A DNA stretch of 64,000 nt, from NCBI GenBank assembly GCA_947179485.1, contig OX359245.1, positions 2,399,001 through 2,463,000 on the forward strand, in the 5' to 3' direction. This document shows, piece after piece, positions 1 to 64,000 of this stretch. The DNA is from Allacma fusca. Taxonomy: Eukaryota; Arthropoda; Collembola; Symphypleona; Sminthuridae. The translations under genes were made by a program, and so were the position numbers. Numbering within the stretch: position 1 is the stretch's first letter; each line of letters begins with the position of its first letter. The notes under the pieces are model-generated. The model ran no database searches, was not told where the DNA came from, and saw only the letters and a program-made list of their open reading frames with translations.

Positions 1-1
1 A

Positions 2-166
2 GTCCAAGCCGTATGCAATGATCACGTGCAATTTGAATACCAATGTAGGGTTTTGATTAATTCTGTAGTAAACTACATAGTATCCAGTGGGAATAAATAT
101 GGGACGTACATATACTCTGACAATTACGGGTATCAAGTAATTCCCGCCTCATTGTCAGTCCGTTTC
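2..166 (+). CDS. Probable 3' part of an exon of a crystallin-like secreted protein (cut by the window edge)
   Basis: The frame starting at base 2 is open to the stop at about 200. It contains a Q-F-E-Y stretch and ends with Y-Q-V-I-P, and it resembles the last 60 codons of the long exon of the gene at 36234-40133 (L-Q-F-E-Y ... V-Q-V-I-P). Its place upstream of the 993-3574 exons matches the layout of that better preserved gene, so the two pieces probably belong to one gene whose first half lies outside the window. The splice donor is not clear and similarity is modest. No other identity is suggested by the sequence. Confidence 0.35.
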
Positions 167-564
167 TGCAAACGTTTTCCCAAAGATCTTGTAATCCTGT
201 CCTAACCAATTCGTGCTTTGAGAATGTTCACCACTAACGCCTAGCCTTTACTTGAACGAACTTGTAGCGTATTGTAGTGGTGATTGCCCAGCCTAGAACC
301 TCGCCTAGATTTATATCCCAGCTTGCCGCATCCTTGAGCCTTTGCATATTATAGGGCCTAGAATCTAGGCAGGCGCCCATGTTTGACTTGGAGAGGTAGT
401 AGTGTGAATGTACAAATTAAAAGCTAGACGCCTTGGGAATCAAGCCCTATGGCGGAGACTTATTGTATGCCTAGATCTTGCGCGCTTATTTTAAGAGTAG
501 CGCGAAACCAATTTGAACCATGAACGCGCGGAGGTTTAAATCAACGGACAGATGGAGATCAATA

Positions 565-767
565 ATAATAAGGATTATTTTTATTTTCATTCTGCATAGA
601 CATATAGTATGTGCTAATTAAGTGAAACGAGACATGAGTCCAATTTAACTAAAAATGGAAAATTTGCAATTAAACCGTGATTTATTTTATGTGCCTCTAT
701 AACGTCGTTCCCTTATAACGTCACTTTTCGGGAGATTTATTGATGTCGTTATAAAGATAGCCGACTG
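565..767. mobile_element. Truncated pogo/Tigger-like MITE
   Basis: This stretch matches the right part of the complete element at 13829-14632. Shared marks are the repeated 'ataacgtc' motif and the end G-A-C-T-G followed by TA. The left end is missing. It lies in what would be the intron between the window-edge exon and the exon at 993. Confidence 0.5.
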
Positions 768-992
768 TATTCTGTTTACATTGAAATTTCTGCGTCAGAC
801 AAGGCTGTCAATATTTACATTTCATTCATATGCACTCATGAATTATTCTTTACTAATTTTATACAATTGGTACTTTTAACGTTTTATTTGCTGAATCACA
901 GGTTATAAATATAAATATATATCAATTTCAATTAAAATACTTAGTATCCCATTTTGAGTTAATTCTAATGTGAAATTGTTGCAAAATTACAG

Positions 993-3574
993 TTATGGCC
1001 ACCATCAACGTATCACAATTATTGCAGCGCCACAGAGAAGTTTCCAGCATCAGGGATGTCAACGATTAATAATCACGATTAATGATTAACGATTAATGAT
1101 TACTATTTATTAATCATCAATCGTTAATTTAGTAAGCTTGGATTGTTTGAAATAATCATCAATTGTAATCATCAATTAACCTTTTTGCAAAAATCAATCA
1201 TCAATTGTAATCATCAATTAACCTTTTTCAAAAATCAATCATCAAATGTAATCATCAATTAACCTTTTTCAAAAATCAATCGTCAATTGTAATCATCAAT
1301 TTACCGTTTTCAAAAATCAATTATCAATTGTAATCATCAATTAGCCGTTTTCAAAAATCATTTATCAATTGTAATCATCAATTAGCCGTTTTCAAAAATC
1401 AATTATCAATTGTAATCATCAATTAGCCGTTTTCAAAAATCAATTATCAATTGTAATCATCAATTATCGGGCTGGCGACGTCTCCAAAATTCTAAGTAGT
1501 CTAGGGTTCGAAGAAGTTTTTACTAAGCAGTGTCCGGTGTATCTGGCTGATAATATAAAGGATATAATACACTCTGTTTACGATCAGAGCAGTTTACACA
1601 ACATGAACAGAATCCTGAACTCCTCGTCTCACCCTTTGTACAAGTTAGCTTATTAAAATGATAAATGCAAGCAGTATCTAAATATCCACATTACATTGTT
1701 AATTGCAATCCTCAATTAATTAATTTTCAAAATAATCGTTAATCGTTAATTGCAATCATCAATGAAAATTATTTTTAAAGTAATCGTTAATTGTAATCAT
1801 CAATGAAAATTATTTTCGAAGTAATCGTTAATTGTAATCATCAGTGAAAATTATTTCTAAAGTAATCGTTAATTGTAATCAACACGGAAAATTATTTTTA
1901 AAGTAATCGTTAATTGTAATCATCAGTGAATAATATTTTCAAAGTAATCGTTAATTGTAATCATCAGTGAAAATTATTTCTAAAGTAATCGTTAATTGTA
2001 ATCATCAGTGAAAATTATTTCTAAAGTAATCGTTAATTGTAATCATCAGTGAAAATTATTTCTAAAGTAATCGTTAATTGTAATTATAAATTCATTTTGT
2101 TTTCGAAGTAATCGTTAATCGTTAATTGTAATCACAAAATTGGAAATTGACATCCCTGTCCAGCATAATGAATTCCTTCACCATCACCTCCATTCCAAAC
2201 TTCAACAGAATGACAGTTGCTCCATTGACCAATTGGCAGAGCTGCAAACAACAGAATTTAAGGATTGACCAAGGTTTTAAGGAAAACTTTACGGAGTCGT
2301 TTCGTTTCAGAGCTCAAATAAGAGGTACAAAAACGTTTTCTATTTTTACAGCACGAATGAATTTACTAACTTTTTAAATTTGAATTTGTATGTCGTATTT
2401 TTAGTATTGACTCCTTCAAATAGCGAAATCAAAGTTGGAGGCATTTTGTCTCTAGAAGTCAATGAGGCTTTGAAATTTAGAAGTGTTTTTTTAAACACCA
2501 CTCTCTACCTGATTAAGAGCCATGGGCTCGATCAGTAAATAAATAATATTAACAACCACACATGAATTTTCACCATGTTTTTTGTACATTAAATGAAAAC
2601 AACCTTGAAGTTATCTTAACAAAACTCAACTTTTAATACATATGTGTGTCTTTATTGTAGGAATGGTCAAGAACCCAATGGTTCGTCTGTTCAGTGGTGA
2701 AAACTTGACAGGTGGTTGAATACGAAAGATAGTAGTTCATGTCAATTCGGGTGTTGCAGATTGAACAACAAACAGAATTTTGTATTTTACAGGGAATTCT
2801 GAGGGTTACCATTCCGTAGAAACTAGAACTGATTACAAAGGTTGCTTACATGTTAATGATGAATTAACGGGTGCTAAATCTGCAGAAACGTTTGGAACGT
2901 GCATACGATTATTCAATGAATTCGATTGCAAAGGCATGTCATTGGCAATTTATGGAAGAATTAATAGTTCACATCGAACAAAAGATACAATCTTGGATGA
3001 AGTTTATTCATTGGGGCCTTGCCTTGTGGACGAATTCATCAACGCAACCTTCAGCGACAGTAAGAAACGACAAGTTGTTAACGATCAAAATTCAAGTTCC
3101 TACTTCCCCGACAAAGTTCAGTTTGGAGGTTTCAATTGGGATAACACCAAAATCTTCCTTATTAATGGCTCTAAGTTTATAGCTTACGGTTTAGGAAATC
3201 AAAATCGGATTGAATACATTCGCGCACGAATTGACCAAGTAGGTCCTTCACAAAATACTTTGACCTTCGAAGAAGCACACTTTCCCAAATCGTTTGATAA
3301 AAAAGTAGAAGAAGTTTCATGTTACGCCATTCCTTTAATATTCAAAGGACCTCGAACCGAATCATTCAATATTTTCTTAACCAAACAATCCAAGGTCAAT
3401 GATTGGATCAGAATATTTCCCAAGTTCACCGATGTTAATGAAAGGCTTGACTTCCACGTGGAACTATATTTTACGTACGAAAATGACAACACCACTAGAC
3501 CACAATTTGTTTTTTATCATTTCCAATCCTATAGTGACGAGAGCGTTAACTACGGAAGATTTAATAATATTTAA
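993..3574 (+). pseudogene. Crystallin-like secreted protein, second repeat unit, split by a hAT insertion
   Basis: There are three exons: 993-1050 continued at 2167-2324, then 2661-2711, then 2793-3574. With the transposon and one target copy removed the exon lengths are 216, 51 and 782 nt. These are exactly the lengths of the homologous exons at 38657, 39222 and 39352, and all introns are phase 1. The last exon encodes C-I-R-L-F ... C-K-G-M-S-L-A-I-Y-G, which recalls a beta/gamma-crystallin Greek-key strand pair, followed by G-P-C-L-x-D-E-F and a C-terminus rich in aromatic residues, ending R-F-N-N-I. The only visible lesion is the 1108-bp insertion. Upstream exons, including any signal peptide, lie beyond the window start. 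The fold assignment is tentative. Confidence 0.75.
1051..2158. mobile_element. Non-autonomous hAT-like element in an exon
   Basis: Both ends carry CAGGGATGTCAA in inverted orientation. The 8-bp target duplication TCCAGCAT lies at 1043-1050 and 2159-2166, and the paralogous exon at 38707-38714 has a single copy. The interior is two fields of roughly 41-42-bp tandem units based on 'aatcatcaatt' and 'aatcgttaattgtaatcatca', flanking a unique core near 1450-1660. No transposase is present. The 8-bp duplication and CAGGG ends are typical of hAT elements. Confidence 0.85.
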
Positions 3575-4479
3575 TTGTTTTATTCACAATATATTGTACG
3601 CTCTGCAATTCTAAGTTAATTGTGTGTAGGCTGCATATTTCAAGGACTTTCTGTATTCGTGTATATGCTGAGAATCAGACATATCCAGTCCTCGAAGGCT
3701 AGGGTAAATAGGGCTGAGGGAAGGCGTTATATTTTAAAGGCTTCATTTAAAAGAAGAATGAAGGAATGCGTTTTTTCGAAAAATTGCCTGCGAAAGTTGA
3801 AAGGAAGGTTATTTCGTTTATCTGTGCTGAGAATAGTAGTTTGTAGATACCGAAAACGTTTTAGGTAATTATAATTCAGCATGAAAACGTAGGAATGTAT
3901 CTTCGAACCTTTGGTATTCCATAGCACTAATTTATAGCCTCATTCGTCGTGATCCCCCCTAAAATAGCCTTTTATCGTGCACAATGAAAATTTGATTCAG
4001 CACGAGAATCGGTGTGTAAATTTATTGTCTACAATTTCCGTAAATAAAATCTTCAAAATACATAAGAGCAGATCTGCGTCGAGTAGATTGATAGAGATCT
4101 GTGTGAATGTCAGCGACAAAATTGTTTCTGTCGTTGACATTATTTCTTCACTATTTATTATTGACATTATTGAATTATAAATCACGCAACAGAAATTGAT
4201 TTTTAATGAGTATATTTGTAACACACAATGATACCAGACATTTAGATACCAGGTATTTTAATTATGTGACTTAAACATGCATTTTCATTGCCAACACTGT
4301 AATGTTAATTTTTAAGTAAGAGCATTGTAAATAACTCCTAGACTTCAATTTATACAAACATAATTTCAATTTAGTTTGCAGGTAGGATTCAATTCCGACA
4401 AAAATGTATGTCGGTTGTAGGTGGAGTCAAATCTTGGGAGTGATCTATGTAGGCTGAATTGTAGGCTCTGTGTAATAAT
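3575..4479. other. Gene-free spacer, duplicated at 40134-41601
   Basis: No gene is supported. The sequence aligns by eye with the 3' flank of the gene ending at 40133, apart from a pogo-like MITE present only in the second copy. The empty site of that MITE is the TA at 3898-3899. Confidence 0.6.
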
Positions 4480-5421
4480 CAGAGCTATGCAAAATACTTG
4501 GTCTTCGATGCCAAAATACAAAATAAAATACCTGAATTAAAATATGGAAAATACAAAATACAAAGTAAAATACCTCAGGTTACATTGCTAAAATACAAAT
4601 AAAAATACAATACTAGGTAGAAAATTTAAAATACTCAGATACAAAATACTGTATTTTAAATACAATACTTTTCTTCAAATATCCACCTAATCCTCACTAT
4701 TTTCGATTTCTAGAACAAACTTTTTAAAACAGACTTTTTTCACTTCAAAGACTGCATACAAGACATGTGTAGTAACAAATTGTTCAACGGTTGCCGAATA
4801 GGTCAGTCCATTATAATTATATTTTAAGTCGTTTTGACTGTTAATGAAGTAGCAGATTAATATGAAATTTTTATTTATTAGTAAATAAATGTATTTTCGG
4901 AATAATTATTATAAAAAGGGGCTAGTAACTGAAAATTAAATCGAGAAGGTGTTCGTCTTCGGCGTATCTTAAATATCGTTGTTGAAGAGGCAAAATGGTC
5001 TGTGCTGTAAAAACCATGAGCACGTAGACCATTTCGCTTCTTCAACGACGATATACAGTATCGAGAATCTGAACACGTTTGTTGTAGCCAAGGGATTCAT
5101 TCCAACGTATGTTATTCCAATGTGTAATATGGAATTTTCACAGACATTGCACATCGTATAAGCTACATACAGTGTCAAAATCAGAAATAATACCAGCGAA
5201 AAGTATTGTGAGCAAAATACTTTATTTGAATTACATTTCATTTATCATTGAGAGTAAGTAAGTATCAAATACTTTTGTACTTCCTGGCTCTCAAAATACT
5301 AATTGTAAGTACAAAATACTTGCTTACTGCTTACCAACTTTGAAATACAAAATACAAAATACTTTGTGGTCTGAAAATACGTATTTTAAAATACTGTATT
5401 TGAAAATACTGCATAGCTCTG
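4480..5421. mobile_element. Non-autonomous hAT-like element, AAATACAAAATACTT-motif family
   Basis: The terminal repeats are CAGAGCTATGCA and its inverse. The 8-bp duplication GTAATAAT lies at 4472-4479 and 5422-5429. The paralogous spacer has one copy at 41602-41609, which is the empty site. The subterminal DNA is arrays of 'aaaatac' motifs. The centre holds an imperfect hairpin (4973-5054). A shorter relative lies at 55344-55739. Confidence 0.88.
4973..5054. repeat. Long imperfect hairpin inside the hAT-like element
   Basis: The two arms of about 35 nt pair almost throughout, starting and ending with ATATCGT and ACGATAT around a loop of about 10 nt. Size and shape recall a miRNA precursor derived from a MITE. 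There is no evidence here that it is transcribed. Confidence 0.6.
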
Positions 5422-6958
5422 GTAATAATCTAAAAATATGTATAATTTACAGAAGAAATAGAAAATCTAAAGGAATAAAATTTCAGCTCTCCCTTGTCAT
5501 GAGCTTGTGTTTTCATACAAGACTATGGTTTGAACAATTAATTATCTGATTAAAGTTTTACTGGAAAACGAAATCATTTAATACCATGACCAGACGCTGA
5601 CATTTCTATTGCCACAATTGATTTTACATTTCATTTACCATAAAGTTGTTTCCCCTAATTGTAAGACAGCATTCCTTTTATATCGGTATTATTGAATTCT
5701 TCCCAGAATTGCACATGCATTATATAATGGAAAAATATAGCCGCATCTTTATATGTTTTCAGGTATTTTCCCATCCATTTAGAACCACTGTAGAGAAAAT
5801 TTATTGCACAACTCTGACCGTGGTCAAGTAAGGCAATTAGATTCTTCAAAAATATCGTTATAAACGTTATAAAAATACATTGCAAATGAGATGGGTTTAC
5901 TTATAAGTAAAAATATTTTGTTCCTGTCTCCTCTGATGTATATAATAATAGGACACTGCAATTATGCCTAAAAATTTATATTTTGATATGTATTTAGCTA
6001 CAGGATGCAAACAGGTATATTTAGCACTGAACTACAGTATTTTATTTAACTTTGGCGCCCAAACTGAAAGTATAAATTGCTTCGCGCATGAAAGGAAAAG
6101 AATGTGAGCATCAAATTATTTGTGAGGGATCACTCGGAGCAAACGCAAAGTATAAATGCACGTAAAGGGAATATTTCGTGAAAATAAATGAAAATGAAGG
6201 GAAAAGGAAACTATAAACCCGGCTTAATAAGGGGCTTATAATAAGCTTATAACTTTGTCGCACACAATGCAAAAATAGACTTGCTCTTATTATAAAACTT
6301 AACATTGTAGTAAACAATACTAAAATGTTTCTATTTTTCTAGAACTTTTTGTGGATGTTGCAACTCTGTTATACATCAAATTCTTGCGCCATCTAGCATT
6401 CTAAAATAATTAACAACACCCAAACAAGCCAACCTTTTACACTAGGTAGCGTATGCTGTACATCACGGCTTTGTTTTTATAACAGTTCTACGCTATCTAT
6501 CTACTACCACACAATAGCTGTATGGTCCATAATATAGTGCACAGTAGTGCCCCTCACTGATCTCCAAGTACCTTAAATATTTAAGTACTTTTATGTAAAC
6601 GTAAAATCAAGAAATCAACCTACAGTACAGCACAAATTTATGATTTTATGAACCCCATTTGAATTTTCACATGTGGGCAGCTTTCTTTTATTTCATATTG
6701 CCCCATGGGTTGTAGACTTTTCGTTCTCTTAGATATGTTTGTGATTTCGTTTTCAGGAAGTTGAACAGATTTTCTTGATAAGTGATTCCACGTTTTTAAT
6801 GTGGAGAGAATATTGGGTAGACCACGAATACAAAATACCTTTGTTTAGGAGGTAAGTAGTATCGGAAATATGAAAATATCAAAAATCCCCAGTTTTATGT
6901 AGTATTACAAATACTATATTATAAAAATCATCGCTACGCGATAAATTGAGGCTTCACG
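5422..6958. other. AT-rich spacer with no recognisable gene
   Basis: Short open frames exist but none shows a recognisable domain, splice-consistent extension or paralogue. The first bases continue the spacer shared with 41610 onward, and similarity fades soon after. Confidence 0.5.
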
Positions 6959-7363
6959 TAGGGTGGGGTCAGCCACTGCCGTCAAAGTAGAATGAATTTT
7001 GGGCTTTTTCAAAATTTCAAAATATTTTCCAAAAAAACTATGGGACCGATATCAATCACATAAGCAGTAACCATGCCGATTTATATAAGCAATATTCCCA
7101 AAAAATTTGGTTGAAATCGATTCGGTAGTTTTAGAGATAGCTGTCATTTGACTTGACGTTCAAAATGTCATTACTTTTTTTCTCATAAACTATCCGGCCG
7201 ATTTCAACCAACTACAAACTCAGCCTTACTTTTGATACAAATAATATACATACAAAATTTCATTGAAATCGGACTAGTAGTTTTTGCGTAATCGTGCGGA
7301 AGGTCACACGGACGTACTCACGTACGGTCATGGCTATTTTACTAGGGGGCTGACGCCACCCTA
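6959..7363. mobile_element. MITE, TAGGGTGG-end family, copy 1
   Basis: The ends TAGGGTGGGGTCAGCC and GGCTGACGCCACCCTA are inverted repeats. The interior has the motif 'cattgaaatcgg...gtagttttt' followed by a 'gtgcgga...cacacggacgta' stretch. Two further copies lie at 26956-27341 and 45995-46384. About 36 bp left of the inverted repeat is also shared by all three, so the true left boundary may be further out. No target duplication could be fixed. Confidence 0.6.
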
Positions 7364-7950
7364 AAAAGGCACCAAATACAGTTTAATTTAGGATTTCGCT
7401 CCATTGCAAATCTGCCCTAATCAAAATATAATAAGTTTGCATTTTTGCTAGATAAAATATGCAAAATATACCATTAACAAATAAAATGATTGTAGTAATG
7501 ATAATTAATTAATAAATAAATTAGATGATTTTAATAATAATTGTTTAGGAATACTTGTACAGTTCTGCAATACGTGGCCGTTAAACATAAAAGAGTGCAA
7601 TAAGGAAGAGCTGATTAAAACAGGTGGCAGTATCTGTGGATTGCATTAAATGGTGAATTTTGGCATCCCGTATTTTAAAAAACTGCTTTTGATTCATAAA
7701 TATTTTTTCAGACTCGTGATCCTTTTCATATCATTTTTGAACAATTGTTCATTCAAACCAAAACAGTGGTTAATTAAAACTGCCAACCTTTTAAAATCTA
7801 ACCAACGATATATATTTTTTCCTCGAAATATGCAGTCTACATACAAGTGCGTACAAAACATTAAAAAATTTGAGCATAACCTACAATTTTATCTACTTAT
7901 AAGCAAATATGTAGGGTATGCCGTCAGCTTTGTTTTAGAAGCTTATGAGT
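7364..7950. other. Spacer with no supported gene
   Basis: It is AT-rich. A 100-codon open frame at 7650-7952 shows no recognisable motif, and its end falls on a transposon target site, so I do not call it a gene. Confidence 0.4.
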
Positions 7951-7958
7951 AAATGAAC

Positions 7959-8475
7959 CAGGGTTGGTTTGGTTTAAGCCAAATGATTTGAACCATGGTT
8001 TGAACTAAACGGTTTTTTTTATAAAAACCAATGGTTTAAACCAAACACCTGAAATTTTAATATTATCATTCCAAAATGCTTATATTTCGTCGTGCACAAA
8101 ACGTGTGCAGTTACTGTGATATTGTGTAGTTAAGCTTTAGTGAAGTAAATAATACTATTAACTTTTAGTCTTGTACATTTAGAAATTAGGAATCGTTTGT
8201 AAAATGAAAAATGCCAAAGTTGTGTTTATGCTGCAAAGTTATCGTTAAAATTATATCTAAATTAATAAATATTTAATGCTTTGTGATACTTAATGAGTTT
8301 GGGAAACAAGCAAATTTGTTCAAATCCACATGGTTTTGCATATTAATGAATGTTTTGGATTGAAAATTTGTTTAAACCAAAAAAACCTGGTTTAAACCAA
8401 AAAAACCCGGTTTAAACCAAAAAAACCCGGTTTAAACCAAAAAACCCGATTTAAACCAAAAAACCCCCAACCCTG
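7959..8475. mobile_element. Non-autonomous hAT-like element, GGTTTAAACCAAAAA-motif family
   Basis: Ends are CAGGGTTGG and its inverse. The 8-bp target duplication AAATGAAC lies at 7951-7958 and 8476-8483. The right part is a short tandem array of 'ggtttaaaccaaaaaaacc'. There is no coding content. Confidence 0.87.
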
Positions 8476-8889
8476 AAATGAACTAATAATTACAAGTGTA
8501 TTTATGAGTCTCACCACAGTAAGTGAAATGGATGTATGCTATTGATTTTTTCTCTGGCTTTGAGTCATCTTCACTTTTATTTAATTCTTCGATGATTTCG
8601 GCTACTTTTTCACTTATTTTGAAATCTTGCAGTTTCAATTCAAACACACTTAAAGCTCATGCTATTTACAACAAAATTATGACTTACTTCTAATAATTGT
8701 TAAATAAAAAACCATTGCACTTTAACTCTCATCGATAATCACTGCAAAAGCCTGGTTGACGGTTTGCTAAACACTTCGGTATTCACTGTTTTTTCCAAAC
8801 CAAGGGCCCTTATAAATATTGCATGCAGAATGGAAGGTTTTATTCACTTGAAGTTTGATTTTTTTGGCGGAAATAAATACCTGCAAATT

Positions 8890-9380
8890 ACCTGAAATGT
8901 CAAGTTCGGGTTCAGGTAATTCAAATACTGTGACCCGAACTTGAACTCGATAAAATTTTCAGGTATTTTATTTTACCAGAACTTGATAGCAACCCGACCT
9001 GAATTTTCAGGTGCGGATCTTACACCTACCCGCACTTGACCCGATATTCAGGTAATTACTTCATTTTAGTTAACCCGAACCCGACCCGACGGGTATTTTT
9101 CAGGTACTACCTGATACCTGCAAGCAGCTCTGTACCCGGGGACAGGTCCAGGTACAGCCAGATACCTGTACGCATGGGTCCAGTATTTGGGTTGTTTTTG
9201 GGAACAGGTGCATTTCAGGCACAAGTCCAATGATTTAAATTGAGATAAGGTACGAGTACAAAATATTTGTAATGTTAATATGGGTACAGGTACGGGTAAA
9301 GGTACACAATTTTAAAGTAGATACCTGTTCTATGGGTCCAGGAACAGGTCCATTTACAGTATTTTTGTACCCTTGAGGGG
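8890..9380. repeat. Motif-rich repeat (CAGGTA / ACCTG / CCCGA)
   Basis: The stretch is dense in 'caggta', 'tacctg' and 'gacccgaac' motifs in both orientations, like the interiors of the bounded hAT-like elements nearby. I could not find matching ends or a target duplication, so it may be a truncated or overlapped MITE. Confidence 0.4.
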
Positions 9381-10719
9381 CACTAGTGCACAGTGTAGAC
9401 AGTTGCTAATTATAAATGCAGAGTTTAGGTAGAGTAAAAGGTAAAAGTAGGTATAAAGGTAGAGAGAGGTAAATGTAGAGTTGATTGTGAGGACACCCTA
9501 CGCGAATCATCAAACTGTCGCTACGAAATCATTTTTTTCATTAGAAGAAATGGCTCAATGAGGAGTCCCTATTTATAAATGTGTACTGCAATAGTAAAAC
9601 CTGTATTATTTAAATACTTAATAATATCAGCTTCACAGATTTAGGAATACAGTCAGCTCAGGGGATGTTCAAGGGACAAAATGTGTCCCTTATAAATATT
9701 ATAATACTAGTTAATTCCCAAGGGATGACAAAATACCTGCCAATATATGGGGATGCTACAATATCGTACTACTACTATATAATGTGAATGTAATCCTAGG
9801 GAAAATTTAAGCATGCCAATATAAAGGGGATGCTGTCTAAAAGGAAACAACTATACATATAGGAAATTCACTGTATGTAATCAAAGTGTTGCACATTTTG
9901 TAAATGGGAATCGGGATTGCAAATCCCAGCCCCTTGTATTTAAAAATCCCTTATAAAGATACCCATTATAGCAAACGTTCGCGGTATTTAAAAGGTATGG
10001 CATTTTCCCAAATAATTAAAAACACCACAACTTTGATTTTGTCACATAATAACTAACAATTTGCCCTTTTATTAATGCTTATATGTTCTAAACGAACAAA
10101 CCGTATATTTTGCTACAAATCGAATGATTGCAGTGACAAGTTCATTTTAAAAATATTTCGCTTTTACGCAATGTTAAACATTCTCATACCAATATACGCT
10201 CGTTATAAAGAATGTATTTTTACACACATTGATGTATCTTTAGATCTGTAATTAATAGATAATAGAGATATTGTTTCGGAATAAATCTCATTATCACAAT
10301 TTATCATGCACAATTGTCAACAGTAAACTATGGAGCACTCCAAAAGTATCCGAAAACATTTTGTCTATTCCAATGCTCTACTTCTAGCTGCAATCTAGAT
10401 AACCGAAAGTATGTAAAAGAATATATTTTTATAGAGGAATGCTATTATATGGCATTGGTTTGGAAGCTGGGACTGCAATTAGATTAAAACTATTAAAACC
10501 AATTCTTTTTTAAAACTAGCTTATCCCTGCCTCGTATTTGAGTTCCTAGGAAAACAATTTCTAACTTTGAAAGATAATACTGGATTCATATGATCACAAC
10601 ATGTCAGAATGCTGTGTAAATGAATTGAAACTACAAATATTGCATACAGTAATCGCGAAAACTACAACGACCGATACAGTACGACAAGTAATAATGAAAT
10701 TGAGGTTCACTTTGTTGTC
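9381..10719. other. Spacer with MITE-like scraps, no gene seen
   Basis: No coding region is supported. Around 9650-9880 there are pogo-like scraps ('cagtcagctcaggggatg' and 'ggaaattcactgta') that resemble the element at 40322-41058, but their ends do not pair cleanly. Confidence 0.4.
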
Positions 10720-10964
10720 TATTCAGATTTTTGGGCTTGGCTTGGCAGGCACTTTGGCCAGAAGATTTTGAAAATTCCCTCACTAATGCTGCTCATGAAA
10801 TGAACACACGAAGCCAGAAAACATGTATTAAATTATTTTCCTTAACTATTCATGACTGCAGCCCTGTTGTCATAAAAAGGATATTAACGTTTTTTTTAAA
10901 TAGAAATATCCGTTAACTGATTCATTAGCGATATAAATATTTAACTGGAATACATGCCGCAATT
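10720..10964. repeat. Left flank of the giant element, paralogous to 43440-44064
   Basis: The sequence matches 43440-44064 by eye, except that the second copy has about 370 bp more between 'gccaga' and 'aaacatg'. It ends at AATT (10961-10964), the target site of the 13.9-kb element. The right half of the same target region resumes at 24860. Confidence 0.75.
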
Positions 10965-11007
10965 GAAGCGGATAATGCAAGAACTGCCTCTGAATAAATT
11001 CATTCTA
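10965..11007. repeat. Left terminal inverted repeat of the giant element
   Basis: It begins GAAGCGGATAATGCAAGAAC right after the AATT target copy and pairs with 24817-24859. Mismatches cluster at positions 7-9 and near the inner end. Confidence 0.75.
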
Positions 11008-11250
11008 TTTACTTTATGCACACAAGCTTATCATTAAAATAAAATCTTCAATAAAAATCAAACCGATGCAAATAAATGGAAAAATTAAACAACTCGAAGG
11101 AACGCACACAGCCACGGTAACGCCTCAAATATTTCATGACTACAAAAAAAACAATATTTCTTATAAACACAACACGACTTAAATATAAATACAACCAACA
11201 TAAACAAATGGATCCACAATCAATCTCTCTAATCAGAAGAAGTTTCATGA

Positions 11251-13197
11251 GCCACACACTGGCGTGCAAGGGCTGTTTGGTAATTTTGAGCAACGCCCTT
11301 GCTAAGCCGTTCCCATACGTGGCTCTAGTCTACAAGAGGTTTCTAGCGCCCGCCGCCCACACACTTGCTTGCAAGAGTTGTTTGGTAATTTTGAGCAAGG
11401 CCCTTTCAAAGCCGTTCCCATAAGTGGCTCTGGTCTACAAAATATTTCTAAAGCCAGCCGCCCACACACTGGCTTGCACGCGCTGTTTGGTAATTTTGAG
11501 CAAAGCCCTTGCAACGCAATTCCGATAAGTGGCTCTATTCTACAAAATATTTCTAAAGCCAGCCGCCCACATACTATCTTGCAAGCGCTGTTTGGTAATT
11601 TTGAGCAAGGCCCTTGCAAAGTCGCTCCCAAAAGTGGCTCTAGTGTACAAAATATTTCTAAAGCCAGCCGCCCACATACTATCTTGCAAGCGCTGTTTGG
11701 TAATTTGGAGCAAGGCCCTTGCAAAGTCGCTCCCAAAAGTGGCTCTAGTGTACAAAATATTTCTAGAGCCAGCCGGCCACACACTGGCTTGCAAGGGCTG
11801 TTTGGTAATTTTGAGCCAGGCCCTTGGAAAGCCGTTCCCATAAGTGGCTCTAGTCTACAACACTCTTCTAAAGCCAGCCGCCCACACACTGGCTTGCAAG
11901 GGCTGTTTGGTAATTTTGAGCAAGGCCATTGCAATGCCGTTCCAATAAGTGGCTCTGGTCTACAAGAGGTCTTAGAGCCAGCCGCCCACTCACTGGCTTG
12001 CAAGGGCTGTTTGGTAATTTTTGAGCAATGCCCTTGCAATGCCGTTCCCATACGTGGCTCTGGTCTACAAGAGGTCTTAGAGCCAGCTTTCCACACACTG
12101 GCTTACAAGGGCTGTTTGGTAATTTTGAGCAAAGCCCTTGCAACGCAATTCCGATAAGTGGCTCTATTCTACAAAATATTTCTAAAGCCAGCCGCCCACA
12201 TACTATCTTGCAAGCGCTGTTTGGTAATTTTGAGCAAGGCCCTTGCAAAGTCGCTCCCAAATGTGGCTCTAGTGTACAAAATATTTCTAGAGCCAGCCGG
12301 CCACATACTATCTTGCAAGGGCTGTTTGGTAATTTTGAGCAAAGCCCTTGCAAAGCCGCTCCCAAAAGTGGCTCTAGTCTACAAAACATTTCTAGAGCCA
12401 GCCGGCCACACACTGGCTTGCAAGGGCTGTTTGGTAATTTTGAGCCAGGCCCTTGGAAAGCCGTTCCCATGAGTGGCTCTAGTCTACAACACTCTTCTAA
12501 AGCCAGCCGCCCACACACTGGCTTGCAAGGGCTGTTTGGTAATTTTGAGCAAGGCCATTGCAATGCCGTTCCCATAAGTGGCTCTGGTCTACAAGAGGTC
12601 TTAGAGCCAGCCGCCCACACACTGGCTTGCAAGGGCTGTTTGGTAATTTTGAGCAAGGCCATTGCAATGCCGTTCCCATAAGTGGCTCTGGTCTACAAGA
12701 GGTCTTAGAGCCAGCCGCCCACTCACTGGCTTGCAAGGGCTGTTTGGTAATTTTGAGCAAGGCCCTTGCAATGCCGTTCCCATAAGTGGCTCTGGTCTAC
12801 AAGAGGTCTTAGAGCCAGCCGCCCACTCACTGGCTTGCAAGGGCTGTTTGGTAATTTTGAGCAAGGCCCTTGCAATGCCGTTCCCATAAGTGGCTCTGGT
12901 CTACAAGAGGTCTTAGAGCCAGCCGCCCACTCACTGGCTTGCAGGGGCTGTTTGGTAATTTTGAGCAAGGCCCTTGCAAAGCCGCTCCCACCAGTGGCTC
13001 TAGTGTACAAAATATTTCTAAAGCCAGCCGGCCACACACTGGCTTGCAAGGGTTGTTTGGTAATTTTGAGCAAGGCCCTTGCAAAGCCGTTCCGATTAGT
13101 CGCTCTATTCTACAAGAGGTTTTTAGAGCCAGCTTTCCACACACTGGCTTACAAGGGCTGTTTGGTAATTTTGAGCAAAGCACTTGCAATTTATTGA
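11251..13197. repeat. 104-bp satellite array, plus orientation (about 18-19 copies)
   Basis: Monomers repeat every 104 bp. Each holds a perfect inverted repeat TTGCAAGGGC ... GCCCTTGCAA around 'tgtttggtaattttgagcaag' (the best copies pair fully), plus GGCTCT ... AGAGCC and GCCAG ... CTGGC pairs. Variant monomers recur in order with an offset of about 629 bp (near 11529 and 12158), which is a six-monomer higher-order unit. Long open frames on both strands arise because 104 is not a multiple of 3 and the monomer has few stops; I do not regard them as genes. Confidence 0.93.
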
Positions 13198-13415
13198 TTT
13201 AAATTTCTAGAGCGACCCCACTGAACACTAATTTCTATGACAATAAAATTGCCAAAAATGCTGCTAGACCTACAATACAAACATAAACAATAAAATAATT
13301 CGCTGTTCAGTAAAGTCAAATTATCTCTATTGTAACACCAGAAACGACAAATCTGACATTCGAAAGCACTCAATTCAAAGAGCCCTACGCGTGATGTACA
13401 CATCATTACGGCTCC

Positions 13416-16400
13416 ATGAATTACGACGAAATCTATCTTGAACCTGCAAGTATGAAGCCGAAAAAACGCGTGCCAAGACCGGAAGAATGGACTCGTAACC
13501 GTGCTAAAAAGGCTCGGACCGCAGGTAAAAACATCTTGTTTCAACGCCACTCGAAAATTAAGAAACGTTCGTTATAAGGTTTATTAGTAGTTACCAAACA
13601 GCCCTCTCAAGCCAGTGTGTATGTGGCTGGCTATTGATATTTATTCTAGATTAGAGCCATTTCCTGATACGTGTTTATTTAAACCCATTGGTGTACATTT
13701 TAGTTTCGCTCACCCTCACCTCGCATACGTCGTATATGCAAGGGAAGACTCAAAATTTCCACAAAGTCCTTGCAAGCCTGTGTGTGAGCGGCTGGATATA
13801 GAAACGTCCTATAAACTGAAACCATGTACAGTCGACTCTCCTTATAGCGTCTCTCCTTATAGAGTCACTCTCCCTATAAAGTCATCCTGGGTTCCTCCCA
13901 AGCTAAATTATATGATAATTTCTACCTTTATAGCGTCACTCGTTATAACGTCAGTTCCTTTATAAAGTCGCCTTTTGGGTAGCCGTAGGGTGAAAAGCGT
14001 ACCCTTGTAACGTCATGTTGACGTTACAACGCGTCAAACCTAGCTAAATAACATGCAGGTACTAAAATTTTGAAACTATTTTTATTCTTCAGTTTCACTA
14101 TAATTCCATTGGCTTATACATAATGTCGCGACGTTATAAAAGACTGGAAGGAACGTGTTACTGTAAATATATGCAAGCGTGGTTAACGGCATTGATTAAG
14201 CCCCATCCACGAAAATCCACATTTCCAAGCTTTTGGATTTATTTTCGCATCCAGTAAAGAACTGACATTCATAGTTTTAACAGAATTTATTACAATTTTC
14301 ACTGTTTGAAAACTTTTGCAAATGTTCTGAGAAGTGTCTTTTTGAGATTCGGAAAACACTTTATTCAATCCTGACCTTTGTTTTTGGAGGTGTTTGTTCC
14401 GTGAGAAATTTCGACAAATATTATAATTTATTTATTAATATTAATAATGTTTGTTCTCATTCTACACAGACATATAGTATGTGCTACTTAAATGAAACGA
14501 GACTCCAATTTAGCTAAAAACGAAAAATTTGCAATTAAACCGTTATTTATATGATGTGCCTCTATAACGTCGCTCTCTTATAACGTCACTTTTTGGGAGA
14601 TTTATTGATGTCGTTATAAAGAGAGTCGACTGTAGGGGAACAATTTTGCAAGGAACTTGCTCAAAATTACAAAAGAGCCCTTGCAAGCCAGTATATGAGC
14701 AGCTGGCTCTAGAAACTTCTTGTAGATTAGAGTCATTTAAGGAATCGGCTTTGAAAGGGACTTGATCAAAATTACCAAGCAGCCCTTGCAAGGCAGTGTG
14801 TGCCCAGTTTGAGCTATTTGGGGTATCGGGATACACCCGGGAATAAGGTTTGGGCTCGGGTTCGATTTGGGTGTCTATTGATGTCCCCAAATACTTTGGG
14901 ACCAGGTTCAGGAACATTCTCAGCAGACTCAGGATTTCGGGACCCGGACTTTGTTTGTGAACGGGTTAAATCTTGATGAAGGAATTTGTGTTCTCGTCGG
15001 GTACCGAGAACATCTTAGTTCCCCTACCCATTACACGCTTCACGTTCCCAGGGACTAAGTATCAATCTAGCGGAGAAAAAATGAAAACTATGAATGGCGT
15101 ACCTCTTTAAAGTGCCGAGATAATAATTTCTTGTTGCAACTTACGTTGTTTCACATATTGTCAGTTCGGATCGCGTAGTAGTGGCTTCCGCCTACTCTGA
15201 CTTGCAGGATGAAAGTTATGGCAAAACTTATAGTCGGAATCATTAAAGCAGTCTTCCTGCAGCTTTTTCGGCAACGCTTACCAAATTTGTATTTTGACGA
15301 AATGTTTTAATAGTGTCTAAATCTATTGTTGCGTGGTACGCATGTATGAGTATTGCTAAATTGACAAAAATGTGAAGAAAAATATTTGTTTACACTAACT
15401 ACATTGGTCCCGGGAACAAGTCCGGGTTCAAGGGATTCGGAATCGGGAGCAAAGTTTATCTGATTTCGAGTTCGGGATCGAGTTTGAGATCAACGATTCA
15501 AGCATATTTAATATCTGGGTTTTTGTGCACCCGATACCAGTATTTCGGGATCGGGTTCGGAAATGGGATCAAACCTATATATATATAAACTCAAATAATA
15601 CTGTTCCTGCATTCGGCAGTATATAAAATGAAAACTATATGTACAAAACACGGTCAATAATTATTTTATTTTGCATTTTAATAGCAGCTCTGAAAACAAT
15701 TCTTTGAATTACAGGGAATGAATACCTTAATGAAGAGGGTGACGTGGTAGTTCAAGCTACAAGGATGAGAGATGTGGATTGTCTGTGTGGTTGTTCCCAG
15801 AAACTCACAGATGAAGAGAAAGAATACGTTTATGAAAGCTTTCGGTTAAAACAATCTCATGAAATCCAAAACGAATATTTGCGAGGCTGCACAATTGTTT
15901 CCGGAACAAGAACTGTTCGAGGAAAAGTCGAACGTGTTTTTGTACACATGTTACGCTTTGATCTAAAGACCATACGTGTTTGCCAAAAATACTTCTTGGC
16001 AGTGCATGGGATTAAGCGAAGCCGCCTTCGTACAAAAGTAATCAGATAATGTTCAGAAGTCTAAAATTGAGATGCCACTCATTATTCAATTTTATTTATT
16101 CCACATATATAACTAAATTATAACGCAGCAACCGAGAGGAATTTCATATTACTGCTAGTATTCCTCGGAATCGACTGTGGAAGCTGCAATAAACGAATGC
16201 TAAGTAGTATTATGTCAAGACTACGTTGAATTCCCAAGAGAGTTGCTTAACATTACTCCACAGGCCTTGTATGCCAGGGCTTGGAAGTATGGATTTACAA
16301 CACACAGAAAGTGATGGTTTTAGAAGTCCCTTGCAAGCCAGTGCGTGGATGCCTGGCTTTAGAAACCTCTTGTAGACAAGAGCCACTTACGGGAACGGCT

Positions 16401-19400
16401 TTGCAAGGGCCTTGCTCAAAATTACCAAACAGTCCTTGCAAGCCAGTGTGTGGGCGGCTCGCTTTAGAAAAATTTTGTAGACTAGAGCCAAGTATGGAAA
16501 CGGCTTTGCAAGGGCCTTGCTCAAAATTACCAAACAGCCCTTGCAAGCCAGTGTGTGGGCGGCTGGCTTTAGAAATGTTTTGTAGACTAGAGCCAAGTAT
16601 GGGAACGGCTTTGCAAGGGCCTTGCTCAAAATTACCAAACAGCCCTTGCAAGCCAGTGTGTGTGCGGCTGGCTCTAGAAACCTCTTGTAGACTAGAGCCA
16701 TTTATGGGAACGGCTTTGCAAGGGCCTTGCTCAAAATTACCAAACAGCCCTTGCAAGCCAGTGTGTGGGCGGCTGGCTTTAGAAAAATTTTGTAGACTAG
16801 AGCCAAGTATGGGAACGGCTTTGCAAGGGCCTTGCTCAAAATTACCAAACAGCCCTTGCAAGCCAGTGTGTGTGCGGCTGGCTCTAGAAACCTCTTGTAG
16901 ACTAGAGCCATTTATGGGAACGGCTTTGCAAGGGCCTTGCTCAAAATTACCAAGCAGCCCCATCTAGTCAGTGTGTGTGCGGCTGGCTTTAGAACAATTT
17001 TGTAGACCAGAGCCACTTATGGGAACGGCTTTGCAAGGGCCTTGCTCAAAATTACCAAGCAGCCCCATCTAGTCAGTGTGTGGGCGGCTGACTCTAAAAA
17101 TATTTTTTAGATTAGAGCCATTTAGGGGAACAGCTTTGCAAGGGCCTTGCTGAAAATTACCAAGGAACCCTCGGAAGCGAGTCTGTGGGCGGCTTGCTGT
17201 GTAGTTATTATACACTGGAGGCGTTTAACAAAACGACTGTACAAGTTCCATACTCAAAAATTAAGAGCAGTCTTGGGATTCCGGTTTGTGATTGGCTGAA
17301 TCTAGAAAGCTATTCTATATTAGTGAGCTTTCACAGCATGACTTTGCCAGTAACTTGATCTATATAACTAAAGCTGCCAGATTCCTGCTATTAGGAAGGC
17401 AGTTTACTGAAATAACATGAGATCTACTAAGTCTACTATTTGACTTCAAGCTTCTTAACTATACTTTTTTATATTTTCCTAAAATAATAATAAATTGTAA
17501 AATTAATCTGTGCTTAGAAATGTGAGCACGATGAAACCACACTTATCCGAAAATTTCGTACCTGTAAATTGTCGAATCACTATCGTCTGTCTATGCAAAC
17601 GTAGAACTTTCAGTTGAACTCAAAATATGTTCATTGTTTTATTTCTGCAGCATATCTACAATAATATGAAGTAGTAGAAATCATAAAATGAAAATGAAAT
17701 GGATATCCATGTATTCTATCCATTAGCACTGGATAGTTGTTGCTTTTGTTTAAATGTTAGCATTTCGTGTGCTATTATTTGCCTTGATAGAACTAAAATA
17801 GGGAGAGACTGTACTTGCAACGATGAATTACAAAAAAATTACCAGAAGTAATTTCGCATTACAGAGTCTACGGCAGTCATAGTTGAGCATTTCATTTCGC
17901 TTTCTTGTAAAATTCTTTCGACATTCGTTTCTTATAGATTGTCTTGCTGGAAATGTTTTTGTCAATGCAAACAGGGTTCTGTGCATTCTTTGATTAACTT
18001 AGGCTGTTTGCGTATTCACTATTATCAACAAATTGTGAACAGGAGATTTCACAGATTTCCTTATAAGTTCTAGAAGCAAAGACAGCTGTAGTAATTAATC
18101 AATTTAAAGTTATTCTGGAATTTACCTATAAATGATTTTATGATATGCTACTTAGTGATACAAATGTGCTGAAACAAATTTATATCTTAAGTAGTATTTT
18201 ATCTCATAGTATTTTTATCTCATATAAATGAGTTACTAATATTAAAATCCGGCAGAAGTACTTGCGAATAAGCAATATACCGTAGTTATTTTCGGAGGAC
18301 GGTTGTTTATTTGTTTAAATTGTAATAATTGCGTAAGTATTAAATTTTGTCAAAAAATAAGATACATTTTGAATATGTGGATCTGGAAGCTTTATATATA
18401 ACCAAACTCCCCTAGCTAGCTTGCATAGCCGACCTGCACGCAATAGGTATTCTAGATTAAATCCGTTTCAGGGAATGAATTCGCAAGTGCCTTCCTTAAA
18501 ATTACCAAACAGCCTTAGCAAACCAGTGTGTGGGCGGCTGGATTATTATTATTTAAGATTATTGAAGTTTCAGAGAATGGCTTTGCCAGGTCCTTCACTA
18601 AGAGCACCAATCACTCTTTACAAGCTAGTGTGTATGAGACTTGCTGTTGGAAACTATTCTAATTTACTTTGGTTACATGTAATGGTTTACATGCAAATGA
18701 GCAAGCAGCTCTTGCTAGCCAATGTGTGGACTTTTTCACTATTTTTTCTGAACTGAAACCCGCTTGTATCATGTTTTCTGATTGTAAATTAATATTTTAA
18801 ATTTTGGTCCATGGTTATTTAGCACACATACTCGACAAAAGCTGTATTAAAATCATTCTGAGATGATGGTTGTTATTAACGATTAACTAAATTTAAACCA
18901 TTTTAGATTTATTACAGTAGTACATTTTTTGTTCTTAGGTTTTGAGGCAGGAGGAATGTATTGAAGATAGAAGGGGGAAACATCCTAATCACAATGTAGT
19001 GACGCCTGATGGGGCACGCGACTCTATGCGCATATTTTTGTCTTCTCTTAATGCACGTGCCTCACACTACTCACTAACAAGCAATCCCAATAGATTGTAC
19101 CTTGACGCTGATTTATCAATCACGAGTTTGCACAAACAGTTTTTGCAGCTATTTCCTGATTTCAATGCTGAAAACGCGAAGCTGAATGTTTTCCGAAAAA
19201 TTTTCAACACTGAGTTCAATCTGAAATTTGGTGATCCCAGAACCGATAAGTGCTCCACATGCGAATTGTTGGTAACTAAAATAAAAACTATACAGTTGAA
19301 TGATCCAGGCAACATCAATGCCATCGAGGAGCTTACAACGGAGCACGTGTTCCACTTGGAGAACTCCAAGATGTTCTATGAAGATTACCACAATGTTTCT

Positions 19401-20431
19401 GACCTTCCTGACGACCATTTTGCCTTGTGTTTTGATTACCAAAAGAACACACCGCTTCCCATGACAAATGTTAATAAAGAGTACTACATAAGTCAATTAT
19501 GGATTTGCAATCTGGGCATAAAGAACATGAAGACAGGAGTGACTAAAATGTTTCTTTATAGCGAGCATTTCGCTCAAAAAGGTATATATATATATATATA
19601 TAGCTGTAATAACATTTGAAACTTGCTGGCATTAATGATGATATTATAATATAATATCTATGAAACAAAATTTGCTTTTCAGGGGCAAATGAGGTTGTAA
19701 CCTGCCTAACATGGTATATTCAGAATGTGGTTCCACAAGACGTTACTACTTTACATGTGTTTTGTGACAACACTTTCGGACAAAACAAGAATAGATTTGT
19801 TTTGGCGGCTTTGCAAAACTTAGCTAATAATCGCTTTGATAAGGTTTACCTTAAATTTCCTATTCCTGGGCATTCTAGAATGCCGATTGATGCTGACTTT
19901 GGACGCATTGCACTGAGCGCAAAGAAATATGAGTCTGTGCTGTATCCCAGTGATGTTCGGAGGATAATAGAGTTGGCACAAATTCAAAACCCATTTGAAA
20001 TTGTTTATGTTAACAATAATCTCACTGATGATCTGTGTAATGACGGTACTACTGTATTGGATGTGAAAGACTTTAAAACTTCACTAGATAGTTTGTTTCA
20101 GCCGTCACGCCGTGCAAATTTAAATTTGCTAACAGTACGGGAAGTCGAATTCACTACACATCTAAAGCCAGTCATAAATTACACTGGCAGGTTTCCAGAA
20201 GCCAAGAGGGAAATTGATTTGTTCTTTGAAAATGTTACATCTGAAGTATTGAAAAACAAAATTATGAGTGCTCCTTCAGCCTATGATGATTTCTTGCCTA
20301 TACCAATAGCAAAGTTGAAGAATATAGAAGAACTGACAAAGTACGTTGTTCAAAAGCCTGGTCTTGAATTCTACAAAACTATTTATGCAGTTGTTGGAGA
20401 CCAGAGAAAATACCTTCATGTGGAGTGGTAA
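13416..20431 (+). CDS. DUF7869-like transposase, four exons, about 607 aa
   Basis: Exons are 13416-13524, 15715-16037, 18939-19581 and 19683-20431, all with GT/AG borders and compatible phases; the sum is 1824 nt, or 608 codons with the stop. Exon 1 gives a basic stretch with P-x-x-W-x-R-N-R-A-K-K followed across the junction by G-N-E-Y. Exon 2 has a C-x-C-x-x-C cluster. Exon 3 has I-F-N-T-E-F-N-L and a C-x-x-C knuckle, then F-D-Y-Q. Exon 4 has C-D-N-x-F-G-Q-N-K-N and G-H-S-R-M-P-I-D-A-D-F-G. These are hallmarks, as I remember them, of a widespread animal family (DUF7869); the three aspartates form a plausible DDE/D catalytic triad. A second ATG lies at 13452. Introns 1 and 2 carry the satellite and a Tigger-like MITE. 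A (TA)n tract follows the exon 3 donor. Confidence 0.78.
13600..13826. repeat. Degenerate 104-bp satellite pieces, minus orientation
   Basis: Pieces such as 'ccttgcaagcctgtgtgtgagcggctggat' near 13770 and 'cagccctctcaagccagtgtgt' near 13600 are diverged monomers. The last monomer is cut at 13828 by the Tigger-like element and resumes at 14633. Confidence 0.65.
13829..14632. mobile_element. pogo/Tigger-like MITE nested in a satellite monomer
   Basis: The ends CAGTCGACTCTC and GAGAGTCGACTG are inverted repeats flanked by TA on both sides (13827-13828 and 14633-14634). The interior has many 'ttataacgtcac' motifs in both orientations. Target and ends fit the Tc1/mariner pogo-Tigger group. Its flanks read as one interrupted 104-bp monomer. 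A truncated relative is at 565-767. Confidence 0.78.
14633..14805. repeat. 104-bp satellite pieces, minus orientation
   Basis: About one and a half diverged monomers ('ccttgcaagccagtatatgagcagctggctctagaaac') follow the Tigger-like element. Confidence 0.75.
14815..15560. repeat. Motif-rich repeat (GGGATCGGGTTCGG)
   Basis: Both margins are rich in 'tcgggttcgg', 'tatcggg' and their complements, around a unique AT-rich middle. It lies in intron 1 of the transposase. Ends and target duplication were not resolved. Confidence 0.45.
16328..17195. repeat. 104-bp satellite array, minus orientation, in intron 2
   Basis: About eight monomers of the 11251-13197 satellite lie in the opposite orientation. 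Monomers with 'ccaagtatggg' and 'ccatttatggg' tend to alternate, suggesting a two-monomer higher-order unit. The array sits wholly inside intron 2 of the transposase (16038-18938). Open frames on both strands are by-products of the repeat. Confidence 0.92.
18410..18735. repeat. Degenerate 104-bp satellite, minus orientation
   Basis: About three strongly diverged monomers ('accaaacagccttagcaaaccagtgtgtgggcggctgg' and similar) lie near the 3' end of intron 2. Divergence is far higher than in the main arrays, so this is an older piece. Confidence 0.75.
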
Positions 20432-21834
20432 TTAGTGTAAAAAATTTGTTTTGAAGTTTTTAATGGCTTAGCATTGAAAATGTTATTATGTATTTGGTGT
20501 TAATACGTTTCGATTAACTCGACTTCTGTAAAGCCTTTTGTTTATGGAAAATGTCTGTAAAATTAATTTCATCGTTACAATATTATTTTATATATTGGTC
20601 GTGTCATTAATAGTCTTGAAATTTCATTAATATCTAAATATTTACCAGAATGACGCTATACAAATTTACTATTCTTTAAAATGCTCTTTGGAGACAAGCT
20701 AATGTTCTGCACCATGTAGTATAAATGATAGCTATGAAGTGTAAGCGGCTGGAAAATTCTGGTTAATGTACATTGGTCGTGTGAGCTTCAGATTAACTCA
20801 ATCATTGTTTTGACGTTATTCATAAATATTTTTCATGAAGGATCTGAAGAGCGCATATACAGGTGATTTGTTTTGTTACGAACTATTAAAGCATCTTTAA
20901 ATAGTGAAAACGGTTGAAAATATTTTTTGCAAAAGTATGTTACATTGCTAATGAATGTCATGATTACGTGTGTTTGAATAAAGTCGTAAAAGATTCATTA
21001 CATTTTTATTATATCCTGTTAAATGCACTGAATAGTTAAAAGTTCTTACTTATTGTTTTATAAGTGTGTTTACTCAAGTAGTTATTTGTTACACCTGTTC
21101 TGAATCTAACAAGAAGTTCAAGAGCAATTCAGCATTTCCTGTAAGTAAAATGTTTGCTGATATGAAACTTGATGACCCATACCAAACTCATGTAATCTTG
21201 TAAATCGCTATTACATGAGTATAACAAGCAAAATTAACGACGAAATGTATTGATAAAAATAACTTTAGTGCTGAGTACATTCCCCAGATGTGTGCAACAC
21301 TAATGTGCAGAGGTCAAATGTATAATAGCTAACCTCCTAATTATGAAAAATAGTCAATTAGATTATTGTTTACTTTCATTTTCCAACACAATCAAGTGCC
21401 GAAATCTTGCACAATTGCTTGCTGTGGTAGCCCAAAATTTTCTCGAATCTGTGCAAGGGAAGCAGTTGCACTCATATTGTTGTAGTACGTTTGTTATTAA
21501 GAATGAGGCAGCAATCAGAAAATCTAGAAAATAATCTAGTAGATCTGGTGGTTTACTCCTTGTGATCCCGTTCATTGTCTTGGCTATTTTCACTCGTGCC
21601 CGCCATCCCACAATCTCGTTGATCACTCCATTTATAATCTTCCTTTCTATAAGCTTCCCATTGGTCCCGCGTTTTATTCACACTGTTGCCAGCAGTTCCA
21701 AAACTATTTAGAAATTTTAAGGTAAAGATTATTATTCCTGTGATGCTAAGTTTATCCTACTTTCAGTGTGTCTTCATAATATTGTCAGCTGTAATAACTG
21801 CGGACGAGATTTCTAGCATTGTTTATTCATTTAC
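20432..21834. other. 3' flank of the transposase gene, no further gene seen
   Basis: It is AT-rich with short open frames only. I recognise no domain and no paralogue within the window. Confidence 0.45.
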
Positions 21835-22075
21835 AAAAAAATACTTGAATATTCAAGTTCAAGTATACAAGCTCACGTTCAAGTCACGTCCAACTTGAAT
21901 GTCAATATATTATCAAGTTCAAGTTCTATAAAATGAACTTGAGAATCGTGCACTTGAATACTCAAGTTGCTTGAGAGACTTGAATAATACATTGCGAATA
22001 CATTGTTTAGACATTTTTTCAAACTCAAGTCAAGTTGTTTAAAATAACTTGACTTGATCACAGCTCTAAGCACAA
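21835..22075. repeat. Motif-rich repeat (CAAGTT / AACTTG)
   Basis: It is dense in 'caagttcaag' and 'aacttgagaa' in both orientations, like a motif-array MITE. Ends were not resolved. Confidence 0.45.
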
Positions 22076-22289
22076 CTAATGTTATACACAGCACTATCTA
22101 CCGAGTGATTCTTTGTTGAAAGTTTGAATACATTTCATGCATACACCCATAAAATATTTGATTCTCCCAGTTTACCACAAATTTAGTTTCGAATTTTCTC
22201 ATCCCCTCAAAACACAATCAAATATTGACGTACTATTGCAAATGTAGAACTATTATACATTCTACTATTCCTACAATCTATTTTGTGAT

Positions 22290-23090
22290 TATAATTAAGG
22301 CAACTCAATGCAATAGTACATGCATTGAGTTGTCCCGAACTCGGACTCGAAACATTTGAGTCCGGAAATTATTTTGTACTCAAAACCGAGACCATTAAAA
22401 AATGTATACCCTAAACCGACTCTAACTCGAACGGAAACCAGACACAAAATGTACGTATTTTTTGTGAAAGTAAAATAATGCTGCAATCCCTGGACCGGTG
22501 TTTAATTTCATTATAATTCGGTACCATGGGCCAAACTTCTATTTTTTCTTCAATAAACTTGTTAGTTGCCGACTTTAACTACGATATTAAAAGCAGTAAC
22601 GTCCATATTGTATCTTCTTGTGTAGCACACATTCGGAGTTAAAATGTTGGAGCCAAACGAAAAAGCACGCAAGATAGATAGGAACCCCATTGCCAGGAAT
22701 GACCTAGAAATCACGCGGCATCCTTGCTACATTAGGGTACTTAGATTCCTGTGCTAACAAAATTCAGGTATGAGTAGTGTTATGTGATGTACTTGCAGTG
22801 TAAGGAGACTGTCTATTGGTTGTTCTGATGTTTTGCACGAAAATTGCATATTTTTTAGTAAATCGGGCTAGATAGGTTTGACGATTGTTCAGGTAACACA
22901 AATCAGTTTATTCCAGCACAAGTTTTTACTTTCGAGTTTTGGTACGGACTGGTAGATTTTTCAAACTCGACCCGAATTTTTCGGGTCGAAAACGTGATAC
23001 CCGAAACCGGCTCGAAAGTAAACGGTAAAAAAGATTAGATTCGAACTCGACTCGAACCCGAAACCCCGAACAGAAACACTAATATAAACT
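22290..23090. repeat. Motif-rich repeat (ACTCGAACCCG) with a 12-bp hairpin at its left side
   Basis: Both sides are rich in 'aactcgactcgaacccga' type motifs with a unique middle. A perfect 12-bp inverted repeat, CAACTCAATGCA, with an 8-nt loop lies at 22301-22332. Target duplication was not found. Confidence 0.45.
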
Positions 23091-24284
23091 GCTATACAAA
23101 TATAGTCGAAAGGCCGAAGAGACAAAATGGCAGCGACAACATGAATCCAATTTGTCCAATGAAATAGTGACGCGAAAATTTAAAAAAACTTTTGATCTCA
23201 CTTTGTTTTTCCTTGATGGAATCATCTGAAACCCTCAAGCATCACGACTAATCGTCTTATGTCAGTTTTTAAACAATACTTCCGAAAATCACACACACAT
23301 TATATCAATGGGATAGAAAATCTAAGAAAATCCAGTTTTCAAAAGTCTTTCGAAAAACTAATAAGTTTTGTGTTTCTCTTTTTGTTTTAAGTTTTGCGCG
23401 CTGAAAATATGTAAATTGCCCTTCAAGTTAAAGTCATGTCAGCCGAAATTTTAAAATCTTAGTCATCATCATTAAAATCATCATTTTTTTGGCCCACATG
23501 GCGCCAAGAAGGAATCATACGAGACCTGAACCCACAGGACTAATTATTGTGTTTTGCCGAAGTTTTTGAATAAATTTAAACGATTTAAATCGATTAAATG
23601 GTGCTCAAAATTTTGAAAAAATAGATTTTGGAGCGTCCTATGACTCGATGCCAGCTTTTGACTGAGATGAGGAGCGCTGATTTCTCATTCAAAGCTATTT
23701 ACTTGCTCTACTAGCTAAAATAACGCCAATCATAATTTCGAAATCCCCAATTATTGGATCGAAATTTCAGCATTATTTTCCGTCAAAAAGTAATCATCTG
23801 AAAATTCGCCGTCAGACCTCAAGACAAATGGCCTTACGATAAAGTTCCTGAATAAATTTTAAAAAATACTAATTTATGTTCATTAGTGTCCAAAATTAAA
23901 AAATAATTTTTTGGGGGCTAATATGAAAATTTGACCATACATATCGGCTAGGATGTCGCTTATCGGTCAGTGATATCTCATGAAAAATATTAGTCGTAAT
24001 TTGGACAGGGAACTTAAACTTATCGATTTTTTTGGAACATTTCAGAATTTGTGAAAACAAAAACTGACTCAGGCAGGGGTACTTGAAGCAGCAGACTTGA
24101 ACATAACCCCCCTCAATTCCGGCTTAATAATTATTTCATTTTAATCTGTTAGTAAACCCCAATTACTTGCATGACTACGAATCAATTCCTAATCGTAAAC
24201 CGATGCTAGATAAATTATTTGATCAATCTTACCCACCAAATTCCCTGCTGTTCCCTGCAAAACTTTCTCTCATTTTAGGCGTAA
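23091..24284. other. Stretch inside the giant element with no gene seen
   Basis: AT-rich sequence with no long open frame, no recognised motif and no splice-supported exon. Confidence 0.45.
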
Positions 24285-24545
24285 ACAGCTTTGCAAGGGC
24301 CTTGCTCAAAATTACCAAACAGCCCTTGCAATCCAGTGTGTGGAAGACTGGCTATTGAAACCTCTTGTAGACTAAAGAAACTTATGGGAACGGCGTTTCA
24401 AGGGCCTTGTTCAAAATTACCAAACAGCCCTTGCAAGCCAGTGTGTGGGCGCTGGCTCTAGAAACGCATTGTAAAATTGAGCCTTTGAAAGGAACGGCTT
24501 TGCAAGGGTGTTTCTCAAAATAACCAAACAGCCTGTGAGTACCAG
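24285..24545. repeat. 104-bp satellite, minus orientation, right side of the giant element
   Basis: About two and a half monomers lie in inverted orientation relative to the left array, so satellite flanks the element in mirror image. This is reminiscent of Foldback/Galileo-type termini. Confidence 0.85.
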
Positions 24546-24816
24546 TTCTTATGAATCAGGATCTAAATAGTATGTCTAGATTTTAAGTGCGACTGCTGGT
24601 ACTGCAAGAAGTTGTTGGTTGTTTTGGACAGCTCGTATATGTTAAATTTTGTTCCATCTTGTTATATTTTATAATAGTATTTTAAGATATTATCTGCGGT
24701 ACTCGTTACCTTGGATGTTTACTTGTATTTTCGTTGTCTTTACATTTTTAGTAGTATCATTTTTATTTTTCTAATTTAATTTTGAAATTCATTAGTAAGC
24801 ATATTGGCAGAAGGAA

Positions 24817-24859
24817 TAGAATATATTTCTTCAGAGGCATTTCTTGCATTCATCGCTTC
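24817..24859. repeat. Right terminal inverted repeat of the giant element
   Basis: It ends in CATCGCTTC immediately before AATT (24860-24863) and pairs with 10965-11007. Confidence 0.75.
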
Positions 24860-25208
24860 AATTATGAATGCAGAAATTATCAACTTATAATTGCACTCAA
24901 ACACTAGTAATTCTTAGCAGAAAGAGGCTTTTAATTTTCAATGATAACTCTCAAGGGTTGTTTTGAAAATCAATTTAAATCAATAAAGCTTAAAATGTCA
25001 TAAAGAACTTTCTACATGGAAGCAATTTGTGGCCCAAAATTTCCTGAACTCTAATAGATTCACAATTTACCGCGTATCATTGTCCACTTTCCCTTAATTC
25101 AAATATGGATCGGAAAAATACATTTTGGACCATTCCACTCAAGTTTACGCTGAATGTTTTTTTATTTCTCCATCAGTTTTCCAATATTTAAGGGTAAGTT
25201 TTCGTTTA

Positions 25209-26056
25209 GGGATTGTGCACATATTACGTTTCATTTTTGGGGGAGGGAGGGGGTCTTGAAGCTGATGATTTAGTGTATACCAAGGGGGGTGGGGGTAATC
25301 TTGCTGATGACGTTTCACCGATTCTCACAAAAATGCAAGGAATGAACCCGGATAATTGTTAGACTCTAGTGTTTGTAGTAACAAACTTTTACCGCTGAAA
25401 GACCAGTGATACAATTTATAAACATACTCAAACCGTACATTAGTCCAAATGACTGAAAACCATGAGTATTCCGAAAACTCATGGCTTACGCAGGAATGGC
25501 TACAATATCACGTCCGTCAATTTCAGTTTCGCAAAAAATTTGTTATCATGATCGCAGTTGCTGTCGCCCTTGGCGATGCAACTTGGACAAAGTTTTAATA
25601 TCGAAATTTCTCCAGTTTCCGTTGCTGTTTAAGCAGGATATTTCTTCTATATTATATTGAGTTTTTATTTGCAACCCGGAAGATTCATCTGCCTACTTTG
25701 GCGGTTTGTGGCAACATGTCATGGTAAATGTCTGGAAATTATCCTATCTCTACCATTGCCCCATTCAATCAATAATGAACTCATACGAGTTTTAGGTCTA
25801 TACAATGATCACTACAACTTTGAACGGTTTGGTCAAGTAGTTTCAGAGGAAAACTATCAGACATCACGGACAGCACTATCTTATAAGGGGGTTGACGCCG
25901 CCCTAAAAATGCAACGGATTAAACTTGTTTTTTGTCTTTGTTTTTGCATTGATGACGTTTACAGGGGGGGTCAAGGAATAATGACGTTAGGATGACGATA
26001 GGGGGGGTAGGGTCCAAAAATGTTGAAAAAATGAAACGTAATATGTGCACACTCCC
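25209..26056. mobile_element. PIF/Harbinger-like MITE in intron 1 of the astacin pseudogene
   Basis: The ends GGGATTGTGCACATATTACG and its near-perfect inverse run for about 30 bp, flanked by TTA at 25206-25208 and 26057-26059. The paralogous intron near 44407 lacks the element. A 3-bp TWA target and GGG ends fit PIF/Harbinger. A 112-codon open frame inside (25657-25995) has no recognised domain. Confidence 0.75.
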
Positions 26057-26955
26057 TTAATCAAATCACGATAAAATTCTCTACAGTTCTCTAAAACGGG
26101 GCTGCCCCCAAACTCATTTTCTCACCTCTCAAATTCAACTTTGCATTCACTACGTTCTCAAGCTGAAGCCCATGAATCATCAGCAGCTTCCGTAGGCCTG
26201 ACGTTCGGGCCCGCTACCATTAATATCTTACATATTAGGCACGTTAGTGTACCTATACATGTCCAGAATTTTATTAAATTACAAAGTAAGGAATTACCAT
26301 AACAAAATGTTTAGCGATAATAATATAGCGACTAGCGAACGCAAATTTCGAAAAAAAACGAGTAAAAATAGTGTCCACTCGTTTTACATGAATGCTAATG
26401 GGCGTAATACAAAAACAACTCTTCAGATTCAAGAGAAAAATAAACACTGAAATAAATGAGAATGTGTTGGAAAATTTTGGGCTCGTATGTTGGGAAAATA
26501 TAATGTACAAGGAAGGGCCTTGTAGCAAGCGTGTGCTGTATTTCTTCAAAAATAAATTATTTCAAAATAAAATTGATCAGAATATATGTATGTACATTCA
26601 TTTATATTTATATTAAATTTGGTCCTCCAGATATTCGACATACAGAGCTCGGACCTTTCTTTCAGGGCGACATCATAGGCCACCCTCTTAACAGAAACGG
26701 AATTCTCAATGAAATTTTCCGATGGGAGAAAGGGATCTATAAATTTCCCGTTTCCGACGACTATAGTAAGTTTAAATTGGAGAACCATCACAAATATTTA
26801 ACACTCAGTTCTCATATTTTTTTAGGCTTGTCATGTGAAATTTTGAGTGTTATGGCATGTGGAGCAGTCCATGAAATGCCTTGCTAAGTTTTAATCCAGA
26901 TTGATGCAGAGTATTTAAAAAAAATCATCGCTACGCGATAATTTGAGGCTTCGCG

Positions 26956-27341
26956 TAGGGTGGCGTCAGCCGCGGCCGTCAAAGTAGGAAAAATGTTCGT
27001 TTTTTTTCGAAATTTCAGAATTCTTTTCGAAAAAACTATCGGGCCGATTTCAACCAAATAAACAGTGTCCATTACTTTTTACATAAGCAATATTCGCAAA
27101 AAGTTTCATTGAAATCGATTCAGTAGTTTTAGAGATAACAATCATTTGAAATAAAGTCCAAAATTTCAAGAATTTTTTTCGAAAAAATTATCGTTATATC
27201 CTTATACTTTTGATACATTTAATGCCCATAAAACATTTCATAGAAATCGGTTTAGTAGTTTATGCGTAATCGTGCGGAGGGACACACGGACGTACGGACG
27301 TACGGACAAGGCTATTTTACTAAGGGGCTGACGCCACCCTA
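26956..27341. mobile_element. MITE, TAGGGTGG-end family, copy 2
   Basis: Ends TAGGGTGGCGTCAGCC and GGCTGACGCCACCCTA form a perfect inverted pair. It lies in intron 2 of the astacin pseudogene, and the intact paralogue lacks it there. Confidence 0.7.
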
Positions 27342-27469
27342 AAAATTGTGCAGTAAAATTCTGTTTGCAATTTTATATACATCGGGCTATGAGAATGTAA
27401 AATAAATGATGTAGAACTGAGAACTAAAAATAATTTCTCTGATGTTTGTAGGCTTTAACGAAATGATGC

Positions 27470-27990
27470 CAGAGATGTTCAAATTATTTTCCCTTCCTTC
27501 AATCCTTCGAATGCAAAAAAATGGATTCATTTCCTTCCTTCATACCTCTTCAGATTGAAGGCTTGGAAACAAAATTCCTTCCTTCACCCTTCCTTCGAAA
27601 TTGTTTTATGGCGATCCTTCCTTAAGCCTTCAGTAATATTCTTCCCTCACCAAATTCCGAGACAATAAAGTCAAGATACGAAAATTACAGTACCCGCCAG
27701 AAACCGTCTTTCCATCGTATTATATGTATCCTGGTACGTTACATGTGAATGAAAGCGCGTATTGACAGCGTTAGAGTTAGTCATGAAAGGTACATTCGGC
27801 GCGCGAAGGGTGATTGGGAAGCACCCTTCCGTCAACTTCAATTTTTTCATTAATGGGCTGAAGCCTTACTTGTTCCTTCGTAATTTTTTTCACCCTTCCT
27901 TCCCTTCCCTTCATTTCTTTCGAAACAAGCGCATCCTTCCCTGAAGGAAGGCTTCTTTGAAGGGTACCCGTCGACGGGTGAACATCTCTG
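27470..27990. mobile_element. Non-autonomous hAT-like element, CTTCCTTC-motif family, in an exon
   Basis: Ends are CAGAGATGTTCA and its inverse. The 8-bp duplication AATGATGC lies at 27462-27469 and 27991-27998; the intact paralogue has one copy at 45212-45219. The interior is dominated by 'ccttcc' motifs. Confidence 0.88.
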
Positions 27991-28284
27991 AATGATGCTG
28001 ATCTATCAAGCTATTTTGGAAGTCAGTACGAGAACTTGCCTCTCAGTGTATGAATTACTTGAGACGAATTGGTTCGACAGTCACGCGTACTACACTCCAA
28101 TTGAAAACTACTGCGCTTCTGCGGTTGGCTGTGTAGGTATGCGACAAGATATACATTTGGGCATTGGCTGCTTCTCTTTTGGTCATGTGACTCCAACACA
28201 AGAGACGCTTCACGCCCTTGGGTTTTACCACGAGCAGTGTAGACAGGACCGAGACGAATACATTTTGCTTATGATTATGCTTAT

Positions 28285-29370
28285 TAGGGATGCCAAATAC
28301 GATAATGCCGAGACGATATTCTCGGAAATATCGCCATTTTACCACCGATATAACTTGCGATAAAAATCGCCAAATATGTCGAGAATATCGGTGTCTCGCA
28401 AATATCAATTTCCATACATTGGGCCTGTTTCTGATGTGCCATTGGTCGCGCAGTTAAATGAGAATAATACCAAGGGAATCTAAATGGCATACAAGCAATA
28501 CTGGCTTAAGCAGCGCTGCCGTACAAGCTCCTTCACTAGAAACATTCTTTGTATGCAAATTTCATGTATATAGTATGCACAACTGCACATTTGTATTACC
28601 GCCATCAACAATAATTGTGCGTGCAGTCGTCCTCATTTCATTTCTCTCCGACGCATTTTCGGTTTAATAATGTATTTTAATGAAACAACAATCGTTTATA
28701 ATAGTTAGTGAAGGCGAGCGGAATCGATGGAGGGGGTAAAAGAAAGAATTAAAAAACTGATTAGATCTCATGAACAAAGTTTATAATACGAAGGATTACA
28801 GAGGACCTCGCTCAGGTTTGGGAATATTTTCTGGTAAGAAAAGATTGATTTAAGGCTTTGTGTAAACTGTGTGAAACAGATCTAGCACTTATATCAACTA
28901 CGGAAAATAATATTTCCGGTATGAAATACCAACTCAAAGCAGTGCGTAGTGTCAAATTAGGTTAAGAGTCACCGAATTCGGTTGTTCAAGATTTGTACGT
29001 GTGTCAGAAGATGCCGACTTGGATGACAATGTTAGTTTCGTCACCGCACAATCTGACTAGGAGGATTGCTCGGATTTGTTCTTTGACGCAGAGGATTAAT
29101 TTGTTACTTTATATGAAAGTAATCTTTCATAAGCTTGCAGTAAGCTTCCTTATAACCTGGAGTTTTCGTAAATTTATTGCTGACTGTATTGTTCTGATAT
29201 AAATTTAGTTGAATTACTTTTAAATCATTGCGTTATAAATTTCCCTAGCTTATCTAGTTTTAATAAAGGTAAGGTCCGATATATCGCCGATAGGCGATAT
29301 ATCGTAAAATGGGATTTACCCGAGAACGATAATTGCGATATGAGATGAATGGCAATAACTGGCATCCCTA
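28285..29370. mobile_element. Non-autonomous hAT-like element, CGATAT-motif family
   Basis: Ends are TAGGGATGCCA and its inverse. The 8-bp duplication ATGCTTAT lies at 28277-28284 and 29371-29378. Both margins are rich in 'cgatattctcgg' and 'cgatatatcgccgata'. The interior has short frames only. Confidence 0.87.
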
Positions 29371-29720
29371 ATGCTTATCATTAATTTTCAAATATTTGTG
29401 TTTATGAGAGATAAGAAGGCAGGGATTTGTTTTAAAAATGACTGACATAACTTTTCCAATTCAAATTGCTTATTGGCTATGCCTTTTTAAATAAATTGTA
29501 AGATCTCACACAGGATTTTATTCCGATCCCGAATAGGACATACGAAGTTTAAAGATTTCTCTGAAGCTTTGAGCGTTTGACAATTAATACCTCGGATATA
29601 CAATTTCTATCCAAAAGGCAGAGGCGAAGAATTGAAAAATAAATCGGGTAATTATTTCAATACGAACATATTATAGTGAACACTCATATTGAACGACCCC
29701 TAATTCGCTCCAAGTTATTG
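29371..29720 (+). pseudogene. Crystallin-like gene fragment (intron 2 to start of exon 4)
   Basis: The stretch matches 50540-50900 closely, including 'ccaaaaggcagaggcgaagaattgaaaaataaatcggg', which in the second copy reads as the start of the long crystallin-like exon (G-K-Y-E-N-Y-x-F). It is joined on the left, across the hAT at 28285-29370, to the truncated astacin exon. No intact reading frame remains. Confidence 0.6.
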
Positions 29721-30755
29721 ATTTGAATGTAATTGTGACGTAATGCCATTTTTACACAAATTATTGCGCCTTTGCGGAAAGTGGTACAAAGAAACAGGTA
29801 TAGTCATACTCATGAGCCCTTATTTGGGTCCGTTAAGGAGTCTCAAACATTTTACGCATAATTTATAATTTATCTCAGATTTTGGAATTGTTTGTTAATT
29901 TATATTCTGAACATTTGTTGTCGGCAATACGGTAAAAACGAAACACATGGTTTGTAAAGTAGCAGTTGAAAAGTTGACTTAGTAAATGTCTTCGTTTTTC
30001 ATGGTTTTTAAATAAACACCCGCAAGACATCAATCCTTATTCTTATTTATCATAAACTCAAAATCAGAGCTTAAGTTAACTGTTTGAAATTACGTCCACA
30101 TTAAATGGTGCAGAGGTTCAGGTTTCGAAGAGAGCTGCTTTCATGTATCAAGTAAACGTTGGGTCGGGTTCGGGTCAAGTTCGGATCAGTTACAAAAAAG
30201 TACCTGAGATTCGGATCAATTGCAGGTAGATCATAGATCCAGACCTGAAAGTACAGGTTGGGTTACGACCAAGTTCGGGTTTAAAAAATACACCTGCGCT
30301 CAATGTCAAGTACAACCCAGTAAACCAAAAACATCTGGCCCCGTAGTGGCTCGAGTATGTACAGCCATTATCGGCTTGATGTACGTTTTGTCCACGGGCT
30401 TTAATAGGCCGAAGCATGGTGACAGAATGAAGGCAACATAACGTAGCCACGAAGTTGCCAAGAAGGCAATTTTTGTCGCATCATTAATGGCTCAATGTGG
30501 GGTTTGTTCAGTTTGCCGTAATCCTTCTATTACAGGCCCAATTCGTGAAATATTGATGGTTGCCCTAATGTACCCATGCTTCATGAACGATAATTATTCC
30601 AGGTGCAATTGAAATAAAAAAAAATACATGTTTTTACCAAAAAAATAAATTGTAATTTTTATTTCTATATAAAGAAGTGATTCATGTTGACAATACTATT
30701 ATTAATAATTTTAAAATACTAGTAAAGAAAAATCAGACACGTACAAAATATACAT
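29721..30755. other. Spacer with a motif-rich patch (TTCGGGTC) near 30130-30330
   Basis: No gene is supported. The patch resembles the motif arrays at 8890-9380, but its ends were not resolved. The remainder is AT-rich. Confidence 0.4.
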
Positions 30756-33700
30756 TCAAGAGTGAGGACCATCACATGTCAGAGGAATAGTAATAAATGT
30801 TCCAATTACACTGGTGTAAGGGAGAGCAGCACATTTTTGTTTCAGTTCAGTAATTGGAATTACAAATTTTGGAGAATAGGTGAAACAATTAAAAATACCA
30901 AGCTGGTTACTATCTATCGGGCAGTCTTCGACAGGAAATACAACAAATTTTACACATTCAATTCTTCCATTTTCAATATCGCTCAATGATGTTACTCTAA
31001 TAATAAGAAAATCCTTTGTTAGGAAACAATTATCGCTTTCAAAAATATAAATTAACATTCCGTTGTATACATATTTTTGCTTCTTAGAAGCTTTAACAAA
31101 TCCATGTTTTTTAACCGCTATTTTATCCGTTAAAATTGAACTCTCACTAATCCTATTAGCTACTTGTTGCAAATAATTTTTATTAGATTTAACCATTCTT
31201 TTTATACATTGCATGTAATTTTCAAATGCAAATGCACTGAAACTATCTAGGTTCGAAATATTTGTTGCATCTGCAGCTAAATGAATCAAACTATGAACAT
31301 TATAAAAACAAATTCTGTTCCATAAAGAATTTTAGCGTCACTAAACAATCGTCGTAACAAATTATTGCAACATTATTTTGAACTATCTCGTGAGCTTTAC
31401 TACCAACTAGCAGAAAACTTCCTGCATGCAAAAGTAGAAAATGGTGATACAAATAATCGGGCAAAATATTTTTTAATACCACGATACCAGAATACAGCAA
31501 AAATGAACGAAACTCAGAAGCCTTGAATCGGTCTAATTCCGTCAATGATTTTGGCTTTCGTGCAAATTCGGATGGTACGAATGTATAGAGTTTCTTTAAG
31601 TTAATGGATATTGATTCAATGTCTCTGCTTCTCAAACGTACTTTTAATGACCCTTTGGTCCATGCTAGAAGCATCTTCCGCATAACTCCCAAGCAGACTA
31701 GATGCATATAGTCGAGTGGAAACTGAGATATCATTCATACAAAGGACGTTAGTGGAGATAATCCGGTGTGATGTTCAATCTGAGAACGCGTGTAAAATCT
31801 TTCATCAGTTCGGAGTCTGCTATCCATTTCTGGGTATATTATTCTATTTTGAAACCAATCGCCCTCTTGTTCACATTTTTCACAACCAAAATAGGCATTG
31901 TATGGTTTACAACACTTCAAAAAAACTACGGGCTGGGGCATCAGCAGTAAAATGACCTGGGTTGGCCAATTGAAAATGCCATGGCATTTTGGGCATTTAG
32001 CCTGCCGAAAATGCCCGGGCATTTTCGGCATTTTCAATTCATGGCATTTTCGGCATCTATGGCATTTTCGGCATTTTTGGCATAATCCGCGTAGGGCAGG
32101 CATTTTGGGCATATTCAATCATTTCTTGGGATACTTCTGCCTGGACTTTTCTATTATTTTTTCAGCGAGGTAAATTTCGATACATTTTTTGTTTGAATCA
32201 ATGCAAATATCTTTATAAATGCATACCCGAAATTTCATTATTGTAGCGTGTCGCGTGTCTTGATTCACTATACTAACATTTGTATTATCATTATTTTAAA
32301 TCTCATTCTATTTTCTTAATTTTCACTTGAGATTTAATCAGGATACCTCGAATCAATGACAATATTCAGCTTCATTGGTCAGACATCGGTGAAAATAAAA
32401 TGTTGTGTAATTACTTTCATAACAAGCAGTTGGATTATACCATGAAGTGGCGTGCTCGCATGCAAGTTTAAAAGTCCAAGTGGAGGTTAAACGGGAATTA
32501 TCCAAATTTATTACCAAAACGTGTATTGCTCTGGACATCGATGTGACCAAAGAAATCGATTTAAGCTCACAAGAATCAGCGTTGGTGAAATAATTCTCAA
32601 CAAAGCCAGAACCGAGTTCATCAAAACAAATTATACATGATTATCATGTGTATAAAATATCACTGCATTCCCTGAATTGGAAAAAAATATTTTAGATGAC
32701 GAAAATTATAGTTTTACTTTTCACGAGTTCGAAGCTGAGTTGATGTTGAGGATATTGTTGAATTAGATTAACAATACACAGGGGAAGAAACGATGTAGGA
32801 ATACTAATAGTTTAAAAACTGCGAAGCTTTTGATTAATTAATTCATAAAAATGTATATTTTTAAATGAAGTTTGACATTTAAAACAATCTGGTCTCTAAA
32901 AAAGAACGGCAAATAATGATTGTTTACAAAAAAAATCGAAAATGCCCAAAATGCCTGCCGAAAATGCCCAAAATGCCTGGCATTTTGAAACTAGGGCATT
33001 TTCGGCATTTTCAGGGCATTTTTGGCATTTTCAGGGCATTTTCAAGCGGGCAGGCATAAAACCGAGGGCATTTTTATTTGGCCAACCCTGAAAATGACTA
33101 ATCTGAAATGTGTATTTGATACCGTTCACAGAAATTCCGTTTGAGATAAGCTCACAGCATTCGAAAACAAATTTTTCTAAATATTGATTTAAATCCTGTG
33201 GTTTTGATTTTCCGGGAAATAACCCTATAATAAATGGCTTTTGACATACCGTTTGATTTACCATTCCAAGCAATGGCCATTGTTGCTGGTTACTACTTTT
33301 ACAAATATTAACTCCGTCGCAGCCTACGGTTAGGGAAACCAAATGGATACAATTATGATTTTTTAAGTATGGTATGTTAACGTGGACAATACCTGTAGAA
33401 ATCTTGGATTTAACGTTAACCTCAATGCCAAAATAGCAAAATTCCCCGCGTCCTAATTTTTCTATTTCAATGTGCCTGGGAGTTTTTCACAGAGTCCTGG
33501 TGCACATTGGCAAGACGTTATTTAAGTAAGGGTTCAGGATTTTCAACAATTCATCCGATAAACTGTGAGCAATACTGTTTCTACATACCCACACTGCTAA
33601 CTTGGTATTTAGATCTACAAGGGAATTTTCAAGGACATCATCACTAGATGAACTACGACTATTTTCATGGTCTGATTCCGTACAGCTTTCGGAAACATGA

Positions 33701-33888
33701 GGTTGAATTACATTAATATTTTCTAAACTAACATCATTAGGCTCTAATGCTTCAACAGGTATACTGGGTACGTGGTTGTAATTATTAACAAAGTTATAAA
33801 TGCCTTCTCCACTAAAATTTCTTATGGTGCTTAAATGATTATTAACTAATAGCGTTTCCCTACGACGCTTAGTTCTTAAAGAGGACAT
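30756..33888 (-). pseudogene. Tnp2/EnSpm-like transposase, frameshifted and split by a hAT
   Basis: Read from 33888 leftward, the pieces are a basic N-terminus (S-S-L-R-T-K-R-R-R), then G-C-D-G-V-N-I-C-K-S-S-N, K-P-F-I-I-G-L-F-P-G-K-S-K-P, then beyond the hAT D-A-P-A-R-S-F and Y-F-G-C-E-K-C, then D-Y-M-H-L-V-C-L-G-V, and N-V-H-S-L-I-H-L-A. I recall this order from a widespread animal transposase family related to plant Tnp2 (CACTA/EnSpm). Frame breaks occur near 33480, in the A7 run at 31919-31925 and in the A5 run at 31304-31308. Removing the hAT and one target copy restores the frame at S-H-F-T-A-D. It starts 16 nt after the DUF4806-like gene. Element ends were not found. It is defective as it stands. 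Confidence 0.72.
31957..33090. mobile_element. Non-autonomous hAT-like element, GGCATTTTCGGCATTTT-motif family, nested
   Basis: Ends are CTGGGTTGGCCAA and the inverse of CAGGGTTGGCCAA. The 8-bp duplication AAAATGAC lies at 31949-31956 and 33091-33098, inside a transposase codon run. The margins are arrays of 'ggcattttcggcatttt' and the middle is unique AT-rich DNA. A partial relative lies at 47960-48055. Confidence 0.88.
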
Positions 33889-33904
33889 AACAAGTGACGT
33901 AAAA

Positions 33905-35353
33905 TCAATTTTTCTCAGAATCTTGATGTTTGTCTAAAGACGTCTTGTACCGATCAGCCCGACCTCCGTGACGATCGCCTGCACCAAGGAGCCATTTTTG
34001 AATCAGTTTTTCAACTTCGTGCTCACTCGGACAAGACGATTCGCTGCTCTTCCTAACAGCAGCTGCTTTCTAAAACAAAAAGTTGCTAAAACGCATACAA
34101 TGTATCAAGCGGTTACATAAGCAAAGACAATTATCATTAGACAATTATGCGACAAAACACGTACGTTCCTATAATACATTCCACAATCCCGTGGTCTTTA
34201 AATTTTACTTTGTCCCTGGTTCCAGTAAAGTTGCAATCTCTAGCCAGATCTCCTCCAATAGTTCGTCCAAATATTCGTGTAACGAAGTTGGCTGTGTCTA
34301 CGCCACCGATGCCTTTCAAATGCCGTATCTATATCAAGCAATGATTTCAAGTGAAAATATAGTCTACGCAAGCAATGCTAACTAATTATTTAAACAATAA
34401 TTATTGCATTTAAAAATGCCGTACGTGATACTTATTAGTAAGTAATTGGCTCAAAAGCAGTACTTACAAATTTTAGTCTACTTTCCTGTGCTTGCAGCCA
34501 ATCATCTAAACGCTTAAATTCATCAGCATCTTTAACGGGCAACTTGATTGGTATGTCACCTTCCTTTAGAAGGTCAGCGTGGTTATTACCAGACACGACT
34601 CGAATAGTCTCGGCCACGTCCGAAGAAATCCTTATGAGATGAGTCAGCACAAGTTCTTGAAATCCTTTAAATACCTCAAAATTTAGTTAAGTACAATGCG
34701 CACCAATTTAATATATTGAATGTATTGTATTTATAGTTACAAACTTCTAGATTCAGCAGCAAATTGATCAAAGCGTGCAACAAGATTATCGATAGTAGAT
34801 TCAGAAAGACCAGTTTGAGCATTAAAAAGGTAAGGTTGATACATATGCATCGGATTTGGAATTTCAGCATAAGTTGTCTCCACTTCGTTCTCAATGGGTA
34901 TAATCAATGGCTGACCATCACCAATTTTATATTTATGAAACACATTGTTTCAATTTATGTCTGCATGGCGTGACTGATTTTTATCGAAAAACGTTAAAAA
35001 CTAAAAGGCCATAATATAGGAAGTAAAAATGCGGTTACCGGAGGATTGTGTGAAGCCTTCTGGAGGTTCTAACTCGTAAAGTGGTTCCAAATGTTGAAAT
35101 TCCTGAATAGGCTGCGAATTGTGAGCAATGTCTTCCCTTGAATTGACTAAAGCCCCATTTGAGAACCATGAAGCAGCTGAATGAGATAACTTAGAACCCG
35201 CAGTTCCTTGATTAACTAGACCTCTATAGTTGACTTCCTTTCGTTTCCGTAACCGCCGAACATGAGTTGTTTCTTCGCCCTCAGCTTCAGTTAGTTCAAC
35301 TTCGCTGTTTTCAATAGCCTTGTCTAAACCAGAGCTGGCTTGTGTGTATGTAT
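33905..35353 (-). CDS. DUF4806-like protein, partial at the N-terminus
   Basis: Likely exons on the minus strand are 35353-35039, about 34943-34743, 34664-34468, 34328-34172 and 34070-33905. Exon 1 is acidic then basic (R-R-L-R-K-R-K). The third has P-I-K-L-P-V-K-D-A-D-E-F-K-R-L-D-D-W-L, the fourth G-G-V-D-T-A-N-F-V-T-R-I-F with C-N-F-T-G, and the last E-V-E-K-L-I-Q-K-W-L-L then a G-G-R-A-D-R tail. That order matches the DUF4806 region as I remember it. The second exon's acceptor and the fourth exon's donor are uncertain, and the N-terminal exon (seen in the 47459-49537 paralogue) was not found. No internal stop was seen. Its link to a transposase suggests an accessory transposon protein. Confidence 0.6.
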
Positions 35354-36233
35354 CTACAATATTGTGGACACTCCAAATTATTATTTATTACCAGTCGGAA
35401 TAATTGTTGCGAAAAATAGTAATTCAACATTTAATTGTATATAGTTTGGAAACTTAACCGTCAACGCTACACAATGTCGGAATGTATAAAATATATTTAG
35501 TTGTAATTACCTGCACCGCAACGAACTTTACAGCTGAAAATTTTTCATTGAATTTTCGGATGTTATGTAGGTCCCATAATGAGGGAGTTGAGTCGAGTCG
35601 ACGAAAAAAATTAATCTAAAATTTCAGGTGCGGTTCTTGATATTTTGCTACCTGAAAGCAACATTTTTATTTCGCATCAATCAAGTTTGGTAGTTAAAAT
35701 AAATATTTCAATTTAAATGCAGTGATTTGAGTAGTCATTATTTGAGGGAGAAATAATTATGTTCATTCTTACTATGAGTTTTCCCTCGAAACCACGTTCA
35801 CTTAATTATATAGTCAGTTTTTTCCCCTTTGAAGAACTCCATATTATCGTTTACGTGGTTAAATGACCGCTATCATTTTTTTCCAACTCCATATAAATTA
35901 GCTTCAATACATTAGGCAACTTTTTCCTTACAGTGAATCAATAAAAAGATTAGAAACGCCCGCAAACTTTATAGCGAGTTTCCACAAAAGGGCGTGAAAG
36001 CAATTGAAATAAAATATCAAGAACGGAGTAAAACATTTCTTAATAAAACCACCAAAAAATCAAAGGGGCGGTGTTATCACAGTGGTTACTCTAAAATACT
36101 ATCTGTACACGACAATATTTATTCCAACAATATTTAGCAGTATTAAAATGGGAAATTGCACATCCTTCATTGAGTAGTTGCAATAAAGAACTCGAGTGAA
36201 AAACTGCCAAAATCACGCGTGCAAAGGAATAGG
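35354..36233. other. Spacer upstream of the crystallin-like gene
   Basis: I see no coding exon. It should contain the promoter of the gene starting at 36234, but no TATA box stands out. Confidence 0.4.
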
Positions 36234-39200
36234 ATGAAAATGGTTTTACTTTTGAGTTTGGCAATTGTCAGCCTCTTCTATAAAAATCATGTTGCTGGCA
36301 AAGAAAACGCAGCCAATTTGGAACTGTCCAATGAGTACAACCCCAGAGTTCTGAGTAATTCAAATCCGTTATATTTCAACATCTCAGCGTAAAGTATTAG
36401 CGGAGGAAAAGCTTAGAAAATTTTAATTTTTTCCAAAATTAAAAACTGAAAATTTATTTCTTTAGGAATATCTACCCTCTGGCTAATCGATCTGGAAAAA
36501 TCTTACGAACTTGGATTTGCACATCAGTTCGGATTTTTGAAGTACGGAAACAATTTGACTGTTCGAAATCACAACGTTCCTCGTGATGCCGAGAGCAGAT
36601 GTCAAAATGTGTCGTTTCTCAGCTTCGACCAGAACAGAAGATTAATTCATCATTTTGGTTATGAATCCGCATTCAACTCTACAATTCAAGGTTTGCTCAA
36701 TTTTTGAACTTGCTCAATCTTTACTGATACGTTATATGTGACAAGGGAGATGTTTTGCTATCTATCCCGGATTAAAACAATAAATCCCCTGCGGTTTGGT
36801 GCTCCAAATTTCTCTTAGAAATCTGCAATGGTCAAGTAACTCGAGTACAGTTACCTCCGTCTTGCCACCAGAGGGCTCCAAATGTTTAGGTCTTTGATAT
36901 AAGGACGGTAGAACCAACCTTACTTAAAAGTTTCCCCTAATGTTAAATCCCTTTTCATTAAAATTTCAACAAATTTGCAAAATTGAACTTCACAGTCCCC
37001 AAGACACACATCCGACAATAAATGACATTATATTGATCTCACTAAATTATGGTTTAACATTCAGATCTCAATCCCTACTTGCTAAGTTGACAAATTGTTT
37101 TTCTCACAGAAATGTTGGACAACCCCAGAGCGAGACTTTTCCAATTTGAAGATCATGGCGGTAAATACATCATTTCAAACATTTTACAGCTTACTCCCAG
37201 ACCGAATCCACCTCTGATTTTAATCAAGTTCCTCAAATAGTCAGCGCAGTATTCAGAGCGGTAGATAAAGTGTGGACACTCAAATTATTGGGCATTTATG
37301 ACTCCATATGTAGTTCAATAAAACATATAAACGCACTGACTGGTCCTCATTTACAATTTAGGTTCCTTAAGGAGTCGCAAGCATTTCCTTATTGTTCACA
37401 ATAAATTATCGGAAGCTTGGAAGTTCTTAGACAAATTAATTGCTGTGGATATTTATTTTCAGGCGAAATTGAAAACTATAATTTCTTACGGAACAAACCC
37501 CCAATGTGCTTCAATCTAATTAAATTAGTAAGAAGAGTGAAGTCCGTTTTTACTTTCGGAAAATGCATTCGACTGTTTGAAAAGGAACGTTGCAGTGGCT
37601 GGTCACTGGCAGTCTATCCGGGAAGTTCGAGTTCCCACCGACTGGAACCTCCCCGTCATGTGACATTTCAGGCGATCGGACCATGTCTGGAAAATGAGTT
37701 CTCGGGTGGATCTTTAAATAAAACAAAGCCTGGCTTTGTGATTAAGAATCCAGAAATGAGGACCTTCCAACCAGATCTATTTAGGATGATTAATCTCGAT
37801 ATTCAAATGGGGCGATGGAAGGTTTTCGGTGAAATAGAAGTAAAATATTTACTAGGATCTGGAAATCGGACTGAATTCATTGCAGTAACACCAATAGAAG
37901 AGTTTGAGTGGAAGTTCTATTCAAAATCCAAAGTGGTGCAAAGGGAGTTTGATAAATCACTCGAAATTGAAGCTGGAGATGTTCTCGGTCATGCCATTCC
38001 AACGAATCTTGGAGGACCAGCAAATGAAACTTTTAACATTTTCCCAGCAAATCCATTCGCTTTGAATCAGTGGTAGAACGTCCTGTTACGAAATTCAATC
38101 AACAATCTGGGAATCCTTAGCATTATTTTACAATTTGAATACGAGAACGAAAACAAAACTAGACCGCTATTCTTTTACTATTTGATGCCGGTCGATGGAA
38201 TTGATACAGACTATATAATGTATGGTCGAATTATCAACGAATACCAAACACGTGAAAAACGTGATAAACCTTACGTTCAAGTAATACCGCACTTCGAATA
38301 CCCAGGTATCAACCAAAAATATTTTTAGCGTAAATAATAAGTAACGTTTTGGTCCCACAATAAGCATTTTTTCACTCATATTGAGTTAGTCAAACATCGA
38401 CAAATACGAATCGTACCTTTTTCACAATTACGCCATTATGTACATATTTCAATTTCAGCATCTGACAAAACTATCAATATTTACATTCATTCTAATGCAT
38501 TTATGAATTATTCTTTACGAATTTTTTCAAAATTGGTACTTTTAACATTTTATTTGCTGAATCCTTGGTTATAGCCATAAATGCCTCAATTTCACTAAAA
38601 ATACACACTATCCCATTTTGAATTAATTCGTACGTGAAATTGTTGGAAAATTACAGTTATGGCCACCATCAACGTATCGCAATTATTGCAGCGCCACAGA
38701 GAAGTTTCCAGCATAATGAATTCCTTGTCCATCACTTCCATTCCAAACTTCAACAGAATGACAGTTGCTCCATTGATCAATTGGCAGAGCTGCAAACAAC
38801 AAAATTTAAGGGTTGACCGAGGTTGTAAGGAAAACCTTACAGAGTCGTTTCGTTTCAGAGCTCAAATAAGAGGTACAAAAACGTTTTCTATTTTTACAGC
38901 ACTAATGAATTTATTAACTTTTTAAATTTGAATTTATATGTCCTATTTTTAGAATCGACTCCTTCAAATAGCGAAATCAAAGTTGCAGGCATTTTGTTTT
39001 GAGAAGTCAATGAGGCTTTTAATTTTGTTGTGTTTTTTATTTGAAGTGTTTTTTCTAACACCTCTCTACCTGATTAAGAGCCATGGGCTCGATCAGTAAA
39101 TAAATAATATTAACAACCACACAACAATTTTCACCATGTTTTTTGTACATTACATGAAAACGACATTGAAGTTATCTTGACAAAACTCAACTATTAATAC

Positions 39201-40133
39201 ATATGAGTGTCTTCATTGCAGGAATGCTCAATAACCCAATGGTTCGTCTGTTCAGTGGTGAAAACTTGACAGGTAATTGAATACGAAAGATATAAGTTCA
39301 TGTCAATTCGGGTGTAACAGATTGAACAACAAACAAAATTTTCTATTCCAGGGAATTCTGAGGGTTATCATTCCGGGAAAACTAGAACGGATTACAAAGG
39401 TTGCTCAAATGTTAATTATGAATTAACGGGTGCAAAATCTGCAGAAACGTTTGGAACGTGCACACGATTATTCAAGGGAGTCGATTGCAAAGGCTTGTCA
39501 TTGGCAATTTATGGAAGAATTAATAGTTCACATCGAACAAAAGATACAATCTTGGATCAAGTTTATTCATTGGGGCCATGCCTTGCGGACGAATTCGTCA
39601 ACGCAACCTTCAGCGGCAATAAGAAACGACAAGTTGTTAAGGATCAAAATTCAAGTTCCTACTTCCCCGACAAAGTTCAGTTTGGAGGTTTCAAATGGGA
39701 TAACAACAAAGTCTTCCTTGTGAATGGCTCTAAGTTTATAGATTACGGTTTGGGAAATCAAAATCGGATTGAACACATTCGCGCACGAATTGACCAAGTA
39801 GGTCCTTCACAAAAAGCCTTGACCTTGGAAGAAGCGTACTTTCCCAAATCGTTTGATAAAAAAGTAGAAGAAGTTTCATGTTACGCCATTCCTTTAATAT
39901 TTAAAGAACCTCAAACCGAATCCTTCAATATTTTCCTAACCAAACAATCCAAGGTCAATGATTGGATAAGAATATTTCCCAGCTTCACCGATGTTAATGA
40001 AAGGCTTGAATTCGACGTGGAGCTAGATTTTGCGTATGAAAATGACAACACCACTAGACCTCAATTTGTTTTTTATCGTTTCCAATCATATAGTGACGAG
40101 AGCGTTCACTATGGAAGATTTAATAACGGATAA
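36234..40133 (+). CDS. Two-unit crystallin-like secreted protein, seven exons, one in-frame TAG
   Basis: Exons are 36234-36354, 36466-36690, 37110-37160, 37463-38305, 38657-38872, 39222-39272 and 39352-40133. All six introns are phase 1 and the sum is 2289 nt, or 763 codons. Exon 1 is a signal peptide (M-K-M-V-L-L-L-S-L-A-I-V-S-L). Exons 2-4 and 5-7 form two tandem units, each ending in a long exon with C-I/T-R-L-F, C-x-G-x-S-L-A-I/V-Y and G-P-C-L. The x-G-x-S-L-A-V-Y strand recalls beta/gamma-crystallin Greek keys, but this is tentative. TAG at 38074-38076 would truncate the product at 336 aa, though the frame stays open for 77 codons to the donor. It may be a fresh pseudogene, a polymorphism or readthrough. 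Exons 5-7 could also be a separate gene, but the phases argue for one. Confidence 0.7.
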
Positions 40134-40321
40134 TTTTTTTATATAAAATATATTGAACGCTCTGCAATTATTCTAACTTAATTGTGTGTAGGCTGCATAT
40201 TTCAAGGAAACAATTCTGTAATTCATGTATGCTGAGAATAGTCAGTTTGTGGGTACAGGGAAAAAAGTAGGTTAAATGCTTAAGTATACTGTATACTTAA
40301 GCATGAAAACGAAGGAATGTA

Positions 40322-41058
40322 TAGTAAATTTCCTATATAGTGGTTTCCAAGGGAGTGGCAAATTCCTGCCACTATATAGAGATTTCACTGTATGGTTTTA
40401 ATGGCTAACTATATACTATTGATGTTTATAAATAATAACTAACTAAATATATATATTGATAAAATAGTTTATTTTGTTCAGAATACGTAAAATTATGAGG
40501 TATGCTAAGCTTCATTGAGTTTAAAATATTCAGTAACTTTAGATTGCCTCACACTATTAATAATATTAGTGGTAGCAAGCTTTTCGACTGCAAGGATAAC
40601 ACACCGGAGATACTTGCGAAGATTTTTGTAGCATGTACACTTTCCAAAACATCGTCAGAATAATAGTCTTTCCAGAAACCGATCTTAAGATTATGAAAAT
40701 AGAAATTACTTCCACTGATTGTGAGTACTACTTTTCACTTTGAGGTTTTGCTTAACTGTCTGTTTTACTCATATTAAATGTTCCATGTAATAGTTCAATT
40801 GATTACAAGTGAGAGAAGGTAAACATGACAATGCTTTGTTGTATAATTGTTCATTATCTAGCTAATTTTATGCCAACTGCCATTATAATTTTGCGTTGTC
40901 CGAGCCACCGTGACACATAATAGTGACGGTATAGAGGGAATACCATTATAGCGGGTGCCACTATACTGTATACCTTTAACATTGCAAACCTGGGTTTTTT
41001 GATGCCAGTAAAGAGGGAATGCCATATAAGAGGGAACCACTATACAGGGAAATCACTG
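40322..41058. mobile_element. pogo-like MITE
   Basis: The ends TAGTAAATTTCC and GGAAATCACTG form an imperfect inverted pair with TA at 40320-40321 and 41059-41060. The paralogous spacer has the uninterrupted TA at 3898-3899. Several internal 'actatata' motifs occur. Confidence 0.7.
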
Positions 41059-44000
41059 TATCTTCGAACCTTGGGTATTCCCTATAGCGCTGATTTATAG
41101 CCAGATTCGTCTTGAACCCCTCGAACATAGCATGTTATCGTGCACAATGAAAAGTTGATTCAACATGAGCATCAGTGTGTAAATTTATTGTCTACGATTC
41201 CCGTAAATAATATCTTCGAAAGAAGAGAAGATCTCAAAAATTGTTTCTGTCGTTGACATTATTTATTCAGATTTCATTATTGGCATTATTGAAGTATAAA
41301 TCACCCAACAGAAATTGATTTTTAACGAGTATTTGTAGCGTACAATGATACCAGGCACAACAATATCTGAAACGTATTTTAATTAGGTGACTTGATCGTG
41401 CAATTTCATTGCCAACTTTGCCAACTCTGTAATGTTAATTTTTAAGTAAGAGCATTGTAAATAACTCGTAGACTTCAATTTATACATGGATAATTTCAAT
41501 TTAGTTTGCAGGTAGGAGTCAATTCCGACAAAGATGTATGTTTGTTGTAGGTAGAGACAAATCTCGGGATAGGTCAATGTAGGCTGAAAAGTAGGCTTTG
41601 TGTAATAATCTAAAAATATGTAGGATTTCTATTTTGCCCAGCTTTGGCAAACATATTAACTTTTGCCATGTTTGTAATTATTTTCTTTTACACAAGGCAA
41701 TTATTGTGAAAGTCCTGTTGTCGGGTTTGTAGAGTTGCCTTTAAAAATAATGCACTTTATACAAACATTTGAGACTCTCCGCTGATAGCTGGACTCAACC
41801 CAGTTAAAAGCACGTCAGAAAAAAACCAGGTCAAACGGATTAGATTAAACAAGCAAACATCAGGACACTCACAAGAGTGAACTTGGTTACTCTTTGCAAC
41901 TTACAAGTTCTACCCTTATATGCATATGTTCTGTAAAAATCCAGCTTGTTTTTACTCTCTTCATAAGAAATAGAAAATTTACATTGTTCGAATCGTTGTT
42001 AACGTCCGAGAATTGAATTTTCAAATGTCATAAAAAATACCGTCTAAACTTGCAAATTATTTCAGGGCACCTTCTTGATTTTCTGGCGAACTTAACGTAG
42101 AACAAAGTGCTATACTTCGTTCGAACCGCCGACTCCGGTCTTCGCATTCACTTGCGGACATTGAAAAATTCGACGGGTTATTTGGAAAAACAGTGAACTT
42201 GGACCTATTTTATCATAACAAGATAATAGAAAACTAATTCGATCTTAGCTCACTCAAAAATCATATATTTGCCTAAAATATAGGAGTATTAGCTAAAATT
42301 TAAAAATCTCGAACAAAGGTTTTAAGGATTTTCAAATTGACCAAATTTTGAACCACAACTTTAACTTGTTTTTGCCACCAAGAAATCACCTGAGACTTGC
42401 ACCCCCTGATCACAAAAGTGCTGGCTAGAAAACATCTGTTCAACAGACGTTGTTTGTTAAAAGATCGGTTGAGCCGTATGATGTATGTATATACATACAT
42501 ACTTCTCTGACAGTTGTCGCAGTCGATATGCTTTTTAAATAACTTTTAGTTTCCAAGATGCATCAATGAAACCGCACAAATTTCAAATTAAAATCTCTGT
42601 GGTTATTCACTTAAATTCTGTTGGAATTGTCTGCTTTAAAAACTAACATCAGTTACTTTGTCCCGTTTATTAATTATCGATACAAATACTACTCTTTGTA
42701 ACTTTGTGAATTAGGGACAATACTAATGATTCTGGATGCTGAAGTCGTTATTTAAACTTACGAATTCGCACGGGGTTTTATGTAACAGCAACAAAAGGAA
42801 GAGAGAAGGAAAAGAATTGGTTCAAAATCACAGTACTGTTACTGGAAATTAAAACACATGAGATAAAAAGGCTTAACTCGTTTTTCAACTCATTTTATGA
42901 AATCCTATGCTGAAACGTGAATTTCAAACTATATTTACTTAAAGTAAACTGCACTATAGAGCTGGAGTGTTCTATTGTTTATAATTCTAAATACCTGAAA
43001 AAATACATGAAAGTTTTGGTGGCCATATACTGGCAAGTATTTTGTGATCCCTTGGGAATCCCCATATTGGAAATTCACTGTTGCTTCATACTTATTGCAT
43101 GTAACTGGGAATTTTTTATCTGTTATGTTCTTCCAATTCGTGGAAGTATCCAGAATTAAATATAGGCTGTAGAGATACATAGATAAGGAAGCTCCAGAGT
43201 CTCCTTCGACATCATTCGTTGAAATGTGAGTCTCCGGGAAGACCAAATATGAATTTTTGAAATGTAATTTTGGATTATTTCTCAATGTTTCCAAGGCCGA
43301 TGTATTTTTTGCGTTTAATGTAAGACTTTATATTGGTTACAATTGTTTTCAAACTTCGCATTGTTGCTACATGTATCTACTTGTAGTCAAGTTGCCCGAA
43401 ATACCCTGCATTTTTAATTTTGAGTATACAGGCATTGGGTATTTTTGGGTTGGTATGCACTTTGACCAGGAAATTTAGAAAATTCCAACACTAATGCTGC
43501 TAATGAAATGCACAAAGCCAGACTACAATAAACGCATTTATTAATAATGTCAACACGAAATAATAATTCAGTTGAATCTACTTAATACTCGATGTGATAG
43601 CAGTTGATATACTCATAAACTCCAATATTTGTCATCGGCCTGTTTCCCGTATTTAGGCTTAAATAGCATAGAAAATGGCTCTGCCGTTTTTGCTACTAAT
43701 ATTTACATGTAAGGTTACACGGTCGCGTAAGGGCACACAGTAATAGTTTGAAGATTTGATAGAAGTCATCCTTCATTAATCCTGAATATTGTCACAATAA
43801 TTCTGTAGCGTTTTAATCATGCTTGTAGTAATTTAAACCAATCTGTGTGAGAGACATTACTCTCTCTTGGTTCAAAATATGAAATACAAGGTCAATAATC
43901 TGTGGAGATTTTAATAAAAAACATGCATTAAATTATTTTCCTTAAATTGTCATGACTGCACCCCTTTTGTCATGAAAAGGACATTAACGATTTTTTCAAA

Positions 44001-44305
44001 TAGAAATACCCGTTAACTGATTCATTAGCGTTATAAACATTTAACTGGAATACATGTCACAATTATGAATACTGAAATTATCTACTTATAATTACACTCA
44101 AATACTAGTAATTCTTAGCAAAAAGAGGTTTTTAATTTTCAGTGATTATTCTCAAGGGTTGTTTTGAAAATCAACTTCAATCAATAATGCTTGAAATGTC
44201 ATAAAGCACTTTCTACATGGAAGCAATTTGCTGCCCTAAATTTCCTGAACTCTAATAGATTCACAATTTACAGCGTATCATTGTCCACTTTCCCTTAAAT
44301 CAAAT
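41059..44305. other. Spacer between crystallin-like gene and astacin; paralogous at its two ends
   Basis: 41059-41610 matches 3900-4479 and 5422 onward. 43440-44305 matches 10720-10964 and 24860-25104. The middle has no supported gene. A pogo-like scrap ('ggaaattcactgt') lies near 43070. Confidence 0.5.
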
Positions 44306-45906
44306 ATGGATCGGAAAAATACATTTTCGGCCGTTCTGCTCAAATTTACGCTGAATATGTTTTTTTATTTCTCAAGCAGTTTTCCAATATTTAAGGGTAA
44401 GTTTTCGTTCTATCAAATGACGATAAAATTCTCTACAGTTGTCTAAAACGGGGCTGCCCCCAAACTCATTTTCTCACCTCTCAAATTCAACGTCGCAATC
44501 AGAATCACTACAATGATATCACGCTGAAACCGATAAATCATCAGTAGCTTCCGTATACCTGACATTCGGGCCCGTTACTATTAATGTGTTACAAATTAGG
44601 CAAGTTAGTACATACAATTCCAGAATTGTGAATGAAATTACAAAGTGAGAATGCGTGTAATAAAATGTGGGTATAAAAAGGGAGTAAAAATATTGTCCAC
44701 TCGTTTTATACGAACGCTCATGGGCGCAATACAAAAACAACTCTTCAGGTTCAAGAGAAAAATTGACATTGAAATAAATGAGAAAGTGTTAGAAAATTTT
44801 GGGGTCGTATATTGGGAAAATATAATTTACAAGGAAGGGCCTTGTAACAAGCGCGCGCTGTATTTCTTCAAAAATAAATAATTTCAAATTAAATTGATCA
44901 GAATATATATTCATTTTTATTTATATTAATTTTGGTCTTCCAGATATTCGGCATCCAGAGCTGGGACCTTTCTTTCAAGGAGACATCATAGGCCACCCTC
45001 TTGACAGAAACGGAATTCCCAATGAAATTTTCCGATGGCAGAAAGGGATCTATAAATTTCACGTTTCCGACGACTATAGTAAGTTTAAATTGGAGAACCA
45101 TCACAAATATTTAACACTCAGTTCTCATATTTTTTTAGGCGTTTGCAATTTGCAAATGATGTAGAACTGAGAACTAAAAATAATTTCTCTGATGTTTGTA
45201 GGCTTTAACGAAATGATGCTGATCTATCAAGCTATTTTGGAAGTCAGTACGAGAACTTGCCTCTCAGTGGATGAATTGCTAGAGACGAATTGGTTCGACA
45301 GTCACGCGTACTACACTCCAATTGAAAACTACTGCGCTTCTGCGGTTGGCTGTGTAGGTATGCGACAAGATATACATTTGGGCATTGGCTGCTTCTCTTT
45401 TGGTCATGTGACTCCAACACACGAGACGCTTCACGCCCTTGGGTTCTACCACGAGCAGTGTAGAGAGGACCGAGACGAATACGTTTCTATCGACATCGAC
45501 AACGTGTGGCCGCGTATGCATTTTTATCCACACTATACACCCCCTACCGAATCGAATCATTTTTGTATCGTAACGAGCGAAGGCCACAATATTTTATACG
45601 TTTTTAAAATTGGCTAAATATTATTGTTTCCGTTTACATTCTATTGTTTCAGAGGAAAGACATAATTTTGCCATAATGCCATCGAATACCTACGGGCTTC
45701 CTTATGATTACGGGAGTATCGTACACTACCCTGAGTACGCCTTTGCACTTGACCCTAACAGGAAAACAATACACGTTTTAAAGGAAGGCTTTGAAATCGG
45801 CAACGCGGAACGGCTGAGCGACTCTGATATCAAAAAGGTCAACCTCATGTACAAGGAACAGTGTGCAGCCAGAATTGGTTTGAAGGCTTTTGAGGCCTAT
45901 CTTTAA
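44306..45906 (+). CDS. Astacin-family zinc metalloprotease, intact, 263 aa, four exons
   Basis: Exons are 44306-44396, 44944-45078, 45202-45513 and 45653-45906. All introns are phase 1 and the sum is 792 nt. Exon 1 is a hydrophobic leader starting M-D-R-K-N-T. Exon 2 is a short pro-region (E-L-G-P-F-F-Q-G-D-I-I). Exons 3-4 are the catalytic domain: A-V-G-C-V-G-M-R-Q-D-I-H-L, zinc site H-E-T-L-H-A-L-G-F-Y-H-E-Q, then D-R-D-E-Y-V and N-F. The Met-turn region reads Y-D-Y-G-S-I-V-H-Y: the zinc-side Tyr is kept but the usual Met is Val. No EGF or CUB domain follows, so it is a minimal astacin. Secretion and proteolysis are expected from the family. It sits 4.2 kb after a crystallin-like gene, as does the broken copy in the older module. 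Confidence 0.88.
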
Positions 45907-45994
45907 GGATAGAATATTAGATTACAACTAGATTTAGGTATATCTTTAAGCCAAATTTAAAAATCATTGCTATGTGGTAATTTGAGGCTTCGCG

Positions 45995-46384
45995 TAGGGT
46001 GGTGTCAGCTACTGCCGTCAAAGTAGGGCGAATTTTGAGATTTTTCAAAATTTCTGAATTATTTTCAAGAAACTATTGGGCTGATTTAAACCGCATAAGC
46101 AATAACATTACGATTTACATTAGCAATATTCAAAAAAAAATTTATTGGAATCCATTCAGTAGCTTTGAAGATAACTGTCATTTGAGTTGAAGTCCAAAAT
46201 TTCAGAAATTGTTTTCTCGAAAACTAGCCAGTCGATTTCAACCAAATACAAACTCACGTTAACGTTGAGCTCAGGTAATGTCTGTAAAAAACTTTCATTG
46301 AAATCGGTCGAGTATAGATTTTGAGATATCGTGCGGAGGGACGTAAGGAGAAGACTATTTTACTAGGGGCCGGAGGTCACCCTA
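45995..46384. mobile_element. MITE, TAGGGTGG-end family, copy 3
   Basis: It is a diverged copy of the 6959 and 26956 elements, lying about 90 bp after the astacin stop. The right end has decayed to 'ggccggaggtcaccctaaaa'. Confidence 0.6.
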
Positions 46385-47458
46385 AAACATGATTGAGGTT
46401 TTTGGTGAGCGGCTCTTCGTTCAAATACATATGTAAATCCTATAAAGTACATGTCCAGGCACACATTTTCAGCTGTTTGGCCTAAAACTCCAATCCAAAT
46501 AAACTCACAAAACCTTTTTTCAATCCTGAGTAAACACTTACTATAAATAATTTTTTTAAATAAAAACACTTTTGTCGGGCTTGACTATTTATAATATTAT
46601 TCAATTACTTTACTAGTAAATATGATTAAAGTTACAGGAAGGATCTCTGAATTGCGACAACAACACTCAACTGAATATTTAGAACCTAAGAAAGAACTGC
46701 CCCGTCTAGTTCATATAAGGGGCATCATTAACAAATATTCAATTACCCGTGATTTAGCAAATGTTTTACGGGGATTTTTAAAATTTGTACCATCGCGAAA
46801 TTAGAACCAGTGCATTTGACTAGACACATATTAAACGTGTGGTTAGTATCTTCGGATTTTGAGGTCGTATCTCGCTGAAAAGGTTTTTGCACGTTATTTA
46901 ATTGTTATTGTTACCATTTTTGAAGTTACCCTAATAGCACCGGATAGTCTGAAAGACGCATAAATGATGCAAACCGTATGGCTCTAGAATGCGTACCAGT
47001 TTGGCCAACTTTCCAGAGCCATAAGTGGCGCATGCTTCCGCGCTGAAAAGTTACATACATTCGACGAATAATTTGCGCATTTCACTTAGCTGCTACTGTG
47101 CGCCGTGTGTGGCATTTTCTCACTGCTGGTTTCATGCTGAGCCTTGATTTTTTTAAATCTAAATTAAACATGAATTCACGGAAGAATGTTTAGCAATTAT
47201 TATTGTTTTCAAAATGGTTTATTACATTGTACTTAAGTAAGGTATACAGATGAATTTTTCACACTTATTGTTAACTGGGAGCATAACGCATTTCTGAGAT
47301 AAAATAGTTGCATTAGAGTAATAAATGTCAGAATAATTATTTGAAGTCTTCACAATACTAAACGAATTAGCACTAACTCAATATTTTCACTAGATTCACT
47401 GTCTTGAATAGCTTGTAACATTTCGCCAACAGCACAGGCGACTTTCCTCCTCTTGGAC
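46385..47458. other. Spacer, no gene recognised
   Basis: Short frames only. A 60-codon frame at 46622-46804 has no recognisable motif. Confidence 0.4.
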
Positions 47459-49537
47459 CTATTGCTTGGAAGCATCTTGTACAGTTTTAGGGTCTCCTGT
47501 TAAGGTCTTCGAATTGCGAAACCAATCAATAAAAACACATTTCGCAGAGTTTTCTGTTAAATCCGAGAAGCGCTTCCTTGCAGCGTCTGTAATAATTTTC
47601 AATGTGTTATTTGGGCTTGTAAAATACAAATTTTAAATACATCACAATATTGTCTACACAAGATCTGTTTTGACATATTTAGTAATTACTATCATTTGTT
47701 TTAATGCAAAAATGTTTCTAGAGAATCTTCATTTTTGATTGAAATTATTAATCTGTTTTCACTAGGTAGCATCATTACTCAGAACTTGCTCCGGTACTAC
47801 GCAAATTATTTAAATCTTTAAATTATCGTTGTTTATGCGACCTACAAAAATTAGAAAATATTCTAGAAAACCAAGAATATCATTTTTTTTAAATGATATT
47901 CTGTAATGTATATTATGCTTCTATGAAACATACACTCATGTGCTCTCCAAGTTTTAAGTTTTGACAAATATGCCCAACATGCTAGGCATTTTCAGAACGG
48001 TTTTGGCATTTTGAACATTTTCAGGGCATTTTGAGGTCTGCAGAAATACAACCCAGGTATCAATTTTATAATTCTGAATATAATTACTTACCCGTTATGA
48101 CTTTACATAACCGCAAGCTTTCAAATTCGACTTTCTAGTTCTTGCCACTCCAGTTAATTGAGCGTGTCAGTTCTGGATTAAGCACCTTTTTCAGAATTTC
48201 TCGCAAGGCTACTTCTCCAGATTTTCCACCAATCGTGTGTAAATAATTTCTCTGAAAGTCACAACCAGATATCCTCATTTAATTGAAATTTTATTGCTGC
48301 AAGAGTTTCGCCATATATTGCAATATGGTGAAATAAATAAAGAATCTACATTAATGTATTTTTAAAAGCTACTCAAATAAGTGCATAAATTATAGCTTAC
48401 AAATTTCGTGCAATTTTCAGCTGATTTTAACCAGGTGTCCATTGTTTTCAGGTCATGTTTTTCCCGCAATGGTAGAGCTGGAATTTCATCTAGCTCATAG
48501 AGACCTTTCTGACTTGAAAATTGTATCTTTTTGATTGAAGCAATATCAACCTCAATGCTGGTCAGTTTTGTCAGCACGAGTTTATAAAATTCTGCAAGAA
48601 GACAATATAAGCTAAACTTCAAATGGGCAAAATCAGTAAAAGATAATTAAGCGAAAATATCTGCAAACCAGACTGGCACTTACTACGATTCTCAGATACA
48701 ATTTTCTCAAGTTGATCTGATCTCTGCTGCGTATGATGACTTTCTAAAATTATTACAGCAACATAATTACAGCATATCTTACATTCGTCTCAGTATATTT
48801 ACATACATTAAACTGCATTAAAAACTACAGTGGAAACAAGGAATATACTGTGTAACCTGGAAAGAGCTGTAACGTGTCTGGGACTTGGATGTGACAAGAC
48901 GGGGTAAGTGGTATTTGCTGAGATTGTACTGGCAAAGCACTATTTTTTTCGACAGAATCCGCAGAACCTTCACCAAGTTGTTCTTCCGTTGAAGCTCTGT
49001 GCTTACTTCCGCTTGGTATCAAATTATTATCTACGGAATCCGCATTCGGGTTTAAATACCCAAGTTCAAAGCCTGGAAATTCCTTACGAGCCCTGGAGCG
49101 TACCGTGGGTTGTTCCAATTCAGGTTCAGTCCAATCTGAATCAATCTTATCACATTCTATTAGTACATCTGCACATTTGTTTGCTCCCGCATAAGTTGCT
49201 GCAAAACATAAATGCGAAATTATGTATGTATGTGTGGACGTTTTACATCGCAAAAATATAGTGTAACCCAAAAATATAAATGATCAAACATGAAATATTG
49301 AAGGTTAAAAGCCTCAAACTTACCAATTTTTTTTACAAAAATTGCGGAGTGCAACTTTCATCCAATTTTTGATGGCCTTAAATTTTTAATTTCATTACTC
49401 AATGCAAACGTAACTTTTTCAGGTAACGAACACTTTGTGTCACACTCACTAACCCAACTACAAGGAACAACTTCCACCTCCTTTTTCCTGGGAGAATCCA
49501 CAACCCAAAATGGCTTTACTGGTTCAGGCTTACTCAT
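47459..49537 (-). pseudogene. DUF4806-like protein gene with two in-frame stops
   Basis: Minus-strand exons are 49537-49324, 49198-48857, about 48742-48684, about 48592-48400, 48251 to about 48070, and 47586-47459; splice phases agree throughout. Exon 1 has F-W-V-V-D and E-V-E-V-V-P-C-S-W-V, the N-terminal signature I associate with DUF4806 proteins. Exon 4 has I-P-A-L-P-L and T-M-D-T-W-L, exon 5 G-G-K-S-G-E-V-A-L-R-E-I-L and S-I-N-W-S-G. TGA at 49360-49358 stands where a Trp is expected, and TAG at 48137-48135 interrupts exon 5. No frameshift is seen. No transposase ORF accompanies it, unlike the 33905 copy. Confidence 0.68.
47960..48055. repeat. Fragment of the GGCATTTT-motif hAT family, in an intron
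   Basis: The motif array and an end reading 'caacccag' resemble the element at 31957-33090. Only one end is visible. It lies in the last intron of the DUF4806-like pseudogene. Confidence 0.4.
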
Positions 49538-50288
49538 GAGTACGGATTACAACAATGTATGTAAAACAAAGCGTTAAACAGCAAATTAGTTCCACACAAC
49601 TGTAATTTTTAAATTTCTAAAACGTGAATTGAGCTCACTGGAACAGAATTAATTGCCTGAACTTTAAGTGATCGTTAAGTGACTGTTGTCCGTTCCGGAT
49701 GATGTGAGCATGCCGTAGAAGGAGTTCAAGCGCATGACTGAATTGTGTGGTATGGACGTGCATTACTGTGTGCCTCGAAATAGCGTAATTTATTCGCAAG
49801 TCAATAGTGTGCATTTATTACGCAAGACATGAGCAGAATTTTGGCGCTTTAATAAACTCTTTAAATTGCGCTTTAAAATATGCGCTAATTATTCACCATT
49901 TGTACGTCATGAGTTTTGCAAATGCACTCTTTCGGCACTGTTGCTTTTTAAATGCGCCTTTTATACGGACTTGTGCTATTAGGGTATATTGCTAATTTTC
50001 AATGTTTGAATTTTTTGGTACCCCATGAGCCCCCCCCCCTTCAGTTTTTGCTAACTTTGACCCGGGATATCTCCGAATCCCGTCGTCAGATTTTGTTGGG
50101 GCAAATATTTAAAAATGATCTACGCATCAATACGCACCCTGCAGTAATTTTTTTGTTAAAATCGAACAGAGGGCATTTTCTCGTAAGGATTGTGCGGTGT
50201 CCTTTAACCATTTACTAAGGCGAAATTTCACGCTGAAAGTATTTTTTAAAAAATTAATCTGTAAGCATATTCATCATTTGGTATTCAG
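49538..50288. other. Spacer with a C9 run, no gene recognised
   Basis: Short open frames only. The run of C near 50030 is notable, but no function is suggested. Confidence 0.4.
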
Positions 50289-51076
50289 AATTTTTTTTCT
50301 CTGGCTAAATGATCTGTAGAAATTTACGAGCTTTCACTTCCACATCAGTTTGGGCTTTTTACGTACACAAACAATTTTACTATTCCCAATTACAACACGT
50401 TTCTAGCGACGGCAAAAGCACATGTCAAAAAGTTTCAGTTGTTAGCGCTGCCCTGAAAATGAGATTATTTAATATTTGGGTTATGAATCTGTATTAATTT
50501 CGAAAAATCACAGTTTGACTCCAATTTTGATTTTGCTTATCATTACCACTTCAAATATTTGTGTTTATGAGAGATCGAAGGCAGGTTATTTGTTAGACAA
50601 TGACTGACATAACTTTTCCAATTCAAATTCCTTATTGTCTATGCCTTGTTTAAAGAAATTGAAAGATCTCTCACAACATTTTATTCCAATCCCGAAAAGG
50701 ACAACCATACGCAGTTTAAAGATTTCCCTGAATCCTTCAGTGTTTGACAATTAAAACCTCTATATACAATTTTTAGGTAAGTATGAAAACTACCGTTTTC
50801 CAAAAGGCAGAGGCAAAGAATTGAAAAATAAATCGGGTAATTATTTCAATACGAACATATTATAGTGAACACTCACATTAAACGACCACTAATTTGCATT
50901 TTCGGGTTTCATTTGCAATTTGAATATGAGAACGACAACAAAACCGATCCGCTATTCTTTCACTACTGGATACATACTTTTAATGGAATACGATATGGTT
51001 GACTTATAAATGGACACTGCAGAAATCTGAGACGCGACATGACTTACCCTCAAGAAGTGTCTCAATTCGAATACAA
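50289..51076 (+). pseudogene. Crystallin-like gene remnant, first-unit exons
   Basis: 50289-50513 matches the 225-nt exon 2 of the paralogues (W-L-N-D-L, then a TAG and a 1-nt loss). 50776-50850 matches the start of the long exon (G-K-Y-E-N-Y-R-F). 50906-51076 matches its end (L-Q-F-E-Y-E-N-D-N-K-T, ending Q-F-E-Y-K), with a phase-1 donor. Most of the long exon between them is deleted. Confidence 0.72.
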
Positions 51077-51298
51077 AGGTAGACTCTACTTTCTATTAAT
51101 ATTCTTGAATCTAACGGTTGAATGCAATTCTCCTTCAAATTTTTAACAAATATTTGTTTTTAAACTTCTGCTTGTCAATTCACTGCATATGCTCTAACCG
51201 CACTAAAAATATCCGCCATCTTATTTAGTACTAATTCATTAGATACATTTACTGAGATTTTGAAGATACCGCCAGAATCAAGTATCACAAGTTCAGGG

Positions 51299-54200
51299 TA
51301 GTGCTGCCCGTTCACTTTCTAGTCTAGTCAATTCTAGTTCACCACGTACTCCAGCTGTACTATTCTATTCGTATTCTATTCATATCTGCTTGTAACTTGG
51401 CTATTCTAGTCTACTCCAATTCCCTCCAAGTCAAAAAAAATCCTAGTCTATTCCAAGTCTATTCACCTATTCATGATACACCACAACCATAAGCAGCTTC
51501 AACGAATGTAACGTTGCTGAGAAAGGATAACTGCGTTTCTAGGTACAAATCGAAAAGAACTTGCATCACGCGTGTTACCCGGTCGGAAATCTCGCTACAT
51601 AGTTATGAACAAGTCTCTATGCATAATTTGCAACCCTTTTTGTGCATAATGTTCGGACGCTTTCGTATGCAGAATTATCTATGGCTCGCTTGTGAATAAT
51701 ATCTTATGCAAGGTTATGCGCATACCTTTACGCAATTCTTGTTAGTAAAAAATTATGCTGCATTACGTACTTACTTATCATATTCAATTATTTCGAAATG
51801 AACGATATTGAAGTATTAGGTCACATGTATAAAAATGATTATTTATTTCAAATAATATGACAAAAATCTTTATTAAAACGTATTATTGACTTTATGCATG
51901 GATTATTTTAATTTCGTCTTATTCTAATCAGCACATTAATATTATGTAGTTATTACAATAAAAATGTAATTATTTTTATCATAGTTTAATAAAATCGCAT
52001 ATTATAATATTTAAAATAAAATTACATTTCATTTTCAGAATAAATAAGTGTCTCTTGCTTCGATGTGCGTGAAACTTCCCTGATATACTCCCCAAGGGAC
52101 TTCGAAATTTTGCTCCGAACTCAAATCTTAAACCGCTTATTTTTTCAATCCTGTTCAACTACAGAAATGCAGCAACCTGAAAAGCATAACAATGGAAATA
52201 TTTTTGTGTAATATAAATGTAGGTGATACAAGAAAATGTGTTAAAGATTTTACTTGCATTAGTCGTTAATAAGTTTACTTATTTTAATGAAATTTTTAAA
52301 GAACTCACTTATGACAGTATCACGCTTAAGTTTGTCAACGGACGGTTTTGCAGGAATTTCCTTATCCGCGTTGCATACCCGACCGAATAAAGATTTACCC
52401 GTAACTTCGGATTCCTCAAACGCCAGACGAAATATGTTTCTGCCAAGAACTGCTGGAGACGAAGAAAATATCTTGGATTGGTATAACAGTGCAGCGTTTA
52501 ATTTCACGCCTGTGTAATACCTACGCTTGTCTATACCAAATAATCAAATTATTAATACAAAATCGATTTTTAACAAAACGTTAAAGCTAACCATTTCATC
52601 CGCCTGGAAATTAAGGAGCTTTTTGTGCAAACCTTTGGACTTGTCTAGGAAAAGTCATCCGAACAATTAAATACCAATTAGAAATTAATAATATCTTACA
52701 AGGGTAAAGTCTAAAATTGTTTAATCTACCCTTAATTTTTTATATTTGCTGAGTCAGTCTTTGTATACCTCTAAATACAACTCTATAATCGTATAAAAAA
52801 TCAGCGCCTGCTAATAACTAGAAATATAACAATTAGTCTTACTTTGGTACTTCTCACGCCATGATTTTTCTTTATTAATCTCGTCTTTTAGATAATCAAT
52901 TTTCCTCCTTGTTTTTACCAGTTTCCGTTCGGCCTTCTCTAGACACTTCTCCAGCGTGTGGTTGTTTTCGTCCGAATGCATTTCGTCTTGATCTAGAGTA
53001 GCATTAGTTAATTTAGGTATGGTTTTGCGATCAACAACATCCATGTCAGATCCTTCTATTTCGGATTTATGTTGCTTTTTCTGCCGCAAGATAAATAATA
53101 GTAATAGTTATTACACTTGTAATAGTTGTAATTCTGTTTTTTGGACTTACTGTGATGAGCGTTACTGTAATATTTTAACTTACCTTTGTTGGTTTTGATG
53201 GCGGTTCTTCCTCGTGGCTTACAATTAGCTCATTAGTCAGTGTATCTAGATGAGCGTTCGCATCTTTTAGAGACGGACCTTTAAATGTAAATATATAATT
53301 ATGTTGTTATTTGTTATAGTTAAAAACATGTAGTAAAGAAGTTGGTTTACAGCATTGAATCCAAAAACCGATTCAGGTATAAGCATTAAATATTGTTAGT
53401 TCGGAATTATATGTTACAAATTATGAATAAGAGTTCAAATTAATACCAAAGTACTTACCTCCGTACACAATTCTCCCCTTGTACACCTTTCTATTAAAAG
53501 ATACTTCGATCTCAGGAATTGCCTTCAAATGTTCATCGCTCTCGTTTCGCAATTTTCCATTCATAATAGAACTGCGTCTTACAGATGAGTACCGATTTTC
53601 CAAAATATTTGCCAAAATACTAAAAGGTGTGGAGAAAAACTTATTGTTATTTTGCAATGATTCAAAATTAATTAAACAAATCTTCGTTCAACTGTAACAG
53701 TCGACTGTGTTAGTTCCATAGCAGCAATAGAAGGCGTGTGAACAAACAATGCAAAGAAATTCCGCCCAAATAGTTAAAGATAAATCCGTTGTGTGTACAT
53801 ATGTACCACATGAATAAGTACACATGCATTGCGCTTTGGTATATGAAAGGTATTGACACACCAACGGGCGAACCTACGTTAACAAAAGATTATAGTTGTA
53901 TAAAAAGGCTAAAATCTGTTAACGTGCACATTGTCAAAGACTATATGAATTTATTATACTTCTGGATGTAACATCAATGAGTATGTACAATAAAACAATA
54001 AATATAGGAATTTCGGCCAGTAGAAAATCATTTTGTGTTCACCCCATGGTTTTAGTTTGGAATAAAACAAATCATTTTTCGCGAAAATGGGTCGCCGAAA
54101 GTACAAGTCTTATCTTTAAAAGGATTCGACTTTTGGAATTAAAAAACAATCCCAAGCAAACAAGATTTAGTATTATTAAGGTATGAGTTAAATTATGTCA

Positions 54201-55286
54201 ATAGTTTTTGAAACGTTTTATGTACAGTAAATATATTATACGCCGTAAATGTGTCGTTAACCTGGGGTCCAATATTTTCATCATAAAGTCAATCATATTT
54301 GTGACGTTTTCAACAGGTACACGCATTTGCTGTTTAGTTAGTACGAAGTTAAAAACCAATCAGTTCGGGCGCAGTTATTCTGCTGCTTTCAATACATGCA
54401 ATAATCATAAAATAATAATCTGTAGAGCTAGTTCAATTGAAGATTGCTGTTATTATGTCTGCTTGACATCTGCAAACTCCGTTCAACAAATTGTATTGTT
54501 GCCTAATTCTATAGAAACTGATTAAATATGGATTACTTGTATCGTTTAAATTTTTACGTATGTTTACCATTGTTGTTATGCATAAACAAGTATAGCTGCT
54601 CCATGCATAATCATGTACGTTAACACCCGCCAGGGTAAAACATGTGCACGTTTCGCGATTGTGGGGGGATTTCTCCCCGTTTTGGGGGGATGTTAATATT
54701 AAAAATCTTGTCTTTTGTTACTGCCACACATCTGTTTTGGAATCCTCGAACTCCGATCGTGTAACGAAATTCTAGTTTTTTGTTAAAGTTCTGGTTAAAT
54801 CAAAGGATGTAAGGGGATCCTGATGAAACTGGGATAAATTGGTAGTAAGGTTAATTTGGTTAAAAGTGCCAAAATAAACGCTAAGTATTTAATGAAATGG
54901 CAAGTGTGAGAAGAATTTTCATATAAAAAGAAATAGTAGAGCACCGCAATATGTTTCTGACATATATTGCATAAGTAGGCAACTGACAAAATAGGAAACG
55001 GATTACTACTTGATAAACGCAAATTTTATTCATATGTTTCATTGTGCCCATAGTGCAGTTGAAAGGCTCACAATCCTGCTTAAACGAAGGAATAGTGCTA
55101 TCGCACTAGTCAATTCTAGTCTATTCCCTCTATGTTAAGATTCTGACTATTCTAGTCTATTCTATTCCTTATTAATTTACAGCAAGGCTATTCAAGTCTA
55201 GTCTATTCAATTTTCTCCTACACCTTGGCTATTCTATTCAATTCCCTAGTTTCCTAGTCTAGTCGGACTAGACTAAGGCAGCACTG
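51299..55286. mobile_element. Possible 4-kb hAT-like element carrying a BEN-domain gene
   Basis: The ends TAGTGCTGCC and GGCAGCACTG are inverted repeats. Both margins carry arrays of 'tctagtctattc'-type motifs (51305-51480 and 55100-55270), as in the other bounded hAT-like elements. The candidate 8-bp duplication is imperfect (GTTCAGGG against GTTCGTTT). No hAT transposase was recognised inside. Without an empty site the boundary remains probable rather than proven. Confidence 0.5.
52259..53657 (-). CDS. BEN-domain protein, four exons, 267 aa as read
   Basis: Minus-strand exons are 53657-53459, 53278-53184, 53080-52843 and 52530-52259. All borders are GT/AG and the sum is 804 nt (268 codons). 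The middle is acidic, then charged and probably coiled-coil (K-x-x-R-K-I-D-Y-L-K-D-E-I-N-K-E). The last exon has K-I-F-S-S-S-P-A-V-L-G-R-N-I-F-R and G-K-S-L-F-G-R-V-C-N, then K-P-S-V-D-K-L, which I read as a BEN domain (DNA or chromatin binding). A strong acceptor within exon 1 (before Y/I-L-A-N-I-L-E-N-R) suggests that the true start may lie in an upstream exon I could not find. It lies inside the possible element 51299-55286. Confidence 0.7.
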
Positions 55287-55343
55287 GTTCGTTTTATCAA
55301 CAAAAGCAATACATGGATTTATTTGCATAGTACATATCAATTA

Positions 55344-55739
55344 CAGAGCTATGCAAAATACTTGGTCTTTGTTGACAAAATACAAAATAAAATACTTGAA
55401 ATAAAATATGGAAAATACAAAATACAAAGTAAAATACTTCAGGGTTTATTGCTAAAATACAAATGAAAATATAATACATGGTAGGTATTTTAAAATACTC
55501 AAATACAAAATACTGTATTTTAAATACAATACTTTCCCTAAAATACACATAATGCTCACTCTTCTCGGTTTCTATAACACAAACCTTTTAAAACAGCCAT
55601 TTCAAAGACAAGGCATATAAGACATGTGTAGTGCTCACCAGCATTGCATACAAAATACAAAATACTTTGTGGTCTGAAAATACGTATTTTAAAATACTGT
55701 ATTTTAAAATACTGTATTTTAAAATACTGCATAGCTCTG
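55344..55739. mobile_element. Non-autonomous hAT-like element, AAATAC-motif family, short copy
   Basis: It has the same CAGAGCTATGCA ends and motif array as 4480-5421, but lacks the central hairpin. Flanks are ATCAATTA (55336-55343) and ATCATTTA (55740-55747), an 8-bp duplication with one mismatch. Confidence 0.82.
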
Positions 55740-55759
55740 ATCATTTATAACCATTTTAT

Positions 55760-56036
55760 ATCAAAGTATACAACAGGTTTACGTCGGTTAGAACCGGATT
55801 TCAATCAATTATGACCAGGCCATTTATTGCCACTTGCAAACTCTGTATTCGTTCATACGTACTAGCCAAGCCACTGGTACAATTTGGTTAAAACCGGTTT
55901 TTACTGGACATTAAATTTAATTGGGCAATCGAATTTAGCTCATTTTATACCAATCTATACGGCAGGTCCAGGCCGGATAGAACCGGATTTTAACCAATAA
56001 TGACCACTCCAATTCTTGCCACTTGCTAACCCTGCA
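55760..56036. repeat. Two-copy tandem repeat, about 185-bp spacing
   Basis: A unit reading 'agaaccggatttcaatcaattatgacca...cttgcaaactctg' occurs near 55780 and again near 55975 with modest divergence. Confidence 0.55.
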
Positions 56037-57834
56037 CAAGTGCTTAAGAGTCGCATTGAAATATTCAAATTAATGGATTTCCACTCTAGTAATACTTCGC
56101 CGTTCCTTTGGAATTCTATGGACCTGAAAATGAATTATTCAAAATAATTAAATTATTATTAAGAAAATCAGTCGATCCAAGTTGGATATTTGCGCGCGAA
56201 TATTTCCCTAAATCTTCGATCCTAATGAGTATCCTTACTAAATTTCGACTTTGGTTCACGTTCATGTAGATTTTGATCTCAATATTTCATCTAGATCAAT
56301 GAAACGGGTTTTAAAATCTATTTTTTAAAATGTGGAATGTGGTTGTTCCTTATATGGGCAACCCAGATAAGGGACATCTTGTATGTATATCCACGGTCAA
56401 GAGTAGCTACAGTGGTACGTATGTATATGCAGTTTTTAGCTCGTACCGTTGCATTACATAGTGGTGCTAGACCCATTAGCAATTTAGCATGCAGTGCTCA
56501 TCATAAGATTTTTACTCTCATTTCCATTATTAATGATTAATTCTATCTTGAATTCACACATCTTTAATTTGACTAAAAATAGTATGCATGGAACTATAAA
56601 TAAACTTTATGACCTACTGACAGCAGTTTAATTTTGAGCGTATGGTTTTGTCAGCAACGTCGATAAACTTTCGGGAAATTATCGATGCATAATTTGTTTG
56701 TATGCAAGTGTGCAATGCCAACTTGTATCAAATATATAGACAATGGTATTATAAAAATTTACATTGAGGTGAAGGATGAGCTAATCCAACACTGCATCAT
56801 AGATCCTGCTATTTTTGGAACACCACAATGAACAAAAACAAAGAAATGACTCTAAGTAGTTATGTATATACTTTTGAACCAATTATTATTATTAATTATA
56901 ATTATTATAGTGTCAACAAAAATTAGATATGAATATAGTTTTAGAAGTTAGTTGCAGATAGCCCGAAGATGAATACAGTTGTTGTTCGAGAGCTTGCTAT
57001 TGATAATGAAGAATGGATTCCACTGAAGCCAATTTAATTGTGAAAAAATATTTTGAATCAAGGTTTTGGAAACAAATATCTAAATTTAAATCATTCAAGT
57101 TCCAAAATTACCCTACCAAATCAACAACTAAAACATAGTTTAAAAGTAACAAAATACGAAGAAATTAATATTATTAAGAATTCAGTAAATAGATTAAATT
57201 TTCAGTATGCATTTACAGCATCAAGAGGTTGACGTAATTACAAAATTTCTGGAGTGTTTGTAATGTCAGGTATTTCATGGACACGATATTTTCCATCCAA
57301 CTCGTACTCAAATAATTTCTTGTACTCAAGGAAACGTCCTCAGTAAAATGGTTGTGGTTAACATTTCCGTACTAAAGTTTATCACGAATTGAGAGACACT
57401 TCCTAAGAATGGAATCGAAGTCATTTTCTACAGCGCAGTGTTCTTGTGTCAGGACTCGTAACATCTGATCAATACCGTTGTGTAAGCTTAAATATACATA
57501 CATCAGAACAGATCAAAAATATCAAAATGTAATTTTGTTTCAAACTGTTTTCATAATGCATGTATGCATACAATTTAAGAACTTCTTGGACATTGTTACT
57601 CAAAACTCTACACTCCTTCCGGGATACATTTGCTTTACTTAAGGAAATAATGTCTCAAAATGAATTTCTAATGTAACCTTTTTCTTTCATAGGTTCCTGA
57701 GAATGAAGAAAATAATCCAAACTCCAGTGTTTAAATTGTCAGGATTTACAACAAATCAATTCAAAGCGTATTTTGAGTCGCTCCAAAAGAAACACTAAAC
57801 TGAACCACAAAAAATGCCCGTACAAATTAAGAGG
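56037..57834. other. AT-rich spacer, no gene recognised
   Basis: No splice-supported exon, domain or bounded element was seen. Confidence 0.4.
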
Positions 57835-59768
57835 ATGAAGGCGATTTTAATTTTGTTCTGACTGATTTTTACCCCGTATTACAGAAACTCTGCTGATGGG
57901 AGAGAAAACCGGGGAAATTGGAAACCGTACTATGAGAACAAAACTGACATTGAGATTGGGGGTAATCCAAGTTATTAATTTTGGACGTATCCCCGTCTAT
58001 ATAATCAACGCTAATTTTCATCACTCAAAATATAATTTCCGCCCAAAATTAAGATGTACATCGGTATATTTTTCAATAAGGAACTTCTCCTCCCTGGCTA
58101 AACGATCTGGAGAAAAGTTACGAGCATGTGGTTCCACATCAGTTCGGGTTTTTGAAGTACAAAAACAATTTGACTGTTCGTAACCACAACGATCTTCGTG
58201 ACAGCGAAAGCACATGTCAAAATGTGTCTGTTGTTATCTTCGACCAGAGCAGGAGATTAATCAATAATTTCGGTTACGAATCTGTATTAAATTCAACAAT
58301 TCATGGTTTGACTCAAGTTTTGATTTTGCTACTGCATTACTGCTTTAAATAATTTTGTTTATGAGAGATCCTATGCAGAGCATTTTCCTACGAGTCAGTA
58401 TAATTTGTAAATAGTCATAAATAAGTAATTTTCGGGAAGGGATTTCAATTTTCAATATTGCACAACTCCTTAGAATGAAGAGACCTCTTACGATTTGTCT
58501 AAGATATGCAAAACTCGATATAAATACAGAATTACAAAGGACAGAATTCAGTGCAACATCTCTTTTGAACCGTCGCAGTTAGAGATGTCAATGGTCTGGT
58601 CCGGACCATTTATAATGGTCCTTTATTGGTCTGGTCCGGTCTGATCCAACACTTGGACAAAACCAGATACAATTGGTCCATCTTCAGGACCAGACCAGAC
58701 CAGACCACAAGGACCATGGTCCAAAAAGTATGCAAATTAAAAAATTATGAGTTAACGAAATCCTATGTAACGAATTAAAAATGTCATTTCTGGTGATAAA
58801 GCAAACCTTTCAATGGATAAAATGTGATTGTTTAGTTGCACTCTATGGTTTTCTGGATCATGGTCCGGATTACACACAAAATAATTACTAAACGGAAATT
58901 ATGTTTTCATTGTATTTGCTTCGTTGAGGGCACCTCTAAGAAAATTTAATTGACAATTTTAGGAACCTCTCTGGAATATCACTCCGGACTGAACTTCAAA
59001 ATTTCTGCACTTCCGAATACAAATCACAGAGGCTGCTATCACGTAAATAATTCAGTGAAATCGGCAGAAACGTTCGGTTCTTGCATAAGATTGTTTGAGG
59101 GACCTGCGTTCTACGGCTTCCCAGTGGCGATTTATGGAAGAAATAAAAATTCACATCGAAGAATTGATACATTTTAGAATCGAGTCGAATCAGTGGGGCC
59201 TTGCCTTGAAGATGAATTCATTAACGCAACCTTCAAGGATAAAATTGGAGGATATATTGTTAAGGATCATAATTCACGTTCCTACTTCCCCGAAAAAGTT
59301 ATATTTGCAAATTTAAATTTTCGATTCTTCCCCGGTTTTCAGTGGATAAGGGCTGCCTCCGAAAGAACCAGTTGCGCTTTAGGACCTAAAAAACGGATCG
59401 AATACGTTCGAAATTATGTTGAACAAGTAGGCCCAGCAGAGATTCCAAAAAGCATAAATGTGGAAGAATCAGAATTTTTTAAATCCCTTGATAAGAAAGA
59501 GGGAGACGTCCCATGTAGTGCCGTTCCTTTGGACTTCTATATACCTGCAAATGAATCATGTAATGTTTTTCCGACCAGGAAATCCAAGTTAAATAGTTGG
59601 GCACGAATATTTCCATCAATCTCTGATCCTATTGAGTACCTTCGATTCAACATGCTACTGAATTTTGTGTATGCAAATGACAACACCACTAGACCTGAAT
59701 TTATATTTTATAACTTTGAGTCTGTCCCAGATTATCGCATTTACTACGGAAGATGTAATAACTTATAA
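57835..59768 (+). pseudogene. Crystallin-like secreted protein pseudogene with internal deletion and two stops
   Basis: Exon 1 is 57835-57961 (127 nt, phase 1) and would be a signal peptide (M-K-A-I-L-I-L-F), but TGA follows at 57859-57861. Exon 2 is 58081-58305 (225 nt, as in the 36234 gene; Q-F-G-F-L-K-Y and N-N-L-T-V-R-N-H-N). The last exon, from about 58963 to 59768, is of the second-unit type (C-I-R-L-F-E, G-P-C-L-E-D-E-F, N-N-T-T-R-P-E-F) with TAG at 59175-59177. The 51-nt exon, the first-unit long exon and the second-unit first exons are missing, so a block was lost between 58306 and 58962. A motif-rich MITE scrap lies in that gap. Confidence 0.78.
58583..58870. repeat. Motif-rich MITE scrap (GGTCTGGTCC)
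   Basis: It starts TAGAGATGTCAATGG, similar to the ends of other hAT-like elements here, and is rich in 'ggtctggtccgg' and 'gaccagaccag'. A right end and target duplication were not found, so it may be truncated. Confidence 0.45.
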
Positions 59769-60370
59769 TAAATCCTAAATTCTAGTTCCAATCTTTTATT
59801 CAGTGGGCCACTGCAAGATTGTTAAAATTAGGAGATTTGATAGTTGGGATTATAGAAAATACGCCAAGTATACACACTTTTGGTCTCTCTGTTTAACCTC
59901 GCGGTTATTTCTTAATATCAGCGTTTTTCTTGATGTCATGTTATTAAAGCGCTTGCTTTAATCCAACACAAGTTTCAGAATTGCTCCGGTTTGGATTCAA
60001 CTTGGATATCGTCAGATCTTTTAAAGATTATTAAAAAATTTGAATAAAATATCAGATTATGTTTCATGTCCGGAATTTCTTTTCCACTACTAAAGTATAA
60101 GTTGGCATGTTGAACTACAAGTTTGGCATGAGCAACAGCAATTCATTTCTTCTTCACGGATGCACAGGAAAAACAAAACAATTTGACTTGTTATTGATTC
60201 CCCTTTGTAAAGCACAATTACATCATTTCATAAGGCTCATCCCCAGTAATTTTCTAAGAATTCCGCTAAAATATGTACATATACACAGGTATGTATGACG
60301 CCGACAGTACCGCGGTCAATGCAGAACCCGTTGTTGACTCATGGGGATATCACACTGACATAGTTATGTA
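59769..60370. other. 3' flank, no gene recognised
   Basis: Short frames only. It ends at the target site GTTATGTA of the next element. Confidence 0.4.
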
Positions 60371-61368
60371 TAGAGCTTCCAATGTGTTCAACATTTTTGT
60401 TCCGTAGGAAATACCGTTCCGTTCCGAAACCTACAAATAATATTGTTCCCGGTTCCGTTCCGGCTGTCGGGACATCGGAACATTTGAACTGACACCGTTC
60501 GGAACAAAGTAGTAAAGTATTTTTACCGTTATAGGTTGTGTTCCGTTCCGTTTTATGCTATTTTTTCCGTTCCGAACCCGTTCCGTTCCGAAATATCCTG
60601 GAATTTTTCACAACATATACGTGAAATGCGTGTACAAATTACTGGCAACTTAATATACATGATATACTTTTAATATATTGGATGCTAGGGAATGCTATTA
60701 TTTAATTATATTAAAAAAGATTTATTAATAATTAGGCCATATAAAAGAACTACCGTGCAGTATTATATATTAATTGTTAATTATTTTTTAGCAATAAATA
60801 TTTGTAACGTGTGGACTTCAATGACCTAAGTGTTAATTTCCTGCAAGCTTGTTTCATTGCTGCTAATAATTTCGATTTCAGAATTTTTATTGCGAAAAAA
60901 ATCGCCCATGCCATGTTTATTAAACAAAATTAGTTATTCTGTTAATTTTCATGGAAAACGATACTTGCATTACATATCTGCAGCTTCGCGAGCTTCATGA
61001 GCATTTGCGTAAATTAAATCTAACTGTGTTCATCCAATTTCCGTATTTTGGTAAAAAACTGCTTACAAGCCAGAGCGATAAGAAATGTGTTTCCATTCTA
61101 GTTGAACGATGGCGCGACACTTCAGAAATTGTACCGGGATCGGTTCGGAACGGAACAGAACAATTCCGCTTTCCGATGACATAAATTATATGGAACATTT
61201 TTCGTACCGATGCTCTGAACCGTCCCGGTCCCAATATCATCGGTACAAGTGCTCATGTTCCGGTTTTGTCCCGATTCAATGACGGAACCAAAAAGAATGT
61301 TCCGAAATTGTTCCGTTCCGTTTCCGAACACGGAACTTCGGGATGTCGGAAACCCGAAGGAAGCTCTA
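60371..61368. mobile_element. Non-autonomous hAT-like element, GTTCCGTTCCG-motif family
   Basis: Ends are TAGAGCTTCC and its inverse. The 8-bp duplication GTTATGTA lies at 60363-60370 and 61369-61376. Both margins are arrays of 'gttccgttccg' and 'cggaac' motifs around an AT-rich middle. No coding content. Confidence 0.88.
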
Positions 61369-61376
61369 GTTATGTA

Positions 61377-63470
61377 CATAACAAATTCTTCAAGCCTATA
61401 AACGTAAAGGGAAATGAGTGGGTTTTGAATCCACTGTGTTTCTGGACAAGGAATAGTCCTCGAATTTTAATTCGTAAACAGGGAATCAAAGCAAATGCAT
61501 AAATTGCAAAACAAATATCTAATTCGCATGTCAAATAAAGAATTACATTTACACATTTACTACAAATTAGCTATTTTAGTCACAAAATCATAAATAAAGG
61601 AACTCCGTAAAAGTTACAAATTAGTCAATCAAAATCAGTTAACGTTTAATCTCAATGTTAAAACAACAAATTACAATTAAATTCAAAGAACAAATTGCAT
61701 TTAACCATCTTGTGGAAAAAATGAATTCGAAAATTTTTATGTCCACCTTGGTTGTCCGATTTCAGGCCGAAGAACGATTCTTCTCGGAGTTCAAAACTCC
61801 ATTAAAAACACTTACCACTGAACGCTTCGCACTTTACCAGTTCTTCCCAATCAACATAGCACAAAGGTCACACGTAACAGTGACAGCCAAGCATTCGTCC
61901 ATGCATTCGGCCATTTTTAAGCACAGTTCCTAATGCAGTCTGACATTTTTCCAATTGTCGAACTTTTGAAATTTTAGATCCCTTTAAAGCAGTTTAGTAT
62001 ACATCCGTAGATTCATCGGTTTGAAATTATTACTAAAAACACTCGGTGCATCTTGAAATTACTATTTACAAAAAGAATTTAATTTTCCAAAAAGTTACTT
62101 CTTGTGTGTATTCTTAAAATTATTTGTAACAATTTAGGATTACCCGTAGTTTGGACGATATTCTCAATTATTTCCGACGTACCAAGTGTCCAGGTATCAC
62201 GAAAACTGAGCACATAACGAGCCGCATCAGTCGCGGTATCATTATTTTCAGCAATTTTCCAAACGTTTTCCATTACGTCAGTCCAAAAACAGTCATACAG
62301 CTGCGACAACTAAAGCATCATCAGGGGTTCGTCCTACTTGGTTGCTCAAATTAAAACTAGATACTTCATGTTAGGGCCAGTGGGATTTTTAATGATCTCT
62401 AAAGCACGGATCTAGATTGAGAATTGTGGAAAAGGCCGCCTGAAATTGGGATACAGGTTGTGGAAAATATAATTTGGGGTAAGACTAAAAATGTTTGGCT
62501 TAACATTTTCAAAAACAGAGCTAACTGGGATTTCATTGGAAATCACGTTTTGGAAAACATACAAAACAACAGCTGAAAAAATTTAATGAGTTCGAAGAAA
62601 TGAATACATATTTGGCTGACTAGCAAATATTATTAGCAAAATTAGCAAATACGTTATTTCAATTTCCATAAGTTTTTGAGTGCAAGCAATTCCTTTCGTC
62701 AGGATACTACAAATGAAATCAACTATTTGTACTACAATGTCGGGGTGATAACAAACTTAATTTCTCAAATTTTAAATGACTAAATAGTTTCTGCACAGAA
62801 AATCATATCTTCCACGTGCTTATTTTATTTTTAAGTTATTGTTTTTAGTCATAAGAGTATCTACTCATTTTATTTTTTGGAGACAGTTTGAATACAAACA
62901 ACACAAGTTACCTTTGTAAAATTCACTCACAGTAGTTGCTTGTATTATGCAGGAAATTTCAAAATTTTACAGGTTTTTTCGCAAAATAATTTCTGAATTA
63001 GCTGCAATACAATACTTACTTTATTTATGTCTACGGATTAATAATTGCTTTTTCTCATTGCACCATTATTTTTTTGAGAAAAAATACTACTTACTTTTTA
63101 AGGGATTATTCTCCATAGAAAAACTCGGATTAGTAAACTGGTTTGTCTTATCAGAGTAACAAAATATGACCTCACTAGCATTGACACAGATGAATCAATC
63201 TGAAGCGTGAAGATTTCCATTCATTTCAGTTTCTCAGCAGTCTCGATCAATATGAATTTATGTGCCTAATGTGAATCAATTACCTCGTATGCTAGGAAAA
63301 TGGAAGTATGTACAATAATGGATTATTATCATAAGTAAATATTGCATTAGGGGAAAAATACGAATTTTTAATACGTTTTTGATTTAATTTAATCATCCTA
63401 TTATTGTTAATTACAGCAAGATTTCATGGTCTTATCTGAACGTTCGGTTGGGTCACTCCATTTGCAATTT
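61377..63470. other. Mostly unassigned; one weak candidate coding segment
   Basis: No domain is recognised. A 76-codon minus-strand frame (62309-62079) has protein-like composition (A-A-R-Y-V-L-S-F-R-D-T-W) but no supported splice partners, so I do not call it a gene. Confidence 0.35.
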
Positions 63471-63475
63471 CAAAG

Positions 63476-63898
63476 TATATATAAGACCACAAGAAATTCT
63501 AGAATGATCACTTAGGGTAAGTTTCGTAACATTTCTTAACATGTCGTTCAATATCAATCAGTTATTTTTTTCAGGATAAAACGTCACGGTCTGCTCAATA
63601 TTTTCTTCAGAAATTGATTTATCACCCCAGCCCCATGGCCCACTTTCAAAATGGCGGAGATCCCCAGTTCTGGTCTTTCTTTTCATGGCCGTTTCCTTCG
63701 AAACCGACTTTAGGTCATAAGCTAATCCAGTCCACGCGAAAAAATCAATTACAGCTGTCGAAAAATTCCATCTGTAAAATCCCAATTCGGATGTTTTATA
63801 CAGTAAAATCTCTTTATAACCGCCGCTTTATAACGGAATTATCATTATACCGGACACATTTGTTCATCCCCACCAAAAGTAGTTGTGTAAGCATATAA
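63476..63898 (+). other. Weak candidate gene start: TATA-like box, donor, acceptor and short ORF
   Basis: TATATATAAG at 63476-63485 is followed by a GTAAGT donor near 63519 and a pyrimidine-rich TTTTTTTCAG acceptor near 63574. An ATG in good context (M-A-H-F-Q-N-G-G) follows near 63646. The frame runs to 63898 but overlaps a pogo-like MITE, so the last part cannot be trusted. No family is recognised, and an open minus-strand frame overlaps it. Confidence 0.2.
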
Positions 63899-63986
63899 TG
63901 TCCGTTATAATCATATAACGGAATACTGTTTATACCGGACAAAAATCCAAGCTCCCTTGCGATTCCGTTATAAACAGATTTTACTG
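63801..63986. mobile_element. Short pogo-like MITE
   Basis: CAGTAAAATCTCTTTATAAC and the inverse of its right end (CAGTAAAATCTGTTTATAAC) pair well over 186 bp. TA precedes the left end; the right flank is TG, so one base of the TA target has changed. Internal 'ttataacgg' motifs fit the pogo-like class. Confidence 0.65.
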
Positions 63987-64000
63987 TGCTAGGAAATTTA

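Follow-up and report, generated by a model that had tools for sequence, protein, structure and literature searches.

The locus studied here raises two questions: whether a 13.9-kb block of Allacma fusca DNA is a single DNA transposon, and whether the DUF7869-like protein encoded in it is the transposase. The block lies in a stretch of 64,000 nucleotides (contig OX359245.1, positions 2,399,001 to 2,463,000), hereafter the window. Analysis of the termini of the block indicated that the ends proposed in the first-pass annotation, 10965 and 24859, are exact. The left terminal inverted repeat (TIR), GAAGCGGATAATGCAAGAACTGCCTC..., located at 10965-11009 on the + strand, resembles the ends of other DUF7869 elements and aligned with the right TIR, located at 24815-24859 on the - strand, with 40 of 46 columns identical and two 1-base gaps. 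The TIRs are flanked by AATT on both sides, at 10961-10964 and 24860-24863. The duplication is 4 bp long, unlike the 8-bp duplication of hAT elements. The paralogous empty site that had been reported with these ends was also recovered, in a duplicated segment at 43918-44409 that carries a single AATT. Alignment of the joined flanks, less one AATT, with this segment revealed 90.9% identity over 492 columns with 2 gap positions, reaching 147 bases to the left and 343 bases to the right of the junction, and a 346-base alignment crosses the junction without a gap. To the left of the alignment the similarity ends and resumes about 400 bp away, at 43445-43522. A search of Rfam at the gathering threshold gave no match.

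The block harbors tandem arrays and a nested repeat (14433-14634, similar to 563-769), and it could therefore be argued, as the first-pass annotation had itself considered, that it is a product of unrelated insertions whose TIRs and duplication match by chance. In a chance test, 225,483 AATT...AATT pairs of the window at a spacing of 1-20 kb were taken, and those with an 8-mer in common near the ends were scored. A score of at least 15 was obtained for 197 pairs, 195 of which have both ends inside the 105-bp arrays; among the non-array pairs the 10965/24859 pair scored 31.2 and the sole other pair 18.0. The empty site contradicts a chance origin, as does the right end that the window element has in common with another copy, and other families have similar ends (see below), so that the probability of this explanation is negligible. 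The segment 10965-24859 is confirmed as a DNA transposon inserted at AATT.

The element carries a gene of four exons on the + strand, and the earlier reading of 608 codons including the stop proved correct: the phases close, the three introns are all GT-AG and the deduced protein has 607 aa. Exon 1 (13416-13524) ends at a GT donor, exon 2 (15715-16037) encodes a Cys motif, C-x-C...C, and exon 3 (18939-19581) encodes a D-x-C-x-x-C motif and the first aspartate, in CFDYQKN. Exon 4 (19683-20431) encodes the second aspartate, in FCDNTFGQNKN, the third, in GHSRMPIDADFG, and the stop. The protein scored 45.1 bits against Pfam DUF7869 (PF25273; cut-off 26, E=1.1e-11), in agreement with the family assignment made at first pass, and the match covers the domain in part, from profile position 22 to 122 of 192; the ORF holding exon 4 gave E=1.7e-11 with the same profile. 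No piggyBac and no integrase-core domain was matched in Pfam. A PDB sequence search with the exon-4 protein only gave nothing meaningful (best E=0.12), NCBIfam gave only two matches for six proteins, both far below cut-off, and PHROGs gave none for two proteins.

The three aspartates (C-F-D-Y, C-D-N and I-D-A-D-F-G), already singled out as candidate catalytic residues, are conserved in all aligned relatives whose sequence covers the region. The first is present in all ten bacterial rows with letters at that position and the second and third in all 11 bacterial rows, and all three are found in the own-genome rows, namely the window protein, D1, E1, E2 and H1. Also aligned between the bacteria and A. 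fusca are a lysine that precedes the second block and the cysteine motifs, the latter in rows of full length.

The A. fusca genome (392.7 Mb, 91 contigs) contains at least 91 exon-level matches to the window protein (E<=0.001). Twenty stretches, representing 15 further DUF7869 loci and picked mostly as apparent near-identical copy pairs, were fetched, and both ends were resolved in seven of the 15. The ends of families C and D were determined by comparison of copy with copy, with no target assumed, and those of the window element and family B also from empty sites. AATT was found on both sides of all eight independent insertions resolved at both ends, the ends of family H coming solely from a search restricted to equal AWWT flanks. 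These eight comprise the seven resolved loci, with two host-borne copies of family B taken as one, the window element and a further copy of family B. The resolved elements are 4.9-13.9 kb long. A DUF7869 gene, TIRs related to those of the window element and an AATT at either end thus occur together in other families of the genome.

The two copies of family C (6.05 kb) are 98.25% identical, have different flanks and carry AATT at all four ends. Those of family D (4.93 kb) are 99.96% identical, likewise with AATT at all four ends, and both encode the same 602-aa protein in a single ORF; judged from these sequences, family D is a candidate recently active element. Family B is an 8157-bp element, its ends taken from the search restricted to equal AWWT flanks, and is nested in a 9.35-kb host element that has 8-bp duplications and, as we take it, hAT-like ends; two copies of the host element, in inverted orientation, are 99.98% identical. 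A further copy of family B, at C8:31520033-31527967, has 100-base ends identical to those of B and unrelated flanks, and family B accordingly represents two independent insertions. The scoring of empty sites for this family took in 40 of 59 candidates. Of the relatives of the host element, 36 were uninterrupted and matched the joined flanks with one AATT, the best with 100% identity over 218 bp, and the two interrupted copies gave half-matches only. Family H has one copy with AATT on both sides. The TIRs of families D and H bear only a loose resemblance to those of A, B and C.

The copy nearest to the window element, A1 (C1:78.53-78.55 Mb), is homologous to it up to 24864, one base beyond the AATT, and the two agree at 47 of 50 positions over AATT and the right TIR; the left end of A1 was not found. 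Identity between A1 and the window element is 83-89% in the non-array blocks. The first-pass description of the element as recent and possibly autonomous is therefore supported only in part: the gene has an open frame, but with A1 as the nearest relative the identity is 83-89%, and close copies occur in families B, C and D instead. The 13.9-kb copy was mobile in the past, and recent movement, as the sequences of these copies indicate, holds for relatives of the window element and not for the window copy.

Besides A1, the loci lacking a pair of resolved ends belong to families E (three loci), F (two) and G (two), eight of the 15 in all. In families E, F and G no pair of TIR and duplication was accepted, and the borders of the block shared by E1 and E2 showed neither TIR nor AATT. 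The earlier claim that the element names the TIR and target of its enzyme family is consequently borne out by the related TIRs and by AATT in all eight resolved insertions, but it is not proved for the DUF7869 family as a whole, since E, F and G are without recognisable ends. These three families also lend some weight to the view that the DUF7869 gene is a passenger, and that a different, AATT-preferring transposase mobilises the ends.

A search of the own genome with a TIR pattern bears on this view. The pattern was built from ten of the ends that it matched (two of the window element, four of family C and four of the host-borne copies of B). Preceded by AATT it gave 18 matches and the reversed control none; with the flank nearly free (the four flanking bases open, the first one not C) it gave 25 matches and the reversed control 10. 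The flanks of the 25 matches were AATT in 18 and seven other 4-mers, one each, in the rest. Fifteen matches lie outside the design set, eight of them with AATT, and six of these eight new ends have a DUF7869 match no more than 8 kb away, a territory amounting to 0.17% of the genome. Taking all AATT-TIR ends together, 16 of 18 have a DUF7869 match at this distance or less and two are far from any. Two of the seven non-AATT matches are also near DUF7869, and their flanks, AAAA and AATA, may be decayed AATT. The proximity of the ends to DUF7869 matches argues against a passenger gene, as do the conserved aspartates.

A motif pattern applied to prokaryote genomes from 84,980 species matched at 24 loci, and 11 of these code for proteins related to the window protein. 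The other 13, with no relative above the phmmer inclusion threshold, were dropped, although L014 among them is perhaps a decayed relative. Pfam assigned DUF7869 to all ten bacterial proteins submitted (L020 was left out), with E values from 2.9e-9 to 4.1e-25. Residues 27-438 of the window protein were matched with E=9e-26 by a profile built from the 11 bacterial relatives, the best of 999 shuffles giving 0.1. Eight of the 11 relatives are enclosed by long TIRs in IS-like elements of 2.0-3.5 kb, five of which start with GGGG at both ends; no convincing TIR pair was found for L004, L020 and L023, and L004, from a sponge-symbiont assembly, may be host DNA. In the elements of L003, L010, L017 and L019, 2.06-2.12 kb with the TIRs included, the DUF7869 ORF takes up more than 90% of the length. 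Such elements speak further against the passenger gene, which is now very improbable, and we consider it very likely that the segment 10965-24859 is a cut-and-paste DNA transposon with the 607-aa DUF7869 protein as its DDD transposase.

In the mechanism that we propose, the DUF7869 protein would bind the TIRs of about 45 bp, and perhaps the subterminal arrays as well, through its Cys-rich N-terminal modules and the parts next to them. The predicted three-aspartate active site would then free the element and insert it at AATT with a 4-bp stagger, by which the AATT would be duplicated.

The DUF7869 domain was found in one of 297 genomes of the L010 phylum, the L010 seed itself, and in none of 14 control genomes. 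Viral contigs, scanned twice with proteins and once by alignment and searched with two motif patterns, yielded no DUF7869 relatives, and phages and plasmids searched with the L010 protein yielded no match. A tree of 12 rows, from which L004, L015, L020, E2 and D2 were left out, separated the bacterial set from four own-genome rows with full support, with long branches and an arbitrary root.

The bacterial elements have a target similar to that of the A. fusca families. Their borders were placed manually, in most cases at the G-run, and with this placement AWWT adjoins 15 of the 16 bacterial ends. The outer 4-mers are identical in three of the eight pairs (AAAT/AAAT in L003, ATTT/ATTT in L015 and AATT/AATT in L019) and unequal in five (AAAT/ATTT in L010, ATAT/ATGT in L017, ATAT/ATTT in L021 and L024, and ATAT/AAAT in L007). 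A further end in the L017 genome, the third, is flanked by ATTT. AAAT is read outward at both ends of L010, and it could equally be an outer part of the TIR in this element. In piggyBac transposition the flanking bases are carried along as single-stranded tails. A similar process, in which the AWWT bases travel with DUF7869 elements as single-stranded tails in one lineage from bacteria to animals, would explain why the outer A and T are kept and the middle two bases differ in five of eight bacterial elements, and also the constant AATT in the own genome; we offer it as a speculation and regard it as doubtful. Alternatively, copies may have recombined or mutated, or a border may have been misplaced, and any of these could give unequal bacterial ends.

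Among the known DNA transposons the window element appears to work like Sola2, of the Sola superfamily, both reportedly described by Bao et al. in 2009. The first-pass annotation had been reminded of Sola by the 4-bp target, and the agreement was found to extend to AWWT and to the architecture. According to PMC3627910 (Bao and Jurka 2013), Sola2 duplications are 4 bp long, AT-rich and of the form AWWT, e.g. ATAT, AAAT and ATTT. PMC10741241 describes Sola elements as having a DDD transposase and 4-bp duplications and occurring in bacteria and metazoans, with TIRs of 11-1124 bp and lengths mostly of 2-9 kb, some above 15 kb. The DUF7869 elements resemble those so described in their three aspartates, which point to a DDD-type transposase, in their 4-bp AT-rich AWWT duplication, in their modest TIRs (about 45 bp in the own genome), in their length of several kb (4.9-13.9 kb in the own genome) and in their occurrence in bacteria and metazoans. 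Since target, architecture and the other testable features agree, the window element is probably a member of the Sola2 group, the Sola2 transposases being compared by description only.

The comparison by description, together with the fact that no match named Sola came from Pfam or NCBIfam, also leaves some room for the DUF7869 elements to form a superfamily apart from Sola, with the 4-bp AWWT target a coincidence. In view of the features that fit the descriptions in PMC3627910 and PMC10741241, from the DDD transposase to the distribution over bacteria and metazoans, we regard a separate superfamily as unlikely and prefer the placement in Sola2. No report of a Sola2 element with AATT was found in the literature searched. 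The slime-mould Sola2 elements described in PMC3627910 differ in having TIRs of 12-21 bp and a varied AWWT, as opposed to TIRs of about 45 bp and AATT at every resolved insertion in the own genome.

The piggyBac elements share with the window element a fixed, AT-only 4-bp target that is duplicated on insertion, but their target is TTAA, while here it is AATT and the protein has no match to the piggyBac domain. Ginger elements also make 4-bp duplications. They are DNA transposons as well (PMC2836005), but the window protein has no integrase-core match in Pfam.

Pfam gives no function for DUF7869, and the present results go beyond the entry by tying this domain of unknown function to transposon ends, target site, architecture and mobility. 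Neither DUF7869 nor PF25273 was mentioned in the literature searched, which was without most subscription papers and Repbase, and the link to transposons is therefore perhaps new in print. DUF7869 proteins annotated as host genes could be re-examined as transposon genes. The small bacterial elements would suit biochemistry, and family D, with its 4.9-kb length, 99.96% identical copies and single-ORF gene for 602 aa, suits testing of the enzyme.

Analysis of the internal sequences revealed tandem arrays, which are specific to each family and are a further difference from the slime-mould Sola2 elements as described in PMC3627910. The left subterminal array of the window element, identified by TRF, has 18.5 copies of a 105-bp unit (11252-13189). 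The unit recurs in inverted orientation in an internal array within intron 2 (16328-17198) and, inverted relative to the left array, in a right subterminal array of 2.4 copies (24284-24533). In all five resolved families the left TIR is followed by a tandem array before the first DUF7869 match is reached, with units of 105 bp in the window element, 91 bp in C, 70 bp in B, 359 bp in D and about 78-81 bp in H. The subterminal arrays may serve in the binding of the transposase or in regulation. The repeat that resembles 563-769 is nested inside the element at 14433-14634.

Analysis of the Allacma fusca loci L048-L051 (G000:C10:2085001-2119000) revealed that the DUF7869 transposon of family B is nested inside a 9.35-kb host element, which we take to be hAT-like judging by its ends. 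The host occurs as two inverted copies that are 99.98% identical. As each of these copies is flanked by its own separate 8-bp duplication, the nested transposon seems, on this sequence arrangement, to have moved as cargo.

The genome-wide search for the TIR pattern with AATT yielded two ends, at G000:C1:7821001 and C8:58661497, without a DUF7869 match within 8 kb. The sequence beyond the C1 end is family B-like, and this end may belong to a non-autonomous or deleted copy.

Comparison of the A. fusca loci of the DUF7869 families E, F and G (L058-L060 and L061-L064) yielded no recognisable pair of TIRs and target duplications, and family G sits inside a long inverted repeat. These loci may be copies of greater age, elements of an unusual kind, or genes that have been domesticated.

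The bacterial loci L003, L007, L010, L015, L017, L019, L021 and L024 are compact IS-like elements encoding DUF7869 proteins. With borders set by hand, the flanking 4-mers were unequal in five of the eight, the outer A and T being common while the middle differed.

Elsewhere in the window, a run of ORFs interspersed with GGCATTTTC minisatellites (30756-33933, minus strand) may be the remains of a further transposon gene that has decayed; a Pfam scan of four of these ORFs gave no match. The ORFs at 2765-3574, 37405-38076, 39318-40133 and 59178-59768 appear to belong to one duplicated protein family, and the three scanned from this set gave no Pfam match. The two duplicated segments contain similar ORFs, at 27992-28363 and 45171-45617, and the Pfam scan of the latter matched Astacin (E=6.4e-23).
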